Positions 1 through 64,000 of a stretch of DNA of 64,000 bases are shown here, piece after piece. Each line of letters starts with the position of its first letter. Position 1 is the first letter of the stretch. A model generated the notes under the pieces. That model was not told the origin of the DNA. It saw only the letters and a program-made list of their open reading frames with translations, and made no database searches. Origin of the DNA: Bacteroidota bacterium (GTDB lineage Bacteria > Bacteroidota > Ignavibacteria > Ignavibacteriales > Melioribacteraceae). Position numbers and translations under genes: made by a program. The stretch is from the NCBI GenBank assembly GCA_018829205.1, contig JAHJUE010000009.1:124001-188000 (forward strand). The letters run 5' to 3'.

Positions 1-82
1 AGGCAGATTTAATCTTGGCAATAGAAATGAAATTATTGCTGTTAAAAAGAAATCTGATAGAAAAAAAATAATTGGCTATTAA
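1..82 (+). CDS. C-terminal end of an unidentified protein (partial)
   Basis: An open frame enters from the left edge (codons start at base 2) and stops at TAA 80-82, giving 26 residues ending in ...KKKSDRKKIIGY. The tail is basic and too short to assign a family. A hairpin at 101-137 follows, as expected after a 3' end. The frame could be chance, since only 26 codons are visible. Confidence 0.4.
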   Translation, partial: GRFNLGNRNEIIAVKKKSDRKKIIGY

Positions 83-100
83 TGAATCTAGTTGTTAAAT

Positions 101-137
101 GATATGCCGAGTCACTAATTAATTGGCTTGGCATATC
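101..137 (+). terminator. Hairpin after the left-edge gene, possible terminator
   Basis: GATATGCC (101-108) is perfectly complementary to GGCATATC (130-137), with extra partial pairing inside. It starts 19 bases after the stop of the partial gene. The following bases are T-rich but interrupted, so it is only a moderate terminator candidate. Confidence 0.4.
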
Positions 138-267
138 TTGTAATAATTTTTCAAATAATACTTTACAACTTCTAATTTATTTTTATTTTAATTGAGTAAA
201 AAATTAATTAATTATTGTATTAATCCCGACATTAGAAGAAGCATTTTCCTACTTCCAATCTATAATA

Positions 268-355
268 TGAATACCCTGTGAATACCCTGTGAAAACCCAT
301 CAAATCCGAGATAAATATAAGGTGAAAACCCTGCGCCTTCGAGATAAATCCTAGA
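268..355. repeat. 11-bp tandem repeat nested in a 33-bp repeat
   Basis: TGAATACCCTG occurs at 268-278 and 279-289, TGAAAACCCAT at 290-300 and TGAAAACCCTG at 323-333, all in 11-bp phase. The blocks 290-322 and 323-355 form an imperfect 33-bp direct repeat sharing CGAGATAAAT. It lies in the 333-bp gap (83-415) between convergent gene ends. The 11-bp unit shifts reading frame each copy, so it is not coding. Apart from this and the hairpin at 101-137, the gap holds nothing I recognise. Confidence 0.6.
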
Positions 356-415
356 CGAATCCGGAATCAATTCGATAAAGACATAAAAAGAAAGGCATCT
401 TCACTAATTTCAAAT

Positions 416-1030
416 CTATTTATTATTAAAAGTTTGGTCAATTATAGAGAACCTTCTCCAATCTTTATAATCATAATGCCACCATTCGGATTCGAGGTGA
501 TTGAAACCGAACATAGTCATAACATTTAAAAGAAGTTTTCTGTTTACTAATATATGCGTCGGAAAATCTGTGTAGCTATGCCCCGCCTTATCCGTGAAGT
601 CATCATATAAAGTCCCCATTAAAAGCTCAACGCCGTTTGAATCGACAATTGTTAAATCAACCGCGGCGCCTCTATTATGTCTTGAACCTGTTGCGGGATC
701 GGCAACAAAATTAGGATCGGGGTAAATTTCCCACATTTTTTTCTGAACTGATAGCGGACGGTATGCGTCGAAAATTTTGAGTCTGAGATTATGATTCTTT
801 TTCAGATATGAATTGATTTCTTTTAATTTTTCAGCAACAATTTTTCTGCAGTATACTTTATCGGTTGGATAAAGAATTTTTCCGGCGAAATTGTCAGTTG
901 TTGCGTATTTAACATCTGTAATTATGGTTGAATCAACACTGCCAAGAAATACAATTGAAGTATCATTCTGAGCATCTGTATTTCTAAAAAATATAATTAG
1001 TATAAAAACCGTAAAAAGTACTTTGTACAT
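416..1030 (-). CDS. ddpX: D-alanyl-D-alanine dipeptidase, VanX/DdpX family (M15D)
   Basis: Predicted zinc dipeptidase that splits D-Ala-D-Ala released from, or used for, peptidoglycan. The M15D signature is complete: FDAYRP around residue 87 with the transition-state Arg91, SRHNRGAAVD with zinc ligands His118 and Asp125, and ESEWWH with catalytic Glu181 and ligand His185. A short N-terminal hydrophobic stretch (residues 4-15) ending near DAQ looks like a signal peptide, which suggests a periplasmic recycling role rather than VanX-type vancomycin resistance. No vanH/vanA partner is nearby. The length of 204 residues is normal for the family plus a signal peptide. Confidence 0.9.
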   Translation of the reverse strand: MYKVLFTVFILIIFFRNTDAQNDTSIVFLGSVDSTIITDVKYATTDNFAGKILYPTDKVYCRKIVAEKLKEINSYLKKNHNLRLKIFDAYRPLSVQKKMWEIYPDPNFVADPATGSRHNRGAAVDLTIVDSNGVELLMGTLYDDFTDKAGHSYTDFPTHILVNRKLLLNVMTMFGFNHLESEWWHYDYKDWRRFSIIDQTFNNK

Positions 1031-1106
1031 ATTTTTATCCGTTCATGAAATTATGGTTTTTCATTCATCATTAAAAAAAGGCTTAATTAATTGTTAAGTT
1101 ATACTC

Positions 1107-1307
1107 TCAGGACTTTTTATTCCTCAAATCCGTTATACAAAGTTCAACGGCTTCTTCAATTTCTTTTTGCTCTGTTAGGTGCCGGACCTTTGAAATAAAT
1201 ACTGCGGTATTTATTTTATTACCTGAGATCGGGTCATAAAAAAATAAAGATTCCTGAACAAGACCTTTTTCTAATGCTAAACGAGTAATTGTTTCGTGAG
1301 AGTGCAT
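1107..1307 (-). CDS. Small hypothetical protein (66 aa)
   Basis: A 66-residue soluble protein with no signal peptide or membrane segment, rich in Glu and Lys, ending in LRNKKS. It starts at an ATG 76 bases before the dipeptidase stop and reads in the same direction. I do not recognise a family. The predicted helices (residues 1-16 and 38-64) and ordinary composition are compatible with a real small gene, but coding status rests on ORF integrity alone. Confidence 0.5.
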   Translation of the reverse strand: MHSHETITRLALEKGLVQESLFFYDPISGNKINTAVFISKVRHLTEQKEIEEAVELCITDLRNKKS

Positions 1308-1509
1308 CTTTATTCCCGAAATAATTATACATTTTTTAGAGGATTATATAAACAGAATATTTGACGCAATATTAGTAGAAGTTAAGTAATGCAGTATATA
1401 AGTAAATCTAAGTTAAAATTAATTATTTCATTTCACAACATTAAAAATCCGATTAATTAAAATTAAAGATTATTGTCTCAATTTTTAAGTTATTTTAAAA
1501 ATCTAATTT

Positions 1510-3624
1510 CTATTTTCTTTTTAGCACTATTCCGCTGACCGGATTTAAAATAATTTCAGCCGGTGCAATTCCAAGCGAACTTGTGCCGGCTTTTTTATTA
1601 TTAACTAAAATTTCCCATTGGTTTTCAGCAATAGGAAATTTCGCTTCAATATTTTTATTAGCGTTAAACATTACTAAAAATTCTTCTTCTTTATATTTTA
1701 TTGAATAAGCAAGCGCGAATTTATTATAAGAAAGTTCGGTGAATTTAATATTGCCGTAATCAGCTTTGCGGAATGCTTCATAAGTTTTTCTTAACTCAAT
1801 TAATCCTTTGTAATAATCGAAAAGATCATGATTAATTTCAGCATGATTATAATTAATATAATTTGCCTCATTGTCTTTATCGTAGCTGTTATGGTCAATC
1901 ATTCCTTTATGCGGATCTTTAGCATCTGTATTATTTGGGATAACTTTAGACCTTGCGAATTCCTGCCCGCTGTGAATCATTGTTATCCCCTGAGAAGTCA
2001 ATAAAAAGAGCGCGGCAAGTTTATTAAGTTTTGTTTGCAGAGGGGATAAGGCCGCGTTTTTATTTATATCATTAATTATTGAGTCTCTTTTAACTTCACC
2101 GGAAGCAATTCTTATAAAATCGCCCAGGGTATATCCGTCATGCGATTCAAGGTAATTTACCGAATGTTCTTTTGTCTGGAACAAACCGTGTTTATCTTTA
2201 ATCAACGTTCCGTTTACATAACTCTTGATTCTTTCTATGTTATTATTGCCGTACCATTTTCCGAAAATCCATCCTAATCCGTCAACTGGGTTTTCACCCT
2301 TAATTCCGTTGCGTATCTGGTCGTTCCACGCGCTCCAACCGCGCATAGAAAAGCCTTGCGGATCATAACCGCCGCCCCACGGTTCGCATGTAAAGATTAC
2401 ATTCGGATTTATTTTTCTAGCTTCTCTTATAACGGCTTCAATTGTTTCCCAATCAATTAATTTACCAAGGTCAAATCGGAAACCGTCAATATGATATTCC
2501 TTCATCCAGTATAAAATGCTGTCAATAATTAACCGCCGCATCATCGGAGCTTCTGTTTTTAAGTCGTTTCCGCAATAGCTTTCGGCAATAAAATTTCCTT
2601 TATCATCCAGCCTGAAATAATAGTCCTTATCAATCTGTTTCAAGTTCCCGATTTCATATTCGGACAGATGGTTATAAACTACATCCATTATCACGGCAAT
2701 ATCTTCTTTATGAAAAGCTTTAACCATGTTTTTGAATTCGTTAACCTGTTTGCCGGTTGTTCCCATCCAAACATTATGTTTAAATGATTTCCAATCCTCA
2801 CTGTAATAAGCTTCGGGAGCAAAAAACGCAGCGGTCATATAACCCCAATGATTTCTTTCATACGGATTCCATGAATTAAATTTTCCGTTGAGCGAATCAT
2901 TAAAAGGACTTTCCATATTCCCGAATTCCTGCGCGGGCAGCAGCTCAACAGTATTAACGCCGAGATTTTTTATATAATCAATACCGCCGGTTGTGTTTTT
3001 TTGAACAAGTCCCTTATAAGTCCCCGGATAATCGCTTTTGGAAGAAGGATGAGCGGTCATATCCCGTACGTGCATTTCATAAATTATTAAATCCCGCCAA
3101 TCTCTTTGAATAGATTTATCGTTTTCCCAATCATATGATTTTTCATATACAATTGATTTTCTGGGATTATGAAAAGTATTATAGGTGGCAACCGCTTTCG
3201 AATAGGGATCGATGCATAAGGGCGCGTTTCCGTTTTCGGAAATATTGTGTTTATTATAAACTTTGTATCCGTAATATAATCCGTTTAATTCACCATCAAG
3301 CATAACTTCCCAAACGCCGTCTTCATCAGCGGTCATTTCATACTCTTCCGAATTTATATCTTCAGCATTTTTAAATGTATGAAGCACAACCTTGTGGGCA
3401 TTAGGCGTGAACAGACGGAATACTGTATTACCGTTTTCAAAAAAGGAACCGAGTTTTTTATCAGAATAATTCTGAGAGGTATTTTCTTTTTCTTTATTTA
3501 AAATTAAAACATCATTGCCGGAATTTTTATCGCTTATATACAAATCTGCTCCCAAAGAAATATTTGTAAATGTAGTTGATAAGATTATCGAAAAAAATAA
3601 CTTAATTATAAGTTTCATATTCAT
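1510..3624 (-). CDS. pulA: Pullulanase / glycogen-debranching-type GH13 enzyme, exported
   Basis: Hydrolyses alpha-1,6 branch points in pullulan, starch or glycogen. An N-terminal signal peptide (about residues 1-25, ending SLGA) is followed by a CBM48-like early-set domain (about 65-150, TVFRLFTPNA) and a GH13 barrel. The conserved regions are visible: DVVYNH (314-319), GFRFD with nucleophile Asp385, FTCEPWGG with acid/base Glu414, and ESHDG with Asp496. Type I pullulanases are of similar length. The gene lies 40 bases downstream of a GH31 alpha-glucosidase, so the two probably form an operon that trims branched glucans to glucose in the periplasm. Confidence 0.9.
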   Translation of the reverse strand: MNMKLIIKLFFSIILSTTFTNISLGADLYISDKNSGNDVLILNKEKENTSQNYSDKKLGSFFENGNTVFRLFTPNAHKVVLHTFKNAEDINSEEYEMTADEDGVWEVMLDGELNGLYYGYKVYNKHNISENGNAPLCIDPYSKAVATYNTFHNPRKSIVYEKSYDWENDKSIQRDWRDLIIYEMHVRDMTAHPSSKSDYPGTYKGLVQKNTTGGIDYIKNLGVNTVELLPAQEFGNMESPFNDSLNGKFNSWNPYERNHWGYMTAAFFAPEAYYSEDWKSFKHNVWMGTTGKQVNEFKNMVKAFHKEDIAVIMDVVYNHLSEYEIGNLKQIDKDYYFRLDDKGNFIAESYCGNDLKTEAPMMRRLIIDSILYWMKEYHIDGFRFDLGKLIDWETIEAVIREARKINPNVIFTCEPWGGGYDPQGFSMRGWSAWNDQIRNGIKGENPVDGLGWIFGKWYGNNNIERIKSYVNGTLIKDKHGLFQTKEHSVNYLESHDGYTLGDFIRIASGEVKRDSIINDINKNAALSPLQTKLNKLAALFLLTSQGITMIHSGQEFARSKVIPNNTDAKDPHKGMIDHNSYDKDNEANYINYNHAEINHDLFDYYKGLIELRKTYEAFRKADYGNIKFTELSYNKFALAYSIKYKEEEFLVMFNANKNIEAKFPIAENQWEILVNNKKAGTSSLGIAPAEIILNPVSGIVLKRK

Positions 3625-3664
3625 TTTGTTAGTTCCGTATATTAAACCAGTATCAATTCAAGAC

Positions 3665-6118
3665 TTATTGAATTTCAACATAAATATTATCCATAACAGG
3701 TGTTTTAATAATTAAAAATTTATCAGACTTATTATAGAAAAAACTTTCGTTTGATTCATCAAATTTATTTTTGTCTTTTATGCTCTTAAATAAAATGCCG
3801 TTTACTTTTACCGAATTAAAAGAATCAATATTTATCATTTGAAAAAGGTAATTTACCAATTTGGAATCATAACCTTTATATGTTTTATCAAGTTTAATTA
3901 TAATCTTACCTGAGTTTTTTACCGCATTAATATTTGTTAATGAATAATTCCCGTTTGTGTATTTAAATGTTTCGCCGTCGTCTTCATATAAATTATAATC
4001 ATTGTATTTTTCGGACGGAAATATTAAAAATTCCATTTGCCGAATCTGTTTTTCACCAACATAATTTTGTGATTCATGCATCGGAATTATTCCGCCTTCC
4101 TTTAAATAAAGAGGAATATTATTTCGCGGGGCTTCTACAACAATCCAACTTCCGCCTTCAATTATGCGCCCGGGCGGATTTGAATTCCATTCAAACCAAG
4201 TACCTTCCGGGAGGTATAATTTTTTAAACAAATCATTTTCATTCAGAACAGGCGCCACAAGTAAATTATCTCCGAGCATAAACTGTTCCTGAATTTCGTT
4301 TAAGTAACAGTTTTTGTCGGATTGATTATTTAAAAACATCGGACGCATAACAGGCATTCCTGTTTTAGATGCGTAATAAAATTCACTGTACCAGAAAGGA
4401 AGCAACTGATATCTAAATTTAATAGAAGCGCGCGCTATATCGGTAACCCATTCCGGGAACGCCCATGGTTCCTGAGCTTTTGTATTAATTTCAGTATGAC
4501 CTCTGAAAAAAGGAGTAAAAGAGCCGAGCTGATACCATCTTGCGTAAAGTTTTGCGGAAGGTTCTCCCATAAATCCTCCGGCATCGGGACCGTTAAAGGC
4601 CACTCCGCTTAATCCCAATCCCTGCGGCATAACACATGAAAGTTTCAGATGTTCTTCCGTAGCTTCGTTATCACCAGTCCAAACAGCTGAATACCTTTGT
4701 ATTCCGGCAAACGCGGCGCGAGTTAATACAAATCTTCTTTTATCTGAAGAATGTTTTTGCAGGCCTTCGTTTGTTGCTTGCGCCATAGCAAGACCGTAAA
4801 CATTATGTATTTTTTTATGCGATGCTTTAAATCCGTTATCATCAAACTGTACAATATCAGGAAAATTCTGTCCCCATACCGCCGGCTCATTCATATCGTT
4901 CCAGAATCCTTCAATACCTTCATTCATTAATACAGATAATTTATCACCCCACCATTCACGTGTCTCTTTTTTTGTGAAGTCGGGAAAGTAAGCCCATGAA
5001 GGCCAGACTTCGCCTTGGTAATATTGGCCGTCGGGATATTTTGCAAAAAGATCTTTTGCAATCCCTTCTTTTGCGGCATGATAATTTTCATCTGCTTTTA
5101 CGCCCGGGTCAATTATTGTTATTAATTTGAATCCGTCTTTCTTTAAATCACTAATCATTTTTTCAGGCTGCGGGAATCTTTCTTTATCCCATGTAAAAAC
5201 TCTATAGCCGTCCATATAATGAATGTCGAGATAAATTACATCGCATGGTATATCGTAATCTCTAAAATTTTTTGCAATCTCTCTTACTTTAGATTCCGGG
5301 TAATAGCTCCATCTGCTTTGCTGATAACCGAGTGCCCATTTAGGGGGCATTTGCATTCTTCCCGTTAATAATGTGTAATCAGAAACAACTTTTTTAATTT
5401 CAGGTCCGTAGATAAAATAATAATCCATTTCGCCTTTATCGGCGCCGAACCAGTAAAACCTGTCGTTGCTAGCGCCCATGTTAAAATATGATTTATACGT
5501 GTTGTCGAAAAATATTCCGTACCCTTTAAAATCTTTTACGCCGATAAAAAAAGGAATAGAAACATAGAGCGGGTCTTTGCGGCTTGTATATGCCGGGTAA
5601 TCCGTATTCCACATTGTATATTGATTGCCGTTCTTTTTTAAGTTATCGGACTTTTCCCCGAGTCCGAAAAAGTTTTCGCCTTCAAGTAATTTTTTGTGAA
5701 CGCGCACTTCTTCACTGTCGAAACTTACGCCGAAACTTTCTTCGTCGGCGTTTATCAAATTCATATCTTTATCGTAAATAGAAATACGGCAGGGAGATTT
5801 ATTAATTTGAATATTTAATTCGCCGGTTGTAACTAGAAAATGATTTTCTTCTTCCTTAAAAGAAAAATTTGTTTTTCCCGGAAGCTCATAAATCACCGCG
5901 TAAGAGGGAGCCGGGTCAAATTCATTTTTATTGGTAAAACGGAAACGTATAATATTGTATTGATAAACATATAAATTGAATTTTGAGTTTGATAAATCGA
6001 ACTCGATTCTGTTCTCAAATTGTTTGTAATTTTTTACATCCCCGGCAAATTCAAATTGAGCGTTCATATTTGTCATCACAAAAATTAATAATAAAAGAAT
6101 GGGTTTGATTAGTTTCAT
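3665..6118 (-). CDS. Alpha-glucosidase, glycoside hydrolase family 31, exported
   Basis: Family GH31 alpha-glucosidase of 817 residues. A signal peptide (residues 1-20, ending MNAQ) precedes an N-terminal beta-sandwich and the catalytic barrel. The nucleophile motif WNDMNEP places Asp408, and WTGDN gives acid/base Asp483. The GYQQSRWSYYPE and FFRGHTE strings are typical of the family. Other GH31 activities such as alpha-xylosidase cannot be excluded, but pairing with the pullulanase favours malto-oligosaccharide hydrolysis. It is the first gene of the pair, and a 15-bp palindrome sits ten bases upstream of its start codon, a possible operator. Confidence 0.9.
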   Translation of the reverse strand: MKLIKPILLLLIFVMTNMNAQFEFAGDVKNYKQFENRIEFDLSNSKFNLYVYQYNIIRFRFTNKNEFDPAPSYAVIYELPGKTNFSFKEEENHFLVTTGELNIQINKSPCRISIYDKDMNLINADEESFGVSFDSEEVRVHKKLLEGENFFGLGEKSDNLKKNGNQYTMWNTDYPAYTSRKDPLYVSIPFFIGVKDFKGYGIFFDNTYKSYFNMGASNDRFYWFGADKGEMDYYFIYGPEIKKVVSDYTLLTGRMQMPPKWALGYQQSRWSYYPESKVREIAKNFRDYDIPCDVIYLDIHYMDGYRVFTWDKERFPQPEKMISDLKKDGFKLITIIDPGVKADENYHAAKEGIAKDLFAKYPDGQYYQGEVWPSWAYFPDFTKKETREWWGDKLSVLMNEGIEGFWNDMNEPAVWGQNFPDIVQFDDNGFKASHKKIHNVYGLAMAQATNEGLQKHSSDKRRFVLTRAAFAGIQRYSAVWTGDNEATEEHLKLSCVMPQGLGLSGVAFNGPDAGGFMGEPSAKLYARWYQLGSFTPFFRGHTEINTKAQEPWAFPEWVTDIARASIKFRYQLLPFWYSEFYYASKTGMPVMRPMFLNNQSDKNCYLNEIQEQFMLGDNLLVAPVLNENDLFKKLYLPEGTWFEWNSNPPGRIIEGGSWIVVEAPRNNIPLYLKEGGIIPMHESQNYVGEKQIRQMEFLIFPSEKYNDYNLYEDDGETFKYTNGNYSLTNINAVKNSGKIIIKLDKTYKGYDSKLVNYLFQMINIDSFNSVKVNGILFKSIKDKNKFDESNESFFYNKSDKFLIIKTPVMDNIYVEIQ

Positions 6119-6127
6119 AATTATTAC

Positions 6128-6142
6128 CGAATAATTTATTCG
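6128..6142. promoter_or_regulatory. 15-bp palindrome upstream of the glucan-hydrolase operon
   Basis: CGAATAA-T-TTATTCG is a perfect 7-1-7 palindrome ending ten bases before the alpha-glucosidase start (6118, minus strand). The position overlaps the 5' untranslated region or ribosome site, where a repressor could act. No regulator gene is adjacent, so the operator role is inference. Confidence 0.35.
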
Positions 6143-6252
6143 AGGTTGGATTATAAAATAGCAATAAATAGAATTATGTAAAAGGGGTAAGAAATTATAA
6201 TAACAGAAAATTAAATTGCTTTATTAAAACTAAAATAGGGAAAAATTATTTT

Positions 6253-6326
6253 GATTGGATGATTGACTGTTTGATTGATTGAACATATTTTTCACCCAAT
6301 CACCCAATCACCCAATCACCCAATCA
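6253..6326. repeat. Octamer-built hairpin element, copy 1
   Basis: The left arm holds 8-bp units GATTGGAT, GATTGACT, GTTTGATT, GATTGAAC (6253-6284). After a short AT-rich loop the right arm is four exact copies of TCACCCAA (6292-6323) plus TCA. The arms are imperfectly complementary. The final TCA is, on the minus strand, the TGA stop codon of the M1 aminopeptidase gene, so the element reaches exactly to the end of that gene. A related element lies at 31102-31176. Confidence 0.75.
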
Positions 6327-8339
6327 TTTCAACAGAACCATTTTTTTTGAATCCAGGAATGTATCCGTTTTCATCTGGTAAATATAAACTCCGCTGGATA
6401 AGTCTTTGTTTATTGAAGTTAAATCAAACTCTGCTTCGTAAACGCCCGGATCTTTTTCTTCATCGACTAAGACTGTTATTTCATTTCCAAGTAAATCAAA
6501 AACAGTAATCTTAACATTCTGTCTTCTGTACATTACATAATTAAATTTTGTTGAAGGGTTAAAAGGATTAGGATAATTCTGTTCCAGGTAAAAATCATTC
6601 ATCAGCTCATATTTTTTACCGACTTCGGTTGTTCCGGAGGCTGCTTTAAGTATCCAGTTATCGGGGTCTAAAACTACATTTGTAGGTTTTGAATTTAATA
6701 CAATATTAAAAGTCTGATTCTGCCGGTCATTAAATACTGTGAATAATGTATCGCCCTGGTTTGTCTGCGCTTTAAATTGAACAGGCATTGTAAAAAATGA
6801 AGGACTGGTGTTAAGTACCTGCTGGTTCACATTTATAACCAAATTGTAAAGACCGCCGGATTCAGTATATCCCCAATCATAATTGTATCTTGGGTAACTT
6901 TGGCCGTAAATCCATTGACTGAAAAAATAATCCAAGTCGATTCCCGACACCTGTTCAACAATATTTTGAAAATCTTCGGTTGTCGCAACGCTATAAGAAA
7001 GATGCGGATCATTGGCATAAGCTTTCAGCGCGGCAAAAAATATGTCGTCTCCTAAAATCCCTCTTAACATATGCAGAACAACAGCGCCCTTTGCATAACT
7101 TCGGCTTGAGCTAAATATTTCATTAATAGTAGAAATATTTTGAACATATATACTGCCGATTGCTGAAATTGCTGGATAATAAATACCATACATTTCATTA
7201 TATATTTGATTATTATATTCCTCCATACCGTAAAAATGCTCAATCCACAAAGCTTCCGAATAAGTAGCGAATCCTTCATTTAACCAGATGTGGTGCCAAT
7301 CTTTGCATGTTATTTTATCACCAAACCATTGGTGAGCGAGTTCATGAGCTACTAATGTTTCTCCGAAACTGCCCATTGAAGAAATCGTTTGATGTTCCAT
7401 TCCCCCGCCGAAACCGCATTGAGCGTGACCGTATTTATCATTTATAAACGGATACAAACCATAAACTTCCGAAAAGAATTCGAGCATAGGAACAGTTCTG
7501 TCTAACTGGCTTTTTTTGTTTGCGTCCAATGTGCCGGGATAAATATAATGAACAACATCCATAGTCTCGCCGGGTTCATATTCAAATTCATTTTTATACT
7601 CTTCATAATTCGTCATTGCTATTGAAATTAAGTATTGAGCAATCGGAGTTCTGTTTTTCCATTTATAAGTTTTGGTTGTTCCGTTGTCAACAACATCTTC
7701 AAGAGTTCCGTTGGAAACAGTTTTGTAAAACTCATCTGCCGTAATCCAAACATCAGATGAATCAACTTTATCGGCAGGAGTATCTTTGCAGGGAAACCAG
7801 TTACTCGAGCTGTAGGGTTCTGATAAAGTCCATATAACAGGCTGACCGTCGTTGCGTTTTGTGGTAGCCTGATCTGTGCCGTAAACATATCCGCCGAACT
7901 CTTCGCGTATTGGGTTTCCTTTATAATAAATATCTATTTCAAATTCTTCCAAAGGTGAAAACGTAATTGGTAAATTTACCGTAAAAATATCTTCATTTGA
8001 ATTTCTTATAAAATTTATTTTCGCGTTATTCAGCAAAACGGAATCAATAATCATATTTCTCTTTAAATCAAGAAAACATGAATTTATAGAAGAGTCTGCC
8101 GGTTTTAATTTTACTGTGGTTTTTCCGCTTACAAAACTTTGGTTTATTAATAAATCTATTTTGTAATAAAGCGCGTCAATTGTTTCATCTCCGGGGTAAT
8201 TCAGCTTGCCTGTTTTTAACAAATTATTATACGAATTAATTTTAGTTTGACTGCAAAGCTCGGAGGCAGATTGCGCGTAAATTTTATTTGCAAGATAAAC
8301 GTTTATAAAGAGCAATGTTAAAACGAAAAATTTTTTCAC
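6324..8339 (-). CDS. Secreted M1-family zinc aminopeptidase with type IX sorting domain
   Basis: Zinc metallopeptidase predicted to trim N-terminal residues from peptides outside the cell. Signal peptide about 1-22 (ending IYAQ). The M1 exopeptidase motif GGGMEH (311-316) precedes HELAH with ligands His332 and His336, catalytic Glu333, and third ligand Glu355 in WLNEGFATY. The last 80 residues form a type IX secretion domain (NYPNPFNPST ... SSGVYIYQM ... KKMVLLK). The start is GTG at 8339: a hydrophobic KKFFVLTLLF follows at once and AAGGA lies about nine bases upstream. The stop codon is part of an octamer repeat element. Confidence 0.92.
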   Translation of the reverse strand: MKKFFVLTLLFINVYLANKIYAQSASELCSQTKINSYNNLLKTGKLNYPGDETIDALYYKIDLLINQSFVSGKTTVKLKPADSSINSCFLDLKRNMIIDSVLLNNAKINFIRNSNEDIFTVNLPITFSPLEEFEIDIYYKGNPIREEFGGYVYGTDQATTKRNDGQPVIWTLSEPYSSSNWFPCKDTPADKVDSSDVWITADEFYKTVSNGTLEDVVDNGTTKTYKWKNRTPIAQYLISIAMTNYEEYKNEFEYEPGETMDVVHYIYPGTLDANKKSQLDRTVPMLEFFSEVYGLYPFINDKYGHAQCGFGGGMEHQTISSMGSFGETLVAHELAHQWFGDKITCKDWHHIWLNEGFATYSEALWIEHFYGMEEYNNQIYNEMYGIYYPAISAIGSIYVQNISTINEIFSSSRSYAKGAVVLHMLRGILGDDIFFAALKAYANDPHLSYSVATTEDFQNIVEQVSGIDLDYFFSQWIYGQSYPRYNYDWGYTESGGLYNLVINVNQQVLNTSPSFFTMPVQFKAQTNQGDTLFTVFNDRQNQTFNIVLNSKPTNVVLDPDNWILKAASGTTEVGKKYELMNDFYLEQNYPNPFNPSTKFNYVMYRRQNVKITVFDLLGNEITVLVDEEKDPGVYEAEFDLTSINKDLSSGVYIYQMKTDTFLDSKKMVLLK

Positions 8340-8410
8340 AATGAAAAATCCTTTTTTATAATCATAACAAATATAATGATTATTCTAAAGGCAAAATATA
8401 AGGGATAAAA

Positions 8411-8439
8411 AAAATCCCGTTTTGTTCAAACGGGATTTT
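8411..8439 (-). terminator. Terminator of the methylmalonyl-CoA decarboxylase operon
   Basis: AAAATCCCGTTT (8411-8422) and AAACGGGATTTT (8428-8439) form a perfect 12-bp stem with a 5-base loop. On the minus strand a run of T follows. It lies 26 bases beyond the stop of the last decarboxylase gene. Confidence 0.88.
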
Positions 8440-8464
8440 ATAAATAAATACTCTGAATAAAATT

Positions 8465-9610
8465 TTATAGAAGATGCATTAAAAATCCCATTAATATACC
8501 TGCCGCTACAGCCGACCCAATAACTCCCGCTACGTTAGGAGCCATTGCGTGCATAAGCAGATAATTGGAAGGATCTTCTTTTTGTCCCATGCTGTGAACA
8601 ACACGCGCGCTATCGGGTACCGCTGATACACCCGCCGCGCCGATCATAGGATTAAGCCTGTCTTCTCCTTTAAGGAAAAGATTCATAACTTTAGCAAATA
8701 ACACACCGCCTGCCGTAGCAATCATAAATGAAATTGCTCCGAGAACGAATATTAAAATTGACTGCGGTGTTAAAAATGTTGTTGCTTGTGTTGATGCGCC
8801 TACGGTCAATCCTAATAAAATTGTAACTATATCTATCAATGCCCTGTTAGCTGTTTCAGCAAGTCTTTTTGTAACTGTTGATTCTTTTAATAAGTTGCCG
8901 AAGAATAACATTCCTAAAAGCGGAAGAGCGCCGGGAGAAATAAACGTCGTTAAAATCATTCCGACTATCGGGAACATGATTTTTTCCAATTTGGAAACAG
9001 AACGAGGCGGTTTCATTTTAATTATTCTTTCTTCTTTAGATGTAAGAAGATTTATAATTGGAGGCTGTATAACCGGAACCAAGGCCATATAAGAATAAGC
9101 GGCGATAGCTATCGCCCCGATTAATTCGGGAGCCAGTTTTGATGCAAGGAAAATAGCTGTTGGTCCGTCTGCACCGCCGATAATACCAATTGCGGCTGCC
9201 TGTTCCTGTGTAAATCCAAGTGTAAGAGCGGCCATAAAAGTACCGAAAATACCTATCTGCGCCGCTGCGCCGAGCAGCATTAACTTGGGATTGGAAAGCA
9301 GCGCCGAAAAATCGGTCATAGCCCCGATACCAAGAAATATAAGCGGCGGATATATTCCTTTAACAACACCGAAATACAAATAGTTAAGAACACTTCCGTC
9401 TTCATAAATACCGATCTGCAAGCCAACATTTTCCAGAAAAGGAATATTGCCAACTAGAATTCCGAACCCAATCGGCACTAATAAAAGCGGTTCATAGTCT
9501 TTTGCGATAGCCAGATAAATAAATATTAGTCCTATCGCAATCATTACGAGATGACCGGGGGTAACATTCGCGAATCCGGTAAACTCAAAAAATTGATAAA
9601 GTCCCTGCAT
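8465..9610 (-). CDS. mmdB: Sodium-pumping decarboxylase beta subunit (OadB/MmdB family)
   Basis: Integral membrane subunit that decarboxylates carboxybiotin and exports Na+ with the released energy. The 381 residues are almost wholly hydrophobic segments, with family strings GIGAMTDFSALLSNPK, GIIGGADGPTAIF (the GGADGPT region near the Na+ site) and GAAGVSAVPDSARVV. The ATG is preceded by GGAGGGTAACC, in which the TAA is the stop of the upstream biotin-carrier gene, so translation is coupled. It is the last gene of the operon, followed by a strong terminator. Oxaloacetate or glutaconyl-CoA decarboxylases use the same subunit; the alpha subunit and epimerase point to methylmalonyl-CoA. Confidence 0.92.
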   Translation of the reverse strand: MQGLYQFFEFTGFANVTPGHLVMIAIGLIFIYLAIAKDYEPLLLVPIGFGILVGNIPFLENVGLQIGIYEDGSVLNYLYFGVVKGIYPPLIFLGIGAMTDFSALLSNPKLMLLGAAAQIGIFGTFMAALTLGFTQEQAAAIGIIGGADGPTAIFLASKLAPELIGAIAIAAYSYMALVPVIQPPIINLLTSKEERIIKMKPPRSVSKLEKIMFPIVGMILTTFISPGALPLLGMLFFGNLLKESTVTKRLAETANRALIDIVTILLGLTVGASTQATTFLTPQSILIFVLGAISFMIATAGGVLFAKVMNLFLKGEDRLNPMIGAAGVSAVPDSARVVHSMGQKEDPSNYLLMHAMAPNVAGVIGSAVAAGILMGFLMHLL

Positions 9611-9612
9611 GG

Positions 9613-10050
9613 TTACCCTCCGATTTCCGCGAGAACATCACCTTCAAGAACGGAATCCCCGGGTTTAACTTTTAGTGAAAGAATTTTTCCTTCTTTATCG
9701 GCTTTAATATTGTTTTCCATCTTCATCGCTTCCATAATTAATAAGGTATCGCCGACTTTAACAATATCGCCTTCTTTAACTTTTACTTCCAAAATTACTC
9801 CGGGCAGAGGAGCTTTAATGTGTCCCGCTCCTTTAGACTCAGATGGTTTGCTTGTTTTAGCTCTGTCGGCTTCTGAGCTGGGCACTACCGCAGATCTTGT
9901 TAATTTTGGAGTTTTAATTTCTTTCTTTTGTTTAACAACCTCAACCTGATAGGTCGTTCCGTTTACTTCAATCTCAGCTATGTCGTCTTCAATATTAAGA
10001 ATATCGACATCATAATTATTTCCGCGAATAATAAATTTAAATTTCTTCAT
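9613..10050 (-). CDS. mmdC: Biotin carboxyl-carrier subunit of methylmalonyl-CoA decarboxylase
   Basis: Small biotin carrier that shuttles CO2 between the carboxyltransferase and the membrane pump. Residues 1-40 form a beta-rich start, 45-78 a Pro/Ser/Lys/Ala linker, and 79-145 a biotinyl domain with EAMKMEN, where Lys110 is the biotinylated lysine. Its TAA stop lies inside the ribosome-binding site of the next gene (mmdB). Length and layout match the gamma subunit of methylmalonyl-CoA decarboxylase or the carrier of oxaloacetate decarboxylase-like enzymes. Confidence 0.92.
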   Translation of the reverse strand: MKKFKFIIRGNNYDVDILNIEDDIAEIEVNGTTYQVEVVKQKKEIKTPKLTRSAVVPSSEADRAKTSKPSESKGAGHIKAPLPGVILEVKVKEGDIVKVGDTLLIMEAMKMENNIKADKEGKILSLKVKPGDSVLEGDVLAEIGG

Positions 10051-10062
10051 TTTAGTTCCGGT

Positions 10063-10488
10063 TTATTTTCTTGGTGATTGCCTTAGTCCGTAAATTTTTG
10101 AGCTCCAAGGCGAATATGGTCTTTGGACCTTTTTAATTGTTAGTACTGTATTTTCCATATCATGGACTTCGGCAAAATACAAATGTATTGCCATCGCAAT
10201 TGCGGCATTGGTTTCGTCTGATATTGATAGATCTTCAATATCGGCGGCCCTATGACCTGTTTCTTTAAGTTTTTTCCTTTGCTTTAAGGCAAGAATGTTT
10301 TTTATTCTGCTTATGAACGTAGCGAGCAGGAGTAAGGATGTGAAGACTATGATATATCCGACCAATGATATAAATAATCCGTCGCCGTCAATCATTTTTT
10401 CCGGCGAAAAAGTTATTTCATTAAATAAGTCGGATTTTTCCGCCGCTGCTTTTACGCTGTCCGATACACTTTTTATTTCTAAAATCAT
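10063..10488 (-). CDS. mmdD: OadG/MmdD-like small membrane subunit
   Basis: A 141-residue protein with one membrane segment (about 37-58, SLVGYIIVFTSLLLLATFI) followed by a basic stretch and a soluble tail ending in SPWSSKIYGLRQSPRK. This fits the delta/gamma subunit that anchors and assembles sodium-pumping decarboxylases. It begins 16 bases after mmdA with AGAGGA before the ATG, and mmdC follows after 12 bases. Sequence conservation in this family is low, so the call leans on topology and operon position. The 30-odd residues before the membrane segment are longer than in many homologues. Confidence 0.75.
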   Translation of the reverse strand: MILEIKSVSDSVKAAAEKSDLFNEITFSPEKMIDGDGLFISLVGYIIVFTSLLLLATFISRIKNILALKQRKKLKETGHRAADIEDLSISDETNAAIAMAIHLYFAEVHDMENTVLTIKKVQRPYSPWSSKIYGLRQSPRK

Positions 10489-10504
10489 TTTATTATCCTC
10501 TCAA

Positions 10505-12064
10505 TTATAATGGAATATTGGAATGTTTTTTTGGAGGGTTTGTATCCTTTTTAGTTGAAAGCATTTGCAATGCTCTTATAACTCTGAACCTTGTATTCCT
10601 TGGTTCAATTACATCATCTATATAACCGTATTTTGCGGCTACGTAAGGAGTAGCGAACTTACGTTTGTATTCTTCTTCTTTTTCTGAAATGAATTTTACT
10701 CTTTCGGCGTCGTCGGTAATATCATTTAATTCTTTTGCGTGAAGCACTTCAATTGCTCCTTTTGGACCCATTACAGCTATTTCGGCATTCGGCCAAGCGT
10801 AATTGATATCTCCTCTTAAATGTTTGGAACTCATAACATCATAAGCTCCGCCGTAAGCTTTGCGCAGGATAATCGTAACTTTGGGAACTGTAGCTTCGCC
10901 GTATGCAAATAATAATTTCGCTCCGTGCAGAATTATTCCGCCGTATTCCTGAGCCGTTCCCGGCAAAAATCCGGGTACGTCAACCAATGTTACAATCGGT
11001 ATGTTAAAGGCGTCGCAGAATCTTACAAATCTAGCGGCTTTTCTTGAAGCATTAATGTCAAGAACACCGGCTAAATAACTGGGCTGATTAGCGACAATCC
11101 CGACCGGCGCTCCGTTAAACTTCGCGAATCCAGTTATGATATTCGGAGCGTAGTTTCTTTGAACTTCTAAGAATTCACTATAATCGACAATAGAATGAAT
11201 AACATCTTTAACATCGTAAGGTTTGTTCGGACTTTCCGGAATAATCTGATTTAATGCATCATCAAGTCTGTCAATAGGATCGTCGCAGGAAGTGATTGGC
11301 GGTTCTTCCATATTATTTTGCGGAAGATAACTTAACAGTTTCCGGATTATTAAAATTCCTTCCTGTTCATCCTCTGCTGCAAAATGAGTTACGCCTGATT
11401 TTGAAGCATGTATAGACGCGCCGCCTAATTCTTCATCAGTTACAATTTCACCTGTAACCGTTTTAACAACCTTTGGTCCGGTTACAAACATATAACTGGT
11501 GCCTTTAGCCATAATTGTAAAATCGGTTAAAGCAGGCGAATATACCGCGCCTCCTGCGCATGGTCCGAATATAGCGGATATTTGAGGGATAACTCCAGAG
11601 GCCATAATATTCCTTTGAAAAATATCGGCGTAACCTCCGAGACTTTTAACACCTTCCTGAATACGCGCGCCGCCGCTGTCGTTTATTCCAATTACCGGGG
11701 CGCCGACCTTCATAGCTTTATCCAATACCTTGCATATTTTCTGAGCGTACATTTCGGAAAGTGAACCGCCGAAAACAGTAAAGTCTTGTGAAAAAATATA
11801 AACAAGTCTACCGTCAATAGTTCCGTATCCAGTTACAACACCGTCTGATAAATACGATTGTTTGTCTAACCCGAAATCAACTGTTCTGTGAGAAACAAAC
11901 ATATCAAATTCTTCAAAACTTCCCTCATCAAGCAGCAAGTCTATTCTCTCACGCGCTGTGTATTTTCCTTTTTTGTGCTGCGATTCAATTCGTTTTTCAC
12001 CGCCGCCTAATCGCGCCTTTGCGCGCATATCCATCAGCTCTTTAATTTTGTCTTCAATTGCCAT
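10505..12064 (-). CDS. mmdA: Methylmalonyl-CoA decarboxylase alpha / propionyl-CoA carboxylase beta-type carboxyltransferase
   Basis: Biotin-dependent carboxyltransferase of 519 residues that moves CO2 from methylmalonyl-CoA to biotin, giving propionyl-CoA. The crotonase-fold halves show [25 protein letters not shown] and [16 protein letters not shown] in the N half, and [26 protein letters not shown] with [15 protein letters not shown] in the C half. The same family includes propionyl-CoA carboxylase beta. Neighbouring membrane beta and delta subunits and the absence of a biotin carboxylase gene favour the decarboxylase. The start at 12064 is supported by GGAG six bases upstream. Confidence 0.9.
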
Positions 12065-12105
12065 TTTAGCTCCGTAACATTACCTGTTAGCTTTTAGTTG
12101 TTTTA

Positions 12106-12522
12106 TTATTCTTTGTTATTTAAATCTTCGCAGAATTCAGTAAGTACGCCGTTGGTAGATTTGGGATGAAGGAACGCAATGTTTAATCCTTCTGCTCCTT
12201 TACGCGGTACTGAATCAATTAATCTTATTCCTTTTTCTTCTGCTTCCTTTAACGCGCCTTGCAAATTTTCCACATGAAATGCGAGGTGGTGAATTCCTTC
12301 TCCCTTTTTTTCGATAAACTTTCCGATTGGTCCTTCGGGATCGGTTGATTCCAAAAGTTCTATTTTAGTTTGACCGATTTTGAAAAAAGCAGTTTTCACT
12401 TTTTGATCTTTTACTTCTTCAATTGAATAACATTTTAATCCGAGAATACCTTCATAATATTTAATAGATTCTTCGAGGTTGTTTACTGCGATTCCGATGT
12501 GTTCAATGTGTGTCAAGTTCAT
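12106..12522 (-). CDS. mce: Methylmalonyl-CoA epimerase
   Basis: Interconverts the (R) and (S) forms of methylmalonyl-CoA, linking the decarboxylase to the mutase. It is a vicinal-oxygen-chelate protein: [18 protein letters not shown] at the start gives the first metal His, and GIHHLAFHV holds another ligand. The open frame extends 12 codons further upstream, but the ATG at 12522 is chosen because GAGG lies six bases before it and homologues begin at this point; the protein is then 138 residues. It is the promoter-proximal gene of the decarboxylase operon, 41 bases before mmdA. Confidence 0.93.
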
Positions 12523-12724
12523 AATTTCCTCAAATGTTATTTTTGAATAAAATAACAATCAATTTATGTGCCCTGAATTTTTATACATTAAAATAACAAA
12601 AGGACAAAAAACAGAAAGTAATAAGACTATAGATACGAAAAATATAAACAACTTATTCTCAATAGTTGGAATAAACTTATAGGAAATGAAAATTGAGAAA
12701 AAACAATTATTTTCAAATTAGTAC

Positions 12725-12755
12725 TTGACAATTCTTTACATAAACTATATTTTTG
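12725..12755 (+). promoter_or_regulatory. Promoter of tRNA-Asn
   Basis: TTGACA (12725-12730), a 17-base spacer, then TATTTTTG (12748-12755), which fits the TAnnTTTG -7 element of Bacteroidota-type promoters. The tRNA begins 15 bases later. Confidence 0.65.
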
Positions 12756-12769
12756 AAGCTCATTTTTAT

Positions 12770-12841
<72 letters not shown>

Positions 12842-12985
12842 CAAAGAGTTCTTTGGATTTTTGCTGTTTACTCTTTTGTTAGAACTTGAGCAATAATCGT
12901 AAAAGCAATTTTTTTTACTTTTTGGTTTCAGAAGCTCTGTTCGTTTAATTAATTCTTTTGTTTAACAATTAATAGGTAGCGCAAC

Positions 12986-13195
12986 ATGTCAGAGCGTGTA
13001 AAAGGAACCGTTAAATGGTTCAACAGCTCTAAGGGCTATGGCTTTATCTCTCGCGAAGGCGGAGAAGATGTTTTTGTTCATTATCAATCAATAGTTGGTG
13101 ACGGATACAAAACATTGGAAGAAGGTCAAACTGTAGAATTTACAGTTGGACAAGGTCAAAAAGGTCCTCAGGCTCAAGAAGTAAAAGTTGCTTAA
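12986..13195 (+). CDS. cspA: Cold-shock domain protein (Csp family)
   Basis: A 69-residue single-stranded nucleic-acid-binding protein made of one cold-shock domain. RNP1 (KGYGFISRE, about 16-24) and RNP2 (VFVHY, about 29-33) are intact, and the start [13 protein letters not shown] is typical. These proteins melt RNA structure in the cold or in growth. The region between tRNA-Asn and the start is long and T-rich, as expected for a csp leader, but I could not fix a promoter there. A strong terminator follows. Confidence 0.96.
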
Positions 13196-13215
13196 GTTTT
13201 AAGACAAGTTTTACA

Positions 13216-13247
13216 AAAAAAGAGACGTTCTGCGTCTCTTTTTTTTT
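13216..13247 (+). terminator. Terminator after the cold-shock gene
   Basis: AGAGACG (13221-13227) pairs with CGTCTCT (13233-13239), extended by A:T pairs and followed by a nine-T run. It lies about 20 bases after the csp stop codon. Confidence 0.93.
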
Positions 13248-13386
13248 GTCATTTCCCGCTATGCCTTGCTTATTTCATAAATTTATTTTAGTACATCCAT
13301 ATTTAACTTATTTCTTCCCCATAGAAAATAGGTTTAAGTTATTTTTGTAACTTATTAAAAAACAAAAGTTTATTACGTTAACAAAC

Positions 13387-13417
13387 TTGACATTTCATCC
13401 TATTTATTATAATTTTC
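13387..13417 (+). promoter_or_regulatory. Promoter upstream of the tiny lipoprotein-like ORF
   Basis: TTGACA (13387-13392), a 17-base spacer and TAATTTTC (13410-13417); an overlapping TATAAT is at 13408-13413. The spacing equals that of the tRNA promoters. The gap 13196-13684 otherwise holds the csp terminator, this promoter and the small ORF at 13473. Confidence 0.55.
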
Positions 13418-13472
13418 CGGCGTTTACAATTACTAACTATTATTCTTATTATAAAATTCTACTGTGTGGAAA

Positions 13473-13559
13473 ATGAAAAAATTATTCTTTATTTATGTTC
13501 TGTTATTAAGCCTGGTTGTAGTTTCCGCATTATATGCCTGTCAGACTTCATTTTTTTAA
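13473..13559 (+). CDS. Tiny lipoprotein-like peptide (28 aa), putative
   Basis: ATG at 13473 opens a 28-codon frame: two lysines, a hydrophobic core (residues 4-20), then LYAC with Cys23 and five further residues (QTSFF). The shape is a lipoprotein signal peptide with almost no mature part, similar in plan to entericidin-like peptides. A promoter lies about 60 bases upstream and TGTGGA precedes the start. It could instead be a leader peptide for the downstream secreted protein, or a chance frame. No sequence family was recognised. Confidence 0.4.
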   Translation: MKKLFFIYVLLLSLVVVSALYACQTSFF

Positions 13560-13684
13560 GACTCAATTGCGGTTTCCTCCTCAAAGCATAATTAAGTTTT
13601 TAGATTTTCTTACCATTATTATTTTTTATAAATTACTTCCGTTTAATAGAATTGATTTACTTTTATTCCTAATGAGATTATATA

Positions 13685-16321
13685 ATGCAGTATTTTTCAA
13701 AAAAAAATAGAATAAAATTTACTGCAGTTAGTTTGTCGCTTTGCGGAATTTTTTTCTTCGGAAACATTATATTCTCACAAAATCTTGAAATTATAGAAAA
13801 AAATTCCTCATCAGTCTTTAAATTGCTGGAATACTGGAGCAGCTCCAGAACTTACCCTAATAAAAACATCCCTTCCGATGTATTAATAAAAGCAAAAGAA
13901 TATTCCAAAATTAATCTGGAAAAGAAATTAAATAAAACAAACGAACCGGATCCATGGAAAGCTATTGGTCCAAACAATATCGGCGGAAGAACTCTTTGTT
14001 TGGCTATTAATCCTCTTAACACCGAAACAATATATGCCGGAAGCGCCGGAGGCGGACTTTGGAGAAGTTATTCGGGCGGTATTGGAGCCGAGGCATGGCA
14101 GTATGTTTCCACTGGATTTCCTGTTACGTCCGTCAGCGCTATAGCAATTGATCCGGTTGATACAAATAGAATTTATATAGGCACAGGTGAAGTCTATAAT
14201 TTTAAACAAACAGGAACCGGATTTGCAGATAAACTTACAACCGGAAGTTACGGCATCGGGATTATAAAAACATCCGACGGCGGTATAACCTGGGAACAAA
14301 GTTTAAACTGGAGCGATAGCCTGCAGGTAGGAATTAATGATATCAAAATTGATGTTTATAACAGAAATATAATTTGGGCCGCAACTACTGAAGGCACGTA
14401 TAAAAACTTATTTTACGGCGACCGTAATTTTTGGTACCGTGTTCATGATGTTAAAATGGCAACTGATATTGTTATCAGTCCCACAAATCCCAACAGGGTA
14501 TTTGTAGCCTGCGGAAATTTAGGCAGTGATAAAAACGGATTATATAAAACTGATAACGGCGGGAATGCATGGACAAACATGTACGTCTTTCCTCCCACTT
14601 CTTCGGTCTTCCTTAACGGCAAATCCAAAATTGATGTGTCGCAGTCCGAACCCAATATTTTATTTGCCACTTCAGGGTACGGCGATTATTCTAAAAATTT
14701 AAATACCGCAACCTGGTCTTACAAAACGGATAACAACGGAACATTCTGGATACCTACTCCAAGTCCTTTTATTAATTGGGCATCTTATAATGGATGGTAT
14801 TCTCACGATATAGCAATCAATCCTAAAAATGCAAAAGAGATAATTGCGGGAGGTTTATATCTTTGGAAATCTTCCGACGGCGGATCAACATTTAAACAAA
14901 TTTCCAACGGGAATATTTATTCAGGTTTTATTGAACCGGGGCAGCCTGAGGGGGACGACAAATACGTTCATCAAAATTTACATGGAATTGTTTATCACCC
15001 GACAAATACAAATGTAATATATTTTGCTACCGACGGAGGCATTTTCCGAACAACCGACGGGGGAGAGTCTTTTGAGTCCTGCAACGGCGGGTACCAGACA
15101 AGTAATTTTTACGGGGGTTTTTCAATTTCGCAGCAGGATAAAAATTTTATAATAGGTGGCGCACAAGGTAACGGTACAAATATTTATTCCGGATCAAATA
15201 CATGGCGCAAGTATGTATTGCCTTTCGACGGCGGAATCACCGGAATTAATTCTTTGGACGATAATGTAGTTTATGCTTCCTATCAGGGTTTAAATGTATT
15301 TAAATCCAAAGATAAAGGAACTTCATTCGGGCATTTAACAATTCCCGGGGCCGGTTCCGAAACAGCTTATATTGCGCCGTTTGCACTTGGAAATAAAGAT
15401 CCCGATATAATTTATGCCGGAAGAGAAAAAATTTATAAATCGTTTGACGCAGGACTTACCTGGTTTGAATACAACAAAGGTGGAGTTCTTGACGGAAACC
15501 CGATTGTAAAAATCACCGTTGCACCTCAAAGTGATGATGTAGTTTTCGCGGCTACATTTCCTTTCGAACAAAAAGAAGCCGGCGTTAAAGCGGGACTTTT
15601 CAGATCTATTAACGGAGGCGATACCTGGACTGATATTACAAACGGTCTGCCTGATAGATTTATCGGATGTATATTTATTGACAACAAAAGTTATGTTTAC
15701 GTAACGCTTCTGGGATTCGGAACTTCTCATTTGTATATTTCTGAAGACCTCGGCCAGAATTGGGAAAATATTGGTTCCGGCTTGCCTGATGTTCCGGCCT
15801 CGGCTGTTATAGTTGATCCTGAAAATCCAACGCACATTTATTTGGGTAATGATCTTGGTGTATATTTATCTACCAATAACGGAACTTCATGGGAAAGTTT
15901 TTCACTTGGACTGCCGGATGCCGTTATTATTTCCGATTTAAAAATATTAAGATCCGACAGACTGCTCAGGGCGTCAACCAACGGAGCCGGATTTTTTGAA
16001 AGAAAACTTGTTACCGAAGAGCCAACAGTTATAAAAGAAGAAATAATAAATGCCGGGTATGAACTTTATCAAAATTATCCTAATCCATTTAATCCGCTTA
16101 CAAAAATAAAGTTTACGGTTCCGGATAATAACCAGCTATCGGTAAAATTAAAAGTGTATGACATTCTCGGAAATGAAATAAAAACATTATTAAATAAAAT
16201 TAAATCTCCGGGAACTTATGAAATTGAGTTTGACGGATCCGGCCTTTCAAGCGGAGTTTATTATTATAAACTTATAATTGGAAATTATTCGGTCACAAAA
16301 AAAATGCTTCTGTTAAAATGA
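13685..16321 (+). CDS. Secreted sortilin/BNR-like beta-propeller protein with type IX sorting domain
   Basis: An 878-residue surface or secreted protein. The N-terminal hydrophobic stretch (about 14-31) is a signal peptide. The body is made of propeller repeats with Asp-box-like motifs such as TSDGGITW, TDNGGNAW, SSDGGSTF, TTDGGESF and SINGGDTW, often followed by IYxGt strings, as in VPS10/sortilin and glycosidase-like propellers. The C-terminal 80 residues are a type IX domain (NYPNPFNPLTKI ... SSGVYYYKL ... KKMLLLK). No catalytic domain was seen, so binding or structural roles are likeliest. Start context is weak (no clear Shine-Dalgarno). Confidence 0.85.
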   Translation: MQYFSKKNRIKFTAVSLSLCGIFFFGNIIFSQNLEIIEKNSSSVFKLLEYWSSSRTYPNKNIPSDVLIKAKEYSKINLEKKLNKTNEPDPWKAIGPNNIGGRTLCLAINPLNTETIYAGSAGGGLWRSYSGGIGAEAWQYVSTGFPVTSVSAIAIDPVDTNRIYIGTGEVYNFKQTGTGFADKLTTGSYGIGIIKTSDGGITWEQSLNWSDSLQVGINDIKIDVYNRNIIWAATTEGTYKNLFYGDRNFWYRVHDVKMATDIVISPTNPNRVFVACGNLGSDKNGLYKTDNGGNAWTNMYVFPPTSSVFLNGKSKIDVSQSEPNILFATSGYGDYSKNLNTATWSYKTDNNGTFWIPTPSPFINWASYNGWYSHDIAINPKNAKEIIAGGLYLWKSSDGGSTFKQISNGNIYSGFIEPGQPEGDDKYVHQNLHGIVYHPTNTNVIYFATDGGIFRTTDGGESFESCNGGYQTSNFYGGFSISQQDKNFIIGGAQGNGTNIYSGSNTWRKYVLPFDGGITGINSLDDNVVYASYQGLNVFKSKDKGTSFGHLTIPGAGSETAYIAPFALGNKDPDIIYAGREKIYKSFDAGLTWFEYNKGGVLDGNPIVKITVAPQSDDVVFAATFPFEQKEAGVKAGLFRSINGGDTWTDITNGLPDRFIGCIFIDNKSYVYVTLLGFGTSHLYISEDLGQNWENIGSGLPDVPASAVIVDPENPTHIYLGNDLGVYLSTNNGTSWESFSLGLPDAVIISDLKILRSDRLLRASTNGAGFFERKLVTEEPTVIKEEIINAGYELYQNYPNPFNPLTKIKFTVPDNNQLSVKLKVYDILGNEIKTLLNKIKSPGTYEIEFDGSGLSSGVYYYKLIIGNYSVTKKMLLLK

Positions 16322-16393
16322 TTTTATTGCAATTGCCGGAAAAGTTTTTATTATTGAAACATTCCCGAATAATATATTTTATATTTCAAGTTA

Positions 16394-17692
16394 ATGGCAA
16401 ATAATAAGACTAACAAAATGCAGATTAACCTTAACTTAAACGTTAGGGGAATCCCTCAATCAGCGACTTTAAGAATCAATGAACAGTCGGAAGAATTAAA
16501 AAAACAAGGCCGTCAAATATATAAACTGGGACTTGGTCAATCGCCGTTTCCCGTTCCTGAACCGGTTGTAGAAGAACTAAGAGCGAACGCATATCAAAAA
16601 GACTACCTGCCTGTAAAAGGACTTAAAAGACTAAGAGAAGCAATCGCCGATTATCATCAGCGCAGGCAGGGTGTTAGTTATAGCTGGGAAGATGTATTAA
16701 TAGGACCGGGCTCAAAAGAGCTTATGTTTCTTCTGCAGTTTGTGTATTACGGCGATTTGGTAATACCTACGCCAAGCTGGGTATCATACGCTCCCCAGGC
16801 GCATATAATAGGAAGGCATGTAAGATGGCTTTCTACGCAAGTTGAAAACAACTGGAAACTTACTCCGTCAGAACTTTACAATATTTGCAAAGAAGATCCT
16901 GAACGACCTAGAATTGTTATACTTAATTATCCTTCCAATCCAAGCGGATGCACATATATAGTCGACGAGCTTAAAGAACTTGCCAAGGTCGCGAGAAAAT
17001 ATCAGGTGATTTTATTATCCGATGAAATATACGGCGAACTTCATCATCGGGGGCAGCATGTATCAATATCACGATTCTATCCGGAAGGGACAATAATATC
17101 GGGCGGTTTAAGTAAATGGTGCGGTGCCGGAGGGTGGAGGCTTGGCGCGTTTATATTTCCAAACTCCCTGAGATGGCTATTGGATTCAATGTCTTCAGTC
17201 GCGAGTGAAACATTTACATCCACAAGCGCGCCTATTCAATACGCTGCCGTAAGAGCATTTAAAGGCGGTATTGAAATTGAAAGATACCTTTGGCAGTCCA
17301 GAAGAATATTAAGAAATTTGGGCAAAGAACTAGCCAATAAATTAACTTCTGCCGGTGTAAAAGTTCCTATGCCGGAAGGGGGTTTTTATCTTTTCCCTGA
17401 TTTTAGTTTTTATAAAGATAAATTGAACGCGAAAGGAATAAAAACCAGCAATGAGCTTTGTTCAAACCTGCTTAATGAAACGGGAGTAGCAATATTGCCG
17501 GGATCGGATTTCGGCAGACCAGCGGATGAATTAACCGCGCGTTTGGCTTATGTTGATTTTGACGGCGCACGTGCTCTTGCCGCGGCAGAACAAATTCCGT
17601 CCGATAAAAATTTAAATGGCCAGTTTCTTGAAACTTCATGCGGAAGACTGCTTGAAGCAGTAAATAAAATCTGCGATTGGCTTAATGATTAA
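16394..17692 (+). CDS. Class I/II pyridoxal-phosphate aminotransferase
   Basis: A 432-residue fold-type I aminotransferase. The motifs are NYPSNPSG (about 178-185), SDEIYGEL (about 209-216) and the PLP-lysine region SGGLSKWCGAGGWRLG with Lys241. It resembles aspartate/tyrosine-type aminotransferases, but the exact amino donor cannot be read from sequence. A second in-frame ATG eight codons in (MQINLNL) is an alternative start. The acetoacetyl-CoA synthetase gene begins 34 bases after its stop, so the two may be co-transcribed. Confidence 0.87.
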   Translation: MANNKTNKMQINLNLNVRGIPQSATLRINEQSEELKKQGRQIYKLGLGQSPFPVPEPVVEELRANAYQKDYLPVKGLKRLREAIADYHQRRQGVSYSWEDVLIGPGSKELMFLLQFVYYGDLVIPTPSWVSYAPQAHIIGRHVRWLSTQVENNWKLTPSELYNICKEDPERPRIVILNYPSNPSGCTYIVDELKELAKVARKYQVILLSDEIYGELHHRGQHVSISRFYPEGTIISGGLSKWCGAGGWRLGAFIFPNSLRWLLDSMSSVASETFTSTSAPIQYAAVRAFKGGIEIERYLWQSRRILRNLGKELANKLTSAGVKVPMPEGGFYLFPDFSFYKDKLNAKGIKTSNELCSNLLNETGVAILPGSDFGRPADELTARLAYVDFDGARALAAAEQIPSDKNLNGQFLETSCGRLLEAVNKICDWLND

Positions 17693-17726
17693 TTCATCTG
17701 ATTTTAATACATAAGAAAATTTAATT

Positions 17727-19721
17727 ATGCATGAATTACTTTGGACACCCAAAGAAAAATATATTCAATCAACCAATATTTATCATTTCACAAAACTTCT
17801 CTCCGCGAATACCGGAATAACATTTAATGATTATAATGATCTCCATAATTGGTCGGTAAACGATCTGGAAAATTTATGGGAAATTTTTTTGAAATATTCC
17901 GGTATTATTTATAGTGGCGAATATAAAAAGGTTTTATCGTCGTATAAAATGCCGGGGGTTAAATGGTTCGAAGGTATAAAACTAAATTATGCCGAAAATA
18001 TTTTTGAAAAAAACTATAACGGAACAGCCGTTAAATTTTTAACTGAAGGGTATGAACATAATTTTAATTCCGAGTATCAATATGAATATTCGTTTGAAGA
18101 GTTAAAAAATGAAACATTTAAATGTGCCGGTGCATTAATAAATTCAGGGATTAAAAAGGGAGATATTGTTGCTGGATATATTTCCAATGTTCCCGAAGCA
18201 ATTATTGCATGTCTTGCATGCGCTTCAATAGGCGCCGTGTGGAGCAGCGCTTCTCCCGATTTCGGATTAGAGGCCTTAGTTGACAGATTCTCACAAATCA
18301 ATCCGAAAATTGTTTTTGCCAGCAGTAATTATTTATATAATGGTAAAATCCGTTCATCAAAAAAAGTAATTATTGAATTAAAGAAAAAAGTTCCTTCAAT
18401 AAATAAAATAGTTGTTGTGCCTTTTCATTCAGGTGATTTATATAAATCGGATACAGATATAGTCTGGGAAGAGTTTTTATCCAAAAATGTAGTTGAAAAG
18501 AATAATTACGAAATGAGAGACTTTAACGATCCTTTGTTTATTATGTTTTCATCCGGTACAACCGGGGTTCCAAAATGTATTTTGCATAGTCTCGGCGGTA
18601 CTCTTTTGCAGCATAAAAAAGAACATCTGCTTCATTGTGATATTAAACAAGGTGACAGATTATTATATTTTACAACAACCGGATGGATGATGTGGAATTG
18701 GCAATTATCAGCTCTGGCTTCAGGGGCGGCTATTTATTTGTATGAAGGCAGTCCCGCATATCCTAATTTACAATCAATTTGGGAAAAGGTAGATGCAAAC
18801 AATATTACGCATTTCGGAACAAGCGGAAGATATATTGAAACATGTATGAAAAGTGAAATAAAGGACCATAGTTTCGGCGGACTCGAGTTCAATAATCTCC
18901 GATCTGTTTTCTATACCGGCTCACCTTTATCGGCTGAAGGATATAAATGGATTTATTCTGAAATAAAAAAAGATTTACACTTTGCGGGTATTAGCGGAGG
19001 AACTGATATTATATCATGTTTTGTGCTCGGCAATCCCGCGCTGCCTGTTTATGCCGGCAAAATTCAATGTAAAGGATTAGGTATTGATGCTGCCGCTTTT
19101 GACGAAGACGGAAATGAAATAATAAATAAACCCGGCGAATTAATATGCAGGAAACCGGTTCCTTCAATGCCGATAGGATTTTTGAACGATTCAAACGGTA
19201 AAAAATATTTGGATTCTTATTTCGCAGGTTATCCCGGAGTTTGGACTCACGGTGATTATATTGAATTTGACAAAAACGGGAATTCCGTTATTTACGGAAG
19301 AAGCGATGCAACATTAAATCCGGGGGGAGTTAGAATAGGCTGCGCTGAAATTTATTCGGCTCTTGATGAATTGTTGTACATTAAAGGCGCCGCCGCAGTT
19401 GGCTGGAATCCTCCCGGTCAATTGGATGAAATTATTATTTTATTTGTCGTCCTTAATGATAATCTTATACTTGAGGATAAATTTAGTGAAGAAATTAAAA
19501 AAGTAATTCAAAAGAAAAGATCTTCCCGGCATGTTCCTAAATTTATATTTCAGATATCAAGTCTGCCGGTTACAAGGAGCGGTAAGCCTGTTGAGCTAGG
19601 TATTAAAGCCGTGCTTTCCGGTAAAGAAGTTAAAAATAGAACCGCTCTTGATAATCCCGAAGTATTAAATGAAATAGAGTTATTCGGAAATCAATTATTA
19701 AAATATTATAGTGAATTTTAA
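17727..19721 (+). CDS. aacS: Acetoacetyl-CoA synthetase
   Basis: ATP-dependent ligase that activates acetoacetate to acetoacetyl-CoA, used in ketone-body or polyhydroxybutyrate turnover. The 664-residue length and N-terminal LLWTPKEKYIQSTNIYHF match AacS rather than acetyl-CoA synthetase. Adenylate-forming motifs are SSGTTGVPK (275-283), TTTGWMMWNWQ, and the C-terminal TRSGKPVE, whose Lys would be the catalytic and acetylation-regulated residue. The gene is probably transcribed with the upstream aminotransferase. Nothing looks truncated. Confidence 0.92.
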   Translation: MHELLWTPKEKYIQSTNIYHFTKLLSANTGITFNDYNDLHNWSVNDLENLWEIFLKYSGIIYSGEYKKVLSSYKMPGVKWFEGIKLNYAENIFEKNYNGTAVKFLTEGYEHNFNSEYQYEYSFEELKNETFKCAGALINSGIKKGDIVAGYISNVPEAIIACLACASIGAVWSSASPDFGLEALVDRFSQINPKIVFASSNYLYNGKIRSSKKVIIELKKKVPSINKIVVVPFHSGDLYKSDTDIVWEEFLSKNVVEKNNYEMRDFNDPLFIMFSSGTTGVPKCILHSLGGTLLQHKKEHLLHCDIKQGDRLLYFTTTGWMMWNWQLSALASGAAIYLYEGSPAYPNLQSIWEKVDANNITHFGTSGRYIETCMKSEIKDHSFGGLEFNNLRSVFYTGSPLSAEGYKWIYSEIKKDLHFAGISGGTDIISCFVLGNPALPVYAGKIQCKGLGIDAAAFDEDGNEIINKPGELICRKPVPSMPIGFLNDSNGKKYLDSYFAGYPGVWTHGDYIEFDKNGNSVIYGRSDATLNPGGVRIGCAEIYSALDELLYIKGAAAVGWNPPGQLDEIIILFVVLNDNLILEDKFSEEIKKVIQKKRSSRHVPKFIFQISSLPVTRSGKPVELGIKAVLSGKEVKNRTALDNPEVLNEIELFGNQLLKYYSEF

Positions 19722-19845
19722 ATCTTCTTTATTGAGCTTTTTAAATATTCGAATTATAATAATAACGCAAATAATTTTTTTAAGAAAGGATTAACATAAA
19801 AATAAATTGCTATCTTAATTTGAGTTATTTATTGAGGTATATTAA

Positions 19846-20898
19846 ATGAAGTGGGCTAACAGCAGAATTGAAATAATCTTCTTATTGATAGTAATTTTTT
19901 ATTTATGTTACCTGCTTTCGTCAATTCTTATTCCACTGGTTTTTGCTTTTTTATTCGCGGCATTATTTCAGCCGATGATAATCTCACTTAGAAAAAAGAA
20001 AATCCACAATTGGATTATTTTCCCCGCGATTGCGTTTATCTCCCTCAGTTTAATATTCGGAATAATATTGATTTTTTCTACTACTATTTCGGAATTCATT
20101 AACCAAAAGGATTATCTGCTTTCTAGTTTGGGACATAGATTCAAACCGCTTTTCCTTTGGTTTAATGAAATGTCAAAGACGTACTTAAATTCTGAAATAA
20201 ATATTGACGAAGCGATCAGTACCATACTTACAAGCGGTTTCCTTTCAAAAACAATCGGCTCAATTTTTAATATATTGGGAAACTTTACATCTTCATTCCT
20301 AGTATTTGCATTTTATTACGTAGCTTTTTTAGCGAGCATGCCTTCTTATAAAAAGTTTCTCAAATATGTAAGCGGAAAAGATAATTCTGAAAAAATAATT
20401 TCCGGATATGAAAAAATACTTAAATCAATTTATACCTACGTAAAACTGAAAATAATTATCAGTCTGGTTACAGCAATTTTTATGTACATAACTCTAATTA
20501 TATTCGGAGTTAAATTTTCTTTCATATGGGCGTTTTTAGCCTTCCTTTTAAACTTCATTCCAATTTTAGGTTCTTTACTTGCGGTAATACTGCCGGCGTT
20601 AATGGGAATTATTCAATTCGATACATTTTCCACGGCGCTTTTATTATTGATTATTCTTGTATCGGGACAGATGATTTTAGGAAATTTTGTTGAACCCGTA
20701 TTAATGGGAAGCGGACTAAGCCTAAATACTGTTACAACAATGTTTGGGCTTGTATTTTGGGGATTCTTATGGGGCGCTGCCGGAATGCTGCTTTCGGTTC
20801 CCCTTATAGTTATGTTTAAATTATTAATTGAACAAATTCCTGAATTAAGCGCCATTGGCCGCTTATTAGGCACACCCGGCAAAGAGTTTCAGGAATAG
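19846..20898 (+). CDS. AI-2E family (PerM/YdiK-like) membrane transporter
   Basis: A 350-residue inner-membrane protein with about eight hydrophobic segments. Family features are the N-terminal ILIPLVFAFLFAALFQP, the long central amphipathic region, FLLNFIPILGSLLAVILP near residue 240, and GFLWGAAGMLLSVPL near the end. Members include the autoinducer-2 exporter TqsA and Na+(Li+)/H+ antiporters, so the substrate is unknown. It has its own upstream gap of 124 bases, with an ATG after TATTGAGGTATATTAA. The next 272 bases lack a gene and contain a long-range inverted repeat. Confidence 0.85.
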   Translation: MKWANSRIEIIFLLIVIFYLCYLLSSILIPLVFAFLFAALFQPMIISLRKKKIHNWIIFPAIAFISLSLIFGIILIFSTTISEFINQKDYLLSSLGHRFKPLFLWFNEMSKTYLNSEINIDEAISTILTSGFLSKTIGSIFNILGNFTSSFLVFAFYYVAFLASMPSYKKFLKYVSGKDNSEKIISGYEKILKSIYTYVKLKIIISLVTAIFMYITLIIFGVKFSFIWAFLAFLLNFIPILGSLLAVILPALMGIIQFDTFSTALLLLIILVSGQMILGNFVEPVLMGSGLSLNTVTTMFGLVFWGFLWGAAGMLLSVPLIVMFKLLIEQIPELSAIGRLLGTPGKEFQE

Positions 20899-20918
20899 TT
20901 GATAAATTATAAATTAAT

Positions 20919-21026
20919 TTATAAGGACATTTATTAATTATTATTGAATTATAATTAAAAATCAGAAACTTATATTCGATAATAGTTTATTCCTTGTTAA
21001 AGCCATAACTGAAATTGTCCTTATAA
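20919..21026. repeat. 11-bp inverted repeat with an 86-bp spacer
   Basis: TTATAAGGACA (20919-20929) and its perfect complement TGTCCTTATAA (21016-21026) lie in the gap between the AI-2E gene and the first TonB-dependent receptor. Either a looped hairpin near the 3' end or two operator half-sites is possible. Nothing else was recognised in 20899-21170. Confidence 0.4.
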
Positions 21027-21170
21027 TTGGATAGAAGCAACTTAATTAAAAACAAAATTGATTATTGTAATAATTAAAAATCCGAAAAGATAAATGGCTA
21101 ATTATTTGTATTTATAATAACCGGCGGCAATTAATTCGATTAAACTATTATCAACCAAGAGGCAAACAAG

Positions 21171-23396
21171 ATGAGGTTGCAGTTTGATAGTTTTGTTAAA
21201 ATTTTAGTTTTGTTTATTTATTTGCAAATTGTAGTTAATGCGCAGGATACAACAAATACCTCTCAGCTATTTGACCTTTCTATTGAAGAACTTTTAAACC
21301 TAAAAGTCGTAACATCGGCAAAAACCGAGCAAAAAGCTAAAGAAGCTTCAGCTATGGTAATTGTAATTACAAAACAAATGATAAAGGAAAGAGGTTACTC
21401 CGATCTATTTGATGCTCTGAACAGCCTTCCTTATTTCCAGATACAGTCTGAACACGGGCATTGGACTAAAGGAGGAATAGTTAATTTAAGGGGATTACGA
21501 AGCGGCGATTCGGGAAACAATAAAGTGCTTCTTTTAGTTGACGGAATAAAAATAAGCGATGATGCCGAAGAAGGATTATACATGGGATTAAACAGTATTC
21601 CTCTTAGCGGTATTAAACAAATTGAAGTGGTATACGGACCTAATTCCACTTTATACGGCAGAGACGCTTACGCGGGCATGATTAATTTAATTACAATTGA
21701 CGAAAATGAAAGTTATGCCGGCTACAGTTACGGATCGTTTAACACTCAAAAATATTATGCGGGAATATTTCATAATTTCACCGAAGATATAAGCGGCAGT
21801 ATTAATTTGTTCTCATATAAAAGCGAAGAACAGGATCCTACAGGTCAATCCATTTCGTACATTAATCGTCATAAATTTCCCAAACCCCCTTATACTGGAA
21901 TTTTTTACAGAGCTTCTGATAATAAAACCGTAAATCTTGGGCTGGATATTTACGGTCTGTCTCTTAAATATATTTTATATGATATTGTAGGGAGTGAATC
22001 ATACGGCAGTAATCCCGACCTATACGCTGCTGAATATTCAACTTTAACTGCTCAAAAAAATCAGGCCATGCATGCCGATTATAAAATGAATTTATCAAGC
22101 GATATTCAAGCCGAATTTTCATACGTGTATAAAGTAAATGAGTTTAATCCGAAGACGGCTAATTTGTACCTGGATGATCTTGATAGAACCGGAACAACAA
22201 ACGGATCAGGCGAAAACGGTATATCGGCATTTCTGTTTCCGGATACCAGTATTACGGTAGATCCGTTATATGCCTACGGCGGAAGGAAATATTACTATTT
22301 CAGAACCCGCGCTCATAAACTGGGCTTCAAAACTGCGTATAACATTTCCGATAAACTAAAAAATATTTCCGGTATTGATTATAACTATGTAATGGGAATT
22401 CCTGTTATCAGCGAAGGTAAAGGAGGCAAACCTATAACCACCGACGCACAGCGGGAAAAGCTCGAACACGATTTTTCTACAGCCGGATTTTATACCGAGT
22501 TTTCTTATAATATCAATCCAGGATTGCTGGTAACAGCCGGGGGCAGATTTGACATTAACAGCATGTATGAAAATACTTTTATGCCGCGTTTTGCACTCAT
22601 TCATAATTTTGATAATAATATTGTTAAAATAATTTATTCAAAAGGTTATCTAGCTCCAAGCATTACTCAAGCTTATTTTGAAAGTATTACCAATTTTTCA
22701 TGGATTAGAAAAAACGAAAACTTAAAACCGGAAAATAATTATTCGCTTGAAATGGATTGGACATACTTTAAAGAAAATTTACAGATAAGCACAAATCTTT
22801 TTTATAATGATCTTTCAAATTCCATAATTGAAAGCATTACTACAGGCGATTCCGTAATTACATACATAGGAAAAGATTCCTTTTATGTCCCTATACTTCA
22901 AAGTGAAAATATAAGCAACGGTTACAGGTACGGTCTTAATATATCTTTTCTAAATGAAATAAATAATTATATAAAATTCGGATTCAATTATTCGCTGTTA
23001 TTGGGCAGCGATAAAGTCCACAACATTGAAACAACTATAAACGACAACCTTATATCAAATCACAAAGTAAATTTTAACATACTATTAACTCTGGAAAATT
23101 TTCAATTATATACTGAAGCAATTTGGTCGGGGAAAAAAAGAATAAAGTCATATCATGACTTAACGCCTTATTCTACTTTGCTTGATGAAAACGGGTATCT
23201 GAATTTTGATCCTATTTTTCTTCTAAATATTAATTTACGAGCAAACAATATATATAAAGGAATTTCAATTTATCTTAATATTAAAAACCTTTTGGACAAA
23301 GAGTATTACGGACAAACTATAAATGCGCAATGGGGAAGCCCAATGGTACTGCAGGACAAAAGAAGAATTAATTTCGGTCTTGAGTATGATTTTTAA
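21171..23396 (+). CDS. TonB-dependent outer-membrane receptor (signalling locus)
   Basis: A 741-residue outer-membrane receptor for energised uptake. Signal peptide about 1-24 (ending VVNAQ). A plug domain spans about 45-165, with LLLVDGIKI, IEVVYGPNSTLYGRDAYAGMINLIT, and then a 22-strand-type barrel ending in aromatic YDF. It lacks the CarboxypepD_reg N-domain that the second receptor of the locus has. The ATG at 21171 follows AGAGG. The YfiR-family gene starts 21 bases downstream, suggesting that this receptor feeds signal or ligand to the YfiR-kinase pair. The substrate cannot be read. Confidence 0.9.
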   Translation: MRLQFDSFVKILVLFIYLQIVVNAQDTTNTSQLFDLSIEELLNLKVVTSAKTEQKAKEASAMVIVITKQMIKERGYSDLFDALNSLPYFQIQSEHGHWTKGGIVNLRGLRSGDSGNNKVLLLVDGIKISDDAEEGLYMGLNSIPLSGIKQIEVVYGPNSTLYGRDAYAGMINLITIDENESYAGYSYGSFNTQKYYAGIFHNFTEDISGSINLFSYKSEEQDPTGQSISYINRHKFPKPPYTGIFYRASDNKTVNLGLDIYGLSLKYILYDIVGSESYGSNPDLYAAEYSTLTAQKNQAMHADYKMNLSSDIQAEFSYVYKVNEFNPKTANLYLDDLDRTGTTNGSGENGISAFLFPDTSITVDPLYAYGGRKYYYFRTRAHKLGFKTAYNISDKLKNISGIDYNYVMGIPVISEGKGGKPITTDAQREKLEHDFSTAGFYTEFSYNINPGLLVTAGGRFDINSMYENTFMPRFALIHNFDNNIVKIIYSKGYLAPSITQAYFESITNFSWIRKNENLKPENNYSLEMDWTYFKENLQISTNLFYNDLSNSIIESITTGDSVITYIGKDSFYVPILQSENISNGYRYGLNISFLNEINNYIKFGFNYSLLLGSDKVHNIETTINDNLISNHKVNFNILLTLENFQLYTEAIWSGKKRIKSYHDLTPYSTLLDENGYLNFDPIFLLNINLRANNIYKGISIYLNIKNLLDKEYYGQTINAQWGSPMVLQDKRRINFGLEYDF

Positions 23397-23417
23397 TAAA
23401 CTAATCCAAATTTTCAG

Positions 23418-23966
23418 ATGACATTAATTAAAAAAATAATTAATTCGATTCTTATAATAATTATTCTCCTTGCAAATGTTAATTTTTCAGGACAGCCGGA
23501 TGAATACGTTATTAAAGGCGTTCTGCTGGAGAAAATTTCAACATTCATTCAATGGCCTGAAAATGATAAGGATAAAATTAAGGATAATGAATTTGTTGTT
23601 GGGATTATCGGAAAACATAAGTTCGCAGGCATACTTAAAAAATTATATTCAAAGCGTAAAATTCTTAACAAAGAATTAGTCGTAAAAAATATTTCCTCCA
23701 ATTCGGAAATTAATAAGTGCAGCGTTATATTTATTCCGAAACTTAATGATGATGAACTTAATGAAATTTTAGAGTTTGTAAATAAAAAACCAATACTTAC
23801 TATTTCCGATACTGAAGGTTATGCTGAAAAAGGGGTTCATGTTAATTTTTATACCGAAGGGAGCAATATCAGATTCGAAATAAACGAACGTTCCGTAAAA
23901 GAATCAGGTATTCTTATGAATCATCTTCTGCTATCTTTGGCAAAACTTGTAGAGAATGAAAAATGA
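23418..23966 (+). CDS. YfiR-family (DUF4154) periplasmic protein
   Basis: A 182-residue periplasmic protein of the YfiR/DUF4154 family, which in Pseudomonas represses the diguanylate cyclase YfiN. A signal peptide (about 1-25) precedes the family start YVIKGVLLEKISTFIQWP; FVVGIIGKHKF, CSVIFIP and GVHVNFYTEGSNIRFEIN also fit. Only one cysteine (Cys101) is present, so the intramolecular disulphides of Pseudomonas YfiR are absent. Its last codons overlap the histidine kinase gene (ATGA), so the two are translationally coupled. The inferred role is a periplasmic ligand-sensing inhibitor of that kinase. Confidence 0.88.
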   Translation: MTLIKKIINSILIIIILLANVNFSGQPDEYVIKGVLLEKISTFIQWPENDKDKIKDNEFVVGIIGKHKFAGILKKLYSKRKILNKELVVKNISSNSEINKCSVIFIPKLNDDELNEILEFVNKKPILTISDTEGYAEKGVHVNFYTEGSNIRFEINERSVKESGILMNHLLLSLAKLVENEK

Positions 23967-25816
23967 AACCAGTTTTATTTATAAAGAATTTATCAATCAA
24001 AAATAAACTCACGTCTATTATCCTGTTGGTTGTTATTGTTGCTATGTTTTTTGTAATGGCTTTTTCATTAATCGAAAAAATGAATAACGCGAAAACTAAT
24101 TTGGTTAATAATACGATACTTAACGGTAATATTGTAGGAGAATATTGTTTAACAGCATTGTATTTCCAGCGTGCCGATGCTGCTGATGACGCATTAATGA
24201 AACTCGAATCAGTGCCCTATATTCTTAACGCAAAAGTTTATGATGCCGATAAAGTTATTTTTTCTGAATATAACAGAGAAAAATTTAACGAGGATTTTTT
24301 AAAAAAATATTCAGGGAAAGACAAAAACAGCTATTTTGAAGAGGATTATCTTGTTGTTTCTGTTCCGTTGATATATAACGGTGAAAAACTTGGCATTCTG
24401 TTTTTAAGATCCTCTTTGGAATCACTTAATAAAGAGATAAACGAATTTATATTATTCATTTTTATACTCTTTATAATAATTATGATACTTTCATATTTTA
24501 TCGCATTAAAATTGCAGAAGGTTGTTTCGGATCCCATACAGCATCTGGCTGAAGTGACTAAAGAAATTACAAAAAGCAAGAATTTTAATGTGCGAGTTCA
24601 AAAGCAGGCTAAAGACGAAATAGGAAGTTTATACGATGAATTTAATTTCATGCTCGAAAGAATTCAGATTAGTTCGGTTGAGCGAGATGAAGCTCTTCAT
24701 ACATTGGGAATAAGCGAGGAAAGATTAAATCTTGCTCTTGAAGGATCAAACGACGGATTGTGGGATTGGGATTTAAGTACCAACAATGTTTATTTCAGTC
24801 CGCGTTATGAAATTATGCTTGAATACAACCCGGGCGAGCTTTCAGGCAGAATTGAAACTTGGATTGATCTTGTAGTAAAGGAAGATATTGACGACGTTTT
24901 AAAATTAGTAAACGATCATTTAAAAGGAATAAGCTCTCAGTATAAATCTGAATTCAGGATAAAAACAAAAAACGGAAATATTAAGTGGATACTTGACAGA
25001 GGTAAAGTAGTTAAATGGGATGAGACAGGAAATCCATTAAGAATGGTAGGGACTCATACTGATATAACAGAAATGAAAAAATCCGAAGAAGAACTTTTGA
25101 ATGCAAAAAACAAAGCGGAGAAATCGGATAAATTCAAATCTGAATTTCTTGCTCAAATGTCGCATGAAATTAGATCTCCGATTAACGTTATTCTCAATTT
25201 TACTTCGCTGCTTAAAGATGAATTGAAAAATAAAATTGAAGATGATTTGGCTCAGAGCTTCGATTATATTGACAGCGGCGGAAGAAGAATTATCAGAACC
25301 ATTGATATGATATTAAATATGTCCGAGATTCAAACCGGGATAGTTGAATTAAATCCTCAGCCGCATAATATTACAGAAGAAATATTAAACGGTCTTGTAA
25401 AAGAATATAAAACTCAGGCGCGAATTAAAGGACTTGAACTTACGCTAAACTCGTTTCATGTTGATAATCATAAAATATGGATTGATGAATATTCGGTCAG
25501 TCAGATATTCTCCAATTTAATTGATAACGCAATTAAGTATACGCACAGCGGTAAAATTGAGATTACAGTTTATTCAAACAGCAGCGGGGTAACAGTTGAT
25601 GTTATAGATACCGGAATCGGAATTTCGAAAGAATACCTCCCAAATTTATTTGACGCTTTTACACAGGAAGAAGGAGGCTACGGCAGAAAGTTCGAAGGCA
25701 ACGGGCTTGGCCTTGCCCTTGTAAAAAAATATTGTGAACTGAATAACGCCGAAATATTTGTCGACAGTACAAAAGGTAAAGGCACCAAGTTTACGGTTAA
25801 ATTTAATTCCAACTAA
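23963..25816 (+). CDS. Membrane sensor histidine kinase with CHASE8-like sensor, HAMP and PAS
   Basis: A 617-residue hybrid-free sensor kinase. Transmembrane helix 1 is at about 15-37. The periplasmic region 38-160 resembles CHASE8 (ALYFQRADAADDAL, ILNAKVYDADK), the sensor type of YfiN. Transmembrane helix 2 is at about 160-182, HAMP at 183-235 and PAS/PAC at 250-372. HisKA carries phosphoacceptor His401 (QMSHEIRSPINV), and the ATPase shows N-box Asn518/Asn522, DTGIG (549-553) and GNGLGLAL. There is no receiver domain and no response-regulator gene in the window. It overlaps the YfiR gene by four bases, so kinase output appears to replace the diguanylate cyclase of YfiBNR. Confidence 0.9.
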   Translation: MKPVLFIKNLSIKNKLTSIILLVVIVAMFFVMAFSLIEKMNNAKTNLVNNTILNGNIVGEYCLTALYFQRADAADDALMKLESVPYILNAKVYDADKVIFSEYNREKFNEDFLKKYSGKDKNSYFEEDYLVVSVPLIYNGEKLGILFLRSSLESLNKEINEFILFIFILFIIIMILSYFIALKLQKVVSDPIQHLAEVTKEITKSKNFNVRVQKQAKDEIGSLYDEFNFMLERIQISSVERDEALHTLGISEERLNLALEGSNDGLWDWDLSTNNVYFSPRYEIMLEYNPGELSGRIETWIDLVVKEDIDDVLKLVNDHLKGISSQYKSEFRIKTKNGNIKWILDRGKVVKWDETGNPLRMVGTHTDITEMKKSEEELLNAKNKAEKSDKFKSEFLAQMSHEIRSPINVILNFTSLLKDELKNKIEDDLAQSFDYIDSGGRRIIRTIDMILNMSEIQTGIVELNPQPHNITEEILNGLVKEYKTQARIKGLELTLNSFHVDNHKIWIDEYSVSQIFSNLIDNAIKYTHSGKIEITVYSNSSGVTVDVIDTGIGISKEYLPNLFDAFTQEEGGYGRKFEGNGLGLALVKKYCELNNAEIFVDSTKGKGTKFTVKFNSN

Positions 25817-25957
25817 AAATCATCCCTTAAAAAATTACATTAATTAATAACGGCTAATATTATTATTTGATTTTCTATATACTTTAATTTTATTAGTTTG
25901 TGAATATTATTATCACAATTACTAATCCTCTATTAATTCATAAACTAAATATAACAG

Positions 25958-27631
25958 ATGAAAACAGGACTAATATTAATTGCTCTTTTTATCGGACAGG
26001 TTTGTTATGCGCAGGTTGAAAACGTTCCGCTTAATCACCAGATTTATGATTACTTGAAAGAAATGAAGGTAAAGCATGTAATTGGTTCCACGCATGACGA
26101 CAGTCCAAATCTTTCGCGTCTTGAAGTCCAAAACTTTTTAATAGAAATCAGAAAAGAAATTAAAATTCTAAGCGCCACCGAAAAAAATCTATTAATAAAA
26201 TATGAAGCAGAATTCTTTGAAGATGAAATAACCGAAGACAAACACTGGCAAATGTTGAATTATAAGGACGGCTTTTGGGATAATCTAGGTAAATTCGATA
26301 AGGACAAAATTAAATATCTTTATGCCTATAAGGATGAAAATGTAAAAGCCTATTTTGAGGGAACAGCTCATTTTATTTTTGGACAGCAATACAAACCCCA
26401 AAAAACAAATTCCGAACTATATGATATTGGATTCAGATTTAGAGGAACTCTTTTAGAAAAATTCGGATTTTATTTCTCTTTAGAAAAAGGCGGAATCTCA
26501 GGAAGCAAAAATTTTGCTTCTATTGTCGAACCCAGGCTGAACACCAATTTTAAATTTATTGAAGATATGGAAAACGTAGCTAATTACGATTATGTAAACG
26601 GTTATGTTAATTATTATTCACAGCCGGTAAAGAACATGCATGTATCGCTGCAATTCGGAAGGGAACAGTTAAAATTCGGATACGGATACGGAAGTAAATT
26701 TGTTATATCCGGCGATAACCCGAATATGGATTTTCTAAAATTTAATTTCAGATACGGATTTGTTGATTATACAACAATCCATGCCTCAACGGTTGGGGAG
26801 TTTAATTTTGACCGCTCCCAAAACTTCACAAAATATATCGCGTTGAACAAGTTCGGATTTTTAGTAAACGATAAATTAAGACTTGGTATTGGTAATTCAA
26901 TTGTATATTCCGGAAGAGGTTTGGATTTTGCTTATTTAAATCCGTTTACATTTTATAAGTTCGTTGAAATGTCGATACAGGATAGGGACAACGGAACAGT
27001 TTTTTTCGATATTCAATCGAATCATATAAAAAACCTTGAACTCCAGGCCTCGTTTTTTATGGATGAAAATTTCTTAAATAAACTGGGTGAGATGTCCAGA
27101 TTTTCAAACAAAACCGCTTATCAGTTGGGAGCCTTTTGGTATGAACCCTTTTCAATCCCGGATGTTTCATTAATTTTTGAGTACACAAAAATCCGGCCTT
27201 ATACCTATTCACACATCAGCGGGAATGATTCTTATACTTCCTTCGGCACAAATCTGGGACATAGAATCGGACCTAACTCCGATGAAATATTAACAAAACT
27301 TTCGTATAATCTCTGTGAAAATATAAGATTCAACGCCGAATATTCTTTTGTAAGATCGGGTGAAAATATTCTAAGTCCAGAAGGAATAATTATTAAAAAT
27401 GTTGGCGGAGATGTATTTGAGCCGCATATTGAATTACGAGATTCCGAAGAAGCAGTTTTTCTCGATGGTATTAGAATTAATTCCAATATATTGCTGCTGA
27501 ATCTTAGATTTGAACCAATACGCGACTTAAGTTTTGATATTTATTATAAATATATTTTTGAAGAAAATATCACACATAATTTCAAAAATGATTTAAATTA
27601 TGGTTACATAAAAATGACCGCAGAGTTTTAA
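25958..27631 (+). CDS. Outer-membrane beta-barrel protein, Wzi/capsule-assembly-like
   Basis: A 557-residue exported protein (signal peptide about 1-18, ending CYAQ) with alternating strand patterns typical of an outer-membrane barrel and a terminal TAEF aromatic residue. Segments such as FGREQLKFGYGYGSKFVISG, YSGRGLDFAYLNPFTFYKFVE and FDIQSNHIKNLELQASFF resemble the Wzi capsule-assembly family. No capsule genes are present here, so the function may be a general porin or surface-glycan role. Its TAA overlaps the ATG of the lipoprotein gene by one base, which ties it to the downstream receptor module. Confidence 0.7.
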   Translation: MKTGLILIALFIGQVCYAQVENVPLNHQIYDYLKEMKVKHVIGSTHDDSPNLSRLEVQNFLIEIRKEIKILSATEKNLLIKYEAEFFEDEITEDKHWQMLNYKDGFWDNLGKFDKDKIKYLYAYKDENVKAYFEGTAHFIFGQQYKPQKTNSELYDIGFRFRGTLLEKFGFYFSLEKGGISGSKNFASIVEPRLNTNFKFIEDMENVANYDYVNGYVNYYSQPVKNMHVSLQFGREQLKFGYGYGSKFVISGDNPNMDFLKFNFRYGFVDYTTIHASTVGEFNFDRSQNFTKYIALNKFGFLVNDKLRLGIGNSIVYSGRGLDFAYLNPFTFYKFVEMSIQDRDNGTVFFDIQSNHIKNLELQASFFMDENFLNKLGEMSRFSNKTAYQLGAFWYEPFSIPDVSLIFEYTKIRPYTYSHISGNDSYTSFGTNLGHRIGPNSDEILTKLSYNLCENIRFNAEYSFVRSGENILSPEGIIIKNVGGDVFEPHIELRDSEEAVFLDGIRINSNILLLNLRFEPIRDLSFDIYYKYIFEENITHNFKNDLNYGYIKMTAEF

Positions 27632-28185
27632 TGATAAATATATATATGAATAGAAAATTCAATAAACTTATAAAAATATTTTTAATCTTAATCATACCTT
27701 TTTTGTATTCATGTGATAAAGGTATTGAACCGTACCCGGTAGAGACAGGTCCGGACATTACAAGCTTTGAAGGAAAAGTAACCTTTGTCGGCGCCTGGCC
27801 CGAAGGAATAAACAGAACATACATCGTAGTTTTCTCAGAACCTTCCCGTTTCGATGTTAATACTCTGCAATATATTATCGGGCCTATTCCTTACGGCGTA
27901 TCTGAATTTAATTACAACTCGATTGAAAATAATTTAGGTCTTATTCCCAAACTTGCGGCCGGTGAATATCCATATGTAATTGTTGCGCAATCTAAAACTC
28001 CCGAATTATCGTTACTGAGGCAGGATTGGACTGTAGCCGGAATTTATTTTAACCAGGGAAATACAGCCTTGCCGGGTATATTAAAAATTGAGCAAGGAAA
28101 AGTTGTTTCAGGCATAAACATAACGTGTGATTTTAATAACCCTCCGGTTCAGCCTCCATCAAGATGGAAAATGAATTATGAATAA
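27631..28185 (+). CDS. Lipoprotein of a TonB-dependent receptor pair, unknown function
   Basis: A 184-residue protein with an N-terminal hydrophobic stretch ending in LYSC, a lipobox. The mature part begins DKGIEPYPVE and has beta-rich segments (FEGKVTFVGAWPEG, TYIVVFSEP, GILKIEQGKVVSGINI). The first ATG overlaps the upstream stop; a second ATG five codons later (MNRKFNK) is a plausible alternative. The end overlaps the start of the TonB-dependent receptor by eight bases, so the two are translated together. It may be a surface partner of that receptor; no known domain was recognised. Confidence 0.75.
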   Translation: MINIYMNRKFNKLIKIFLILIIPFLYSCDKGIEPYPVETGPDITSFEGKVTFVGAWPEGINRTYIVVFSEPSRFDVNTLQYIIGPIPYGVSEFNYNSIENNLGLIPKLAAGEYPYVIVAQSKTPELSLLRQDWTVAGIYFNQGNTALPGILKIEQGKVVSGINITCDFNNPPVQPPSRWKMNYE

Positions 28186-30364
28186 TATTATGAAATATAT
28201 ATTCTTTGCCGCGATTATTTTATTATCGTATAATTTTTTATCGGCGCAGAATAAAAATATAACGGGATTTATATTTGATAAAGATAATCAGCCTCTTAAC
28301 GGAGCTAATGTAATTATATCGGGAACAAATTTCGGCGCGGCTTCCGATATAAACGGATATTTTGAAATTAAAAATATTCCTTTCGGTATTTATGATCTCG
28401 AAATTTCTGTAATCGGATTTAAAAAAGAAAAAATCAGAAATATCAAATTTTACGAACTGTTCGAACCGTTAAGAATTACTCTTCGACCTGAATCGGTGGA
28501 GACAGATCAGATAATCGTATCAGCGGGAAAATATGAACAAAGAATCAGCGATATTACCGTTAGCTCTGTAGTTATTGGCCCGGAAATATTTTCAAAGAAA
28601 AATATCGTTCAGCTTGACGAGGCTCTTCGTTATGTGCCCGGAGTAAGCGTTGCGCTTGAACAGGTAAGTATAAGAGGATCAAGCGGATACAGCAAAGGCG
28701 CCGGTACGCGAGTGTTTGTAGCTGTTGACGGTATTCCGATTTACACGGGCGATACAGGCGAGATTGTATGGGAAATGGTTCCTATTACCGATGTTGAAAG
28801 AATTGAAATTATTAAAGGTCCGGCTAGCTCACTTTACGGTTCGACTGCCATAGGAGGAGTAATAAATATTATAACTAAAAAAGCCGCGAGTGAACCCGTT
28901 ACATATATAAAAACATTTGCCGGCGTTTATGATGATCCTTCATATGATGAATGGAAATGGAATAAATCAAAAAGAACATTTTTCGGCGTGGAAGCTGTTC
29001 ATTCCTCCAGATTAAATAATCTTGGTTATACTTTTTCGATAAAAAGATTCGATAATGACAGTTACCGTGAAAATGATTTTAAGAAAAGACTCTCGGGGTA
29101 TTTAAAGCTGGATTACGATATAGATGTTAATAAGTCAATTACATTTATCGGCAATTATTTAGATATGAACCGCGGCAATTTTATTTACTGGAAAGATTCG
29201 AGAAATGCATTAATTCCAAAGGACAGCGACCGTGATCAAACCGTAAAATCAGACAGGCAATTTGCTTCATTAATCTACAAACAGAAATTTTCGGATACGT
29301 TCTCGGGAGAATTTAAATCAAGTTATTACCGCTCCAATTTTGAAGGAATTGGAATTGAATTAACAACCGCTACAAGCAATCTTTTTAGAAATGAATTAAT
29401 AACGACATCAAAGATTAACGATAAATTTGTAATTGTATCCGGCGTAGAAGTATCTTATGCCGACGTAAAATCAAATTTATTTTCAAGTCCGTATTTCCTA
29501 AGCGCTTCAGCTTACGTACATTCGGAATATAAATTCTCAGATAAAATTAATTCAACGTTAGGGTTACGGTACGATTTTATTAAACTGGATACATTAGCTG
29601 GTGCGAATGCTCTAACTCCCAGAGCGGGATTAAATTACAAATATTCCGATGAACTTATTTTCAGAACATCTTTTGCTACCGGATTCCGGGCTCCGACACC
29701 TGCGGAAGTTTTTACTTCTGCCGACGCCGGAAGCGGAATAATGGTAGTTGAAAATCCAAACCTTGATTATGAAACAAGTTTGTCTTTTGAAATAGGCGCT
29801 ATTTATCAGCCCATAAATTTCATCAAATTTGACGCGGCTTTTTTTAATACCGATTATAATAATTTTATTGAACCTCTTTTAACCAGTGAAGGTAATATTC
29901 AATTTGTAAATCTGCCCAAGGCAAGAATTCAAGGCGTTGATTTCACAACTGATTTAATACTGATTCCCGGGCTTCTAAATTTTTCCGTCGGTTATAATTA
30001 TTTATGGGCCAGAGATATTAACAATAATAAGGCGATGAAATATCGACCGCGAAATACAGTCTATTCAAGCCTTGAATTTACTCCTTATTCTTTTGAATTT
30101 AGGACCGATTTAAGATACTGGTCAAAAGTGGAAGAAATAGATTTTAATTTAACAAAACCGCCTATAAATTTAATTGCCGACGGTGAAAACCGTGCTGAAG
30201 TAATAGTAGTTGATTTAAGTATTGGTTACAATTTTGTTATTGGCGCAAGTCCATTTAAAATCTATCTGAACGGTAAGAATATTTTTAATTATAATTATGT
30301 TGAATTTATCGGAAATCTCTCACCTATAAGAAATTTTTCTCTAAGTTTAGAAACTTATTTTTAG
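28178..30364 (+). CDS. TonB-dependent receptor with carboxypeptidase-like regulatory N-domain
   Basis: A 728-residue outer-membrane receptor. After a signal peptide (to about residue 24, SAQN) comes a CarboxypepD_reg-like beta-sandwich (about 27-105: GFIFDKDNQPLNGANVIISG). A plug follows with QLDEALRYVPGVSV, VSIRGSS and IEIIKGPASSLYGSTAIGGVINIIT, then a barrel ending in LETYF. The N-domain is typical of receptors in Bacteroidota. A second in-frame ATG (MKYIFF) could be the true start. It is the last gene of the envelope locus; the substrate is unknown and no cobalamin riboswitch was seen upstream. Confidence 0.9.
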   Translation: MNNIMKYIFFAAIILLSYNFLSAQNKNITGFIFDKDNQPLNGANVIISGTNFGAASDINGYFEIKNIPFGIYDLEISVIGFKKEKIRNIKFYELFEPLRITLRPESVETDQIIVSAGKYEQRISDITVSSVVIGPEIFSKKNIVQLDEALRYVPGVSVALEQVSIRGSSGYSKGAGTRVFVAVDGIPIYTGDTGEIVWEMVPITDVERIEIIKGPASSLYGSTAIGGVINIITKKAASEPVTYIKTFAGVYDDPSYDEWKWNKSKRTFFGVEAVHSSRLNNLGYTFSIKRFDNDSYRENDFKKRLSGYLKLDYDIDVNKSITFIGNYLDMNRGNFIYWKDSRNALIPKDSDRDQTVKSDRQFASLIYKQKFSDTFSGEFKSSYYRSNFEGIGIELTTATSNLFRNELITTSKINDKFVIVSGVEVSYADVKSNLFSSPYFLSASAYVHSEYKFSDKINSTLGLRYDFIKLDTLAGANALTPRAGLNYKYSDELIFRTSFATGFRAPTPAEVFTSADAGSGIMVVENPNLDYETSLSFEIGAIYQPINFIKFDAAFFNTDYNNFIEPLLTSEGNIQFVNLPKARIQGVDFTTDLILIPGLLNFSVGYNYLWARDINNNKAMKYRPRNTVYSSLEFTPYSFEFRTDLRYWSKVEEIDFNLTKPPINLIADGENRAEVIVVDLSIGYNFVIGASPFKIYLNGKNIFNYNYVEFIGNLSPIRNFSLSLETYF

Positions 30365-30594
30365 TAAAATATTAAAAAAACTAAAACCACGTTTGAGTAA
30401 AATACCGCAACTCATTTCAGCAAAACAACTTAAACAATAGTTTAATTATGGCTCTTTTTTTTCGATAATACGTTTAAATCTCGCACGCTTTTTGATGCAA
30501 CTATTTATTATTTAATTCGTCAAAATGACATGAGAATTTCTCTGGAAAAGTTTCCTTCAAGGAGTAATAACATATCAAAAAATGGGAGGCAGTA

Positions 30595-31032
30595 ATGCTG
30601 TACAAAAACGTATTAACAATAATTTTTTCATTCTTATTTTTAACTAATATTGCATTTGCAAGCTCTACACCTGCAGATGACGCTGCTGTAAAACAGACTA
30701 TTGAGAAATATGCAAAAAGCACCGACGATAAAGACGGTAGCGGTGTTGAAAGTGTATTTCATAAAGAAGCTATTATTTACTCGGTAAACAAATTCAATAA
30801 TAAAGTTAGTGAAATGTCATTATCCGAATATGTCGGCGAAATTAAAAGCGGTAAATTCGGCGGTTGGGAAAGAGATCTTACTATTGAATCTGTTGATGTT
30901 TACGGAAGCACAGCGGTTGCTAAAGTTATGATGAAAGACGCAAAGTTAAAACAAACTGAATACCTTTCGCTTGTTAAATTAAACGGCGGATGGAAAATCG
31001 TAAGCTGTTCATTAACAAGAGAAAAAGCATAG
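30595..31032 (+). CDS. Exported NTF2-like (SnoaL/DUF4440-type) protein
   Basis: A 145-residue protein with a signal peptide (about 1-22, ending AFAS) and a single cone-shaped alpha+beta domain: ADDAAVKQTIEKYAKSTDD, VESVFHKEAIIYSV, WERDLTIESVDVYGSTAVAKV, LSLVKLNGGWKIVS. This pattern is that of NTF2-like or lumazine-binding-type proteins with unknown ligands. GGGAGG six bases before the ATG gives one of the strongest ribosome sites here. It stands alone, followed after 70 bases by an octamer hairpin element. Confidence 0.8.
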   Translation: MLYKNVLTIIFSFLFLTNIAFASSTPADDAAVKQTIEKYAKSTDDKDGSGVESVFHKEAIIYSVNKFNNKVSEMSLSEYVGEIKSGKFGGWERDLTIESVDVYGSTAVAKVMMKDAKLKQTEYLSLVKLNGGWKIVSCSLTREKA

Positions 31033-31101
31033 TTTAAAAAGAATTGGTTTTGCATTTTTTATTGAAGTAATTCAATGAAAGAAGCTGCCGAAATTAAAAA
31101 A

Positions 31102-31176
31102 GATTGGATGATTGTTTGATTGGGAGAATGCTTTTCCAATCATTCAATCAGCCAATCAATCATTCATTCAATCTTC
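31102..31176. repeat. Octamer-built hairpin element, copy 2
   Basis: The left arm holds GATTGGAT, GATTGTTT, GATTGGGA, GAATGCTT (31102-31133). The right arm holds CAATCATT, CAATCAGC, CAATCAAT, CATTCATT, CAATCTTC (31137-31176). The arms are imperfectly complementary. It lies between two convergent gene ends and shares GATTGGATGATTG and the 8-bp periodicity with the element at 6253-6326. Confidence 0.75.
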
Positions 31177-31218
31177 CCTAAATTAATCAGCATCAGTAAT
31201 TTTAACCGGTCATAAATA

Positions 31219-32337
31219 TTATTTTGCGGACTTAAATATTTTTAGAAGTTTTTCAGCTGCAGTAGTCGGGACTAAATTATTTCTTAATATATCTTCTCTT
31301 ATTCGCGGAAATTCAGCTTTTACATTTTTATTATTATAGAATTCATTTTTAAGAGATTCCTCAATCATCGAAAATATCCATTGAAGCGATTGTTCTTTTC
31401 TTCTTTCTTCAAACACACCCGAAAGTTTTATGTTTTTTTCAAAATCTTTAATGACATTCCAGATTTCAGGTATTCCCTTACCAGTTATTGAAGAGCAAGT
31501 ATAAGCCTTTGTAGTCCATCCTTTTGTTGCCGGCTGCAGATAATGAAGTGCGTTTGAATATTCAGATTTCGCAATATTTGCTTTATTCTCATTATCGCCG
31601 TCGGATTTGTTAACAAGCAAAACATCCGCTAATTCTATAACTCCTTTTTTAATTCCCTGCAGTTCATCCCCGGCTCCGGCAATCATCATTAATAAAAAGA
31701 AATCAACCATTGACCTTACAGTTACTTCACTTTGTCCCACTCCAACAGTTTCAATCAAAATCACATCAAAACCGGCGGCTTCGCAGACTAAAATAGTTTC
31801 CCGGCTTTTTCTTGTAACACCTCCTAAAGTTCCACTTGACGGAGAGGGACGTATAAAACAATTGGTTTCTCTGGAAAGTTTTTCCATTCTTGTTTTATCA
31901 CCTAAAATACTGCCCCGTGTTACAGTACTGCTGGGGTCAACTGCAAGTACGGCTACTTTTAATCCCTGCTCAATTAAAAACATGCCAAGAGCTTCAATAA
32001 ATGTGCTTTTACCTGCGCCCGGCACTCCTGTAATTCCAACCCGCAAAGATTTTCCGGTAAACGGCAGAAGTTTATTTAAAACCTCCTGCGATAATAAATG
32101 ATGTGTTTGGGAATTGCTTTCAATCAATGTAATTGTGCGGGCCAATAAGGTTCTGTCGTTATTTAATACACCTTGTACATAATCATCAACTTCCAGAATC
32201 TTTTTATTATTATTCATTTTTATTAATGGTTTGATTTGACCGTCGGTTCCTTTTACAACTTTAACAGCAAACTCTTTCCCCGCGTTTTCAGGATGCCAGT
32301 CGGGTTTATATGAATTTGATTTCTCTTTATTACTCAT
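31219..32337 (-). CDS. meaB: MeaB/ArgK-type GTPase, methylmalonyl-CoA mutase chaperone
   Basis: A G3E-family GTPase of 372 residues that gates cobalamin loading and protects methylmalonyl-CoA mutase from inactivation. The P-loop GVPGAGKS is at 104-111, followed by AVDPSST, ILGDKTRM, ETVGVGQSE and the NKSDGDNE base-recognition motif. It lies 1.1 kb downstream of mutB on the same strand, separated by two unrelated genes, which supports the mutase link. The first 60 residues extend beyond the core and are poorly conserved in character. The start is ATG at 32337. Confidence 0.93.
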   Translation of the reverse strand: MSNKEKSNSYKPDWHPENAGKEFAVKVVKGTDGQIKPLIKMNNNKKILEVDDYVQGVLNNDRTLLARTITLIESNSQTHHLLSQEVLNKLLPFTGKSLRVGITGVPGAGKSTFIEALGMFLIEQGLKVAVLAVDPSSTVTRGSILGDKTRMEKLSRETNCFIRPSPSSGTLGGVTRKSRETILVCEAAGFDVILIETVGVGQSEVTVRSMVDFFLLMMIAGAGDELQGIKKGVIELADVLLVNKSDGDNENKANIAKSEYSNALHYLQPATKGWTTKAYTCSSITGKGIPEIWNVIKDFEKNIKLSGVFEERRKEQSLQWIFSMIEESLKNEFYNNKNVKAEFPRIREDILRNNLVPTTAAEKLLKIFKSAK

Positions 32338-32417
32338 ATTCCAAATTCTTTAATATATGTTTTCCTCATTAATATTATTCAATAATACATCAGGCAGGAA
32401 ACAGCAGCAAAAAAAAT

Positions 32418-32813
32418 TTATTTAAGGTTATTTTTTTGGGCAAAAGCCAAAACATTGCCGTCGGGATCGGCTACATATCCGGCAAAATCGCCCCAGTTTC
32501 TTAAAGCTAATTCACTTACTAATTTTGCATTTTGTTCAAGAGCTCTTTTAAAGTATCGTTTTGGATTATCAACCAGCAGATATAATTCGCATCTTGGAAT
32601 TCCATTACCTGTTCTGGGAGAAGGCACATTTTTCGACAATATTTTTTCAATACCGTCTTCAGGCATTAATCCCAGTTTATGATTTGGTGAAATCTGAAAC
32701 TCTGTCATGCCGGGAACATCTAAAATGGGTTCGAGACTTAAAACATTTTTATAGAATTCTTTGCTTCTATCCTGATCAGCTACATAAAGTATGGTTATTA
32801 TATCTTTTATCAT
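32418..32813 (-). CDS. VOC (glyoxalase/bleomycin-resistance) family protein
   Basis: A 131-residue vicinal-oxygen-chelate protein. Two beta-alpha-beta modules are visible: VADQDRSKEFYKNVLSLEP at the start and YVADPDGNVLAFAQKN at the end. Members include lyases, dioxygenases and resistance proteins, so no substrate can be assigned. Its start overlaps the acetyltransferase stop by four bases, so the two are coupled. Both sit between mutB and meaB but show no clear metabolic tie. Confidence 0.8.
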   Translation of the reverse strand: MIKDIITILYVADQDRSKEFYKNVLSLEPILDVPGMTEFQISPNHKLGLMPEDGIEKILSKNVPSPRTGNGIPRCELYLLVDNPKRYFKRALEQNAKLVSELALRNWGDFAGYVADPDGNVLAFAQKNNLK

Positions 32814-33364
32814 TTTTTATCATTCGCCAAATATTCTTCCCTTAATATACCGTAAAATATGGCGTCATGGTATTCATTATTTCGAAAAATGTGTTTTCTG
32901 AAATATCCCTCTTTTTGCATACCGTTCTTAATCATAGCTTTTCCCGAAGCTATATTTGAAGCCATATAGTGAGCGTGTACTTTATTTAGATTCAATTCGG
33001 TAAATGCGAATTTAATAACTGAGGCTAACGCTTCGGTTACATAACCATTATTCCAGTATGGAACCCCTATCCAGTAACCGGCTTCGGCATTGTTAAAGGT
33101 TTTGTTTACTACTAATCCAATTGCTCCTATAATATCATTTTGATCTTTTAATGTAATAGCGAAAACATATTCGTTCCCGCTTTCCGCTTTTTCCTTGTGG
33201 GTCGATATCCATTCTTCCGCAGCTCCGTCAGGGTAAGGGTGGGGAATAAACAAAGTTGTGTCCGAAATCCGTTTATCGCCTGCAAGTTGCTGAACGCGTT
33301 TTGCGTCATTTAGATTAAAAGGGCGGAGCAGTAACCTTTCGGTTTTAATAATAAGATGATGCAT
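32810..33364 (-). CDS. GNAT N-acetyltransferase, RimJ/RimL type
   Basis: A 184-residue acetyl-CoA-dependent acetyltransferase. LIIKTERLLLRPFNLNDAKRV is the standard opening of RimJ/RimL-like proteins, followed by GAIGLVVNKTFNNAEAGYWIGVPYWNNGYVTEA (acetyl-CoA motif region) and NIASGKAMIKNGMQKEGYFRK. Targets may be a protein N-terminus or a small amine. It is upstream of, and overlaps, the VOC gene. It is separated from mutB by a hairpin, so it is probably its own transcription unit. Confidence 0.87.
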   Translation of the reverse strand: MHHLIIKTERLLLRPFNLNDAKRVQQLAGDKRISDTTLFIPHPYPDGAAEEWISTHKEKAESGNEYVFAITLKDQNDIIGAIGLVVNKTFNNAEAGYWIGVPYWNNGYVTEALASVIKFAFTELNLNKVHAHYMASNIASGKAMIKNGMQKEGYFRKHIFRNNEYHDAIFYGILREEYLANDKK

Positions 33365-33405
33365 AATATATAAATGAAATATAAATTAAGCTGTGTTTTA
33401 AAGTG

Positions 33406-33434
33406 CTTCCCCTCAGAAAATAATTGAGGGGAAG
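33406..33434 (-). terminator. Hairpin after mutB
   Basis: CTTCCCCTCA (33406-33415) pairs perfectly with TGAGGGGAAG (33425-33434), with a 9-base loop. It lies 18 bases beyond the mutB stop on the minus strand and is followed there by an A/T-rich but not pure T tract. Confidence 0.7.
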
Positions 33435-33451
33435 TTAGAAAAATAAGAAGA

Positions 33452-35629
33452 CTAAAATCTTTCGTTTATTAATTCCATTATTTTAATTCCGGCTTCCGGA
33501 ATTTTTGTGCCGGGTCCGAAAATTGCAGAAGCCCCGTGCTCGTAAAGGAATTCATAATCCTGAGCCGGTATAACTCCCCCTGCAATTACAATTATGTCTT
33601 CACGGTTAAGTTTCTTTAATTCTTCGACCAATTGAGGCAGTAATGTTTTATGTCCCGCCGCCAGCGAACTCATGCCAACTACATGAACGTCATTTTCAAC
33701 CGCTTGTTTTGCGGTTTCTTCGGGTGTTTGGAAAAGCGGACCTACGTCAACATCAAATCCCATATCTGCGTATGCGGTTGCGACAACTTTCGCACCGCGA
33801 TCGTGCCCGTCCTGACCCATTTTAGCTATCATAATTCTAGGCCGGCGTCCTTCTTTTTCCGCGAATTCATCGGTCATTGTTCTAGCTTTTTTCATCATAT
33901 CATTTTCGCCTGAATTGTATTCGCTTGAATAAACTCCTGAAATAGTTCTTGTCACAGCTTGATATCTCCCGCTGACTTTTTCAATTGCGTCAGAAATTTC
34001 TCCTAATGTAGCTCTGGCCCTTGCAGCTTTTACGGAAAGTTCGAGTAAGTTGCCGTCGCCGTTTTCGGCGCATTTAGTTAACGCGTCGAGACATGCCTTA
34101 ACTTCGTTTTTGTTTCTGTTCTGTTTTACATGCTGAAGTCTTTTTATTTGTGAAAGGCGGACGGCCGTATTATCAACTTCAAGTATTTCAATAGGATCTT
34201 CTTTTTCTAATCTGTATTTATTAATTCCGACAATTGTTTCCTTTCCGCTGTCGATTCTTGCTTGTCTTCTTGCCGATGCTTCTTCAATTCTCATTTTAGG
34301 AATTCCGGCTTCAATTGCTTTTGTCATTCCGCCGTATGATTCTACTTCAAGAATATGTTCCCATCCTTTTGTAATAAGAGCATCGGTAAGCGCTTCAACA
34401 TAATAAGAACCCGCCCAAGGATCAATTACTTTTGTGATATTAGTTTCATCCTGCAGGTATAACTGCGTGTTTCTTGCTATACGGGCAGAGAAGTCGGTTG
34501 GCAGAGCAATTGCTTCGTCCAATGAGTTTGTGTGAAGCGACTGTGTATGACCAAGCGCGGCTGCCATTGCTTCCATGCATGTACGAACAACATTATTAAA
34601 CGGGTCCTGTTCTGTTAAGCTCCATCCCGATGTTTGAGAATGTGTACGCAGCGACATCGATTTCGGGTTTTTAGGATTAAACTGTTTAATCAGTTTTGCC
34701 CAAATTACACGCGCAGCGCGCATTTTAGCAATTTCCATAAAATAATTCATTCCCTGCGCCCAGAAAAATGATAATCGGGGAGCGAATGTATCTATATCCA
34801 TTCCAGCTTTAATACCTGTTCTAACGTATTCCAAACCGTCGGCTAATGTATATGCCATTTCGAGATCGGCCGTTGCGCCTGCTTCCTGCATATGATAACC
34901 GGAAATCGAAATGCTGTTAAACTTCGGCATATTTTCGGATGTGAACTTAAAAATATCTGCAATTATTTTCATCGACATTTCAGGAGGATATATATACGTG
35001 TTTCTTACCATATACTCTTTTAAAATATCGTTTTGAATTGTTCCTGTTAATTTTGCCTGTTCAACTCCTTGTTCCTCAGCCGCGGCAATATAAAAAGCAA
35101 GTACCGGAAGAACTCCGCCGTTCATAGTCATGGAAACCGACATTTTATCGAGGGGAATTTGATCAAACAGAATTTTCATATCCTCAATTGAATCAATAGC
35201 AACTCCGGCTTTACCAACATCACCGACAACGCGCAGATGATCGCTATCGTAACCGCGGTGAGTAGCCAAATCGAAAGCAACCGAAAGTCCCATTTGTCCG
35301 GCGGCAAGATTTCTTCTATAAAATGCGTTAGATTCTTCAGCAGTAGAAAAACCGGCGTACTGCCGTATTGTCCAGGGCTGCTGAACATACATTGAAGAAT
35401 AAGGTCCCCTTAAGAAAGGAGGAATGCCGGACATATAATTAATATGTTCAAAATTCTTTAAGTCATCTTTTGTGTAAATGGGATTAACATTAATTTTTTC
35501 CAAGGTTTCCCAGATAAAATCTTCGACATTTTTCCCGCTTTCTTTTTTGAATACTTCTTTCCATTCATTGTAAGATTTTTTATTTGAATTGAGATTTAAT
35601 TCTACGTCGCCAAAATTTTTTCTTTTCAT
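33452..35629 (-). CDS. mutB: Methylmalonyl-CoA mutase, large (catalytic, B12-binding) subunit
   Basis: Adenosylcobalamin enzyme that interconverts succinyl-CoA and (R)-methylmalonyl-CoA. The 725-residue chain has the TIM-barrel substrate domain ([14 protein letters not shown] near 70, [16 protein letters not shown]) and a C-terminal cobalamin domain with DGHDRG, in which His609 is the lower axial ligand. Its start overlaps mutA by four bases (ATGA). With epimerase and decarboxylase at 8.5-12.5 kb and meaB nearby, it completes the methylmalonyl pathway. Confidence 0.97.
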
Positions 35630-37785
35630 GACAAAGCTCCAATCTTTTTCAACAATACGGATAAAATGTTGTAAGCATCTGCTCCTAAAAATATAAAGTC
35701 ATCCACTCCTGCAATTTTGTGATTTTCAATTTGATCTTTAGGATATCCGGCAAGAATTACCGACATATTGTTATTTTTTTCTTTTATACCTTTAGTAATT
35801 GGCGGAACAAAATTAGGATATTCATCATCGGTAGAACAAATTACGACAGCGTTAGCTGCCGAATTTAATGCTGCATTTACCGCATCATCTGTGTTAACGA
35901 ATCCGCTCGGGTATTCAACATCAAAACCGCCCGCTTCAAAAAACCCGCGTGAGAAATCGGCGCGTCCTTTAAATTGTTTAATAGAACCCATAGTGGCTAA
36001 AAATATTTTTGGTTTAGCCCCGGTTTTTAATTTGTAATTTTCACAAGCGTCGCGTAATTTCTCAAATAAATCGCCCATTCTAAATTCTGTTAGTTTGTTT
36101 ATCCTAACTTCGTCACCTCTGTTTGCGCGCGCGTGTTGTGAAATTTCGCCAATTGTTGCCCCTTCAAGAGCCGCTTCAGTTCCAATTTCAACTATATCAT
36201 TATTTGTATCGGACAATTTTTGGAGTTTATCAAGAATTCCCGAGTTTTTTTTGTTGTCCCCCTCAACACGGTATTTTTGCAGATACTCGGCTCGTTTCTT
36301 TTTAAATTCATCTTTGTTTAAAAGAATAGGTTTTATTTTTTCTTCTTTTGTGTTTGCGTACATATTAACACCGACAATTACAGATTTTCTTTTAGCAATA
36401 TCTTTGTTCCTGATTTCGGTTACTTTCGAAATTTCCGATTGAATAAAACCGGATTTTAGAACCTCAAATATTCCGCCCTTGCTTTCAATTTCTTTGAATA
36501 ATTTCCAAGCCTCTTTAAGCAGATCATCCGTAAGTTTTTCAACAAAATATGAACCTCCGGCAGGATCAATAATTTTACTTAGGTTAGATTCTTCATTCAA
36601 AATAATCTGCGTATTGCGGGCAATTCTTCTTGAAAATGAATCGGGTAAACTGAATGATTCGTTAAAAGGATTTGTATGCATACTGTCAACACCTCCGACA
36701 ACAGCCGAGAAAGCCTCGGTAGTAGTGCGAAGCATATTAACATAAGGGTCATAAACTGTTTGATTATACAAAGCGGTTTTCGCGTGAATAAACATTTTTC
36801 GTTTTCCTTCCGATACTCCGAATTGTTCTAATACCTTGGCCCACATAACCCGCGCCGCTCTGAATTTAGCAATTTCCATAAAATAAAAAGGTCCAGCGCC
36901 GAATGTAAATCTCATAGATTCAGCCGTATCTTCCGCGTTTAATCCTTTTTCGTTCATTTGATTTAAATATTCAACTGCAGTAGATATTACTAACGCTAAT
37001 TCCTGAACAGCGGTTGCGCCGGCATTATTGTATGGCATTCCGCTTACGCCAATTGTTTTTATATTTTGCGCATTTTTTCCTGTCCATTCAACGGCCAGTT
37101 TCATTTTGTCATATGCAAATTCCAATGAAACCGGAAGAGAACCTTTTTGAGCAAGATAACAAATCGGATCACTGTGAATGCTGCCGGCAATATTTTTAAT
37201 ATCAATCTTTTTTGATTTCAAAAATGCATTAAAGAGAATTAAAAATGGTACTGATGTAAATCCTGCGTCAACATGAATAGGATGTTTTTCAATTTCTATT
37301 CCGTTAAAAAGTCTTTGAAGACTTTTTAACCCAGAAACAGATAATCCGGATTGACCAACATTTTCAGTATTTGCGTAATCGGCATCCTGTCCTAACTTTG
37401 TAGCTTCATCGAGATTAATGTTAATGGAAGTTTGACCTCTTGTAAGATCATTTTTTAACGCTACGTTTAATTCTTCTGCATCCGCATAAGGAATTTCCTG
37501 AGCAATTTCCCAGCTTTTTGCCAAATAACCAGATGCTTTTGTACCGCGCACAAAATTTGTAAATCCGGGTAATTCATTTGATAATTCTAAATTTTCGATA
37601 TCCGATTTGGTATAAACCGGTTTTAATTCAATACCTTCATAAGTTTTTGTGAAAAGTTTTTGGAAAGGCGCGCCTTTTAAATCGGCTTCTACTTTTGATT
37701 TCCATTCTTCAAAAGTAGGGGGTGTGAATTCTTTACCGAGATTTATTTTTCCGGTAAGTTTTGATTTTGTTGTTTCTTGATTCAT
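35626..37785 (-). CDS. mutA: Methylmalonyl-CoA mutase, small (non-catalytic) subunit
   Basis: The 719-residue partner of MutB. It keeps the barrel fold ([38 protein letters not shown]) and a C-terminal flavodoxin-like domain. At the DxHxxG position it reads [13 protein letters not shown], so the cobalamin His is missing, as expected for the beta subunit. It is the first gene of the mutAB pair, with TGGAG about ten bases before the ATG. The 160-base gap to the divergent gene at 37947 must hold its promoter, but no clear motif was found. Confidence 0.95.
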
Positions 37786-37946
37786 TACATCTTCTCCAGG
37801 TACAAATAATAATAATCATATAAAAAATTGAACTACTAAATTAACTATAATTGCAATTATTTGTTAACAATAATCTTTTATTTTCTTAATTGTCATAAAT
37901 ATTTTCAAATAATTCTAGTATCATTTAATTATATTCCGGTTACGAC

Positions 37947-38969
37947 ATGAAGTTAATTATGAAAAATCACACCAAAAAAACATATAGCATTTATTTTTAC
38001 CTCATTTATTTTTTCATTTTAAGTTCACAAATAAATGCCCAAAATTCCAATTGGGCGGTTTATGATACATCAAATTCTGGACTTCCCGACAATACTGTAT
38101 TTACCGTTGGCATTGATAAAAATCAAAATATTTGGGCCGGTACATGGAAAGGAGGAATAGCTTTTTTCGACCGTAATGAATGGAAGGTCTATAATAAAAA
38201 AAACTCGAAGCTGCCTATTGATTATGTTTATTCAATCTTAATTGTTGACGATACCAAATGGTTTGGTACATTCGGCGGCGGTGTCTTAAAACTTGAAGAC
38301 GATAACTGGCAGCTGTTTAACACAAATAACTCTGGATTACCGGGGAATACTATTTATTCTATTGCTGCGGAAGAAAATGGAAAAATTTGGTTTGGAACAT
38401 GGGAGGGAGGCACGGCCGGATTTGACGGTAAAAATTGGGAAGTTTACAGTTATAGAAAATCGAAACTGCCCGGTGCTAAGGTGCCTTCTTTAATTGTTGA
38501 TAAAGATAATTGGAAATGGTTTGGCACAACAGGCGGACTATGCAAATTTAGAGACAGCGTTTGGGTTAATGACGAAGAAATGAATTTTGAATCCAGCACA
38601 TTAAGTGTATACTCACTCGAGGTTTCAGCCAAAAATAGTATTTGGGTTGGACTCAAATTCGGCGGACTTGCCAATTACAATGGGAAGGAATGGCGGTATT
38701 ATACATCAAAAAATTCCGGGCTCCCTTCAGATAAGGTTTATGGAATTGCAGTTGAAAACGAAAATAAAATATGGATTGCTACAAACAGTCAAGGGTTGGC
38801 GAAATTTGAAGATGGTATTTGGACAGTTTACAATTCAAAAAATTCAGGCCTGCCTCACGATTACCTATATTCGGTCACAATTGACAAATTCAACAATAAA
38901 TGGATAGGCACGCTTTTAGGCGGACTAGCGGTTTTTAATGAAACCGGACTAGTTGAAATTAATAAATAA
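37947..38969 (+). CDS. Exported seven-repeat propeller protein (Reg_prop-like)
   Basis: A 340-residue protein with a signal peptide (to about residue 32, INAQ) and nothing else but seven propeller repeats. Each has NSGLP-like, VYSI-like and W(F/I/V)GT-like elements; repeat 5 is degenerate (ESSTLSVYSL). This is the ligand propeller normally found in front of histidine kinases of the hybrid two-component type. Here it is free-standing, with no kinase, membrane helix or type IX domain. A second ATG four codons in (MKNHTKK) may be the start. Binding function is inferred. Confidence 0.8.
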   Translation: MKLIMKNHTKKTYSIYFYLIYFFILSSQINAQNSNWAVYDTSNSGLPDNTVFTVGIDKNQNIWAGTWKGGIAFFDRNEWKVYNKKNSKLPIDYVYSILIVDDTKWFGTFGGGVLKLEDDNWQLFNTNNSGLPGNTIYSIAAEENGKIWFGTWEGGTAGFDGKNWEVYSYRKSKLPGAKVPSLIVDKDNWKWFGTTGGLCKFRDSVWVNDEEMNFESSTLSVYSLEVSAKNSIWVGLKFGGLANYNGKEWRYYTSKNSGLPSDKVYGIAVENENKIWIATNSQGLAKFEDGIWTVYNSKNSGLPHDYLYSVTIDKFNNKWIGTLLGGLAVFNETGLVEINK

Positions 38970-39026
38970 TTTCTGTCCGGTTATTGTTACACCCGCGTTA
39001 TATTAATTTTATGATTATTTAAAAAA

Positions 39027-40556
39027 TCAATTTAAATACAAGTTTGAATCAGGTCCTAAATTAAACCCAATTAATAACCAAATAATTAATAAAACGGTCC
39101 AAATAACAAAGAATACAATTGAATATGGGATCATTGTTGCTATTACCGTTCCTATACCTGCTTTACTGTCATATTTTTGAATGAACGCTACAATTAAGGC
39201 AAAGTATGACATCATCGGCGATATAATATTAGTAACGCTGTCTCCGATTCTGTATGCACCTTGAATTAATTCCGGGGCGTAACCCAGCAGCATAAACATT
39301 GGAATAAATACCGGAGCCATAATAGCCCACTTTGCCGATGCGCTTCCCATAAACATATTAATAAAGGCCGAAAGAAAAATGAATGTTATCATTAAAGGTA
39401 TTGGCCCAAGTCCGCTTGCTTTTAATAATGTTGCGGCTTCGATAGCGAAAATTAATCCCAGATTTGTCCATTTAAAATAAGCGACGAACTGAGCGGCGAA
39501 AAAAGTAAGCACTATATAAATGCCGAGTGTTTCCATTGCTTTGCCCATGCCTTTCATTACATCCGAATCATTTTTATATGTGCTCGCCCCTATTCCGTAA
39601 GCGATTCCTGAAACCGCCGCTCCCAAAAAAATAAACGCTACAATACCGCTCATAAATGGAGAGCGCAGCAAATCAAAAGTTTCCGGATCTCTTAAAAAAC
39701 CCTGCGCGGGAACTGTGCCCCATAACAAAAAAGCTGAAAATAATAGTGCTGCAAATCCCGCAAATTTTAATCCTCTTTTTTCATCCGGTGTCAATTTTCT
39801 CAGCTGTTCAGGCTTCTCATCGCCATTGTATTCTCCAAGCCTTGGAGAAACAATTTTTTCGGTAACCCATGTTCCTCCAATTGAAATAAAAAAAGTTGAA
39901 ACAAACATGAAGTAATAATTAGCGGCGGGATTAACAATGTATTTTATGTCGATTATACGTGCGGCTTCTTCGGAAAGTCCCGCAAGCAGCGGATCAATTG
40001 TGCCTAATAAAAGATTTGCGCTGTAGCCTCCTGAAACTCCGGCAAATGCCGCGGCCATACCAGCTATAGGATGTCTTCCAATTGCCAGAAAAATAATCGC
40101 GCCAAGCGGAATTAATAAAACATACCCGACTTCGCTGGCCGTATTAGATAATATACCCGAGAATACAATTACAAAGGTAATTAGTTTTCGCGGAGCTGAA
40201 ATTACCATTAGTCTCAAAGTTGTGCCGATCAATCCGCTGCTTTCGGCAATGCCTATGCCAAGCATTGATACAAGTACTGTACCCAGCGGCGCAAAGCTTG
40301 TAAAATTATGAACCATTTCCGTTATTATTAAATGAAGACCTTTTACCGAAAGCAGATTTACCGGACTAATTAATTCATTTGTTCTTGGATGCTGAACCTG
40401 CAAATCAAATAAACTGGTTATCCATGAAACAATAATTACAAGAAAAGCAAAAAGCGCAAAAAGTGTGGCGGGATGAGGTAATTTATTCCCGACATTCTCT
40501 ATAAAAGAAAGAAATCTAGTAAAAAGTTTTTTATCACTATTAGCGGATTTATTCAT
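39027..40556 (-). CDS. AbgT-family transporter
   Basis: A 509-residue inner-membrane protein of the AbgT family, known for p-aminobenzoyl-glutamate import and, in some members, sulphonamide export. About ten to twelve hydrophobic segments are visible. Family-type strings are [15 protein letters not shown] near residue 20, [20 protein letters not shown], and [26 protein letters not shown]. It is convergent with the propeller gene and divergent from the MltF-like gene, so it is monocistronic. Direction and substrate of transport cannot be decided. Confidence 0.92.
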
Positions 40557-40806
40557 AAAGAAAATTCCTATTTTATACTTAATAAACGACGTAGTATCTC
40601 ATTAAAATCCGCTTAATTTTATTGGCCGGATTTTACCTGATTAAATTTTTTTTAGGGATTTTGAAATGACTATTTCAAATAAATATTTACTTAATTTATC
40701 ATTTCAATATGATAAATCCAAACCGTTTGCTGACTAATCGATTCTTGTTAATTCGGTTGAAAATATGTAGCTTAAACAAAAAATTGCATGAATTAAAAAA
40801 AAAATT

Positions 40807-42249
40807 ATGACAAAAAGAATATTAAATAGATCAACATTACGCGGCTTATGCGTTTCTCTTTTAATTCTTTTTGTATTTCTTGTTTTTACTTCGTGCGAAA
40901 ATACAAATAGTAAAAAGACCAATTCGGACTTAGTTTCAATTTTAAAGAAGGGGAAACTTGTCGCTCTAACCGGTTTTAACGCATACAGCTATTTTATTTA
41001 CCGCGGTCAGCCAATGGGGTTTGAATATGAATTGGTAAAAAAACTTGCCGATGATCTGGGTGTAACCTTAGAGATTGTTGTTGTTAAAAATATTAATAAA
41101 ATGTTTGAGATGCTTAACAACGGCGAAGGAGATTTAATAGCATTTAATTTAACCGTTACAAAAAGCCGAGCCGAAAAAGTTTTATTTACCAATTATCATC
41201 ATACCACACAGCAGGTTTTAGTTCAAAGAAGACCCGATAACTGGCGGATGATGAGAATTCATGAAATAGAAAATCAATTGATAAGAAATCCGGTTGATCT
41301 GGAAAATAAAATTGTTTATGTAAGAAAGGGCTCGTCTTATCATTCAAGAATGATAAATCTTTCGGAAGAAATCGGCGGCGACATAAATATAATTGAAGCC
41401 GATCCTGAACTTACAACCGAAGATTTGATTAAAATGGTTTCAGAAGGAAAAATAGACTACACAATTTCAGACGAAAATATTGCTCTTCTAAATCAAGCTT
41501 ACTATTCAAACATTGATATTGAAACACAGGTTTCGCTTCCTCAGAAAGTTGCATGGGCGGTAAGAAAAAACTCTCTAGCGCTTTTTAATACGGTGAACAA
41601 ATGGTTGGAGGAAATGAAAAACAAAACTGAATATTATATAATTTTTAATAAATATTATAGAAACCGAACGGCTTTCAGAAAAAGATTAAACAGCGATTAT
41701 TTCTCATTAACAGGAGGAAAACTTTCTGAATACGACGACCTTATAAAAAACCATTCTAATAATTTAAACTGGGACTGGAGAGTTCTTGCATCATTAATTT
41801 ATCAGGAATCCCAATTTAAAGCCGGGGCTAAATCCTGGGCCGGAGCGGTTGGATTAATGCAATTAATGCCGATCACTATCGAACAATTTGAAGTTAAAAA
41901 TCCCGAAGATCCGAAAGAAAATTTGGAAGCGGGAATAAGATATTTAACCTGGCTGGATGAATTATGGAAAGAATATATTATAGATAAAGATGAAAGGTTT
42001 AAATTCGTAATTGCTTCATACAACATAGGTTACGGACATATAATTGACGCTAGGAACCTGGCCGAAAAATACGGAGCTGATCCGAATTTATGGTCCGATA
42101 ATGTTGAAACATACCTATTATTAAAATCGCAGCAGAAATATTATAACGATGAAGTAGTAAAAAACGGATATTGCCGCGGTACCGAAACAATAAATTATGT
42201 AAAAGAAATACTGGACAGATATTATTTATACAAACAATTAATTTTGTAA
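40807..42249 (+). CDS. mltF: MltF-like lipoprotein lytic transglycosylase with solute-binding domain
   Basis: Cleaves peptidoglycan glycan strands to 1,6-anhydro ends. An N-terminal lipoprotein signal ends in FTSC (Cys30). Residues about 40-280 form an SBP_bac_3-like domain (VALTGFNAYSYFIYRGQPMGFEYE), a regulatory sensor for muropeptides in MltF. Residues about 310-450 form the SLT catalytic domain with Glu334 in IYQESQF and GAVGLMQLMP. The 480-residue length fits the family. It stands alone, divergent from the AbgT gene. Confidence 0.9.
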   Translation: MTKRILNRSTLRGLCVSLLILFVFLVFTSCENTNSKKTNSDLVSILKKGKLVALTGFNAYSYFIYRGQPMGFEYELVKKLADDLGVTLEIVVVKNINKMFEMLNNGEGDLIAFNLTVTKSRAEKVLFTNYHHTTQQVLVQRRPDNWRMMRIHEIENQLIRNPVDLENKIVYVRKGSSYHSRMINLSEEIGGDINIIEADPELTTEDLIKMVSEGKIDYTISDENIALLNQAYYSNIDIETQVSLPQKVAWAVRKNSLALFNTVNKWLEEMKNKTEYYIIFNKYYRNRTAFRKRLNSDYFSLTGGKLSEYDDLIKNHSNNLNWDWRVLASLIYQESQFKAGAKSWAGAVGLMQLMPITIEQFEVKNPEDPKENLEAGIRYLTWLDELWKEYIIDKDERFKFVIASYNIGYGHIIDARNLAEKYGADPNLWSDNVETYLLLKSQQKYYNDEVVKNGYCRGTETINYVKEILDRYYLYKQLIL

Positions 42250-42410
42250 AAATATTTATTTAACCGGACATACCTGTTGATTTTTAATCTAAATCCCCGT
42301 TAAGTTTACTAATGCAATTAAATTTTAATTTCAGCTCTATCAAGTAGGGAAATTATTTCCTTTTGTTTAGAGTATATAATCGTTCTGAATTAATTTCCGG
42401 AAAACTTGAT

Positions 42411-43754
42411 ATGAAAAATGTACTTATACTCGGCGCCGGTCAAAGCGCGCCTCACTTAATCTCTTACATGCTTAAAAATGCCGAAGAACATAATTGGTTT
42501 GTTACAGTATGCGATATGAATTTAGAATTGGCTCAGAAAAGAATTCAAAATCACCCCAAAGGGAAAGCATTATTTCTTGACGCGACTGATGAAGATGTTA
42601 GGAATTCATTAATTGAAAAATCCGATATCGTTATTAATTTTCTCGCGCCGATGTTTCAATATCCGATTGTATTGGAGTGCTTAAAATACGGCAAACATTT
42701 TGTTTCGGCTTCTTATGAAGATCCAAAAGTTGCAGCGCTTAACAATGAAATTAAGGCAAAAGGAATTTTAGTTTTAAATGAAATGGGACTTGATCCGGGA
42801 ATTGATCATATGTCGGCCGTTAAATTAATTAATGAAATTAAAAGCAGCGGCGGTAAAATAAAAAGTTTTATTTCATACGGCAGCGCATTGCCGGCGCCGG
42901 AAGTAAAATCAAATCCGCTTGACTACTGTATGACATGGAATCCGCGAAACGTAGCTTTGGCCGGACAAGCCGGGGCGCATTATTTGCAAAACGCAAAACA
43001 TAAAATATTGTCATATAACCAAGTGTTTGAAAGAACCTGGCAATATGAAGTTCAGGGGCTCGGAACTTTGGAAGCATATCCAAACCGCGATTCGGTAGTT
43101 TATAAAGAAATATTTGAAATACCAGAAGCGGATACAATGATACGCGCGACTTTAAGAAATCCGGGCTGGTGCGGAACGTGGAATCAAATAGTAAAACTCG
43201 GAATGGCTAATGAGTCGATGAGAGTTACAAATCTTGCCGAAAAAACATATGCGGAATTTACCGAAATGTTTTTACCTAATAATTTAAAAGGAAAAACAGT
43301 TGCCGAACGCACGTCCGATTTTTTAGGAATTGAAGAAACATCAAAAGAAATGGAAAATCTAAAATACTTCGGGATTTTCTCTGAAGAAAAAATAGGCGGC
43401 AGCCCTAAATGCGCGAACGATGTTTTAACTCAAATATTAATAAATAAACTTCCTCTTCCTAAAGGTGCGCGGGATATGGTTATCCTGGCGCATGAAATTG
43501 TCTGTGAATATCCAGCAAAAAATAAAAAAGAAAAAATTACTTCAACCTATGTTGATTACGGCGATGATGAAATTTATACCGCCATTTCAAAAACTGTCGG
43601 TCTTCCCGCTGCTATAGGCGCAAAACTAATTCTAACAGGCGAACTTAATATAAACGGAACATATATTCCAACACATCCGGTGATTTATACAAAGGTACTT
43701 GAAGAATTAAAAACTGTCGGGATTAAATTTATAGAAAAGAAAGAAGAATTGTAA
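42411..43754 (+). CDS. Saccharopine dehydrogenase family enzyme (glutamate-forming type)
   Basis: NAD(P)-dependent oxidoreductase of 447 residues, resembling the Lys9/AASS C-terminal saccharopine dehydrogenase. The Rossmann motif ILGAGQSAPHLI opens the protein, then ASYEDP, NEMGLDPGIDHMSA and GNP/RNPGWCGTWN-type segments. It could act in lysine breakdown or a related route. The frame continues 16 codons upstream to a TTG, but the ATG at 42411 with GGAAAA upstream gives the correct Rossmann start. It is followed by a strong hairpin. A decayed second copy of its 3' end lies at 50523-50636. Confidence 0.85.
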   Translation: MKNVLILGAGQSAPHLISYMLKNAEEHNWFVTVCDMNLELAQKRIQNHPKGKALFLDATDEDVRNSLIEKSDIVINFLAPMFQYPIVLECLKYGKHFVSASYEDPKVAALNNEIKAKGILVLNEMGLDPGIDHMSAVKLINEIKSSGGKIKSFISYGSALPAPEVKSNPLDYCMTWNPRNVALAGQAGAHYLQNAKHKILSYNQVFERTWQYEVQGLGTLEAYPNRDSVVYKEIFEIPEADTMIRATLRNPGWCGTWNQIVKLGMANESMRVTNLAEKTYAEFTEMFLPNNLKGKTVAERTSDFLGIEETSKEMENLKYFGIFSEEKIGGSPKCANDVLTQILINKLPLPKGARDMVILAHEIVCEYPAKNKKEKITSTYVDYGDDEIYTAISKTVGLPAAIGAKLILTGELNINGTYIPTHPVIYTKVLEELKTVGIKFIEKKEEL

Positions 43755-43759
43755 AAATT

Positions 43760-43790
43760 AGTAGTGGTCGCAAATTTTGCGACCACTACT
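43760..43790. terminator. Bidirectional terminator between convergent genes
   Basis: AGTAGTGGTCGCAAA (43760-43774) and TTTGCGACCACTACT (43776-43790) are a perfect 15-bp inverted repeat around one base. It sits between the stop of the saccharopine dehydrogenase gene (43754) and that of the C25 peptidase gene (43800). Confidence 0.88.
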
Positions 43791-43799
43791 TTCATATTC

Positions 43800-46700
43800 T
43801 CACTTCAATAAAATCATCTTTTTACTTTGCACAAAACTTTCGGTCTTGCCTTCTAACGAAACCGCTTCCATTCTGTATATATAAGTTCCGCTTGATACTT
43901 TTAATCCGCTCTCATTAGTCCCGTTCCATTCTACATTATGGTAACCGGATGATTGTGAACTCATTTCAAATGTTTTTATCTCGCGTCCCATTATGTCATA
44001 AATACTTATTTTTACATTTGAGTTTAACGGAACTGAATAATTTATAATTGTTGTTGGGTTGAATGGGTTCGGGTAGTTGCCAATCAATTGAAATTCTTCA
44101 GGAATTAAATCTGAGATTGAATTTTCTGCTTCTTTTTTAAATGTTATTTTATTTTCCGCACCAATAAGAGCCAATGCTATTTTTACTTCCTTATCGTTTT
44201 TATATTTTTCACTGATTAATGATAAAGCTTTAGTTGCTTCTTTATAATCTCCTTTTTTATAGTTCCAAAAAAACTTTGTCATTAAGCCGTTCTTTTCGTG
44301 GTCGGTATTATTATAATCCGTTATAAGTTCATTTATTACTTCATTCAGTTTCTCTTCTTTATTATCTGTTGCATACAATCCGGCAAGTACTTCTAAAAGC
44401 TCTGCTCTGTTAGTATTATTTTTGTTTGACTTCTTTGCTTCAAGAAAATTTAAAACTGTTTTGTCTGATGAATCATAATATAGTTGCGCCAACTCAGAAT
44501 ATACAATCCCTATTCCTTCAGCGCTTTCAAAACCGTTCAATATTATTGCTAACTGTTCAAATGTTTTTGTAGTCTCTTTTTTATGGCGGAATTTTTTTAC
44601 CGACAATAAATAATTCAAATACTCTGTTCCGCCATTGGCTTTAGACAAATATCCGTCATAATAAAAATAGCAGCCGCTTCCTGTATAAGTTTTAGTAGGA
44701 GGATTAGGTGTCCAATAATTACGTCTCGCTTCTATCCCGCTATTGTTTGTTATATAAACATTAAAAAGATTATTTGAAAAAACATTATGTTCTCCGCCGC
44801 CTTCTTCTTCCCTCATGCCAGCACAGAATGATGTAGAATAATTTGCCTTAATTCCATAATTAGCACCGTGAATATTATTGTTACCGTAAGAACCATAGTT
44901 AATAACTTCATGAAAATGTACCTGGGAATAATAGTCAGCGTCAAACACTTTGTCTGCAGCACTTATATCATTTTCTATAAAATAAGCTGTGGAATGATAC
45001 ACGTATATTCCATCATCACCGCCTTGAATGTTATTGTTATTAAAAAAAACATTAGATGAATTAACAATTTGTACGCCATCGGTTGTAGAGGTTAAATTAT
45101 TTATTGTGCTGTTTGTGAACGTAGGGGCTGAGCCGGTAATATAAACTGCTCCTGTAGTTGAATTAACATTATTTATTGTGCAGCCGTTTATATTGCCCGA
45201 ACTTCCACTTTGAAATTTTATTCCCTCCCAAGTCTCACTAGTTGCTTGAGAAGTAAATGTAGCGCTTGATGCGTTAAGGGTTCCGTTTACCATAATTTTT
45301 TTCCCAGGTGAAAATCTTACCACAGCACCGGAACTAACTGTAAGCGTTTTTCCTGCAGCAACTGTTAAATCGCTTGTTATATCTACAGTTCCGGATAATG
45401 TAATATTGTCGGAAACAGTATAGCCTGATGGCCATAGATTTAACGCAGGATCGCCGTATAGATTATATTGTCGTCTAAAAAGCAACTGACGACCAGAATT
45501 ATCCAAATTAATTTTTGATTCCATTACCGCCTCACCCATAACAAGAGAAAGGCTTTTATGCTGGGCTTCCAAAATGTATTTATCAACTATACCAAATGAA
45601 TCTGAGTAACTATCGCGTGAAGAACCTAAATAACCTATAGCCCCGGCATTCGGCAAATTAACAACAGCCTCGCCTATACAATCAACACTTCCCATATCAT
45701 CAGGTGTTGTAGCATCTAATTTACCTGTTTCGCAAGCCGCGGCAATAATAAAAGGATATTTGCCAAAATTATTTAGATTAGACGCAATTTCGTTCACTTT
45801 AAAAATTCTGCGACCTTCGCCTTCGCCTGCGCCGAGGCAACCCGCGCCACCATGTCCTTCATATACAAATGTATGTTGTCCAGAATTTAATTTATTATAA
45901 AGCCATGCATTAATTTGAGTTGAACCGCAATAATTATTTGGGTTTGTATACTCTCCGTCATATTTAAAAACACACATTATTCCTTCCCATTCGCACCAGC
46001 TCCATGCAGTGTACCGGCTGTACCACATTTCATCAACTAAACTTCCTGCGGTTGAAACATCATTTACAGAATGATGGTTAAATGAGTACCTGCCCCAGGC
46101 TTGCGCAGTATCGGCAGCGTAACCTCGCCATGAATAACTAATATAGTTTGATGAAGGAACAACTCCAGCCATTGAAGTAAAGGCAGGATCGCTGGTATAT
46201 TTAAAGTATTCAGGTGAAAAAGACATAAAAGAAACATTGTTTTTCCAGCTGCCTGATGATGAATTTTCATAATATTTTATTTTGTTAACAATATTTGATA
46301 ATTCGGTTACGTTGCCTACAGAAAGCCTGCCGTACATTAAATCCAATAAATTATCTGTATCCCCGTCTGTGCATGCGTAATAATAATCGGAAGCTTTGTC
46401 AAATCCAAAGAACTCATTATAGGCGTTAGAAGAGGGAAGCATTACCGTTGTGTTATTAAAATTAGCGTCGCCTACAAGGCAGATATACCCTAAACTCCCG
46501 TCTCCGGTATGGTTGGCTGTGCCGTTTTGATATACATCTTTAATAAAGTCACGGATGCTAATATATTGTTCCGCTCTTGGTTTAAAATTATAAACATCAT
46601 CATCTACCTTGACTATAGCTACATCAAACCCGTTATAATCTCTGCGGTGTTCAGCAAGAGTTGTTAATGAACTGCTGTTAAAAAGGGTGGAATGGGTAAT

Positions 46701-47528
46701 AATAAGATAATCAACCGGCAGAGCGCTTGCGCCGACTAATTGGCTAAGATCAGTAACTCTCGTTACACTCCCCGATGTAACTTTAGATAAATTTTTACCA
46801 AGAGCTTTATTTACATCTTTTGTAGAAGCGCTTATTCCATTCAAGCTGTAATTTAAAGCAGTATGATTCATCATATTACGGAATATTCCAAGCTCCTTGT
46901 TTACTTCTGATGTTGGATTAACAAATGAAAGGCTTATATTAAAATCGGTATAAACTTCCAATTCTTTTTTGGCAGAATTAAATTGCACCGGATAAACAGC
47001 AACCCTCGCTATTTTTTGACCGCGCACATAACCTGTTTCAATTATCTCGCCGAATTTTCCCGGGAAACTAACGTCTTTTGTATAAACCGAAAAGTCTTCA
47101 TCATAAACTTCCTCATAAATATAACTGCCGTCCGCCGATTCTTTTTTTTCAAACCTTGGTGCGGGCAGAACATTATATCCTTTTAATTTTATTTTATTGG
47201 AAGGAGTAACTGAAATAGAAACATCATCGCAATCCGGTATTGCTATTACTTTGGTAATAAAGGGCAGTTGGGGCAAGCCTTCTTCACTAATTTTAACCGC
47301 GTCGGGAATTGAAAGACTGTTATAGGTTGTGTATTCTACTCTTTTCTCAGTTTTTTCCATACCGTTTACTTGAACTGTAAAAGAAACACCGCTGTTATTG
47401 GAAGATAATAGGTTAACAGCAGACTTTTCTTTACCCTTACCTGAAAAAGAGACCCACTTCTGCTGGGCAAAAACTTGTGTAGTTATTAAAACCACAAAAT
47501 ATATTGTGCATAAAATTTGGCGTAACAT
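43800..47528 (-). CDS. Secreted gingipain-like cysteine peptidase (C25) with beta-helix and type IX sorting domain
   Basis: A 1242-residue extracellular protease. After the signal peptide (about 1-21) comes a propeptide-like N-terminal region (to about 250), then the C25 domain with DYLIITH (273-279), the catalytic dyad His559 (YEGHGG) and Cys599 (AAACETG). Residues about 730-980 form a right-handed beta-helix (many NNNxI/GI turns such as FFNNNNIQGGDDGIYVYHS). A helical stretch precedes the type IX domain (NYPNPFNPTTII ... KKMILLK). The ATG has GGAG eight bases before it. The upstream gap carries mutually exclusive hairpins. Confidence 0.9.
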   Translation of the reverse strand: MLRQILCTIYFVVLITTQVFAQQKWVSFSGKGKEKSAVNLLSSNNSGVSFTVQVNGMEKTEKRVEYTTYNSLSIPDAVKISEEGLPQLPFITKVIAIPDCDDVSISVTPSNKIKLKGYNVLPAPRFEKKESADGSYIYEEVYDEDFSVYTKDVSFPGKFGEIIETGYVRGQKIARVAVYPVQFNSAKKELEVYTDFNISLSFVNPTSEVNKELGIFRNMMNHTALNYSLNGISASTKDVNKALGKNLSKVTSGSVTRVTDLSQLVGASALPVDYLIITHSTLFNSSSLTTLAEHRRDYNGFDVAIVKVDDDVYNFKPRAEQYISIRDFIKDVYQNGTANHTGDGSLGYICLVGDANFNNTTVMLPSSNAYNEFFGFDKASDYYYACTDGDTDNLLDLMYGRLSVGNVTELSNIVNKIKYYENSSSGSWKNNVSFMSFSPEYFKYTSDPAFTSMAGVVPSSNYISYSWRGYAADTAQAWGRYSFNHHSVNDVSTAGSLVDEMWYSRYTAWSWCEWEGIMCVFKYDGEYTNPNNYCGSTQINAWLYNKLNSGQHTFVYEGHGGAGCLGAGEGEGRRIFKVNEIASNLNNFGKYPFIIAAACETGKLDATTPDDMGSVDCIGEAVVNLPNAGAIGYLGSSRDSYSDSFGIVDKYILEAQHKSLSLVMGEAVMESKINLDNSGRQLLFRRQYNLYGDPALNLWPSGYTVSDNITLSGTVDITSDLTVAAGKTLTVSSGAVVRFSPGKKIMVNGTLNASSATFTSQATSETWEGIKFQSGSSGNINGCTINNVNSTTGAVYITGSAPTFTNSTINNLTSTTDGVQIVNSSNVFFNNNNIQGGDDGIYVYHSTAYFIENDISAADKVFDADYYSQVHFHEVINYGSYGNNNIHGANYGIKANYSTSFCAGMREEEGGGEHNVFSNNLFNVYITNNSGIEARRNYWTPNPPTKTYTGSGCYFYYDGYLSKANGGTEYLNYLLSVKKFRHKKETTKTFEQLAIILNGFESAEGIGIVYSELAQLYYDSSDKTVLNFLEAKKSNKNNTNRAELLEVLAGLYATDNKEEKLNEVINELITDYNNTDHEKNGLMTKFFWNYKKGDYKEATKALSLISEKYKNDKEVKIALALIGAENKITFKKEAENSISDLIPEEFQLIGNYPNPFNPTTIINYSVPLNSNVKISIYDIMGREIKTFEMSSQSSGYHNVEWNGTNESGLKVSSGTYIYRMEAVSLEGKTESFVQSKKMILLK

Positions 47529-47751
47529 TTTTTGTCTCCAAGTTAATTAACAAATTTTTGGGATTGTCCCAAAAGTAATTAATTGTCAATCTGAACCCTG
47601 TTTCATAAGGGCAAAGAGTCTATTTTTAATATGGAACCAAAAGATTCTTCGTCTCTCTGTTTTTTAGAATGATGATAAATTTACTTTTTGAATGACCATT
47701 TTTACTGTTTGACTTTTTGTTCTTGAGTTCATAAAATGGAATGCTCTGTTT

Positions 47752-47904
47752 ACCCGCCCAAGTCTGTTTTGCAAACATAGGCGGGTTAACCCCTTAATGT
47801 CTAAAAGGCATAAGAGAAAACAGGACATATTGCCCGCCGGAATCTTGAACCTGGACCGTTCCTTCCGGCGGGGTTTTATAAATTTTACTATGGCGGAACC
47901 CCGC
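47752..47904 (-). promoter_or_regulatory. Structured leader region with alternative hairpins upstream of the C25 gene
   Basis: The gap 47529-48004 holds three GC-rich inverted repeats in otherwise AT-rich sequence: ACCCGCC/GGCGGGT (47752-47758/47780-47786); CCCGCCGGAA/TTCCGGCGGG (47833-47842/47863-47872); and GCGGGGTT/AACCCCGC (47868-47875/47897-47904). The last two share bases 47868-47872 and cannot form together. The region lies upstream of the minus-strand C25 start, so it may be an attenuator-like leader. It may equally be a relic of a repeat element. Confidence 0.4.
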
Positions 47905-47949
47905 TTGTAAACAGCATTTGAATTTTCTCCATTCTAACACTTGAAATCT

Positions 47950-47982
47950 ATAAACCCAATTTCTTTAAGAAATTGGGTTTAT
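47950..47982 (-). terminator. Terminator of the YCF48-like propeller gene
   Basis: ATAAACCCAATTTCTT (47950-47965) and AAGAAATTGGGTTTAT (47967-47982) form a perfect 16-bp inverted repeat, 22 bases beyond the stop at 48005. On the minus strand T-rich bases follow the stem. Confidence 0.85.
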
Positions 47983-48004
47983 CTAAGTAATCACGTTTTT
48001 CCTC

Positions 48005-50254
48005 TTACCGAAGTAGAATCATCTTCTTTGTTAATGAATGTCCGCCAACCCGAAGCATGTATAAATATACACCGCTGCTTAGTTTATATTTACCAGCGTC
48101 AAATTCTATTCTATACAACCCAGGTTGTTGTTCGCTATTTATTAACATTATTATTTCTCTGCCAAGAATATCATATACTTGTAAGGTTACATAACCGCTC
48201 TTTGATAATTTGTAATTGATTATTGTACTTGGATTAAATGGATTAGGATAATTTTGAAAGAGTTCTATATTTTCCGGTAGTGTGTTTCCATGTTTTTCTT
48301 CATTTTCAATTGACACAACCCCGCCGCCGGTAGAAGTTTTTACTATGCCTTCGCTTAATGCCCAGCCTGTGGTTTCATTGATAAAAAATATATATGATAA
48401 TGTACTTGCTGAGGGGCTTTGCTGTTCAAACCAAGTTTCTCCGCCATCATTTGTTTTTATTATTGTCGATTGTACATGACCCTCAATACTAAATCCTCCG
48501 GCTGCATAGCCTATATTTTCATTGATAAATTCTACTGATCTATAATTTGATATAGGAATATTGGTACACGCCTGCCAATTTTCTCCACCGTCAATGGATT
48601 TGAATATATTTTCTTGTACAATATTTTGTCCAACAATCCAACCAGTTTGCGAATTGACATAGTCAAATGAATTAAGAGATGTTGTTGGAATCAATTGCGA
48701 CTTCCAGTTTTTTCCGCCATCTGTTGTTTTTAATATAACAGCACTACTAATTATCCAGCCGGTATCTTCATTTATGAATTGTATTTTTTTGAAGTAAGCA
48801 TTGGTATAATTTATATCTAGATTAATTCTAATCCACGTATTTCCTTGATTAGTTGTTTTAAACAAAGTGCCTCTATTACCAGTAATCCAGCCAATTGAAT
48901 CATTTACAAAGAATATAGAACTTAACCAACTTAACGTGTCTAGGTCGTATCTCTTCCATGATATTCCACCATCAACTGATTTAATGATTACCGCGTTAAT
49001 TTCCCTAAGAGGGTCAGGCGGTAAACCAGTTACTAAAGGCCCGGTTGCAAAAATATTTTGTTTGTCAATTGCAAAAACAGAGTTTAATACTAGGCTGTCA
49101 TTTTGATTTTGTTTGTACCAGTTACTGCCTCCATCTTCCGTATGAAGTATTATCCCTTTCTCTCCAACAGCCCAGCCGGTGTTTTCATCAACAAAATAAA
49201 GTGAGTTAAATCTATATCTTTCTTCTCTCTGTGCTGCCCAGTTTTCTCCGTCTGTTGTTCTGTAAATTACTCCATCTGCCCCTACTGCCCAGCCTGCCTC
49301 TTCTGATATATCAATTGAATATAAGGTCTCGTTTTTTCCCTCTGTTTTTATTCCTTCCCATGTGTTTCCACCATTTGTTGTTTTAAGAATAATACCATTA
49401 TAATGTGCATTTTCATCTTCTATTATTACCCCGGACGTCCAGCCAGTATCAGCATCACTAAAAAACACTGAATGTAATAACACATTTACTCCTTCAGCTT
49501 CCTGGTATAACCAGCTTTCTCCGCCATCTTCTGTTTTTATGATTTCACCAAAATTGCTTACTACCCATCCGGTATCAGCATTTATAAAACTTAAATCTGT
49601 TAAACCATATATACGTGGTTTAATATTATTTAGCTGATACCATCGGGAACCCCCGTCCATTGTCTTATAAATTGTATTACCGTAAAAACTGCTGCCTACT
49701 ATATAGCCTATTTGGGCATCAAGAAATTGTACTTCTCTAATTATTGGTTTTTCATCTCCATCATAAATAATGTTTTTACTCCAGCTTTTCCCTCGGTCAA
49801 GTGTTTTCATTATTATTCCTTTTCCAAATACCCAACCGGTATCCGGATTAAAAAAATAAACACATCTTAAACTACTGCTTAAATCTTCGTGCAGTACAGA
49901 CCAGTTTTCTCCACCATCTACTGTTGATATAATATGTTCGCCACCAACAGCCCAGCCGTTTAAGGAATCAACAAAATGTACACCGTATAAATCATCCGAT
50001 ATACCTCCGGTGTGATGCAGTACTTTCCAATTTTCTCCACCGTCAGTTGTTTTTATAACTGTTCCTAAATCTCCAACTGCTATGACTGTGTTTTCGTCAA
50101 TTGTTAAAACATCCCTAAGTGTATTGCCTTGTGGTTTGGGATATTGCCAATTCCAATCGTTGCTATCTGAAATCTGTGCAGTTAATGTGACAACTAATAT
50201 TAAATAGATAAAGCTTACAATTGTTATAATCTTTTTCATAATGATACCATTCAT
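48005..50254 (-). CDS. Secreted YCF48-like propeller protein with type IX sorting domain
   Basis: A 749-residue exported protein. The signal peptide spans about 6-27 (ending LTAQ). About a dozen repeats of the YCF48/BNR kind follow, with TxDGGxxW and TGWxVG motifs (TTDGGENW, STVDGGENW, NADTGWVVS, TTDGENWAAQ). The last 80 residues are the type IX domain (NYPNPFNPSTIINYKL ... SSGVYLYML ... KKMILLR). The second Met (residue 6, MKKIITIV) is an equally likely start; neither has a clear Shine-Dalgarno. It is probably a surface binding or adhesion protein; no enzyme domain was seen. Confidence 0.85.
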   Translation of the reverse strand: MNGIIMKKIITIVSFIYLILVVTLTAQISDSNDWNWQYPKPQGNTLRDVLTIDENTVIAVGDLGTVIKTTDGGENWKVLHHTGGISDDLYGVHFVDSLNGWAVGGEHIISTVDGGENWSVLHEDLSSSLRCVYFFNPDTGWVFGKGIIMKTLDRGKSWSKNIIYDGDEKPIIREVQFLDAQIGYIVGSSFYGNTIYKTMDGGSRWYQLNNIKPRIYGLTDLSFINADTGWVVSNFGEIIKTEDGGESWLYQEAEGVNVLLHSVFFSDADTGWTSGVIIEDENAHYNGIILKTTNGGNTWEGIKTEGKNETLYSIDISEEAGWAVGADGVIYRTTDGENWAAQREERYRFNSLYFVDENTGWAVGEKGIILHTEDGGSNWYKQNQNDSLVLNSVFAIDKQNIFATGPLVTGLPPDPLREINAVIIKSVDGGISWKRYDLDTLSWLSSIFFVNDSIGWITGNRGTLFKTTNQGNTWIRINLDINYTNAYFKKIQFINEDTGWIISSAVILKTTDGGKNWKSQLIPTTSLNSFDYVNSQTGWIVGQNIVQENIFKSIDGGENWQACTNIPISNYRSVEFINENIGYAAGGFSIEGHVQSTIIKTNDGGETWFEQQSPSASTLSYIFFINETTGWALSEGIVKTSTGGGVVSIENEEKHGNTLPENIELFQNYPNPFNPSTIINYKLSKSGYVTLQVYDILGREIIMLINSEQQPGLYRIEFDAGKYKLSSGVYLYMLRVGGHSLTKKMILLR

Positions 50255-50522
50255 CTAAGTTTAACAGGACTTCAACCTCTGATAAAGAATATAAAAAAAA
50301 TAAATGCTTTTTTCTTCAGTACAATTACCGATTTTAAATAACACCATATATGATATTTTAATTATTATTATTATGAATTAAAAACAAAACATATTTTAAA
50401 ACAGTGCTAATTTTTTACCCTTTCGGATAAACGGATATCAATTCTTAAATAGGTAATTATACTTACGGATTCGATTCAATCTTAAACTACATAAAATTTT
50501 GAAGGAAGTCTTGTCAATATAG

Positions 50523-50636
50523 CTTGAAAAAAATGGATTGGTGAAGGCGTTAATGCATCCCGTTGTTTACACAAAAGTATTAGAGGAATTAAAAACGGTT
50601 GGAATTAACTTTGTAGAAAAGAAAGTAGATTTATAA
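50523..50636 (+). pseudogene. 3' remnant of a second saccharopine dehydrogenase gene
   Basis: The frame ending at TAA 50634-50636 reads HPVVYTKVLEELKTVGINF then VEKKVDL, matching the C-terminus of the intact enzyme at 42411-43754 (HPVIYTKVLEELKTVGIKF then IEKKEEL). Upstream, LEKNGLVKAL also fits loosely, then TAG (50520-50522) ends the frame. In the 26 codons from HPV to the stop, ten differ silently and five change the residue, so this is an old paralogue rather than a fresh duplication. No gene body remains in 50255-50520, where nothing else was recognised. Confidence 0.8.
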
Positions 50637-50639
50637 AAA

Positions 50640-50672
50640 ACTGCAGTGCAGATTAATAATCTTCACTGCAGT
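50640..50672. terminator. Bidirectional terminator next to the remnant
   Basis: ACTGCAGTG (50640-50648) pairs with CACTGCAGT (50664-50672), and inside it AGATTA pairs with TAATCT, giving a 15-bp stem with one mismatch. It lies four bases after the remnant's stop and eight bases from the stop of the convergent DUF3298 gene. Confidence 0.8.
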
Positions 50673-50679
50673 AATATAT

Positions 50680-51462
50680 TTATAAATTTAATAATTCGTT
50701 TATTATTGAATATGGAATTTCTACAAGCGTAGGTCCCATTGAATAAGGGGCAACATCATACGGGTTATAATAAAAGACAATTCCTTTTTCTGTCAAACCG
50801 AAATTATTATTAAAAATATTCTGATTATTTTCAAACCAGAAACCTTCTTCACTTAAACTGTTGTTTGAAGTAATACCTCTTACTTTTCTAAATTCTTTTG
50901 CTGCAATATTATTTAATTCTTTAGTGAAACCGGGTTTAAATAATTCTTTAAGTGAAATATCTTTCCCGGTTGTTTTACTAATTACAAAATAATTGATGAA
51001 AGAATTCGGATGCGCTCCGCCGGTATAACTTTCGTTTGATATTTTTAATGTAAGATAATCTTTATTCTGAAATTCAGCGGAAGCTTCTGTTTTGCTATAC
51101 CATGGAATATTGTATTCAGGGTAATCACTTACCTGCATTTTATAATCTTCAATAAAATTATTAATAATTGTATCTAAGTTAGCAGTTCCGTCAAGTTCAG
51201 CGTCATCAAATAATAATCTGCTCATTATAAAATTGTTTATTGTATCTATCACAGGGTTATTTAAGTCATTATTAAAAACCGGATAGTAAAAATAAATGCT
51301 TGTACAGTCCTTGGATGTGTCGCAGTCTTCAATTGTTTTTCCTATTTGGACTTGTTCAAAAGTTAGAACATCTAAATTTTCATTTCCGTTCTTATTATCC
51401 GAACATGATGTAAAGAAAAAAATATTACAAATAATTAATAAAGACCAAATAGCAAACTTCAT
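50680..51462 (-). CDS. DUF3298/RsiV-like lipoprotein
   Basis: A 260-residue lipoprotein (lipobox FTSC, Cys20). The domain shows paired DUF4163/DUF3298 elements: YFYYPVFNND, LTLKISNESYTGGAHPNSFINYFV, then GKDISLKELFKPG and GIVFYYNPYDVAPYSMGPTLVEIPY. This fold is shared with RsiV, the lysozyme-binding anti-sigma factor, and with periplasmic proteins of unknown role; no sigma-binding segment is present here. The frame extends 24 codons upstream, but the ATG at 51462 is chosen for GGAG five bases before it and an immediate signal peptide. Confidence 0.85.
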   Translation of the reverse strand: MKFAIWSLLIICNIFFFTSCSDNKNGNENLDVLTFEQVQIGKTIEDCDTSKDCTSIYFYYPVFNNDLNNPVIDTINNFIMSRLLFDDAELDGTANLDTIINNFIEDYKMQVSDYPEYNIPWYSKTEASAEFQNKDYLTLKISNESYTGGAHPNSFINYFVISKTTGKDISLKELFKPGFTKELNNIAAKEFRKVRGITSNNSLSEEGFWFENNQNIFNNNFGLTEKGIVFYYNPYDVAPYSMGPTLVEIPYSIINELLNL

Positions 51463-51571
51463 ATTTACTCCGTTTCTTTTTACTAATGTAACGATTTTTG
51501 CGTTAAAATTTTTTTGCCGCCCCATAAAACACATTTTGTCTTTTTAAAAAAAATTTTCTTCCAATTTAATT

Positions 51572-51602
51572 TTGATATTTGTGTCTTTTAACATTATTTT
51601 GT
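51572..51602 (+). promoter_or_regulatory. Promoter of the sdhCAB operon
   Basis: TTGATA (51572-51577), a 17-base spacer, then TATTTTGT (51595-51602). The layout matches the tRNA and rpsU promoters in this window. It leaves a leader of about 105 bases before sdhC. Confidence 0.5.
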
Positions 51603-51714
51603 GAAAAAGAATAAATAAGCAATTAATGGACATACCTTTTCGAAAAATGTATTCTTTCAAAATCTCACAAATAAAAATCATCAAAATCAACTGTCTTAAA
51701 TCAGGAGGATTTTA

Positions 51715-52383
51715 ATGGGCTGGCTTTCGCAAAGCTTAAATTCATCTATCGGCAAAAAATTTGTAATGGCGGTTACCGGAATTAGTTTAATCTTGTTTCT
51801 GATTATTCATCTTCTTAATAACCTGTCAATGTATCTGGGTCCGGAAACTTACACCGCACTGGTTAAAAGTTTGGACGGAATCAAACCGCTTATAAGAGTT
51901 ATTGAACTGGTACTTGCTCTTGTATTTGTTTTCCACATTTTTAACGGAGTAAGACTCTGGCTCGAAAACAAAAAAGCTCGTCCGGGAAAATACGCTGTTA
52001 ACGGTTCAGTAAAAAACAGCACCTTGTTCTCAAGAACAATGATTCAAACCGGCAGCATCATATTTATATTCTTAGTAATTCACCTTAACACGATGTGGTA
52101 TTCGTTTAATTTTGGTGAAGCGCATGCTACGCATGATTATTATTATTTTGTAGCTGAAGCATTCAACAGCAATATAATTTATTCGCTGTTCTATATTTTT
52201 GCTATGATTGTACTTGGGTTTCATCTTAACCACGGATTCCAGAGCGCGTTCCAGACATTCGGCTGGAATCATAAAAAATATTTCCCGCTTATTGAAAAGA
52301 TAGGATTTTTATACTCTTTAGTTATGGCAATCGGGTTCGCCTCGATACCTGTGTATTTTTTATTTTTCTATGGAGGTAACTAA
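51715..52383 (+). CDS. sdhC: Succinate dehydrogenase/fumarate reductase cytochrome b558 subunit
   Basis: A 222-residue membrane anchor of the di-haem b558 type, which passes electrons between SdhB and the quinone pool. Five hydrophobic segments are visible, with His residues near their ends ([47 protein letters not shown]), as expected for two haems. AGGAGG lies six bases before the ATG. Its stop overlaps the sdhA start (TAATG). Fused C/D anchors of this size are usual in this lineage and in epsilonproteobacterial/Bacillus-type enzymes. Confidence 0.92.
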
Positions 52384-54293
52384 TGGCAGTTTTAAATTCA
52401 AAAATTCCCGAAGGAAATATTTCCGAGAAATGGACAAACCACAAGTTTAATATGAAACTTGTGAATCCGGCCAATAAAAGAAAATATGATATTATTGTTG
52501 TAGGTACAGGGCTAGCGGGCGCATCGGCTGCCGCTACCTTAGCTGAATTAGGTTATAATGTTCACGCTTATACATTTCACGACAGCGCAAGAAGAGCGCA
52601 CTCAATAGCGGCGCAGGGCGGAATCAACGCTGCTAAGAATTATCAGAATGACGGAGATTCTGTTTACAGATTATTTTACGATACAGTAAAAGGGGGAGAC
52701 TTTAGAGCCCGCGAAGCGAATGTTCATAGATTAGCCGAAGTAAGCAATAACATTATTGATCAATGCGTTGCGCAGGGAGTTCCTTTCGCACGAGAATACG
52801 GCGGTCTGCTCGATAACCGGTCATTCGGCGGCGCGCAGGTCTCACGTACATTTTACGCAAGAGGTCAGACGGGGCAGCAGTTATTATTAGGCGCTTACAG
52901 CGCAATGAACAGACAGGTTGGATTAGGAAAAATAAAACTTCACACCCGTAAGGAAATGGTTGAATTAGTAGTCGTAAACGGGAAAGCAGCCGGAATTATT
53001 ACAAGAGATTTAGTTTCCGGCGCAATTGAAAAACATTCGGCGCACGCTGTTGTATTAGCAACCGGGGGATACGCAAACGTTTACTTCCTTTCAACAAACG
53101 CTATGAATTGTAATGTTACCGCGATATGGCGCGCTCATAAAAAAGGCGCTTACTTTGCAAATCCATGTTATACACAGATTCATCCAACGTGTCTTCCTGT
53201 TCACGGAGAACATCAGTCCAAATTAACTCTTATGAGTGAAAGCTTAAGAAACGACGGACGCGTTTGGGTATCGAAAAAGAAAAATGATATGCGGGCTCCC
53301 GCCGATATTCCCGAAGATGAAAGAGATTATTATCTCGAAAGAAAATATCCGTCGTTCGGAAATCTCTCTCCAAGAGATATATCTTCAAGAAGCGCCAAAG
53401 AAGTTGTTGACGAAGGGCGCGGAGTAAAAGGCGGAGAAGCAGTTTATCTCGATTTTGAAGACGCTATTAAGAGACTTGGAAAAAAAGCAATAGAAGAAAA
53501 ATACGGAAACCTTTTTGAAATGTATGAAACTATTACCGGCGAAAATCCTTATACAGTTCCGATGCAGATTTATCCCGCTCCTCATTATACAATGGGCGGT
53601 TTGTGGGTAGATTATAATCTGATGAGTAATTTGCCCGGTTTATTCGTACTTGGCGAAGCTAACTTTTCGGATCACGGTGCTAATAGACTTGGCGCCAGCG
53701 CATTAATGCAGGGACTTGCCGACGGTTACTTTGTTATTCCTTATACAATCGGGAATTATCTTGTAGCCGATAAACCGGAAAAACATTCCACTGATCACAA
53801 AGAATTTGAAGAAGCTTCAAACAGCATAAAAGAAATAACAGCAAAGTTGTTATCAACTAACGGCGATAAAACCGTTGACGAAATTCATAAAAAACTCGGC
53901 AGAATAATGTGGAATAAGGTCGGCATGGCTAGAAACGAAAAAGGATTAAATGAAGCCATAAATGAAATTGCAGAACTTAGAGATGAATTCTGGAAAAGTG
54001 TAAAAGTAACAGGTCAAGCCGAAGAATTAAATCAGAATCTTGAAAGAGCGGGAAGAGTGGCTGATTATCTTGAATTAGGAGAATTAATGGCACGCGACGC
54101 TCTTAACAGAAAAGAATCGTGCGGAGGTCATTTCAGAGAAGAATATCAAACCGAAGAAGGAGAAGCTTTGCGCGACGATGAAAACTTTACGCATGTTGCT
54201 GCTTGGGAATTTGAAAAAGCAGGCAAATGGAACCGCCATACAGAAGAACTTAATTTTGAATATGTAAAATTAGCTACCAGGAGTTATAAATAA
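52383..54293 (+). CDS. sdhA: Succinate dehydrogenase/fumarate reductase flavoprotein subunit
   Basis: A 636-residue catalytic subunit. The FAD-binding motif [25 protein letters not shown] opens the chain after about 30 residues, in two conserved blocks. [14 protein letters not shown] carries the region of covalent FAD-histidine, and HPTCLP and [17 protein letters not shown] are substrate/FAD motifs. The length is longer than in E. coli and fits the Bacteroidota/b558 type. Its stop overlaps the sdhB start by one base, so the three subunits are tightly coupled. Confidence 0.95.
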
Positions 54294-55063
54294 TGAGTGC
54301 GGAAAACTTGAAATTAAAATTAAAGATATGGCGCCAGAAAGGGCCGAACTCTGCCGGTAGTTTTTCGAAATATGAAGTAGCTGTTTCTCCCGATACTTCT
54401 TTTCTAGAAATGCTGGATGAATTAAATGACTCGCTCGAAAGAAAAGGTGAAATACCTATTGCTTTTGAAAGCGATTGCCGTGAAGGTATATGCGGCGCAT
54501 GCGGATTAGTAATTAATGGTCAGCCTCACGGACCTGTTCCATTAATTACTACATGCCAGCTTCACATGAGAAATTTTAAAAACGGTGATACAATATGGAT
54601 TGAACCGTTCAGAGCCAAAGCTTTCCCGGTTCTTAAGGATTTGATGGTCGACAGAACAGGATTTGAAAAAATTCAGCAGGCTGGCGGGTTCATTTCTATT
54701 AATACCGGCGGTGTTCCTGACGCTAATGAAATAGCAATTCCTAAAGATATTTCATCGTTGGCTATGGACGCGGCGGCATGTATAGGATGCGGAGCTTGTG
54801 TAGCTGCCTGCAAAAATGCTTCTGCAATGTTATTCGTAAGCGCGAAAGTTTCACAGTATGCGCTTCTTCCGCAGGGTCAGCCTGAACGTTATGAACGAGT
54901 TCAGAAAATGGTAAAGGTTATGGATGAACAGGGATTCGGATCTTGTACTAATACATACGCTTGCGAAGCGGAATGCCCAAAAGGAATATCGGTTACAAAT
55001 ATCGCAAGAATGAACAGAGATTATATGAAGGCTAAAATCATCTCTAAAAATGTGGAAGTGTGA
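54293..55063 (+). CDS. sdhB: Succinate dehydrogenase/fumarate reductase iron-sulphur subunit
   Basis: A 256-residue electron-transfer subunit. The N half has the [2Fe-2S] motif [10 protein letters not shown] plus the later Cys of TTCQLH. The C half has [13 protein letters not shown] and [14 protein letters not shown], which bind the [4Fe-4S] and [3Fe-4S] clusters. It is the last gene of the operon and is followed by a strong terminator. Whether the enzyme runs as dehydrogenase or fumarate reductase is open; the propionate pathway in the window is compatible with either. Confidence 0.95.
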
Positions 55064-55104
55064 TTTATTTAAATTAACGGATCAATTATTGTAAAGAATT
55101 TCTT

Positions 55105-55138
55105 AAATCCCGGTTATTTTTTAATCGGGATTTTTTTA
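55105..55138 (+). terminator. Terminator of the sdhCAB operon
   Basis: AAATCCCGGTTA (55105-55116) pairs with TAATCGGGATTT (55122-55133) with one wobble or mismatch, followed by a seven-T run. It lies about 40 bases after the sdhB stop. Confidence 0.92.
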
Positions 55139-55229
55139 TTTCATTTTACTATAATTATTCTTTATTGCAGTATATTATCTTTAAGAATTTATTTTAATAT
55201 GAAATTTCTTAATTAATCGAAGAAAAACT

Positions 55230-56960
55230 ATGTTCGAAAGAGAAATTAAGTTTATATACGACTTTAATCTCAACAAGGTTAAAAAGGCGGGATCTTTTTT
55301 AACCTATGAGCAATTACTAGCTGCAGATCTGCACCCGGCAATTATGCAGTATATATCGGCGGAAATTGATTATTTAATTTTCGAAGACCGCCAGAAAATG
55401 CTTAAGAATTCAGTATTCGATTATAGCGGCGGCAAAATTACACAATATTTTAATTTGATTAACCAGGAAGTTAAAAAGAGCAAAAGATTTTCAAGTGATT
55501 ATATTAGCAAATTAATATTACACGCGTCTTCTTTTACAGTTAATTTTTTAATACGCCCTAAATGGTCGCTGCTTAAATTTATATTTGACGAAGAAGAACA
55601 TAAATCGGCCGCCGAAATAAAACAAATATTAAATTATCTCTATTATTACGGCTATCTTAAAAATATTCTTATTTCATATCTTGATAAAAAGAAAATCCTT
55701 TCGATGAATAAGGAAGAGTTTGTTGAACTTTTGGATAAAATAGAAAAACTTGGAATTGAGACATACCTCGACGATGTTATAAACACTGCGCTTAAATCAA
55801 TGGCTGAGTTTTTTAATATCGGTTCAACACAAAAAACAAAGGTGCCGCTCCCGGGAATTCATATCTTTTTAAAAGAAAAAAAATTGTCCGATCATATTAA
55901 TAGATTAAATGAAACATTCTCTTCGGAAGAAAAACTGAATTATGAAATTACAGATGTTCAAAAAGTATTGTTAAGCGTAAATACATCAAAAGATGATGCT
56001 TTTGAAGAACTGCTTGAAGAAGAAATCGCCGATAAAGAATCTAAACTTGATGATGAAGTTGTTGAATCGCACGAAGAAAAAATTGTTGAGAATGATAATA
56101 TTGAGTTAGAGTCAAATCTTGATTCTGATTACAAAGAAGAAGAATTTGAAAACTCTGATGAACAATATGAGTATAATGAAAATGAATCCTTAACGGAAAC
56201 TAATGAAGAGCAGTTGAACGGTGACGAAGTTGAGGAAAAACATGAAGTTAAAGAACAACCGGAAAAAGGATTATCTATTGATAAAGAAAAAATTATGTTA
56301 TCAGATCCGGGAGAAGAGTTAATAGATGAGAATAATGAAGAAAAGATATCCGTTACGAACAAGGAACCTGAAGAAAGCAATGAAATAAATGATGAAAAAG
56401 AATTTATAGAAGATAATATATTCCAAGAAGAAGTTAACAATGAACAAAATGAAGTTGTGCGACAAACTCAGTCAATTGAAGAAATATTAGAAGAACATTT
56501 AGATAGTGAAGAGGAAGAGACGGAAGTAAGCAGTGAGTTATCAGATTATAAAACAGCTCCGGAAGTAGAGTTAAATAATGAAGATGATTCCGAAAAAGAT
56601 TTTGAAGAGGATGAACCTTCTTTGTTCGGGGATGAAGATTTTAAGGAAGATGAATCTGAAACGGAAATAATTGATAAAACGAGCGACGCGGAGATAAGCA
56701 ATCCTGAATTAATCTCCCCTGCATTTATTGATATGTCCGAAATTCTTGAAAACAAAAATATGACAAAAATCATAGAAAATATTTTTGATTATGATATGGA
56801 AGATTTCGCGAATACTATTGATATGATTTCCGAATGTCCTTCGAAAGCCGAGGCTTTGGCTTTAATAAATGAATTATTTGATAATAATAATATAAAATCA
56901 ACATCAAAAGAAGCAGAAACATTTAAATCAATAATTTCAGAATATTTTGATAAAGCGTGA
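55230..56960 (+). CDS. Unknown protein with ordered ends and a long acidic linker
   Basis: I do not recognise this 576-residue protein. Residues 1-235 look globular and helical (MFEREIKFIYDFNL, PAIMQYISAEIDYLIFEDRQ, a hydrophobic part near 100-165). Residues 250-510 are dominated by Glu/Asp/Asn/Ser and look disordered. Residues 515-576 again look ordered and helical (MTKIIENIFDYDMEDFANTI, EALALINELFDNN). There is no signal peptide or membrane helix. It ends six bases before the obgE start, so it is probably co-transcribed with this ribosome-assembly GTPase. Confidence 0.75.
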   Translation: MFEREIKFIYDFNLNKVKKAGSFLTYEQLLAADLHPAIMQYISAEIDYLIFEDRQKMLKNSVFDYSGGKITQYFNLINQEVKKSKRFSSDYISKLILHASSFTVNFLIRPKWSLLKFIFDEEEHKSAAEIKQILNYLYYYGYLKNILISYLDKKKILSMNKEEFVELLDKIEKLGIETYLDDVINTALKSMAEFFNIGSTQKTKVPLPGIHIFLKEKKLSDHINRLNETFSSEEKLNYEITDVQKVLLSVNTSKDDAFEELLEEEIADKESKLDDEVVESHEEKIVENDNIELESNLDSDYKEEEFENSDEQYEYNENESLTETNEEQLNGDEVEEKHEVKEQPEKGLSIDKEKIMLSDPGEELIDENNEEKISVTNKEPEESNEINDEKEFIEDNIFQEEVNNEQNEVVRQTQSIEEILEEHLDSEEEETEVSSELSDYKTAPEVELNNEDDSEKDFEEDEPSLFGDEDFKEDESETEIIDKTSDAEISNPELISPAFIDMSEILENKNMTKIIENIFDYDMEDFANTIDMISECPSKAEALALINELFDNNNIKSTSKEAETFKSIISEYFDKA

Positions 56961-56965
56961 TACTT

Positions 56966-57952
56966 ATGTTTATAGACTTTGCAGAAATTTATATTAAAGC
57001 AGGCGACGGCGGCAACGGTGCTGTTTCCTGGCGTAAAGAAAAATTTATACCTAAAGGCGGACCCGCAGGAGGCAACGGCGGAAACGGCGGCAGCGTTATA
57101 TTTAAAGCTGATCCTAATCTTCATACACTTCTGGATTTTAGATACAAAAGAAAATATTTAGGTGAAAACGGCGTGCCGGGGGGTAAATCTAATAAGGACG
57201 GAAAAGCTGGAGAAGATGTTATTATTAAAATACCCGTCGGAACAATTATAAAAGAAAAAGAAAGAGGCATTGTTTTAGCCGATCTTAACGAAATTGGAAA
57301 AGAGTTTATAGCTGCTCAAGGAGGGAGAGGGGGAAGAGGCAATAGCAACTTTGCTACATCTACTAATCAAGCTCCCAGATTTGCCGAACCGGGCAGACCG
57401 GGAAAAGAACTAACGGTAGTTCTGGAATTAAAATTAATCGCAGATGTTGGGTTAGTCGGATTTCCTAATGCCGGTAAATCTACATTTATTTCTACTGTGT
57501 CAGCGGCAAAACCTAAAATTGCGGATTATCCGTTTACAACTCTTCAGCCAAATTTAGGTATTGTAAATTATAAAGAATACAAAAGTTTTACTGTTGCGGA
57601 TATTCCCGGTATTATTGAAGGGGCAAGCGACGGTAAAGGGCTGGGTCTTAAGTTTCTAAGACATATTGAGCGTACAAAAATATTGTTGTTATTAATTGAT
57701 ATAACTTCGGAAAATATACAAAAAGAATACAATACATTATTAAACGAGCTGGACACATACAGCACTGAACTTTCGGCTAAGAAAAAAATAGTTGCTTTTT
57801 CAAAAGCGGATTTAATTGATGATAAAACAGCCGCTAAAATCGGCAAAAAGAAATTAAAAAATTACGACGGACCTGTATTTGTATTTTCTTCGGTATCTAA
57901 AACTGGGATTACTAATATTTTAGATTATTTATGGCAGCAGCTGACAGATTAA
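56966..57952 (+). CDS. obgE: Obg/CgtA GTPase, ribosome-associated
   Basis: A 328-residue essential GTPase of 50S ribosome assembly and stress control. The Gly-rich Obg domain (1-158: YIKAGDGGNGAVSW, GGNGGNGGSV, GGRGGRGNSNFATSTNQAPR) precedes the G domain with GFPNAGKST, DIPGIIEGA and FSKADLID. The frame can be read from GTG at 56957, but the ATG at 56966 matches family starts (MFIDFAEIYIKAG). The C-terminal OCT domain of many homologues is absent. The permease gene overlaps its end by 22 bases. Confidence 0.95.
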   Translation: MFIDFAEIYIKAGDGGNGAVSWRKEKFIPKGGPAGGNGGNGGSVIFKADPNLHTLLDFRYKRKYLGENGVPGGKSNKDGKAGEDVIIKIPVGTIIKEKERGIVLADLNEIGKEFIAAQGGRGGRGNSNFATSTNQAPRFAEPGRPGKELTVVLELKLIADVGLVGFPNAGKSTFISTVSAAKPKIADYPFTTLQPNLGIVNYKEYKSFTVADIPGIIEGASDGKGLGLKFLRHIERTKILLLLIDITSENIQKEYNTLLNELDTYSTELSAKKKIVAFSKADLIDDKTAAKIGKKKLKNYDGPVFVFSSVSKTGITNILDYLWQQLTD

Positions 57953-58938
57953 CGGTATCAAAATATCTTGCCACATTAGTTATATTATTTTCGTTAACAA
58001 TTATTATTACTGTCGTTAGTATTTTAAGCGGTTCAACCGATATTTCAATTGGTCAATTAATAGATGTAATTTTCGGTAAATCAAGTAATAATATTTCGCA
58101 GATAATATTAGATATCCGTTTGCCCAGAATAATGCTGGCAATTGCGGCAGGTGGCGGATTATCAGTCGCGGGGGCAGTATTTCAGGCAATATTAATGAAC
58201 CCTTTGGCAGAGCCTTATATTTTAGGAATCTCAAGCGGCGGTACCTTCGGAGCTATTTTATCTTTTCTACTTGGTTTTTCCTTTATTGGGACACAGATTT
58301 TTTCTTTTGCCGGATCTATGATTGTAATTTTTATTGTTTTTTATGTAGGGAAAAGGTTTGGCGAAATTGAACCAAATGTTCTTCTACTAACAGGTGTAAT
58401 GATAGGCGCTTTTTTTTCCGCCGCTATACTTTTAATGATGACAATGTTAAGCGATTCTTTACGCTCCGCTTTTTTATGGCTAATTGGAAATTTGTCATCG
58501 GCAGACTCAGTTTCAGCTTTTTATGTTTTACCTGTTACGGTAATTGTTTCAATATTTCTTTCAATTAATTCCTATAAGTATAACGTACTCGCACTTGGCG
58601 CAGAAAACGCAAAACACCTTGGAATAAATACAAACTCATTAAAGAATTTCACTTATATTTTAGCTAGTTTTATGGTCGGCGCAATTGTTTCGGTAAGCGG
58701 AATTATTGGCTTTGTCGGGTTGCTTGTACCGCATGTCTGTAGAATGATATTCGGAATTGATAATCGGCTTGTTGTGCCGGCATCTTTTTTTATTGGGGCT
58801 ATGTACCTAATTATAGCAGATACGTTCGCCAGAACAATTGTTTCGCCTGCGGAATTACCCGTTGGCGCCATAACCGCTATTATCGGAGCGCCTGTTTTTA
58901 TTTATCTGCTGCGCAGAAGATTTAACATAATAAATTGA
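57931..58938 (+). CDS. FecCD/BtuC-type ABC transporter permease
   Basis: A 335-residue inner-membrane permease of the iron-siderophore/cobalamin/haem importer family, with about nine to ten membrane segments. Typical strings are DIRLPRIMLAIAAGGGLSVAGAVFQ, NPLAEPYILGISSGG, and the ATPase-contacting region GFVGLLVPHVCRMIFG, with LPVGAITAIIGAPVFIYLLRR at the end. No ATPase or binding-protein gene is next to it. The start lies inside obgE (22-base overlap), so translation is coupled. Cobalamin is an attractive substrate because MutAB needs it, but iron is equally possible. Confidence 0.88.
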   Translation: MAAADRLTVSKYLATLVILFSLTIIITVVSILSGSTDISIGQLIDVIFGKSSNNISQIILDIRLPRIMLAIAAGGGLSVAGAVFQAILMNPLAEPYILGISSGGTFGAILSFLLGFSFIGTQIFSFAGSMIVIFIVFYVGKRFGEIEPNVLLLTGVMIGAFFSAAILLMMTMLSDSLRSAFLWLIGNLSSADSVSAFYVLPVTVIVSIFLSINSYKYNVLALGAENAKHLGINTNSLKNFTYILASFMVGAIVSVSGIIGFVGLLVPHVCRMIFGIDNRLVVPASFFIGAMYLIIADTFARTIVSPAELPVGAITAIIGAPVFIYLLRRRFNIIN

Positions 58939-58946
58939 GGTATAAA

Positions 58947-59771
58947 ATGAAGCGTAAAATTAAAATAATAATCTTATCGATTTTATTTATTGCAGCTTGC
59001 GGAACTGGAATAAATTTATTTCAAGATTCAGATGAAGTTGCGATGGGAATGCAATTTGATGAGGAAATAAGAAAAAATGAAAAAGATTATCCTATATATA
59101 ATGACCCTGAATTAAAAAAATATGTTGATGAAAGAATATTTCAGGAGATTCTTAAATCACCGGAGATTAAGAAAAAATCTGTTTACAACTATCAACTTGA
59201 ATTAATTGACGATGATTCAGTTTTAAACGCGTTCGCTGTTCCCGGCGGTTATGTATATTTATATACCGGTTTAATGAAATACCTTGATTCCGAGGCGGCG
59301 CTGGCAGGAGTTTTAGGCCATGAAATTGCGCATGCAGAAAGAAGACATGCCACACAAAGAATTACCGCCGCATACGGAATCCAAATTGTAGCAAGTTTAG
59401 CACTAGGCAATAATCCTTCTCAAATTTCCGTTATGGCGGCAAATTTGTTCGGTGGTTTAGGACTATTGGCAAACAGCAGAGCAAATGAAGATGAATCGGA
59501 CTTGTATTCAATAAAATATCTTCAAACGACACGCTATTACCCGGGAAGCGTAAAATTCTTTTTTGAAAAATTAAAAGATGATGGAAAAGTTTCTTCGGGA
59601 GGATCAGGAATTCAGACTTTTTTGTCAACTCATCCCGAACCTATTGACAGAATAAATACAACAAATGAGCGCATAAAAGTACTAAATCTTCCTATTTTGA
59701 CCTATAAAGATGATGGTATCGGAATTTTTAGAAAAGAGTATAATAATAAGATAAAGGGTAGATTGAAGTAA
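58947..59771 (+). CDS. M48-family metallopeptidase lipoprotein (BepA/LoiP-like)
   Basis: A 274-residue envelope zinc protease. A lipobox (FIAAC, Cys18) suggests attachment to a membrane. The M48 motif HEIAH has ligands His125 and His129 with Glu126, and ANEDESDLYSIKY carries the third-ligand Glu region. Such proteins degrade or check misassembled outer-membrane proteins. The frame extends four codons upstream, overlapping the permease, but TTGAGG upstream of the ATG at 58947 supports the shorter start. No TPR domain follows, unlike BepA. Confidence 0.9.
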   Translation: MKRKIKIIILSILFIAACGTGINLFQDSDEVAMGMQFDEEIRKNEKDYPIYNDPELKKYVDERIFQEILKSPEIKKKSVYNYQLELIDDDSVLNAFAVPGGYVYLYTGLMKYLDSEAALAGVLGHEIAHAERRHATQRITAAYGIQIVASLALGNNPSQISVMAANLFGGLGLLANSRANEDESDLYSIKYLQTTRYYPGSVKFFFEKLKDDGKVSSGGSGIQTFLSTHPEPIDRINTTNERIKVLNLPILTYKDDGIGIFRKEYNNKIKGRLK

Positions 59772-59802
59772 AAACGCGACTAATTATTTTATTTCATGAT
59801 AC

Positions 59803-59833
59803 TTGATGTTTCTAAAACGTATTTATATATTTG
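59803..59833 (+). promoter_or_regulatory. Promoter of tRNA-Met and probably secG
   Basis: TTGATG (59803-59808), a 17-base spacer, then TATATTTG (59826-59833), an exact TAnnTTTG. The tRNA begins 20 bases later. The arrangement equals that of the tRNA-Asn promoter. Confidence 0.65.
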
Positions 59834-59852
59834 TAGTCTTATTTTTTATAGT

Positions 59853-59926
59853 GGCGGGGTAGCTCAGCAGGTTAGAGCAGTGGAATCATAATCCACGTGT
59901 CGGGGGTTCGAGTCCCTCTCCCGCTA
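59853..59926 (+). tRNA. tRNA-Met (CAT), elongator type
   Basis: A 74-base cloverleaf: acceptor GGCGGGG/TCCCGCT (with G:T closing pairs), D arm GCTC/GAGC, anticodon stem GTGGA/TCCAC with loop ATCATAA (anticodon CAT), and T arm GGGGG-TTCGAGT-CCCTC. The discriminator is A and CCA is not encoded. An initiator would carry a 1-72 mismatch and three G:C pairs at the anticodon stem, which are absent. A lysidine-modified Ile tRNA is less likely but not excluded. The secG start follows after 21 bases. Confidence 0.9.
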
Positions 59927-59947
59927 CAAAATTTCAGAGGTTAAACT

Positions 59948-60304
59948 ATGTATACATTATTACTAACAATAACAATAATTGCTTCGGTGTTACTTGTACT
60001 TATTATTTTAATGCAGTCAAGTAAAGGCGAAGGATTGGCAGGCTCAATTGCAGGCGGCGCTAATTTCGGAAGTGTTTTCGGTTCCAGAAGAACAGCGGAT
60101 TTTTTAAGTAAGGCTTCCTGGTGGTTAGGCGGTGCAGTAATATTTTTATCAATTATTATAAACTTATTCTTTTTGCCAGGAAAAACTACACAAGAGCAAA
60201 GAGAAAGTATTATTCAAAGATCAAGTCAGCAGCAGGTTCCCGCTAGTTCAGCACTTCCGGCTGAAGTTCCGGCGCAGGAAAGCGGCACTGAAAAAGCAGA
60301 ATAG
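59948..60304 (+). CDS. secG: Preprotein translocase subunit SecG
   Basis: A 118-residue auxiliary subunit of the SecYEG channel. Two membrane segments are visible (about 4-22 and 53-73), separated by the conserved loop LMQSSKGEGLAGSIAGGANFGSVFGSR. The tail is Gln/Ser/Pro/Ala-rich and probably disordered. The gene lies 21 bases after tRNA-Met, with no separate promoter seen, so it is likely processed from a common transcript. A clear terminator follows. Confidence 0.93.
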   Translation: MYTLLLTITIIASVLLVLIILMQSSKGEGLAGSIAGGANFGSVFGSRRTADFLSKASWWLGGAVIFLSIIINLFFLPGKTTQEQRESIIQRSSQQQVPASSALPAEVPAQESGTEKAE

Positions 60305-60325
60305 TATTAATAATTTAGTTTTTAT

Positions 60326-60360
60326 AAACCCGTTCATTAATAATGCAGCGGGTTTTTTTT
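60326..60360 (+). terminator. Terminator after secG
   Basis: AAACCCG (60326-60332) pairs with CGGGTTT (60349-60355), with inner CATTA/TAATG pairing, followed by a run of eight T. It also touches the 3' end of the convergent carboxypeptidase gene. Confidence 0.9.
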
Positions 60361-61771
60361 ATAAATTTTCGTATAAATATAAAATAATTTTATCCTGAAT
60401 ATCTTTGTGATATCCCGAACCGTTTACTTTAAATTCCATAATAATACTTATAATTAAATCTTCGCCTCTCGAGGTAGTTAAATAACCTGATAAAGCAGTT
60501 ACTCCGTTTAAGGTTCCAGTTTTACCTCTGAAATTTCTTTCGGCGGCGGTTCTGCGAAGCCTTTTCTCAAGTGTTCCGTCTTCTCCTAGTATTGAAAGAG
60601 TGTTATAAAAATCATTGAATAAAAGCTCATCATAATATATTTTTTCAAGAAGCCCGACAATTGCACCTGTTGTAATTTCGTTATATCGTGAAATTCCGGA
60701 TCCGTCAACTACCGCGGTGCCGTCTGTGTAAATATCTTTTTGATCAATAAAGGTTAATACTGCCTGCGTAGCGTAAAATGAATTCCCTTGTTCTCCTTTG
60801 TAATAAGCTCCCAAAGCTTTAAACAAACATTCGGCCAAATAATTATCACTGTTCTTATTTGTTAAACTTAAAACCGTAAGAAGTGAAACAGATGAATTAT
60901 TAATTTCAGAAACATCAAACGGAGTTTTACCTTTTCCGGTTTTGCCTTCAATCATAATTCCGTTTTTTAATAGTTTACCGTATAAAAGAAATGCCGCAAA
61001 CCGCGGTGGATCGTTTACAAAAACCGCATAACTTTTTGAGCGGCTGCTTTTTCTTAAACCGCCGGTAACATTTATTGTTAATTTGTTTTCATTAAAAGAT
61101 GCCGAAATACGGGGATGTGCTCTGAACTTTGTAACTTTTGCGCTGATTGAAACATCTGTAAAAGGCGTTTCCGGACTAATGTTATATCCTAAATTTTCTC
61201 CTACATTTTTATTAGCATGTAAGGTAAGTATCATTTTGTTTCTATCTATTACTAAAGCTGATACCGGAGGCAATGTTACATTTGCTCTTTCATCAGTTAT
61301 CCAATCATCACGGGAATATAAATCATCAAAATAAGTATCATCCCCAATAATATCTCCGGTAATATTTTTTATTCCCAGATTTTTTAAATTATTTACCAAT
61401 GAGTCTAAATCTTTTTCGGTAAATAAGGAATTGCCGAATCCTTTAATATAAAGATTACCGTTTATTGTCCCATCAGTTAGATTATAATCTTCGCTCAACA
61501 GACTTGTTTTAAGTCTGAATGCTGGACCCATTAAGTTAAGCGCTGCGGCAGTAGTAAAAAGTTTGGTATTGGACGCCGGGATCATCGATTTTTTTACATT
61601 ACTTTGATATAAAGTATCAGCGGTAGCCGGATTATATATAAAGATTGATGACTTAGTTGAAGTTGGAATTTCATTTATTATGGAGTAAAATTTACTGTCA
61701 ATTTTCCCTGAAGAATCGGCAGATTGAAATAAAATTGTTAACGCTGATATTAAAGAAAGTATTGCGTGCAT
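60359..61771 (-). CDS. dacB: D-alanyl-D-alanine carboxypeptidase/endopeptidase, PBP4 type (S13)
   Basis: Periplasmic low-molecular-mass penicillin-binding protein of 470 residues that trims or opens peptidoglycan cross-links. An N-terminal hydrophobic stretch is the signal peptide. The three S13 motifs are SNTK with active Ser68, SDN in TNKNSDNYLAE, and KTG in FRGKTGTLNG. The frame runs nine codons further upstream, but AAGGA five bases before the ATG at 61771 supports the start. With the dipeptidase and MltF-like enzyme it makes three cell-wall turnover enzymes in this window. Confidence 0.92.
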   Translation of the reverse strand: MHAILSLISALTILFQSADSSGKIDSKFYSIINEIPTSTKSSIFIYNPATADTLYQSNVKKSMIPASNTKLFTTAAALNLMGPAFRLKTSLLSEDYNLTDGTINGNLYIKGFGNSLFTEKDLDSLVNNLKNLGIKNITGDIIGDDTYFDDLYSRDDWITDERANVTLPPVSALVIDRNKMILTLHANKNVGENLGYNISPETPFTDVSISAKVTKFRAHPRISASFNENKLTINVTGGLRKSSRSKSYAVFVNDPPRFAAFLLYGKLLKNGIMIEGKTGKGKTPFDVSEINNSSVSLLTVLSLTNKNSDNYLAECLFKALGAYYKGEQGNSFYATQAVLTFIDQKDIYTDGTAVVDGSGISRYNEITTGAIVGLLEKIYYDELLFNDFYNTLSILGEDGTLEKRLRRTAAERNFRGKTGTLNGVTALSGYLTTSRGEDLIISIIMEFKVNGSGYHKDIQDKIILYLYENL

Positions 61772-61912
61772 GTATTCCTTTATTAAGATGAATATCAAAT
61801 ATATAAAAGTGGAGTTGAAAGCGCAGAAAAATTTTTAATTGCATGTTGATAAAATACAATTAACTTAGAACTCTTTTTATAAAGGATTGGTATTCAAAAT
61901 CGGAGAACAAGT

Positions 61913-62743
61913 ATGAAAAGAATGAAAGTACCTGAAAAAGCTTATAAGAATTTGGATTTCTTAAACTCGACACACGCGCGTGAAATAAGGATGCTTGCGG
62001 AATTTACAGAACCGAAGTCAAGGTTTAACAAATTTAATATTTTAGACACAGTAGTTTTTTTCGGGTCAGCAAGAATTAAATCAAGAAAAGACGCACTTAA
62101 AAATTTAAAAGAATTAAAGAAGAAAGAGAATCTTAAATCAAATGTTTATTTGAAAAAACTTAAAGATGCGGAAAAACAAGTTGAAATGTCGCGTTATTAT
62201 GAAGATGCCGCAGAACTTGCTAAAAGATTGTCCTTATGGTCAATGCAGCTCCCGAAAATTGAAGGGAAAAGATTTATTGTATGCAGCGGCGGGGGACCTG
62301 GAATAATGGAAGCGGCTAATAAAGGCGCAATACAGGCCAAAGGACATTCAATTGGATTAAATATCAGTTTACCCTTTGAGCAGACAGTAAATGATTTTGT
62401 TGAACCTGAATTGGCTTTTGAATTCCATTATTTTTTTATGAGAAAATTTTGGCTGGTTTATATGGCAAAAGCTTTAATAGCTTTTCCCGGCGGCTTCGGT
62501 ACGCTTGATGAACTTATGGAAGTGCTGACTTTAATTCAAACCAAAAAAATAAAAAAAGAAATGAAAGTAATTGTATATGGCAAAGAGTTCTGGACAAGAA
62601 TAATTAATTTTGAATTATTAATTGAAGACGGTGTTATAAGCAGGGAAGATTTAAAGTTATTTGATTTCTGTGATACTGTTGACGAGGCATTCGAAAAAAT
62701 TACAGGTCACTTTAAAAAATATTATCTGAAAAATGGGAAATGA
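61913..62743 (+). CDS. LOG-family protein (TIGR00730/lysine-decarboxylase-like fold)
   Basis: A 276-residue protein of the family that includes cytokinin-activating nucleoside 5'-monophosphate phosphoribohydrolases. The motifs are VVFFGSARI, CSGGGPGIMEAANKGA and the family signature FPGGFGTLDELMEV. It is longer than the plant-type LOG proteins, with an added basic helical N-terminal part (1-105). GGAG lies eight bases before the ATG. The likely activity is on nucleotide monophosphates; a signalling role cannot be read from sequence. Confidence 0.88.
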   Translation: MKRMKVPEKAYKNLDFLNSTHAREIRMLAEFTEPKSRFNKFNILDTVVFFGSARIKSRKDALKNLKELKKKENLKSNVYLKKLKDAEKQVEMSRYYEDAAELAKRLSLWSMQLPKIEGKRFIVCSGGGPGIMEAANKGAIQAKGHSIGLNISLPFEQTVNDFVEPELAFEFHYFFMRKFWLVYMAKALIAFPGGFGTLDELMEVLTLIQTKKIKKEMKVIVYGKEFWTRIINFELLIEDGVISREDLKLFDFCDTVDEAFEKITGHFKKYYLKNGK

Positions 62744-62757
62744 TATAGATATAAAAA

Positions 62758-62785
62758 AAATAGGGGGTTCAAAAACCCCCTATTT
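62758..62785. terminator. Bidirectional terminator between LOG gene and rpsU
   Basis: AAATAGGGGGTT (62758-62769) and AACCCCCTATTT (62774-62785) form a perfect 12-bp stem with a four-base loop, between two convergent genes. A-rich sequence before it gives the minus strand a T run. Confidence 0.92.
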
Positions 62786-62790
62786 AAAAA

Positions 62791-62982
62791 CTAATCTCTT
62801 TGACTTTCTTTATGAGCACGTCTTCTAGCTTTAATTCGTTCCATTCTTTTTTCAATTGAAGGTTTAATGAAAAAAGTTCTTTTCTTGAATTCTTTCAATA
62901 CTCCTGAACGTTCGTATTTTTTCTTGAATCTTTTTAAAGCTTTATCAATGTTTTCGTTTTCAGAAACAACGATACCTACCAC
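62791..62982 (-). CDS. rpsU: Small ribosomal subunit protein bS21
   Basis: A 63-residue basic protein of the 30S subunit, needed for initiation near the anti-Shine-Dalgarno region. VVSENENIDKALKRFKKKYE and the C-terminal RMERIKARRRAHKES tail are typical. The start is GTG at 62982, preceded by AAGGAAGGTG; an ATG alternative does not exist in frame. A promoter with TTGACA is seen at 63035-63065. Confidence 0.95.
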   Translation of the reverse strand: MVGIVVSENENIDKALKRFKKKYERSGVLKEFKKRTFFIKPSIEKRMERIKARRRAHKESQRD

Positions 62983-63034
62983 CTAAATCACCTTCCTTTT
63001 GCGGTCTTTTGAATATTATAAAATAAATTATCAA

Positions 63035-63065
63035 CTAAAATAGGGAATCACTATTTATATGTCAA
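63035..63065 (-). promoter_or_regulatory. Promoter of rpsU
   Basis: On the minus strand TTGACA (63065-63060), a 17-base spacer and TATTTTAG (63042-63035). It lies just after the end of the UspA gene and about 50 bases before the bS21 start. Confidence 0.6.
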
Positions 63066-63075
63066 GTTGATTATT

Positions 63076-63540
63076 CTAGTTTTTCTTGCGGTCTTCGTCT
63101 GTGGGTGTTGTAACCAGAACCGGACATTTTGCGTGTCTAATAACTTTTTCGGCTACGCTTCCAATTAAAGTGTGAAGAAAACCAGTTCTGCCGTGAGTAG
63201 CCAGTACAATTAAATCGGCATTAATTTCTTTTGAAAATTGAACTAATTCTTCATAATCAACCCCTTTGCGGAGTACCGGTACAATTTCAAGATTAACATC
63301 GTCAAAATACTTAACAGCTTCACCCAATTGTAATTGGGCCTGTTCTTCCATCGATTTCATTACCTGATCTTCATTAACATCAAGTGAACGCATAGCGAGA
63401 AAGGGGGGCTGTTTTTCTAACACGTATACAATATATATTTTTGCTCCCCACCGAGAAGCAACATCCTTTGCATAATCAAAAGCAGTAAAAGATAGTTTGC
63501 TAAAATCAGTTGGGACTATAATCTGCCTAATATTAAACAT
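63076..63540 (-). CDS. Universal stress protein (UspA family)
   Basis: A 154-residue single Usp domain. It begins FNIRQIIVPTDFSKLSFTAFDYA, and the nucleotide-binding end GSVAEKVIRHAKCPVLV is present with the preceding ATHGRTG, which matches the ATP-binding subclass (G2xG9xGS/T). The frame can start at GTG 63549, but the ATG at 63540 gives the usual short N-terminus. It stands alone upstream of rpsU. Role in survival is family knowledge. Confidence 0.93.
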   Translation of the reverse strand: MFNIRQIIVPTDFSKLSFTAFDYAKDVASRWGAKIYIVYVLEKQPPFLAMRSLDVNEDQVMKSMEEQAQLQLGEAVKYFDDVNLEIVPVLRKGVDYEELVQFSKEINADLIVLATHGRTGFLHTLIGSVAEKVIRHAKCPVLVTTPTDEDRKKN

Positions 63541-63663
63541 AATATTCACACTTAATTTAGTTGTAAATTTAGTTTCTTACGGTTTGAAATTTCACATGTA
63601 AGCAAAATAAATACTTTATTTTTATTATTCAAAATAGTTTTTGGCACTTTTAATATCATCATT

Positions 63664-63888
63664 CTATAATAAGAAGATTTTACTTTTGATGGATTCAACA
63701 ATACTTATAGGGGTTTTTTCTTTTGCAAGTCTTTGACTGCAAACTGATTTTATCTTGCTTTGTATAAATCTTTCAAAACCGAGATTATTGTCGCTGTTAA
63801 TAATATCTGAAAGTTCTATAACTCTTTTAGCGTCTGAAATTTCACCGTCGACTAAAGCTGTTATTTCTTCTAATAAATCTATGTGCAT
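63664..63888 (-). CDS. Short putative anti-sigma factor
   Basis: A 74-residue soluble protein starting MHIDLLEEITALVDGEISD, which resembles the N-terminal sigma-binding part of anti-sigma factors (xLLxALVDGEL pattern). A longer frame from 63939 overlaps the upstream gene and is rejected, because the ATG at 63888 lies four bases after that gene's stop. There is no membrane helix and no HxxxCxxC zinc motif. Adjacency to an ECF sigma factor end is the main support for the role. Confidence 0.6.
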   Translation of the reverse strand: MHIDLLEEITALVDGEISDAKRVIELSDIINSDNNLGFERFIQSKIKSVCSQRLAKEKTPISIVESIKSKIFLL

Positions 63889-63892
63889 AAAA

Positions 63893-64000
63893 TTACTTCT
63901 TATTTTTTTTTGCAGATACAAAGCCTTTTTCTTCGGCATAATCGTATAATTTTGCGTAAAGCATTTTTCTTGCTCTATGAAGCCTTGAGCGCACAGTGCC
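63893..64000 (-). CDS. ECF RNA polymerase sigma factor, C-terminal end (partial)
   Basis: The minus-strand frame entering at base 64000 reads GTVRSRLHRARKMLYAKLYD, then YAEEKGFVSAKKNKK and a stop at 63893. GTVRSRLHRAR is the end of the region 4.2 helix-turn-helix of ECF sigma factors. Only 35 codons lie in the window. The stop is four bases before the putative anti-sigma gene, the usual order for such pairs. Confidence 0.88.
   Translation of the reverse strand, partial: GTVRSRLHRARKMLYAKLYDYAEEKGFVSAKKNKK

Follow-up and report, generated by a model that had tools for sequence, protein, structure and literature searches.

Among the closest described relatives of the gene set studied here is the YfiBNR system of Pseudomonas aeruginosa, whose counterpart in Yersinia is described as HmsCDE. 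YfiBNR combines a YfiR-family periplasmic protein with an inner-membrane CHASE8/PAS-HAMP sensor and a third layer at the outer membrane, the OmpA/Pal-like lipoprotein YfiB, and its output domain is GGDEF. Signalling across the envelope is also started by TonB-dependent receptors, as in cell-surface signalling of the FecA-FecR-FecI type, which uses an anti-sigma factor and a sigma factor. The available text of Malone et al. (2012; PMC3375315) reports histidine kinase, HPT, GGDEF-EAL and MCP outputs for YfiR-YfiN[PAS] cores, most of which lack yfiB; TonB-dependent receptors in the role of outer-membrane layer and fusions of the YfiR-coil-kinase type go unmentioned there. The NCBIfam models TOL_0244, TOL_0243 and HK_near_YfiR_like (NF053590, NF053591 and NF053592) cover the same three gene types as our locus; they are named after locus tags of Thalassolituus oleivorans, of which strain MIL-1 is a marine degrader of oil, and the linkage of the TOL genes was taken from the NCBIfam names.

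In the window, the whole stretch of 64,000 nucleotides that was analysed (C2:124001-188000), three adjacent open reading frames on the + strand are separated by gaps of 21 and -4 bases (21171-25816; Table 1). An earlier note on this DNA had read them as a TonB-dependent receptor, a YfiR-like protein and a CHASE8 kinase, and the coordinates proved exact and the expected Pfam domains were found. Together, these genes probably pass a signal from an outer-membrane receptor through a small periplasmic protein to a response-triggering enzyme inside the cell. The kinase start codon overlaps the YfiR stop, which suggests translational coupling. According to Pfam, the YfiR-kinase pair is flanked by the TonB receptor on its upstream side and by a Wzi-like protein downstream, and no OmpA/Pal-like lipoprotein YfiB was found among its immediate neighbours. 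Predicted promoters and terminators between 20800 and 28300 were not in excess of shuffled sequences (33 vs 37.6 and 2 vs 4.0, respectively), and no known RNA, riboswitches included, was found above the gathering score in 16000-32000.

Table 1. Features of the receptor-YfiR-kinase locus (positions within the window)
Feature	Position	Strand	Basis or details
TonB-dependent receptor, 741 aa	21171..23396	+	Plug residues 56-169, beta-barrel 251-707
Receptor N-terminal segment just before plug, residues 32-51, QLFDLSIEELLNLKVVTSAK	21264..21323	+	Profile
YfiR-like periplasmic protein, 182 aa	23418..23966	+	DUF4154 at residues 32-176
YfiR stop / kinase start overlap, 4 bases (ATGA)	23963..23966	+	Sequence
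Membrane sensor histidine kinase, 617 aa	23963..25816	+	CHASE8-HAMP-PAS-HisKA-HATPase_c
CHASE8 periplasmic sensor, kinase residues 45-148	24095..24406	+	Pfam 7.1e-8, 33.1 bits, cut-off 27
H401 codon (SHEIRSP)	25163..25165	+	Likely phospho-acceptor histidine, HisKA H-box, by motif

By its profile score (DUF4154, PF13689; 1.5e-31, 109.9 bits vs a cut-off of 24.9) and predicted fold, the periplasmic protein belongs to the YfiR family. Its AF2 model reached a pLDDT of 90.8, and ranks 1 to 15 of a PDB fold search were all YfiR chains. A profile alignment read by eye equates I151, F153, E154 and L174 with P. aeruginosa YfiR positions 160, 162, 163 and 183, so that the hydrophobic YfiN-binding patch positions (I151, F153, L174) appear to be kept. 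Whereas YfiR of the YfiBNR system has four conserved cysteines, the window protein has one (C101) and therefore no internal disulfide, and it scored 38.8 bits against NF053586 (sequest_YfiR), below the cut-off of 85. The TOL-set models gave 78.7 (NF053590, cut-off 645, plug part only), 93.8 (NF053591, 125) and 147.7 bits (NF053592, 194), all below their cut-offs, indicating relatedness; YfiR and the sensor part of the kinase matched them over nearly the full model length.

The kinase carries HAMP (residues 188-235), PAS (PAS_3, 276-365), HisKA (392-459) and HATPase_c (508-614) domains behind its sensor, where YfiBNR has a GGDEF output, and Pfam found no receiver domain in its 617 residues. With an H-box in HisKA, whose H401 we take from the motif to be the phospho-acceptor, HATPase_c and a membrane sensor, it has the predicted make-up of a two-component sensor kinase. 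The assignment of residues 38-160 to CHASE8 was borne out, as the Pfam match lies within them and above its cut-off. Among 58 related genomes, CHASE8 exceeded the cut-off in 13, all of which encode DUF4154 (Fisher 2.5e-8); at E 0.001 instead, it was found in 20 genomes, two of them without DUF4154. CHASE8 did not exceed the cut-off in any of the four genomes whose YfiR occurs in fused form only (G009, G010, G045, G052). The available text on YfiN describes a YfiR-binding motif, AAVVF (PMC3375315), and F68 of CHASE8 (in TALYF) would sit at about its position, as judged by a position match rather than direct alignment to YfiN. Phenylalanine occupies this site in 68 of 68 YfiR-linked CHASE8 domains. 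We discarded the idea that F68 marks YfiR binding since 14 of 17 domains called unlinked have it too, at least four of these adjoining a YfiR gene missed by the ORF filter.

The receptor, one of 39 Plug matches in the whole genome, was recognized by its plug (2.3e-19) and barrel (7.4e-21), with neither an STN nor a CarboxypepD_reg match in Pfam. Just before the plug, it shares an N-terminal segment with most YfiR-linked receptors, a candidate YfiR contact and TonB-box region. A simple regular expression caught just 24 of 67 linked receptors, and we therefore used a profile, built from 18 linked receptors of Gammaproteobacteria, which gave the window receptor 24.2 bits and the genome's other receptors at most 6.5 (the 12 script-readable ones). 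With a subfamily profile in which 17 of 20 rows are linked receptors from these same genomes, receptors reaching at least 125 bits were found in 17 of 20 DUF4154 genomes vs 2 of 38 others (Fisher 8.5e-10). The subfamily is not strictly specific for YfiR, as it includes 11 receptors in nine loci without an adjoining YfiR. No ligand could be deduced from the receptor family, the NCBIfam matches all being far below cut-off.

The receptor-YfiR-CHASE8 set is also found in distantly related bacteria. Of the YfiR genes examined, 23 of 29 from relatives, 15 of 34 from the phylum and 16 of 38 from Gammaproteobacteria have a receptor gene directly upstream, in addition to the window (1/1). This is far above the control and in excess of chance: among 1038 other genes, counted over all stretches used, with the window and named loci included, 21 had a receptor as the next gene upstream on the same strand. 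Other family genomes show the arrangement too, and L042 and L099 have the nearest YfiR sequences. Thus the gene order is kept among relatives, and the earlier suggestion that similar neighbourhoods exist held for conserved order, but the arrangement is less new than was implied given Malone et al. (2012) and the linked NCBIfam set. The receptor-YfiR pair was retained while the output changed between HK, GGDEF-EAL and HAMP-MCP in the loci surveyed. We also found ten YfiR-kinase fusions, all with a connecting coil that is constant in length at 137-147 residues; eight of the ten have a receptor directly upstream and one a receptor adjoining on the opposite strand.

Distance co-variation was strongest between YfiR and CHASE8 (r 0.63 in 35 triads; partial 0.62 given the kinase domain, 0/1000 permutations), while CHASE8 correlated with its own kinase domain at 0.14 in these triads. 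YfiR and the plug co-varied at 0.26 given the kinase domain (3/1000 permutations) and the plug and kinase at 0.04 given YfiR (330/1000), both in 34 triads. Within the main YfiR class (27 triads), the YfiR-CHASE8 value dropped to 0.35 and that for YfiR and plug given the barrel was -0.04; in the 18 main-class triads outside the gamma set, YfiR-CHASE8 (0.27) was not above CHASE8-kinase (0.30). The whole receptor still co-varied with CHASE8 given YfiR (0.18, 4/1000), which speaks against a strict chain.

We consider a three-layer envelope relay, running from receptor to YfiR to CHASE8 kinase to response regulator, the best explanation, with confidence somewhat above even. The TonB-dependent receptor would bind an external ligand, and its periplasmic face (plug and conserved pre-plug segment) would alter the state of YfiR by contact. 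YfiR would in turn act on the CHASE8 domain, and HAMP and PAS would relay the signal to the HisKA/HATPase core, which would phosphorylate a regulator whose gene lies at another site of this genome. In keeping with its Pseudomonas counterpart, YfiR most likely restrains the kinase and would be drawn off by the loaded receptor. The genes and their order, the predicted YfiR and sensor folds, the YfiR-CHASE8 co-variation and the co-occurrence are the observed parts of this relay, and its gating by ligand, the contacts between the proteins, the sign of the effect and the target are inferred. The relay proposed earlier is partly supported, namely for its receptor-YfiR-sensor chain, by neighbourhood, distance co-variation and fused forms.

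As previously noted, the window holds no response regulator: none of the 94 Response_reg matches of the genome falls inside it, the nearest being at C2:118902. The kinase target, which had been left open, finds a partial answer in relatives, where response regulators adjoin 14 of 21 kinase loci and part of the loci have, directly downstream, either the pair of a CheY-like REC gene and a REC-PAS-HK gene or else a gene for REC-PAS-GGDEF-EAL. The best match in this genome to the REC of one such locus (L046) was 42% identical, in a 227-aa frame at C21, and was not convincing as the partner.

A less probable alternative is that the receptor merely imports a ligand, which YfiR binds in the periplasm before releasing or activating the kinase, making receptor-YfiR contact unneeded. 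According to the available text of PMC4887326, Pseudomonas YfiR binds vitamin B6 and L-Trp at a pocket that also serves YfiB. In line with import, ranks 16 to 22 of the fold search were mostly substrate-binding proteins and none of 32 linked receptors scanned carries the STN signalling domain. However, the fused forms place YfiR at the end of a constant-length coil, presumably about 21 nm by helix rise, an arrangement not needed for a ligand that reaches YfiR freely, and the N-terminal segment of linked receptors did not show up in any of the 12 others read in this genome. It is improbable that YfiR and the kinase sense an unrelated cue, such as envelope state or redox, with the receptor as a co-transcribed target. 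A receptor is missing from the vicinity of many YfiR genes (none within two genes for 4 of 29, 11 of 34 and 17 of 38 of those from relatives, phylum and Gammaproteobacteria; one more lies at a contig end), and Pseudomonas YfiR was proposed to answer the periplasmic redox state without YfiB, in the available text of PMC3375315. Against this reading, the single cysteine leaves window YfiR without an internal disulfide, the receptor stays ahead of YfiR in different phyla and with different outputs, and a co-variation of YfiR with the receptor is left after correction for the kinase domain. That the locus is a degenerate or inactive remnant of a c-di-GMP YfiBNR system is very improbable: the missing response regulator in the window and NCBIfam scores under all three cut-offs would fit, but all three reading frames are uninterrupted, their domains are complete and other genomes of the family share the arrangement.

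Beyond the relay itself, the chances seem even that receptor, YfiR and CHASE8 output form a general cross-phylum outer-membrane signalling route whose output can be swapped between kinase, c-di-GMP enzyme and chemoreceptor. It would be distinct from lipoprotein-driven YfiB and from FecA-FecR, with which it shares a TonB-dependent receptor as starting point, whereas YfiR and a kinase replace the anti-sigma and sigma factors and no STN was matched in the 32 linked receptors scanned. In one branch, a coil of fixed length joining YfiR and kinase would make a single periplasm-spanning kinase that touches the receptor at the outer membrane, and OmpS-type alkane-sensing receptors would use the same route. 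Kinase outputs of YfiR cores (reported in 2012) and the three linked NCBIfam models were already known; what is new is the chain as one unit shared between phyla, together with its fused form and the lead to alkane-sensing receptors, and the available texts of PMC9611778, PMC5445275, PMC11481889 and PMC8846402 contain nothing about a receptor-YfiR-CHASE8 system. If true, this would explain how an outer-membrane receptor, with no energy source and no enzyme, can do without an anti-sigma factor in controlling gene expression or movement, and the fused form would recast the question of periplasmic protein shuttling as one about a single measurable protein. It would also offer a concrete candidate pathway for receptors of poorly soluble substrates such as long-chain alkanes. 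OmpS (B5T_01485 of Alcanivorax dieselolei) is reported to sense alkanes and to set off chemotaxis; TOL_0244, after which the linked NCBIfam receptor model is named, shows 40.3% similarity to OmpS and is sevenfold up on n-C28 alkane vs Tween 80.

The three ORFs found on the plus strand coincide exactly with the positions claimed in the earlier note for a TonB-dependent receptor (741 aa), a YfiR-like protein (182 aa) and a sensor kinase (617 aa). They are separated by 21 and -4 bases, and the run is flanked by spacings of 272 and 141 bases. Pfam assigned Plug and barrel domains to the receptor, DUF4154 (109.9 bits) to the second protein and a CHASE8-HAMP-PAS-HisKA-HATPase architecture to the kinase. 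The CHASE8 domain, predicted at residues 38-160, was recovered at residues 45-148 (33.1 bits, cut-off 27). The genome (4.59 Mb, 39 contigs) contains one DUF4154, two CHASE8, 39 Plug and 94 receiver-domain matches, all of the last lying outside the window, from which a response regulator had indeed been reported absent. The other CHASE8 protein of the genome is a chemoreceptor whose CHASE8 match is borderline, slightly above the cut-off in one scan and slightly below in another; speculatively, the window's YfiR could serve this protein too. A 778-aa protein whose gene ends just inside the window is possibly a hydrogenase-type sensor for chemotaxis.

Coordinates of the three-gene run and of other features (window positions unless preceded by an L-number, which denotes a separate stretch of genome sequence)
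Location	Feature	Observation
21171-25816 (+)	Receptor, YfiR-like protein, CHASE8 kinase	
25958-30364	Wzi-like capsule protein, 184-aa protein, second TonB receptor with CarboxypepD_reg	3' of the kinase; genes overlap by a few bases; 184-aa protein without a family match among Pfam and NCBIfam profiles
43800-47528	C25-type peptidase	Type IX secretion sorting tail
48005-50254	YCF48-like repeat protein	Type IX secretion sorting tail
L062:11503-13335	Chemoreceptor with CHASE8, HAMP and MCP domains	Upstream of the window
L062:13747-16083	778-aa protein with 4Fe-4S clusters	Gene reaches into the window with its last 82 bases (1-82); domains: iron-only hydrogenase large-subunit C-terminal domain (3.3e-31), chemoreceptor signalling domain (2.2e-50)
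L038:7164-14772	Two YfiR genes, then three receptors	No kinase within the stretch read
L100:4128-7365	YfiR, 305-aa gene, HAMP-SpoIIE phosphatase	Consecutive

DUF4154 was present in 20 of 58 related genomes, 32 of 296 genomes of a phylum sample and 27 of 185 genomes of a gammaproteobacterial sample, the last of these being assembled around a Hahellaceae genome already known to be positive, which is itself counted. We examined all 30 non-window places in the relatives, 34 new places in the phylum set (one place from genome G065, of the same genus as three others, was excluded) and 42 of 50 gammaproteobacterial places. After an ORF filter that dropped five YfiR genes (in L059, L181, L203, L215 and one of two in L186), 29, 34 and 38 genes were retained, respectively. 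A receptor gene lay immediately upstream of YfiR on the same strand in 23/29 cases from relatives, 15/34 from the phylum set and 16/38 from the gammaproteobacterial set, compared with 21 of 1038 other genes used as a control. Within two genes on either side, the counts were 25/29, 23/34 and 20/38. A fourth set of named loci, which partly overlaps the others and is excluded from these totals, had the receptor upstream in 10 of 19. Among the 58 related genomes, all 13 with CHASE8 over the cut-off carry DUF4154 (Fisher 2.5e-8), as do 18 of the 20 with CHASE8 at E 0.001. Domains were labelled with iterative profiles derived from the window proteins and the loci retrieved; Pfam upheld the main architectures in the loci checked, except in L053 and L055 (no CHASE8 above threshold) and L042 (CHASE8 below the cut-off). 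The trio is a real, conserved three-gene signalling unit.

It belongs among the YfiR-family envelope relays as a variant, not as a separate kind. Malone et al. (2012; PMC3375315) present YfiR-YfiN[PAS] as a core module that is combined with kinase, HPT, GGDEF-EAL or MCP outputs and mostly lacks yfiB. In NCBIfam 20.0, each of the three gene types is already covered by a model: NF053590 (TOL_0244), NF053591 (TOL_0243) and NF053592 (HK_near_YfiR_like). The window proteins fall below all three cut-offs, those of Indioceanicola profundi exceed the first two, and 20 of 22 aligned YfiR proteins match NF053591 at E 0.001. According to the sections consulted of PMC6304351, where YfiR is not mentioned, expression of TOL_0244 was sevenfold higher on n-C28 and the protein is 40.3% similar to OmpS, reported to sense alkanes and set off a chemotaxis response (Wang and Shao, 2014, as cited there). 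The adjacency of TOL_0243 and the kinase to TOL_0244 is taken from the NCBIfam model names. In the open-licence literature on YfiR, DUF4154, CHASE8 and TonB-dependent receptors, as far as consulted, no description of the relay mechanism was found.

The YfiR model (18 alignment rows, pLDDT 90.8) retrieved only YfiR chains among its first 15 PDB matches (17-20% identity). The sensor model (16 rows, pLDDT 87.4) predicted a small mixed domain flanked by two long helices, best matched by modelled WalK in complex with YycH. Later matches were other sensor and chemoreceptor structures, including, at rank 7, an orthologue of LapD (E 0.002), whose family binds a periplasmic protein. Across 35 receptor-YfiR-CHASE8-kinase triads, YfiR distances correlated with those of CHASE8 at r 0.63, versus 0.14 between CHASE8 and its own kinase domain; given the kinase domain, the partial correlation was 0.62 (0/1000 label permutations as high). 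For 34 triads, YfiR-plug given the kinase domain reached 0.26 (3/1000) and plug-kinase given YfiR 0.04 (330/1000). Whole receptor-CHASE8 given YfiR remained at 0.18 (4/1000, 35 triads), which counts against a strict receptor-YfiR-CHASE8 chain. Without a divergent second YfiR class (27 triads), YfiR-CHASE8 was 0.35 (partial 0.35, 0/1000), and the barrel was at least as good a partner of YfiR (0.46) as the plug (0.30). Among the 18 triads of this subset outside the gammaproteobacterial set, YfiR-CHASE8 (0.27; partial 0.29, 6/1000) was not above CHASE8-kinase (0.30), and YfiR-plug was 0.41. This indirect sequence signal, due in part to the YfiR class split, fits receptor-YfiR-CHASE8 contacts. A probable relay from the receptor through YfiR to the kinase is the best reading of the trio, its main rival being a ligand-import variant of the same mechanism.

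Neither STN nor CarboxypepD_reg was detected in the 32 linked receptors (those adjoining a YfiR gene) scanned, and most linked receptors have a segment in common that precedes the plug. A profile of this segment, trained on 18 gammaproteobacterial linked receptors only, gave 24.2 bits for the window receptor versus at most 6.5 for 12 other receptors of its genome, those readable out of 38 other Plug places. Over 48 non-gammaproteobacterial linked receptors, window included, the median was 15.8 bits, with 13 below 6.5.

A kinase follows YfiR, or is fused to it, in 21/29 cases from relatives, 15/34 from the phylum set and 20/38 from the gammaproteobacterial set. Of the 21 kinase loci in relatives, 14 are followed, no more than two or three genes on, by a gene for a receiver domain; in nine the first such gene encodes a single-domain REC, and six loci lack any receiver, as in the window. 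In the gammaproteobacterial set, 14/20 kinases have a REC of their own and 6/20 precede a REC-GGDEF-EAL gene; 10 of 15 phylum loci have neither. L196 is the clearest case, with a receptor, YfiR, CHASE8-HK-REC-Hpt and then REC-PAS-GGDEF-EAL. Indioceanicola profundi (Alphaproteobacteria) has an uninterrupted receptor, YfiR and CHASE8-HisKA-HATPase-REC. Other outputs are GGDEF-EAL after YfiR (5/38 gammaproteobacterial cases), CHASE8-HAMP-GGDEF-EAL after receptor and YfiR in Pseudoalteromonas sp. Bsw20308, CHASE8-GGDEF in Burkholderia arboris (L121; no receptor found nearby) and a HAMP-chemoreceptor (L053). The HAMP-SpoIIE phosphatase two genes after YfiR in L100 is possibly another output type.

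Ten proteins, from L044-L051 (relatives), L103 (same class) and L220 (Gammaproteobacteria), carry YfiR and, after it, the kinase on a single chain, joined by a hydrophilic stretch and one transmembrane helix, and lack CHASE8. Pfam upheld DUF4154 and kinase in the three scanned (L046, L047, L220), and the ten form one group in a quick tree (support 93). In all ten, 137-147 residues separate the end of the YfiR match from the hydrophobic segment, with 0-7 Pro or Gly and 45-54% D, E, K, R and Q. Hydrophobic periodicity at 3.5-3.67 residues exceeded that of shuffles (0/500 as high in nine, 1/500 in one). With a helix rise of 0.15 nm per residue, the stretch, if helical, would measure about 21 nm, which comes near the typical periplasmic width. 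A receptor lies immediately upstream in 8/10, and we infer that a ruler-like coil may keep the YfiR part of the fused form at the outer membrane.
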